A DNA stretch of 11,065 nt. Source: Metabacillus rhizolycopersici. Lineage in GTDB: Bacteria; Bacillota; Bacilli; Bacillales; Bacillaceae. The notes below the pieces were generated by a model. It was not told the origin of the DNA and searched no databases. It worked only from the letters and a program-made list of their open reading frames with translations. Every line of letters starts with the position of its first letter. The stretch's first letter is position 1. Positions 1 to 11,065 of this stretch are shown here, piece after piece. The stretch is taken from the NCBI RefSeq assembly GCF_020075705.1, contig NZ_JAIQUM010000111.1, positions 1 through 11,065 on the forward strand, in the 5' to 3' direction. The position numbers were made by a program, and so were the translations under genes.

Positions 1-127
1 TCTTATTTTATTCGTTTATGCAGGATTTTATACATCGTTGATAGATCAACGTTTTTGGCTTCAGAAAAAGCCTGGCAGCTGCATAAAAATGGGGGGGTTT
101 ATGCAATATAATTAGCTGTATAATGAT
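1..127. repeat. Terminal direct repeat (circular contig overlap)
   Basis: The first 127 bases are identical to 10939-11065. Such an exact end-to-end duplication is what an assembler leaves when it closes a circular molecule with a k-mer overlap of 127. The molecule is therefore best read as a circle of about 10,938 bp, and the gene at 143 has its upstream region at 10740-10938. A genuine terminal repeat of a linear element is the alternative but is less likely, since the window also carries an oriT and a relaxase. Confidence 0.93.
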
Positions 128-142
128 TTAGAGGTGGAAATA

Positions 143-310
143 ATGGACCAACAAGTAAAGAAAGTATTTAAAGAAATTAATACCGATCTAGATAGACTAA
201 TTGATTTTGCTTTAAACCCAAACCCTAAAAAATATAGAGAAATTGAAGAAATACATAAAAGGGCCGTAGAAAACTTAAAAGCAGTAGAATTCAATCTTAT
301 AAGAAAATAA
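143..310 (+). CDS. Small hypothetical protein, 55 aa
   Basis: Not recognised. The ATG at 143 follows a GAGGTGG ribosome site (131-137), and a TATAAT box lies at 119-124 without a good -35. The product begins MDQQVKKVFKEINTDL and is charged and predicted helical, with no cysteines or membrane segment. A long reading frame on the opposite strand (112-441) overlaps it but has no ribosome site, so I prefer this short forward gene. Its promoter region crosses the circle junction. A structural or regulatory plasmid peptide is possible, but no function can be assigned. Confidence 0.6.
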   Translation: MDQQVKKVFKEINTDLDRLIDFALNPNPKKYREIEEIHKRAVENLKAVEFNLIRK

Positions 311-356
311 TCTTTATTAGATAGTTCATTGTTAAAAAAGCTTGTTTTATGCAAAT

Positions 357-445
357 AAAAAAGGACATTTTCTTTATGCCCTAGTTCCTGGTATCGGCCC
401 CACCTACGCCAGATACTATGACGGCCACACATGCCATCCAACCCA
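357..445 (-). ncRNA. Candidate small RNA, about 90 nt
   Basis: A near-consensus SigA promoter on the minus strand (474-479 and 451-456) would start a transcript near 444-446. About 65 nt downstream is a hairpin (GGGCAT pairing with ATGTCC, 376-381 and 363-368, 7-nt loop) followed directly by six U residues (362-357), a textbook intrinsic terminator. The enclosed sequence is strikingly GC-rich for this plasmid and can form internal pairs such as GTATC/GATAC. The reading frame here lacks a ribosome site, and its first ATG lies within a few bases of the transcription start, so an RNA is more likely than a protein. Its target is unknown; it is not antisense to any annotated gene. Confidence 0.5.
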
Positions 446-450
446 TTATC

Positions 451-479
451 ATTATAATGGAAAGCGCTTACATTTTCAA
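451..479 (-). promoter_or_regulatory. SigA promoter with internal cre-like operator
   Basis: Read on the minus strand: TTGAAA, 17-bp spacer, TATAAT. The spacer contains TGTAAGCGCTTTCC (459-472), which fits the CcpA cre consensus TGWAANCGNTNWCA at all but the last base and has a perfect AAGCGCTT core. Its position between -35 and -10 is typical of repression by CcpA. The promoter is seen directly; catabolite control is inferred. Confidence 0.6.
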
Positions 480-587
480 AGGTTAATAGAAAACAAGTTT
501 CGACATAATTAAACTCAGGTAACTTTATTCAAGTTTTATTTGCAGGATTTGAAAATTATCTGTTTAATTAATAGATTATAGCGACCG

Positions 588-606
588 TTACGATTGGGAG
601 GTAACG
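588..606 (+). promoter_or_regulatory. Inverted repeat spanning the ribosome site of the DUF3967 gene
   Basis: CGTTAC and GTAACG form 6-bp arms around a 9-nt loop that holds most of the GGGAGG ribosome site (596-601) of the gene starting at 609. It may be an operator for the MerR-like product or an mRNA hairpin that limits translation. The arms are short, so chance is not excluded. Confidence 0.35.
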
Positions 607-608
607 AT

Positions 609-1163
609 ATGGAAAATTACTCAACTAAAGATATAGCCAATATGACCGACATAGCAGAAAGTACAGTTAGGAAATACGCTCAATTATTAGAAGGTAATGG
701 TTATGTTTTTAACAGGAATATCAGTGGTTATCGTATCTTTACAAAACAAGATGTAGAAGTGTTTCTCGAGTTCAAAAATGTTTCTAAAAGTGATAATTCC
801 GTTGAGGAAACAGCGAATATCATAGCGAGTAAATATACCGTAAAACCCAATACAGCTGAAGACGATGTATCGGCTAATATGCAGTTAGGTCAAGGGATAG
901 AACGTGATATGCTGACTGATTTAATAAAAAAAGTAGATGTATTAACCGATATGAATGAAAAACAGACAAAGTTTAATGAAGAACTACTCAAACGACTAGA
1001 CCAACAACAGAAATACATAGATCAACGCTTAGAGGTAAGAGATCAGAAGTTAATTGAATCATTAAGACATTCACAAGAAGAACGACAAGCACTATTACAA
1101 ATAGCAGCTGCACAAAAAGAAGAGAAAAAGAAAGGATTATTTGCTCGACTATTCGGCAAGTAA
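609..1163 (+). CDS. MerR-type HTH protein with coiled coil and DUF3967-like C-terminus
   Basis: A 184-aa DNA-binding protein. The start at 609 is chosen over the TTG at 594 because GGGAGG (596-601) sits 7 nt upstream and residues 1-55 then form a clean MerR-like winged HTH (YSTKDIANMTDIAESTVRKY, followed by a GYRIFTKQDV wing). Residues about 100-150 are a coiled coil rich in Q, E, K and L. The C-terminus (LRHSQEERQALLQIAAAQ, then KKKGLFARLFGK) matches the DUF3967 tail typical of Bacillus plasmid proteins. The last dozen residues look like a basic amphipathic helix. The overall plan resembles RacA-like DNA-binding/anchoring proteins, so a role in plasmid maintenance or segregation is plausible. 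That role is inferred; transcriptional regulation is the alternative. Confidence 0.8.
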   Translation: MENYSTKDIANMTDIAESTVRKYAQLLEGNGYVFNRNISGYRIFTKQDVEVFLEFKNVSKSDNSVEETANIIASKYTVKPNTAEDDVSANMQLGQGIERDMLTDLIKKVDVLTDMNEKQTKFNEELLKRLDQQQKYIDQRLEVRDQKLIESLRHSQEERQALLQIAAAQKEEKKKGLFARLFGK

Positions 1164-1223
1164 AAAAGAGGGATTGGAATTACAGACCTCCTTAGGGAAT
1201 TTCCAAGAATAGATCAGCAGCAT

Positions 1224-1436
1224 CTACTTTATTGATTTTATTTCTTCGCTAGTATCCTTCTCCCTTGCTCTATTTATTGCAACCAATGCGATTGTTAGTA
1301 TGAGTAAACTAAGCGTATTTACCGTGTATCCATTTACTTGTATGTATATTTCTTTTGTGTAGATAAAGCGAATAGCAAACCATATTCCAAATAAGACTAA
1401 TAGGTCGTTATGTATATCGAAGATTTTTCTAGCCAT
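1224..1436 (-). CDS. Small membrane protein, 70 aa
   Basis: The minus-strand ATG is preceded by AAAGGAG with a 7-nt gap, a strong ribosome site. The protein has two hydrophobic segments (about residues 10-27 and 40-55) separated by a short polar loop, and ends in a charged tail (NRAREKDTSEEIKSIK). It is convergent with the DUF3967 gene and divergent from the mobilization region. Family not recognised. Its size would suit a membrane-active peptide, an immunity protein or an exclusion-type factor, but nothing in the sequence selects among these. Confidence 0.65.
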   Translation of the reverse strand: MARKIFDIHNDLLVLFGIWFAIRFIYTKEIYIQVNGYTVNTLSLLILTIALVAINRAREKDTSEEIKSIK

Positions 1437-1503
1437 GTCTATACTCCTTTTATTATTAGTTCACCAGTATTATTTACTTTTTTTGGTAATCTATACGTTG
1501 ATA

Positions 1504-1742
1504 AACCTTTAGGTTAGTTACTGATTGCACCTTTAAGGTGCATTTGTTGCCTTTATGGCAACATTGGTTTTAGTCGTTTTGTATGGTGATCCAACGTGTT
1601 GACGTTGGCGGGGGTGGTGGGGCGAGTAGCCCTACGGTTTTTTGTTTTAGCACGCTTGCGTGCTTGCCTGCTTACAGGCAACATAGCGTCGCAGACCACA
1701 CGACTTTACGCATGTAAAGTATAGTGTGCTATACTTTACATG
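1504..1742. repeat. Array of consecutive short palindromes ending in oriT
   Basis: The 360-bp gap before the relaxase holds a run of separate hairpins: AACCT/AGGTT (1504-1515), TGCACCTT/AAGGTGCA (1526-1542), TGTTGCC/GGCAACA (1545-1563), CCAACGT/ACGTTGG (1591-1608), GTAG/CTAC (1626-1635), AGCACGC/GCGTGCT (1649-1664), TTGCCTG/CAGGCAA (1664-1681), ACTTTAC/GTAAAGT (1703-1720) and the 14-bp oriT stem (1711-1742). All arms are perfect and the loops are mostly 1-5 nt. The last two belong to oriT; the others are unexplained. They could fold on single-stranded DNA during transfer or replication, for example as a single-strand origin or a primase entry site. Confidence 0.75.
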
Positions 1743-1746
1743 GAAG
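1701..1746 (+). other. oriT of MobV/pMV158 type
   Basis: A perfect 14-bp inverted repeat (arm CATGTAAAGTATAG at 1711-1724, partner at 1729-1742) surrounds the loop TGTG. The core TAGTGTG followed by CTATACTTTACATGG closely matches the pMV158 oriT as I remember it, where MobM nicks after TAGTGTG. The equivalent nick here is between 1728 and 1729. An overlapping repeat ACTTTAC/GTAAAGT (1703-1720) corresponds to the alternative stem seen in pMV158-like origins. It lies directly upstream of its cognate relaxase gene. Confidence 0.88.
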
Positions 1747-1764
1747 TTTTTGCCGGATTATAAT
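1735..1764 (+). promoter_or_regulatory. Promoter of the relaxase gene, overlapping oriT
   Basis: TTTACA (1735-1740) and TATAAT (1759-1764) are separated by 18 bp. The -35 box lies inside the right arm of the oriT stem, so relaxase binding at oriT would be expected to repress its own transcription, as reported for MobM of pMV158. Confidence 0.65.
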
Positions 1765-1799
1765 GATAAATAGAGGTGTACATAGAGGGTGGTGGAGAC

Positions 1800-3029
1800 A
1801 TGAGCTTTGCGATATGTCGGATGGAGAAAATGAAGTCTCATGATTTAAAAGGGATGCAGTTTCATAATCAGAGAGAAAGGGAGAGTAAAACGAATCCTGA
1901 TATTGATCAAGATCGTTCCCATTTGAATTATGATTTGGTGAATGCTGAAAAAATTGATTACAACAAACAAGTCAAAGAGATCATTGAGAGTCAGAAAACT
2001 GGAACAAGGAAAACCAGGAAGGATGCCGTCCTGGTGAATGAGTTGTTGATCACATCTGATCGAGCGTTTTTTGATCGTCTAGATCCAGCTGAAGAAAAGC
2101 GATTCTTTGAAGAGAGCTATAAATTGTTTGCGGATCGATATGGCGAGCAGAATGTCGCGTATGCGATGGTCCATATGGATGAAAAAACGCCCCATATGCA
2201 TTTAGGGGTTGTTCCCATGCGTGATGGGAAGCTGCAAGGGAAGAATGTTTTTAATCGGGTGGAATTGCAGTGGATTCAGGATGAGTTTCCAAAACATCTG
2301 CAGAAGCAAGGATTTGATGTAGAGCGAGGGGAAAAGGGATCGGATCGAGAGCATTTAACGACCCAACAATTTAAAGCAAAGACGCTAAAAGAAAAAGTTG
2401 AAGGATTAGAACATACGTTACATGAGAAACAAGCAGTAAAAGAGGAAATGGAAATATCCATCAAGGATATTGAAAATCGCTTAAGCGATTTGGGGAAGTC
2501 ATTAGATCATGTGAAAAAGTTGGACGAGATTGAAGTGAAGCAAGAAAAGAAGATGGGTTTATTTGGGTCTGACAGGGTCATATTGGAGCGAAAGGACTTT
2601 GAGGGTATTGAAACCTTAGCGAAAGCTTCAGAAGTGCTTAGAACGGAAAATAGGCAGCTTAAAATAGAAAATCAAAAACTTCATGATGGAAAAGACAAGC
2701 TTGTAAGGGAACGTGACTTGGCCAGAAATGAAAATGTAGAGTTGAAGAAAGAAAATAAGAAGCTGAATAAAGAGAATGACTTTTTGAAACGAACATTGGA
2801 ACGAGTAAAGGAATTGTATCAGGAAAAATTGCCTGAATTGGCGAACATCATCGGATATGTGAAGGCAAGTATTTTAGACAAAGCGAAGGAAAAGTTGTTA
2901 AAGCGATATTTTGTCGATGATGAAATCAAAGGGGCTCAAAAATTTGCCCTGGATAAACAGGAGCAAGAAAAGCAGATCCAACCGACTCGAAAGGGAAATC
3001 GTGATCGTAATGATGGTCTGGAAAGATAA
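1800..3029 (+). CDS. mob: MobV family relaxase (plasmid mobilization protein)
   Basis: A 409-aa relaxase that nicks oriT and pilots the plasmid strand into a recipient with help from another element's type IV secretion machinery. I start it at ATG 1800 (MSFAICRMEKMKSHDLKG), which aligns with MobM, rather than at the GTG at 1776. His22 in the FHNQRE motif corresponds to the MobM catalytic histidine; SHLNY ends at the conserved Tyr44. The metal-binding motif III, HMDEKTPHMHLG, lies near residues 125-136. The N-terminal 200 residues are the catalytic domain. Residues about 200-370 are a long charged coiled coil, as is usual in MobV proteins. It follows oriT with no accessory mob genes. Confidence 0.95.
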   Translation: MSFAICRMEKMKSHDLKGMQFHNQRERESKTNPDIDQDRSHLNYDLVNAEKIDYNKQVKEIIESQKTGTRKTRKDAVLVNELLITSDRAFFDRLDPAEEKRFFEESYKLFADRYGEQNVAYAMVHMDEKTPHMHLGVVPMRDGKLQGKNVFNRVELQWIQDEFPKHLQKQGFDVERGEKGSDREHLTTQQFKAKTLKEKVEGLEHTLHEKQAVKEEMEISIKDIENRLSDLGKSLDHVKKLDEIEVKQEKKMGLFGSDRVILERKDFEGIETLAKASEVLRTENRQLKIENQKLHDGKDKLVRERDLARNENVELKKENKKLNKENDFLKRTLERVKELYQEKLPELANIIGYVKASILDKAKEKLLKRYFVDDEIKGAQKFALDKQEQEKQIQPTRKGNRDRNDGLER

Positions 3030-3067
3030 AAAGTTGTATTAGATCAATTTAAGGAGAGTGTGTAAAC

Positions 3068-3277
3068 ATGAAAAAAATGTTGATTTATAAAGAAAATGGA
3101 GAATTTGTTATAGAAAGAGTAAGTGAATTTAATCATGATTCTAAACAGAATTTTATAAGTGAACAGGGTTTTTTAGAAGGATTGCAGTCTTATCAGCAAG
3201 TAATGGCAGAATACGAATTAGAGGTATCTGATGAATTATGGTCATTGGTCATTAATTTTTTAAATAAACCAATGTGA
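3068..3277 (+). CDS. Hypothetical protein, 69 aa
   Basis: The ATG lies downstream of AAGGAG (3051-3056), 38 bp after the relaxase stop, so it is probably co-transcribed with mob. The product (MKKMLIYKENGEFVIERV...) is soluble and mixed alpha/beta in character, with no cysteines and no membrane segment. Not recognised. No terminator is visible between it and the relaxase gene, and none clearly follows it before the next promoter at 3330. Confidence 0.65.
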   Translation: MKKMLIYKENGEFVIERVSEFNHDSKQNFISEQGFLEGLQSYQQVMAEYELEVSDELWSLVINFLNKPM

Positions 3278-3329
3278 ATTGTTTTTGATCAGTTGTCGAT
3301 TTTTCATGCAATAAAATTCGCTCATTTAC

Positions 3330-3358
3330 TTGATTTAAGTTACTGAAAATAATATAAT
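3330..3358 (+). promoter_or_regulatory. Strong SigA promoter
   Basis: TTGATT (3330-3335), 17-bp spacer, TATAAT (3353-3358). It drives the small gene at 3421 and probably the zinc-ribbon pair at 3607-4307. A short inverted repeat (TGATTA/TAATCA, about 3358-3378) covers the likely transcription start and could be an operator. Confidence 0.75.
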
Positions 3359-3420
3359 GATTATAGTAACGTTAATCAAAAACAAGATGGAAAAACAAGT
3401 GAAAATGGGAGGTTTTTAAA

Positions 3421-3591
3421 ATGGATCATGTGATTGAAAGTTTAAGAGAGTGGTTAAGAATTTATGAGGATGATGCTCCAGGAGACAGAGATGAAAAAGC
3501 AATCAGGCATATAAAACAAGCGATTAATGAGTTAAATAAATACTATGGTGATTCAAAAATGAAACGAGAATCGAATGATTGGTCTGACTAA
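3421..3591 (+). CDS. Small acidic/helical hypothetical protein, 56 aa
   Basis: ATG 3421 has an excellent ribosome site, GGGAGG (3407-3412) with an 8-nt gap, and sits just downstream of a near-consensus promoter. The product begins MDHVIESLREWLRIYEDDAP and is helical, with no cysteines. It is followed after 15 bp by the zinc-ribbon/RHH gene, so the three genes to 4307 look like one operon. Family not recognised. Confidence 0.65.
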   Translation: MDHVIESLREWLRIYEDDAPGDRDEKAIRHIKQAINELNKYYGDSKMKRESNDWSD

Positions 3592-3606
3592 TAGAGGGGA
3601 AAGTAG

Positions 3607-3897
3607 GTGGTATTAGTGCAAAACTTTACTTGTATGAGCTGTGGTAAAGAATTAAAACTAGAAAACAAGATTTTTGAAAAAGCATATAAGGATCATGAGA
3701 AATGCTTAGATTGTCGTCCAAAGCATGGAGGGTATCGTGAGGGGGCAGGTCGTCCTTCTATTGGGGTAACAAAAAAGGTTTCAGTTACTTTACCAGCTGA
3801 CATTTGGAATGAAATTGGGGAAGAAAAAGGTGATCTCACAATGTCGGCTTATTTTAGAGAGTTGGCTTTGAATCGATCAAAAGGTAAGGAATCATGA
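3607..3897 (+). CDS. Zinc-ribbon / ribbon-helix-helix DNA-binding protein, 96 aa
   Basis: Cys9-Cys12 and Cys33-Cys36 form two CxxC pairs, a zinc-ribbon-like N-terminus. Then comes GGYREGAGRPSIG and a CopG-like ribbon-helix-helix (KKVSVTLPADIWNEIGEEKG followed by the helix MSAYFRELALNRS). The start is GTG at 3607 with GAGGGG upstream; a second GTG at 3616 is possible. The GAGRP linker followed by an RHH fold is common in phage and plasmid regulators. A role as a repressor of its own operon or of copy number is plausible but inferred. Its stop overlaps the next start (ATGA), implying translational coupling. Confidence 0.72.
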   Translation: MVLVQNFTCMSCGKELKLENKIFEKAYKDHEKCLDCRPKHGGYREGAGRPSIGVTKKVSVTLPADIWNEIGEEKGDLTMSAYFRELALNRSKGKES

Positions 3898-4307
3898 TTT
3901 GTTCTTACTGTGGTTCTGAAAATGGACAATATGCTAAAGCATGTGGGTTTTGTGATGCCTTTTTGAAAAAGGAACGCCCAAAAATGAGAGAATTTGTTTA
4001 CTTAGATCAAGTAGAATTACCTTTTGGGGAGCTTTCGCAATTTCACACTTATGATTTATTGATTTTGCTTCGATTGGTGAGAGAAGAACGGTCAAAATGT
4101 TATAACCTTATGAGAACGGTTCAGAAGGGCTCAGAATTGATCGAAATTGATTCTGACACATTAGTCTTTTCGGAAAAAGAATATAGGTGCTATACGGCAC
4201 GTATGAAGGTTATAGAGGGTATCTTAATAGATAGAATGGGGTACAAGCCTAAAAGAGTAGATAATAAGCTGTTAGAGAGTTTGAGAGTGAAGATCGAAAA
4301 TGGGTAG
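3894..4307 (+). CDS. Zinc-ribbon hypothetical protein, 137 aa
   Basis: The start codon overlaps the previous stop by 4 bp. Cys3-x2-Cys6 and Cys17-x2-Cys20 form an N-terminal zinc ribbon. The remaining 110 residues are soluble, with a helical core (HTYDLLILLRLVREERSKCY) and a C-terminal segment around YTARMKVIEGILIDRMGYKP. I do not recognise a characterised family, although proteins of this type occur in Bacillus phage and plasmid contexts. Coupling with the zinc-ribbon/RHH gene suggests that the two products act together. Confidence 0.7.
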   Translation: MICSYCGSENGQYAKACGFCDAFLKKERPKMREFVYLDQVELPFGELSQFHTYDLLILLRLVREERSKCYNLMRTVQKGSELIEIDSDTLVFSEKEYRCYTARMKVIEGILIDRMGYKPKRVDNKLLESLRVKIENG

Positions 4308-4354
4308 AAAAAAGGTGATTTTATTGTTATTGTCGAAAGATAGAAAAATGAGAA

Positions 4355-4386
4355 AAACCGCCTATGCTTTGGACGGCTGGCGGTTT
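4355..4386. terminator. Hairpin terminator, best on the minus strand
   Basis: AAACCGCC (4355-4362) pairs with GGCGGTTT (4379-4386). On the minus strand the stem is followed by TTTTT-CTC-ATTTTT, a good intrinsic terminator; on the plus strand the trailing T run is short. It closes the 3894-4307 gene in one direction, and could end an antisense transcript coming from the leader of the winged-helix gene in the other. Confidence 0.6.
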
Positions 4387-4401
4387 CTCGAAAAAATGCA
4401 A

Positions 4402-4488
4402 GGGATTAGTCCCTTTATTAATTTAAATATTGGTATTTATATTCTATCATATTGGGACTAATTCCTGCTAGATAGGGAGAGGAATTAG
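4402..4488 (+). promoter_or_regulatory. Structured leader of the winged-helix/Rep candidate
   Basis: Three related segments occur. A is GGGATTAGTCCC (4402-4413). B is GGGACTAATTCCT (4454-4466). C is AGGAATTAG (4480-4488), abutting the ATG. B can pair with A (with one bulge) or with C (9 perfect pairs, CTAATTCCT at 4458-4466). In the B-C form the ribosome site GGGAGAGG (4475-4482) is partly buried in the stem. This is the arrangement of a switchable leader. Alternatively, A and B may be DNA operator copies flanking an AT-rich promoter. Confidence 0.5.
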
Positions 4489-5166
4489 ATGAAAAAAGAT
4501 AACATAGTAGATTTTGGACAAGCTGAAAAAAATGCTAGAAAAAGAGATTTTGAGAAAGATTCAGAAGCAAGAGAGAAAACTGAAGAATTGAAAAAATCAT
4601 TATTAGAGCAATTAAAAGAGCTTACTGGGGAAGAACATTTTATTGGAACCAGTAAAGATCCATTTGCAGGGGAGCCATTTAATCAGACCATGCATAGAAA
4701 TTTAGATTTGTTAACCCAAATTGATTATTTAACTCAAGCAGAAGAAAGCTTTTTGTTTAGAACTCAAGCATATTTAGAATTTAAAAGTAATGTGATTATT
4801 TGCAGAGAAGATAAATTTAAAAAGAAACGTAAAAATGTTGAAGATGATTTTGAGCTTCCAAAGGCTGCAACTGTTTCAGATATTGCTGAAATGATAGGAA
4901 AATCAAGACAAAAAACGTCTGCTATTATGAATAGTTTAAAAGATAAAGAGATTTTACTTAATCCGGAAGGGGCAGGACAGACCATTGAAAATGGAAGAAC
5001 TGTAAGCCCTAGAACATGGATTGTGAACCCTTATATTATGATTTGTGCACCTAGAAAAAATAATGTTCAATTAGATAAGCTAACTATGAGATTATTTCAA
5101 CACTCTTTAAAAAACCTTAAGGATCAGAATGGTAAAAAGGTGAGTTTACCTGCAAGATTTTTTTAA
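4489..5166 (+). CDS. Winged-helix DNA-binding protein, candidate plasmid replication initiator
   Basis: A 225-aa protein. Residues 1-50 are charged and helical. Residues 70-105 (NLDLLTQIDYLTQAEESFLF onward) begin the fold. Residues 128-151 are a clear helix-turn-helix (TVSDIAEMIGKSRQKTSAIM), followed by a wing and the segment RTWIVNPYIM (175-184). The order HTH, wing, then a VNP motif recalls RepL-type Firmicutes plasmid initiators and related MarR-like wHTH replication proteins, but it is longer than classic RepL (about 160 aa). It has a structured leader upstream, and a terminator and direct repeats downstream, which is the context of a rep gene. The Rep call is inferred; a plain regulator remains possible. 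Confidence 0.6.
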   Translation: MKKDNIVDFGQAEKNARKRDFEKDSEAREKTEELKKSLLEQLKELTGEEHFIGTSKDPFAGEPFNQTMHRNLDLLTQIDYLTQAEESFLFRTQAYLEFKSNVIICREDKFKKKRKNVEDDFELPKAATVSDIAEMIGKSRQKTSAIMNSLKDKEILLNPEGAGQTIENGRTVSPRTWIVNPYIMICAPRKNNVQLDKLTMRLFQHSLKNLKDQNGKKVSLPARFF

Positions 5167-5177
5167 TAAAAGATTTT

Positions 5178-5209
5178 AGATCGTATCTAAAAAATGATAC
5201 GGTCTTTTT
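5178..5209 (+). terminator. Intrinsic terminator of the winged-helix gene
   Basis: AGATCGTATC (5178-5187) pairs with GATACGGTCT (5196-5205), with one G-U pair and an 8-nt loop, and is followed by a run of T. It lies 12 bp after the stop codon. Confidence 0.82.
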
Positions 5210-5228
5210 GTTATTTGGAATTATTTAG

Positions 5229-5280
5229 GTGTCACGAAAAGGTGACAAAAACACCTCAAAGTGTCACGAAAAGGTGACAC
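5229..5280. repeat. Two 19-bp direct repeats, each an interrupted palindrome
   Basis: GTGTCACGAAAAGGTGACA occurs at 5229-5247 and again at 5261-5279, 32 bp apart (three helical turns). Each copy is itself an inverted repeat (TGTCAC/GTGACA). Placed just after the candidate rep gene, they look like binding sites for a dimeric protein, most simply an iteron-type origin element bound by the winged-helix protein. Confidence 0.75.
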
Positions 5281-5524
5281 CCAAAAAAGTCCAATAAACT
5301 CAGTCGTACCAAGGCTTTAAACCACATTTATAAACATCTCCCTATTATCATTATTGTTTAATAGCAATTCGCCCTTTGTTTTGGAATACTAAATTTTGTA
5401 TTTTTTCGTGATTGCCTTAAAGGCTAAAAGGTTGCCATTAAGGCAACCAAAATTTCTTATCTGTAAGTGGGTGTACCCTTTGTAAAGCTACAAGTTATAC
5501 TGTTTAAAAAAGGAGAGCTGTGAA
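5281..5524. other. Non-coding AT-rich region with two palindromes
   Basis: No gene is seen. The region after the repeats is AT-rich, which would suit an unwinding region. It contains GCCTT/AAGGC (5414-5424) and GGTTGCC/GGCAACC (5430-5448). The latter resembles the palindrome at 1545-1563 (TGTTGCC/GGCAACA), so this may be a small copy of the palindrome clusters found elsewhere on the plasmid. Confidence 0.45.
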
Positions 5525-5770
5525 ATGAGAACCTGTTTCATGTGTAAGGATACAATAGACAATACAGTCAGTAATTCTCGTTTAAGGGAAATAAAAAAGG
5601 CAGCTAAAGATTTTCCTGGATCGAAAAAGGAAGAAATGAATCAAATTAAAGTACTTACATTAAAATTCGCTAACAAAAAAATCTGTGAGTATTGTTACTT
5701 AAAAGAAATGGCCTTCTTGACAACAGTTATGAGGATCAAAGCTATGAAGGATAAAGAAGCAAGTTCTTAA
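5525..5770 (+). CDS. Small zinc-finger-like hypothetical protein, 81 aa
   Basis: ATG 5525 is preceded by AAGGAG (5510-5515). Cys4-x2-Cys7 and Cys54-x2-Cys57 form two CxxC pairs (CFMC and CEYC), which could bind one zinc ion. The segment between is basic and helical (SRLREIKKAAKDF). Family not recognised. It is the third small protein here with paired CxxC motifs, after the two at 3607-4307, but it has no RHH domain. No close terminator follows; the large palindrome at 5921-6015 lies 150 bp downstream. Confidence 0.65.
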   Translation: MRTCFMCKDTIDNTVSNSRLREIKKAAKDFPGSKKEEMNQIKVLTLKFANKKICEYCYLKEMAFLTTVMRIKAMKDKEASS

Positions 5771-5920
5771 AAAGGAACTTTTTGAGATAGTCAAAATGAA
5801 GTCTCTATTAAGCGTTTTTTATTGAATAATGAATCGAAAATATAAGGTTAATAATAGGTAAATAAATTTCTCTTTTATTTTGGTTTTGAAATGGAGATAC
5901 AGTCTATCACACAGTCATTT

Positions 5921-6015
5921 GTGACTCCTCCCTTAACGTCGTAAACAGTAGAAGACCTCGACCACACGTACATTGTGATCGAGGTCTTCTACTACTGGTT
6001 TTAGGTCGGAGTCAC
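5921..6015. repeat. Large imperfect palindrome / cruciform candidate
   Basis: Inner arms at 5947-5966 and 5974-5993 match over 20 bp with one mismatch and a 7-nt loop (core AGTAGAAGACCTCGA). Outer arms GTGACTCC (5921-5928) and GGAGTCAC (6008-6015) share nearly the same centre. Neither strand has a T run directly after the stem, so it is a poor terminator. It lies in the 375-bp gene-free stretch before the toxin-antitoxin operon. A single-strand origin, a recombination site or a protein-binding cruciform are possibilities. Confidence 0.7.
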
Positions 6016-6031
6016 TATAAGAGTGTGAATG

Positions 6032-6060
6032 TTGATGAATTATTAGTTAAGTGATATTCT
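6032..6060 (+). promoter_or_regulatory. Promoter of the toxin-antitoxin operon
   Basis: TTGATG (6032-6037), 17-bp spacer, TATTCT (6055-6060). It lies 86 bp before the antitoxin start. Autoregulation by the AbrB-like antitoxin is expected for such operons, but no clear operator is visible. Confidence 0.6.
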
Positions 6061-6145
6061 GAATTAATAAGTAAAGAAGTAAAGAAACCAAGAAATAAAA
6101 AAATAAGGAAATTTGGTATATAAATAGAGTGGAGGGACATAAATT

Positions 6146-6532
6146 ATGATGATGGCGAAAAAAGAATTGGAGCGATTGACGATGCCTAAATCAAGACGTC
6201 CAAGAAAAATAAAACGAATTGCAGTTTCAAGTAAGAGACAAATTAGCATTCCAAAAGAATTTTATGAAACATTAAACATTGGTGAAGAAGTCACACTAGA
6301 GCTACATGGGAATCATTTAGTTATAAAGCCTGTTCATGAGGGGTTTGATGATTTTTCTGAAGAAATTTTAGCTGATCTTATTAACGAAGGTTACACCGGT
6401 ATGGATTTGATGGTTGAATTTAAAAATCGTAAGGCACAGTTAGGATCTGCGATAGATTCTCTCATCTCTGAAACTGCTAATACAGAAACTATAGAAATTG
6501 ATGATCTTTTTGAGGTCGATGATGATGAGTGA
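6146..6532 (+). CDS. AbrB/MazE-type antitoxin, 128 aa
   Basis: Residues about 20-65 form a SpoVT/AbrB DNA-binding domain (KRIAVSSKRQISIPKEFYET, then GEEVTLELHGNHLVIKP). The rest is acidic and probably flexible, ending EIDDLFEVDDDE, as expected for a toxin-wrapping segment. Three ATGs (6146, 6149, 6152) follow GGAGGG; the first has the best spacing. It overlaps the toxin gene and precedes it, the usual antitoxin-first order. It should neutralise the toxin and repress the operon. It is longer than simple MazE proteins because of the acidic C-terminus. Confidence 0.85.
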   Translation: MMMAKKELERLTMPKSRRPRKIKRIAVSSKRQISIPKEFYETLNIGEEVTLELHGNHLVIKPVHEGFDDFSEEILADLINEGYTGMDLMVEFKNRKAQLGSAIDSLISETANTETIEIDDLFEVDDDE

Positions 6533-6848
6533 TTTTCAATTAAAAGTATCACCAGTAGCAAAGAAATTCTTTAAAAAACTAAAAGACAAGAAATTGGAAC
6601 AGAAGTTTCGTTTAGCTTTACAAGATATCCAGCTAGATCCATTCAGTGTAGGTGAACAAAAAAAGGGTGATTTAGCTGGTGTTTATGGTTATGACATCAA
6701 ACATAATGGTATTAACTACGAAATAGCTTATAGTATCCAAGAAGATGATGAAGGAAACCTAGTATTAGTTATTTTAGCTGGAACTAGAGAACAATTTTAT
6801 AAAGAATTAAAAGTTTACATAAAAGCATCGAAAATAAATAAAAGTTAA
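6525..6848 (+). CDS. RelE/ParE superfamily toxin
   Basis: A small basic protein with the RelE/ParE pattern: FFKKLKDKKLEQKFRLAL helices, a DPFSVGEQKKGDLAGVYGYD strand region, then YEIAYSIQEDD and the C-terminal AGTREQFYKELKVY, where Arg and Tyr residues are typical of mRNA interferases of this superfamily. Three in-frame ATGs (6519, 6522, 6525) follow GAGG at 6512-6515; all overlap the antitoxin stop. I use 6525, and 6522 is equally good. Ribosome-dependent mRNA cleavage is the likely activity; gyrase poisoning (ParE-like) is the alternative. The AbrB-RelE pairing is less common than RelB-RelE but known (PrlF-YhaV type). Confidence 0.85.
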   Translation: MSDFQLKVSPVAKKFFKKLKDKKLEQKFRLALQDIQLDPFSVGEQKKGDLAGVYGYDIKHNGINYEIAYSIQEDDEGNLVLVILAGTREQFYKELKVYIKASKINKS

Positions 6849-6861
6849 TTTAGGTTTATCC

Positions 6862-6916
6862 GGTTAACCATTGCTATAAGTGGGTTTATTAGTTAACTAA
6901 TGTTATAGGAAGATTT
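6862..6916 (+). repeat. Two degenerate dif-like half-copies
   Basis: GGTTAACCATTGCTATAAG (from 6862) and AGTTAACTAATG...TATAGGAAG (from 6891) repeat the arms of the dif-like site at 6925 with about 30-34 bp periodicity but shortened centres. They look like decayed or auxiliary copies. The similarity is visible but weak. Confidence 0.4.
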
Positions 6917-6924
6917 TCAACTTC

Positions 6925-6952
6925 AGTTAACATAATTGCAATTATAGGTAAT
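6925..6952 (+). other. dif-like XerC/XerD recombination site 1
   Basis: A 28-bp sequence with XerD-side arm AGTTAACATAAT, 6-bp centre, and XerC-side arm TATAGGTAAT. The first arm fits the Firmicutes dif consensus (AGTTWACATAAT) completely and the second at about 8 of 10 positions. It lies between the toxin gene and its terminator. Proposed function: target of host CodV/RipX (XerC/XerD), for multimer resolution or module exchange. Confidence 0.6.
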
Positions 6953-6990
6953 AAAAAACCATCAGATTCAGCAGGAACTGATGGTTTTTT
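6953..6990 (+). terminator. Terminator of the toxin-antitoxin operon
   Basis: AAAAAACCATCAG and CTGATGGTTTTTT form a perfect 13-bp stem with a 12-nt loop and built-in A and T runs, so it should work in both directions. It directly abuts the dif-like site. Confidence 0.88.
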
Positions 6991-7064
6991 GTTAGATTTT
7001 AAGTTCAGAAAGTCGTACTAATTCAACTTGGCCTAATGAATCATTTTTCTTGATCTCACAAGTA

Positions 7065-7369
7065 GGCCCAGTACCAGCGTTCCTGTAACGAGGGGCAAAG
7101 TAAGTAACAGAAAAGCGAAGCTACGGAAAAATCTAAGTGTATCATAAAGGTTTTTAACCAGGTATTGTTACAAGAAAATTATGTGACAGTATTTTGTTAC
7201 ACCGTATTTAGCGCATTTTGGTGGTAAATACGGTATGACTGAGCCCTGTATCTAAACAGGTCGTTTTTGTTACGGTATTATCTCTGTAAAAATTATCCGA
7301 TTCTTTGGTACAATACTCTATTTTTAGGGCCTACTTTGCCCCTGGTCGCAGCTACGCTGGTACTAGGCC
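7065..7369. repeat. 38-bp imperfect inverted repeat enclosing about 230 bp
   Basis: The arms are 7065-7102 and 7332-7369. They share GGCC-N-AGTACCAGCGT and GGGGCAAAGTA, separated by 11 unmatched bases. The interior has no gene. It contains a 10-bp hairpin (ACCGTATTTA/TAAATACGGT, 7201-7234) and repeated GTATT-GTTAC words. The 38-bp arms recall Tn3-family ends, yet the expected terminal GGGG is not at the outer edge and the flanks (AAGTA, AAGTT) are only near duplicates. It may be a miniature element or a structured origin. Confidence 0.6.
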
Positions 7370-7451
7370 AAGTTAAGGTTTTCATGTTTCTCTATCAGTC
7401 TTATAAACTTATTTTTTCGATGCAACAAGAATCTAGTAATGAATAAAATCT

Positions 7452-7479
7452 AGTCACCATAAAATCAATTATAGGTAAT
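7452..7479 (+). other. dif-like site 2, with degenerate XerD arm
   Basis: The last 14 bases (CAATTATAGGTAAT) are identical to site 1 at 6925. The XerD-side arm AGTCACCATAAA has three differences from the consensus. Like site 1 it is followed by an A run and then by a hairpin-like AAAAAGC/GCTATTTTT stretch. It is in the same orientation as sites 1 and 3. Confidence 0.45.
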
Positions 7480-7587
7480 AAAAAAGCTATTTTTAGAGGG
7501 GCTCTCTTAATTAACTTTTAAGTTTCTTCGTTTGATTTTAATGTTAGGTGGAAAGGATATAGTTGAAAAGTAAAAAGGAGGAATCAA

Positions 7588-7764
7588 ATGGAAACTAGTA
7601 TGAGTGTTGAAGAGGTTGTGAATCAAATTTCTGAACTAGTGCAAAGAGAAGGAAAGTCACTTCGTAAAAAGCAAGTAAAGAAGTCAAATCCAGAGCTTAT
7701 GAAAAATGCATTGTATTATTTTCCAAGTTGGGAAACTGCAATTGAACAGAGTATTGGATCTTAA
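7588..7764 (+). CDS. Orphan 58-aa peptide resembling a homing-endonuclease-associated repeat
   Basis: A perfect AAAGGAGG ribosome site lies 6 nt before ATG 7588. Residues about 14-56 (ELVQREGKSLRKKQVKKSNP, then ALYYFPSWETAIEQS) follow the pattern of the homing-endonuclease-associated repeat: a glycine, a basic LRKKQV-type segment, NPELM, an aromatic residue, and SWxxAIE. That small helical module is usually found in several copies in phage or intron proteins, whereas here a single unit is the whole gene. It may be a small DNA-binding protein. Family assignment is from pattern recognition only. A terminator follows at 7853. Confidence 0.6.
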   Translation: METSMSVEEVVNQISELVQREGKSLRKKQVKKSNPELMKNALYYFPSWETAIEQSIGS

Positions 7765-7852
7765 TCTTCAACCATACATAAAATATTTATTTTCCAAATT
7801 GATGTATAATCCTTTAGTTTTTGCAAAAATTAAAAATACTATTGATCGAACC

Positions 7853-7887
7853 AAAGAAACTGCCTGACGGGAAAGGGCGGTTTCTTT
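7853..7887 (+). terminator. Intrinsic terminator after the 58-aa gene
   Basis: AAAGAAACTGCC (7853-7864) pairs with GGCGGTTTCTTT (7876-7887) around an 11-nt loop, followed by CGTTTTG. It ends the 7588 transcript and could also stop readthrough from the minus-strand gene at 8088. Confidence 0.78.
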
Positions 7888-8022
7888 CGTTTTGTAGAGA
7901 TAAAATTTAAGTAAGTAATAAAAAGATAAACGGTGGGGGAAAATACAATTGTAATAGGGCTGAAGACACTCTATAACTCATCTTAGTTTAAAAAACTATA
8001 GATTGGATATCACCTTTCATTG
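7888..8022. other. Gene-free stretch between two terminators
   Basis: I see no protein gene. Because a second plus-strand terminator follows at 8023 with no gene between them, this stretch might encode a short RNA, but I find no convincing promoter. Confidence 0.25.
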
Positions 8023-8057
8023 AGAGCAGACTGCAATGCCACAGTTTGCTCTTTTTT
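8023..8057 (+). terminator. Intrinsic terminator
   Basis: AGAGCAGACTG (8023-8033) pairs with CAGTTTGCTCT (8042-8052), including one G-U pair, with an 8-nt loop and a run of T after it. It points in the plus direction although the nearest gene (8088) is on the minus strand. It therefore either ends an unseen plus-strand transcript or insulates the convergent units. Confidence 0.72.
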
Positions 8058-8087
8058 ATGTTTCAATATCGTTAACTGAAACCATGC

Positions 8088-8675
8088 TTATTTTTCATAC
8101 TTCTCTAGAAAGTCGGTTAATGCTAAATGGAATACATCTGACTTATTGATCCTCTCCGTTTCACAAAACTTATCTAAACGTTTACCAATGATACGATCAA
8201 TAACAATAGTCTTTCTTGTTTTGTCACTTTGTGGCAACTGTTTGACACGGTCATAAAGACTTAACTCATTGCTCTGTGTAGTTGAGGCAACCTCTTTCCA
8301 CGATTTAAGCATTTCCTTAATCATATGGATTTCATCTTGGGTGAATTGCTCATGAACAGTAGGTGAATGATGTATGAATTCTTTATTACTCTCTGTGAAT
8401 TTCTTATTACTTTGTGTGAAAGGTGTATGAACCTTAGGTGAACTAGATTTCACATAATCAAAAATACTTTTATCAAGGGGTTCTTCACCTTCTCCAATAA
8501 AAAACCAACCCTTTTGACCAGAGTTTCTAAATTCATATCCAGCCTCTTTTAATGCGTTTCTAAATGGTTTTTCACTTATGCCAGGTATTTGTTTAGCCAG
8601 ATCGCCTATCTTTACTCCTTCTTGTGCCAATGCTTCTAAAATGCTTCGTATTAATGCTTTTTGATCTACACTCAT
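8088..8675 (-). CDS. HTH / ribbon-helix-helix plasmid protein with iterons in its gene
   Basis: A 195-aa protein with GAGGGTG 8 nt before its ATG. Residues 5-62 look like a winged HTH (ILEALAQEGVKIGDLAKQIP then GQKGWFFIGEGE). Residues 78-115 are low-complexity, with two related decapeptides (SPKVHTPFTQ and SPTVHEQFTQ). Residues 153-192 resemble a ribbon-helix-helix (RKTIVIDRIIGKRLDKF, then KSDVFHLALTDFL). The decapeptides are encoded by DNA repeats that recur upstream of the gene, a layout seen where a replication initiator binds iterons inside its own gene. It may be a second initiator, a copy-control protein or a centromere-binding protein. Family not firmly recognised. Confidence 0.6.
   Translation of the reverse strand: MSVDQKALIRSILEALAQEGVKIGDLAKQIPGISEKPFRNALKEAGYEFRNSGQKGWFFIGEGEEPLDKSIFDYVKSSSPKVHTPFTQSNKKFTESNKEFIHHSPTVHEQFTQDEIHMIKEMLKSWKEVASTTQSNELSLYDRVKQLPQSDKTRKTIVIDRIIGKRLDKFCETERINKSDVFHLALTDFLEKYEK
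8341..8369. repeat. Iteron-like repeat, copy 1 (in the coding region)
   Basis: A 29-bp unit of the form GTGAA-TTGCTCATGAAC-AGTAGGTGAATG. It shares about 20 positions with copy 2 at 8416, including the ATGAAC core and TAGGTGAA. It encodes the second decapeptide of the HTH/RHH protein on the minus strand. Confidence 0.55.
8416..8444. repeat. Iteron-like repeat, copy 2 (in the coding region)
   Basis: A 29-bp unit with GTGAAAGGTGTATGAAC and TAGGTGAA, 75 bp from copy 1 and thus in the same codon phase. It encodes the first decapeptide. Confidence 0.55.
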
Positions 8676-8723
8676 AAATTATTCACCCTCATTTCACTTA
8701 AACTCATGTATGTATTATTCGAT

Positions 8724-8752
8724 GTGAAATGTGTATGACCTTCAAGTGAGCT
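8724..8752. repeat. Iteron-like repeat, copy 3 (upstream of the gene)
   Basis: GTGAAATGTGTATGA-CCTTCAAGTGAGC matches copy 2 at about 22 positions when one gap is allowed. It lies outside the coding region, in the probable promoter of the minus-strand gene, so its conservation is not explained by protein sequence. Confidence 0.5.
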
Positions 8753-8796
8753 TACATTAAAGTATTAAAATAAATGGAGACTAAAAAGATCGAGAG

Positions 8797-8997
8797 CAAG
8801 GTTAAAACCTTGTGAAAGATCCTCCCTCCCTTTTCTCCAAAATTCATTTTGGGGAAGGGTGGGCGGAGATAAACATGCTATCACGCATGGTAAAAGCCTT
8901 GCTACGCAAGGTCTAAAACGGATATCATATCTTACTAGAATGATATCTATTGTTGTTTCCCCTATATGTAACAAGGGGTTAGGGGGCTATCACCCCT
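8797..8997. repeat. Second array of consecutive palindromes
   Basis: Seven hairpins in 200 bp: CAAGGTT/AACCTTG (8797-8812); a long GC-rich stem with inner CCAAAA/TTTTGG and outer CCTCCCTCCC against GGGTGGGCGG (8821-8866, two mismatches); CATGC/GCATG (8874-8889); CCTTGC/GCAAGG (8897-8911); GATATCAT/ATGATATC (8921-8947); CCCCT/AGGGG (8959-8978); AGGGG/CCCCT (8981-8997). The style matches the array before oriT, but the sequences differ. A reading frame across it (8859-9080) has no ribosome site and no protein-like character. Function unknown; a lagging- or single-strand origin or an RNA scaffold is possible. Confidence 0.7.
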
Positions 8998-9060
8998 GTT
9001 TTCTCTTAGTGAACAGAAGAAGGGGCTCTAGTCAATATAAGCGATGTTATCGGCATATGA

Positions 9061-9090
9061 AAAAGGATCTTCGACTGTGAAGATCCTTTT
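9061..9090. terminator. Bidirectional hairpin terminator
   Basis: AAAAGGATCTTC (9061-9072) and GAAGATCCTTTT (9079-9090) form a perfect 12-bp stem with a 6-nt loop. It insulates the membrane-protein operon from the palindrome array and suggests that a transcript enters from the array side. Confidence 0.75.
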
Positions 9091-9211
9091 AGGCTGCTTG
9101 TTTAATTAAAAAGCGCCCTATAGTTGAAGATAGGACTGAAAAACAACTCTACTAGTACATATTATTTCACACTTAGTAAATATTAAACTCATTACAAATT
9201 ATAAGGACAAT

Positions 9212-9676
9212 ATGACTATGACTGATAAGTTAGAAGCTATTCTGTGGAGTATAGCTCTCCCAGGCTTTGCTCAGTTATTAAACAGAAAATTTGTTAAAGG
9301 TATAATTTTTATTTTTTTGGAGTTCCTCGTTAATGTTAATAGTCATTTTAATACTGCGATTTTGTATAGCTTTCAAGGAAACATTAGAGAAGCAATCGAA
9401 GCAACAAATTACCAATGGCTAATGTTTTATCCCTGTCTATATATGTTTGCTATGTGGGATGCATATAAAGATGCCGAAGGAGAAACTCCACCTTATTCAT
9501 ATCTTCCTTTTGTATTTGGAGCTTATTTTGTAACAATTGGGCTTATGTATTCACCTTCACTAAAGTTAGGACAAATATTATTAGGTCCTGTGTGGCTTCC
9601 AATTTTATCTTTAATTCCAGGTTTATTGGTAGGGAATTTTATTAAGTGTATGTTAATGCGTATTAAAGTTCGATGA
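9212..9676 (+). CDS. Multi-pass membrane protein, 154 aa
   Basis: Starts at ATG 9212 or 9218 after AAGGA (9203-9207). The N-terminus LEAILWSIALPGFAQLLN has the PGxxQLLN motif found in small TM2/DUF5683-like membrane proteins. Hydrophobic segments lie near residues 24-40, 70-84, 97-113 and 120-147, giving about four helices. The loop WDAYKDAEGETPP between the second and third is polar. It is followed after about 46 bp by the DUF3231 gene with no terminator between, so the two are probably co-transcribed. I know similar Bacillus membrane proteins but no established function. It looks like cargo rather than a replication or transfer gene. Confidence 0.72.
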   Translation: MTMTDKLEAILWSIALPGFAQLLNRKFVKGIIFIFLEFLVNVNSHFNTAILYSFQGNIREAIEATNYQWLMFYPCLYMFAMWDAYKDAEGETPPYSYLPFVFGAYFVTIGLMYSPSLKLGQILLGPVWLPILSLIPGLLVGNFIKCMLMRIKVR

Positions 9677-9722
9677 TAGTGGTTATTTTTTATAGTAAAT
9701 ACAATAAATGGAGGCTTATATT

Positions 9723-10724
9723 ATGACTGAAAAACAGGCTTTGAGTTCAAGTGAATTAGGGACATTGTGGATGACCTATCAGCAAAAAACTATGGTACAA
9801 AGAATTTTTGAATACTTTATAGAACAAGCAGATGACAAACGAGCTAAAGAAATTATGCAAGATTTTCATATGAAAGTTATTAACTATATTGAAGATATAA
9901 AAAACATCCTCAAAAATGAAGGTGCTGTAATTCCCGTTGGATTTACAGAACAAGATGTCAATACTGGCGTTCTTAAGCTATATGACAACATGTTTGATAT
10001 CATGTTTCTTCGACTTAATGTAGAAATAAGCATGGGATTACATACACTTCATTTAAACATGGCATACCGAAAAGATATCGTCCTTCTTTATAAGGAATTA
10101 ACTGCATTTACCCAGAGTGTTTACGATGAATGTGTAGACTATCTACAAGAAAAAGATGTTTTACCACGTCCTCCTGCTGTATCCATGCCAAAGACTATAG
10201 AGTTTGCAAATGGAACCAATTATATGAGTGGTTTTAACTTGTTTTCTGAAAAACGAGCATTGAATACAGTTGAAGTAGCACATTTATACAATGCAATTGA
10301 AACAAATATTCTTGGAATGCAAATGATAACGGGGTTCGCACAAGTGGCAAATGAACCTGAAGTGAAAAAATATTTCATAAAAGGAAAGGAATTAGCGAAA
10401 AAAACTGTAACTGACTATACACAATTATTTCTTCAGAGTGATATACAACCACCTTCAACATGGGGGGCAAATGCAACAGACTCAAAGGTATCTCCTTTTT
10501 CAGATAAACTAATGATGTACTGTACGAGTATGCTTTGTAGCTTTGGTTTAGGAAGCAATGCTTTAGGAACAGCATTTAGTTTACGAAATGACCTCCCATT
10601 AAAAATGGTTGGTACAGCAAAAGACGTATTAACTTATGGGCGTGACGGTGGAAAAATCATGGCGAAAAATGGTTGGCTAGAAGAGCCACCTCAAATGCAA
10701 GATAGGAACGATTTAACTAAATAA
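9723..10724 (+). CDS. DUF3231 family protein, 333 aa
   Basis: The start at 9723 is preferred over the ATG at 9708 because GGAGG (9710-9714) lies 8 nt before it. The protein has two homologous helical halves (about residues 8-150 and 170-315). Each opens with a similar motif (LSSSELGTLWMTYQQKTMVQ; LNTVEVAHLYNAIETNILGM), as in two-repeat DUF3231 proteins with a ferritin-like/CotF-like four-helix architecture. The glycine-rich end includes SMLCSFGLGSNALGTAFS. The family is common in spore-forming Bacillaceae and a spore-associated role has been suspected, but the function is unproven. It is the second gene of a two-gene operon closed by the terminator at 10774. Confidence 0.85.
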   Translation: MTEKQALSSSELGTLWMTYQQKTMVQRIFEYFIEQADDKRAKEIMQDFHMKVINYIEDIKNILKNEGAVIPVGFTEQDVNTGVLKLYDNMFDIMFLRLNVEISMGLHTLHLNMAYRKDIVLLYKELTAFTQSVYDECVDYLQEKDVLPRPPAVSMPKTIEFANGTNYMSGFNLFSEKRALNTVEVAHLYNAIETNILGMQMITGFAQVANEPEVKKYFIKGKELAKKTVTDYTQLFLQSDIQPPSTWGANATDSKVSPFSDKLMMYCTSMLCSFGLGSNALGTAFSLRNDLPLKMVGTAKDVLTYGRDGGKIMAKNGWLEEPPQMQDRNDLTK

Positions 10725-10773
10725 TCAGATGATATAAATGACATATAGGGAAATGAATAATATCCAGCATCTT

Positions 10774-10809
10774 GAAAAAACTACCTTACCCCTAAAAGGT
10801 AGTTTTTTC
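10774..10809 (+). terminator. Terminator of the DUF3231 operon
   Basis: GAAAAAACTACCTT (10774-10787) and its exact complement (10796-10809) form a 14-bp stem with an 8-nt loop and A/T runs at both ends. It lies 50 bp after the stop codon. Confidence 0.88.
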
Positions 10810-10841
10810 CCCTTTTTGGTATGTATAGAGCATGCAAAATC

Positions 10842-10869
10842 AGTTAACATAATAACAATGATAGGAAGT
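10842..10869 (+). other. dif-like XerC/XerD recombination site 3 (best match)
   Basis: The XerD-side arm AGTTAACATAAT is a complete fit to the Firmicutes dif consensus. The XerC-side arm GATAGGAAGT fits at 9 of 10 positions. The total length is exactly 28 bp with a 6-bp centre. It lies between two terminators and in no gene. This is the copy most likely to be active with host recombinases. Confidence 0.68.
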
Positions 10870-10887
10870 AAAGAAAAAGACCATAAA

Positions 10888-10924
10888 AAAAGCGAACCCC
10901 TTGGTACCAAAGGGATTCGCTTTT
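10888..10924. terminator. Bidirectional terminator near the circle junction
   Basis: AAAAGCGAACCCC (10888-10900) and GGGATTCGCTTTT (10912-10924) pair with one wobble, and the loop region is itself the palindrome TTGGTACCAA. A and T runs on both sides suit termination in both directions, including the end of minus-strand transcripts coming from beyond position 1. Confidence 0.82.
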
Positions 10925-10938
10925 GTCTAGGATATCCT

Positions 10939-11065
10939 TCTTATTTTATTCGTTTATGCAGGATTTTATACATCGTTGATAGATCAACGTTTTTGGCTTC
11001 AGAAAAAGCCTGGCAGCTGCATAAAAATGGGGGGGTTTATGCAATATAATTAGCTGTATAATGAT
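10939..11065. repeat. Terminal direct repeat, second copy
   Basis: Exact copy of bases 1-127. Once the circle is closed this copy should be removed. It contains small palindromes: CGTTGAT/ATCAACG around a 2-nt loop, and TGCATAAA/TTTATGCA around a G-rich loop, at positions equivalent to 80-105. Confidence 0.93.

What the first reader, a model, noticed from the sequence alone, without database searches (positions are those of the whole stretch)
6925..10869. Several directly repeated dif-like sites may delimit exchangeable modules (pdif-like organisation)
Related 28-bp sites at 6925, 7452 and 10842 face the same way, with two shortened copies at 6862 and 6891. Sites 1 and 2 share an identical 14-bp XerC half. 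They separate a backbone with a toxin-antitoxin pair, a gene-free inverted-repeat segment, and a cargo segment with the DUF3231 operon. In Acinetobacter, pdif sites flank toxin-antitoxin and resistance modules; I know of no well-described counterpart in small Bacillus plasmids.
Basis: partly seen in the sequence, partly recalled or inferred. Interest (0 to 1): 0.82.

Follow-up and report, generated by a model that had tools for sequence, protein, structure and literature searches.

The report
Swappable gene modules between dif-like sites
A small Bacillaceae plasmid, and many related Priestia plasmids, appear to be built from interchangeable gene modules that meet exactly at copies of the short site bacteria use to separate their chromosomes, a form of gene swapping so far described in Acinetobacter.

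Summary
Related Priestia plasmids carry the site by the dozen: 355 in 11 large plasmids against 6 in reversed sequence. In 199 Bacillales genomes 182 have at most one exact match. DNA homology between plasmids starts or stops inside these sites far more often than chance (137 of 1662 block ends; rotated mean 10.3, maximum 24). Twenty-two segments (14 groups after merging homologous ones) have both ends at two different sites (rotated mean 0.08). In the window, relatives' homology breaks at three of the four sites. Best explanation: host XerC/XerD recombine the sites between co-resident plasmids, swapping modules of one to a few genes. It works like the Acinetobacter dif-module (pdif) system but differs: sites run in one direction in long arrays, spacers are usually not identical, crossovers seem to fall inside the 6-bp spacer, and 171 of 296 strong sites have a 15-bp palindrome beside the XerD arm. 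Recombinase dependence is inferred, not shown. My literature searches found no report in Bacillus or Priestia. New variant of a known kind.

The parts
6925..6952 (+). dif-like site 1: AGTTAACATAA-TTGCAA-TTATAGGTAAT
   Evidence: 29.2 bits; homology of 5 Priestia plasmid records begins at 6942, the first base of its XerC half
7452..7479 (+). dif-like site 2: AGTCACCATAA-AATCAA-TTATAGGTAAT
   Evidence: 23.9 bits; no breakpoint seen here
   Evidence: 16.2 bits; homology with Peribacillus asahii and Priestia filamentosa plasmids begins at 9028 and 9027
10842..10869 (+). dif-like site 4: AGTTAACATAA-TAACAA-TGATAGGAAGT
   Evidence: 27.1 bits; homology with 6 P. megaterium plasmid records, 4 of them versions of one plasmid or containing it, ends at 10872-10875
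10822..10836 (+). palindrome TGTATA-N3-TATACA with 2 mismatches, 5 bp before the XerD half of site 4
   Evidence: the same element, up to 3 mismatches, precedes 171 of 296 sites in related plasmids; the other three window sites have 7 mismatches
6862..6913 (+). two 23-bp shortened site-like strings (6862, 6891), possibly decayed sites
   Evidence: not listed at 7 bits or more
6953..7451 (+). module A between sites 1 and 2: no recognised gene (one 59-aa ORF without Pfam match); a hairpin followed by T's and a 43-bp inverted repeat (7060-7102 / 7332-7374)
7480..9029 (+). module B between sites 2 and 3: 58-aa ORF 7588-7764 (+) and 195-aa ORF 8088-8675 (-) with a weak ribbon-helix-helix match below cut-off
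9058..10841 (+). module C between sites 3 and 4: 154-aa ORF 9212-9676 and DUF3231 protein 9708-10724
1..6924 (+). backbone (continues from 10870 round the circle): MobV relaxase 1776-3029, replication-protein homologue 4489-5166, MazE-like antitoxin 6146-6532 and ParE-like toxin 6525-6848

Best explanation
The four 28-bp sites are plasmid-borne relatives of the chromosomal dif site. Each has an 11-bp XerD arm, a 6-bp spacer and an 11-bp XerC arm. The host's XerD and XerC bind and recombine them (inferred). Recombination happens mostly between plasmids in one cell: a crossover at one pair of sites fuses two replicons and a second crossover at another pair separates them, so that the DNA between the two sites has changed plasmid (inferred). 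Because every exchange keeps the XerD-to-XerC direction, sites pile up in same-direction arrays (the arrays are shown, the reason is inferred). The result is a shared pool of modules, often of one or a few genes, each running from an XerC half to the next XerD half, in Priestia and related Bacillaceae plasmids (shown for Priestia). The window is a small member with a backbone carrying rep, mob and toxin-antitoxin genes and three accessory modules.
For: 355 sites of at least 13 bits in 11 Priestia plasmids (1.67 Mb) against 6 in reversed sequence. 137 of 1662 unique homology-block ends lie inside a site, rotated mean 10.3, maximum 24 of 100. With sites of at least 18 bits and five threshold settings, 38-139 ends lie inside sites against 0-17 in windows displaced by 120-400 bp. 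22 segments of 376-2430 bp, 14 groups after merging homologous ones, have both ends within 8 bp of two sites, rotated mean 0.08, maximum 1 of 50; the two sites face the same way in 22 of 22. A BCCT-transporter module of 4.1 kb is shared by P. megaterium and P. aryabhattai plasmids at 98%, stopping within a site at both ends, with different sequence beyond. In strain ATCC 14581 an 11-kb and a 75-kb plasmid share a module at 97.8% whose left edge is an identical 28-mer with unrelated DNA before it. 38 of 38 sites in 100 kb of one plasmid are intergenic although 63% is coding. In 199 Bacillales genomes only 6 have 4 or more exact matches; the reversed pattern gave 13 matches in all. 7 of 12 records encode no tyrosine recombinase, so it must act in trans there; XerD is in 6 of 6 genomes tested. 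Window: breaks at sites 1, 3 and 4.
Against: No recombination was observed directly. Spacers of neighbouring sites are identical hardly more often than random (2.2% of 231 pairs against 1.7%), and recently exchanged sites mostly have non-identical spacers, whereas the Acinetobacter reaction needs identical or nearly identical ones (passages of PMC13141974). Of the 26 blocks with both query ends at sites, the partner also ends at two strong sites in 10, at one in 8 and at none in 8. No clean empty-versus-occupied pair was found; the one candidate has group II intron-like sequence at its edge. A cointegrate in ATCC 14581 is joined over a 6.6-kb repeat, not at a site. In the window no break was found at 7452, the partners at 6942 that were read show no XerD half, and the DUF3231 homology (9097-10733) stops 39 and 109 bp inside its module. 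Homologues of module B end away from sites. The 11 plasmids were picked through homology, not at random. XerC was not searched for by its own model.
Confidence: 0.84

Rival explanations
1. The sites are only dimer-resolution sites (cer/psi/dif-like) that help each plasmid stay monomeric; module boundaries there are incidental.
For: Plasmids are known to use Xer sites for this (PMC11705084 introduction); the palindrome beside the XerD arm could be an accessory-protein site.
Against: One site would do; the 11 plasmids carry 14-45 and the window four; homology breaks fall inside them about 13 times more often than by rotation; segments are bounded at both ends.
Confidence: 0.06
2. Modules excise as circles by recombination of their two flanking same-direction sites and reinsert elsewhere, as integron cassettes do.
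For: Sites are in direct orientation with few switches (32 of 285 adjacent pairs, shuffled mean 103); modules run from XerC half to XerD half; many hold a single gene.
Against: Neighbouring spacers are rarely identical; no empty/occupied pair found; in Acinetobacter, direct sites with the same centre gave no deletion and exchange was intermolecular (passages of PMC11705084).
Confidence: 0.25
3. The sites are transcription signals (terminator- or promoter-linked repeats), and breaks fall there because they are intergenic and recombination there does little harm.
For: All 38 sites of the annotated stretch are intergenic; other intergenic DNA also has more breaks than coding DNA (2.61 against 0.13 per kb); hairpins with T-runs lie near some sites; the gene on the XerD side faces the same way as the site in 25 of 38.
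Against: Break density in sites is 3.2 times that of other intergenic DNA in the same stretch, though on only 9 breaks (1064 against 35,665 bases); over all 11 plasmids breaks peak inside the site and fall to background within about 40 bp; the gene on the XerC side shows no preference (17 same, 21 opposite); the sequence is that of dif.
Confidence: 0.04
4. A plasmid-encoded tyrosine recombinase, not host XerC/XerD, is the enzyme.
For: 5 of 12 records encode PF00589 proteins.
Against: 7 of 12 do not, including the two with the most sites, W02 and W12; no integrase domain among the window ORFs scanned; the arms resemble those of putative host dif sites.
Confidence: 0.08

Closest known systems
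Acinetobacter dif modules / pdif (pXerC/D, xrs) system of Rep_3/OrfX plasmids
   Same: Plasmid modules bounded by dif-like sites with XerC arm, 6-bp spacer and XerD arm; toxin-antitoxin and varied cargo; content shuffles between plasmids (PMC13141974 abstract and introduction).
   Different: There, C and D modules alternate so that flanking sites are inverted, and spacers of reacting sites are identical or nearly so; here sites run in the same direction for tens of kilobases, up to 45 per plasmid, spacers usually differ, and 171 of 296 strong sites have a 15-bp palindrome beside the XerD arm. Different phylum and replicons. The importance statement of PMC13141974 calls the system unique to Acinetobacter.
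Plasmid dimer-resolution sites (cer, psi) and chromosomal dif
   Same: Same bipartite site; XerD arm differs from that of putative host dif sites mostly by one base (AGTTAACATAA against AGTTTACATAA).
   Different: Many sites per plasmid and module exchange; 12 of 12 putative chromosomal dif sites have a TATATA or TATACA spacer and 7-9 of 12 mismatches to the palindrome.
Integron gene-cassette arrays
   Same: Long same-direction arrays of small units, many single-gene, with unrelated functions.
   Different: No PF00589 integrase on 7 of 12 records; the site is dif-like, not attC (the attC comparison is from general knowledge).

Membership tests
Acinetobacter dif module (pdif) system | modules separated by sites with XerC arm, 6-bp spacer, XerD arm | tested here: met
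Acinetobacter dif module (pdif) system | gene content changes at these sites between related plasmids | tested here: met
   in the window at 3 of 4 sites
Acinetobacter dif module (pdif) system | C and D modules alternate (inversely oriented flanking sites) | tested here: not met
   all 4 window sites on +; 32 switches in 285 adjacent pairs; 22 of 22 bounded segments lie between same-direction sites
Acinetobacter dif module (pdif) system | reacting sites have identical or nearly identical spacers | tested here: inconclusive
   identical in 5 of 28 and 8 of 31 recently exchanged site pairs, above the 1.5% baseline but a minority
Acinetobacter dif module (pdif) system | Rep_3/OrfX backbone in Acinetobacter | tested here: not met
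   the 27 matching records are all from Bacillota genera, chiefly Bacillaceae; the replication-protein homologue has no Rep_3 match
Acinetobacter dif module (pdif) system | recombination depends on XerC/XerD | not testable with these tools
   XerD present in 6 of 6 genomes tested is only consistent
Plasmid dimer-resolution site (cer/psi type) | a single Xer site per replicon | tested here: not met
   4 in the window, 14-45 in the 11 large relatives
Plasmid dimer-resolution site (cer/psi type) | accessory protein-binding sequence beside the core | tested here: inconclusive
   palindrome at fixed distance in 171 of 296 sites, 0 of 1184 control offsets; no protein identified
Integron | integron-type integrase | tested here: not met
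   no PF00589 on 7 of 12 records; none among the window ORFs scanned
Integron | attC sites that fold as single strands | not tested
   not folded here

The most novel reading that the evidence does not exclude
Bacillaceae have their own module-exchange system built on host XerC/XerD: same-direction arrays of dozens of dif-like sites with an accessory palindrome, in which sites with different spacers recombine and the crossover falls at the middle of the 6-bp spacer. The left three bases travel with the XerD side and the right three with the XerC side. That implies a Holliday junction resolved at its centre rather than by a normal second strand exchange. It would be a Gram-positive functional counterpart of integrons without a dedicated integrase.
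Probability: 0.45. Interest if true: 0.9.

Novelty: new variant of a known kind. Interest (0 to 1): 0.8.

Why it matters
Dif modules have been called unique to Acinetobacter (importance statement of PMC13141974). Denser, same-direction arrays in Bacillaceae show that Xer sites can organise plasmid gene exchange in another phylum. This would explain the mosaic plasmids of Priestia megaterium, an industrial species, and includes a fosB-family fosfomycin-resistance gene between two sites on a P. flexa plasmid. Priestia and Bacillus subtilis are easy laboratory organisms, so how dif modules move becomes directly testable, including whether spacer identity is needed.

Tried and rejected
Empty-versus-occupied search over the 11 plasmids (blocks of at least 120 bp and 88%): 1 candidate, rejected because its edge is group II intron-like sequence. 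Cointegrate of ATCC 14581 plasmids (301,273 = 143,745 + 157,528): joined over a 6.6-kb repeat, so no support. Record NZ_CP120607.1, which appears to join the 11-kb plasmid to the 75-kb plasmid's sequence: a poly-T stretch at one join in a linear record looks like an assembly artefact; not used. Identical spacers between adjacent sites as a sign of excision: not seen. My first count of 22 bounded modules counted shared modules more than once; merged they are 14 groups. Rfam scan of the window: two matches far below gathering score. Literature: ten searches; by listed titles and abstract starts none reports dif modules in Bacillus or Priestia. The pdifFinder paper (Brief Bioinform 2023) was seen only as a reference-list entry; I recall that it surveys several genera, so earlier notice of single sites cannot be excluded.
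Full report
What the window is. The first and last 127 bases are identical, so it is a circular plasmid of 10,938 bp. No genome is held for it. 27 plasmid records match it, chiefly from Priestia (8) and Peribacillus (6). The backbone has a MobV relaxase, a homologue of a Priestia replication protein, and a MazE-like/ParE-like toxin-antitoxin pair. Cargo includes a DUF3231 protein.

The sites. They have the layout of 12 putative chromosomal dif sites from Bacillales genomes: XerD arm AGTTTACATAA, 6-bp spacer, XerC arm. A model was built from 250 unique sites found with a loose pattern in 11 Priestia plasmids. It finds a fourth window site at 9030-9057 (16.2 bits). That site is independently supported. 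A Peribacillus asahii plasmid has a clear site (24.9 bits) followed by similar sequence and preceded by different sequence. A P. filamentosa plasmid shows the same with a site-like string whose spacer seems one base longer.

The same site in relatives. An exact-match pattern found 284 matches in 16 genomes of one family against 1 for the reversed pattern, with up to 74 in one genome; 3 of the 16 have none. In 199 genomes drawn from the order, 86 have none, 107 have one to three (96 of them exactly one) and 6 have four or more; the reversed pattern gave 13 matches in all. Among the places listed, which are a part, the single matches are by eye mostly dif with a TATATA-like spacer. In the 11 plasmids the model finds 355 sites of at least 13 bits against 6 in reversed sequence. 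The model was trained on these plasmids, so the window, the small plasmids and the pattern counts are the independent checks. A 66-base composite site hits 269 of 72,556 plasmid records, 268 of them Priestia. Sites also cluster on chromosomes in some Priestia-type genomes, for example on 5.2- and 5.3-Mb contigs that also hold a dif.

Breakpoints. The 11 plasmids are two with homology to the window and nine of the 118 records hit by a site-rich stretch of one of them; a tenth, a cointegrate, was fetched but left out of the statistics. All-against-all comparison gave 1662 unique homology-block ends (blocks of at least 200 bp and 85% identity). 137 lie in positions 1-28 of a site; 100 rotations of the site map gave a mean of 10.3 and at most 24. 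For homology on the XerD side the largest 5-base bin is 10-14 (41 ends), with 36 more at 25-34. For homology on the XerC side it is 0-4 (36 ends), with 20 at 15-24 and 50 spread over -20 to -1. At five threshold settings 38 to 139 ends fall in sites of at least 18 bits, against 0 to 17 in same-size windows displaced by 120-400 bp. 22 segments have both ends within 8 bp of two different sites, against a mean of 0.08 and a maximum of 1 in 50 rotations. Merging homologous and nested segments leaves 14 groups; the two flanking sites face the same way in 22 of 22; the partner plasmid's ends also lie at two strong sites in 10 of 26 blocks, at one in 8, at none in 8. Within one annotated 100-kb stretch, breaks per kb are 8.46 in sites (only 9 breaks), 2.61 in other intergenic DNA and 0.13 in coding DNA. 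All 38 sites there are intergenic. The gene on the XerC side faces the same way as the site in 17 and the other way in 21; on the XerD side 25 and 13.

Examples. A 4.1-kb BCCT-transporter module is shared at 98% by P. megaterium plasmids and a P. aryabhattai plasmid; the spacers and the sequence beyond differ at both ends. In P. megaterium ATCC 14581 a cell-wall-hydrolase module is on both an 11-kb and a 75-kb plasmid (97.8%). Its left edge is an identical 28-mer preceded by unrelated DNA; its right edge lies 156 bp beyond the next site. On a 10.5-kb P. flexa plasmid a fosB-family gene sits between two same-direction sites.

In the window. Homology of five Priestia records starts at 6942, the first base of the XerC half of site 1; two of the five have the same length and identity and may be one plasmid. 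Four of the five were read at that place and none shows a recognisable XerD half. Two records start at 9027-9028, at site 3. Six records end at 10872-10875, at site 4; four of them are versions of one plasmid or contain it. No break was found at site 2. The DUF3231 homology in two large plasmids covers 9097-10733 and does not reach the sites, and relatives of module B end away from sites.

Where the crossover falls. Pairs of sites from different plasmids were sorted by whether upstream and downstream flanks match: 78 unique pairs match upstream only, 56 downstream only, 14 on both sides; 389 pairs in between and pairs within one plasmid were left out. Identity falls to background across the spacer. 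Among recent one-sided pairs with the XerD side shared, 5 of 28 have identical spacers; of the other 23, 12 share the left three bases (chance 13%, P 7.5e-6) and 1 the right three. With the XerC side shared, 8 of 31 are identical; of the other 23, 8 share the right three bases (chance 4.7%, P 6.5e-6) and 4 the left three. These P values ignore kinship among the pairs. The window's sites 1 and 2 fit: their unbroken identity begins at position 15, the middle of the spacer. This suggests crossovers between sites with different spacers and is the least certain part of the account.

Accessory palindrome. TGTATA-N3-TATACA lies at -19 to -5 in 171 of 296 strong sites with up to 3 mismatches, against 0 of 1184 control offsets. 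The 12 putative chromosomal dif sites have 7-9 of 12 mismatches there. Of 157 copies with at most one mismatch in the 11 plasmids (26 in shuffled letters), 113 are followed by a site; of the other 44, 30 were printed and several are followed by what looks like a damaged site. Site 4 of the window has it with 2 mismatches; the other three have 7. Its function is unknown; an accessory protein site is my guess.

Orientation. Sites run in long same-direction stretches: 32 switches in 285 neighbouring pairs, shuffled mean 103. Direction opposes the local GC skew (77 of 296 agree; rotated mean 145, none of 1000 rotations as low). Intermolecular exchange at same-direction sites would preserve such polarity; why it follows skew is unexplained.

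Enzyme. 7 of 12 records encode no tyrosine recombinase and XerD is present in 6 of 6 genomes tested; XerC was not searched for by its own model. Host XerC/XerD acting in trans is most likely. This is inference.

Comparison with what is known. In Acinetobacter, modules alternate so that flanking sites are inverted, and reacting sites have identical or nearly identical spacers (PMC13141974: abstract, introduction and passages). There exchange runs through cointegrates between plasmids rather than excision (PMC11705084: introduction and passages). The Bacillaceae system shares the principle but fails the alternation test, so I file it as a new variant and not as a member. Ten literature searches listed no report of it; the library lacks most subscription journals.

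Noticed in passing
plasmids NZ_CP085432.1 ~17978, NZ_CP072475.1 ~91952, NZ_CP085446.1 ~46470 (W13, W07, W14): Group II intron-like sequence begins right after the first 6 bases of the XerD half in three sites with the upstream palindrome; these introns may home to dif-like sites. The intron label is my reading of the sequence, not a database match.
   Followed up: partly
window 7060-7102 and 7332-7374: 43-bp inverted repeat, 81% complementary, 229 bp apart, in module A, which has no recognised gene; one arm matches four Cytobacillus plasmids at 92%. Function unknown.
   Followed up: no
window 333-505: Stretch without annotated feature in relatives, conserved at 86-94% in six Peribacillus plasmid records; holds a 56-aa ORF without Pfam match.
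   Followed up: no
11 Priestia plasmids, 296 sites: Direction of the sites is opposed to local GC skew (77 of 296 agree, rotated mean 145).
   Followed up: partly
NZ_CP035095.1 (W08): 301,273-bp record equals the sum of two plasmids of the same strain; the fusion runs through a 6.6-kb repeat.
   Followed up: yes
L003 (NZ_CP120596.1) 4948-6106: fosB-family fosfomycin-resistance gene and a neighbouring small gene each lie between same-direction dif-like sites.
   Followed up: partly
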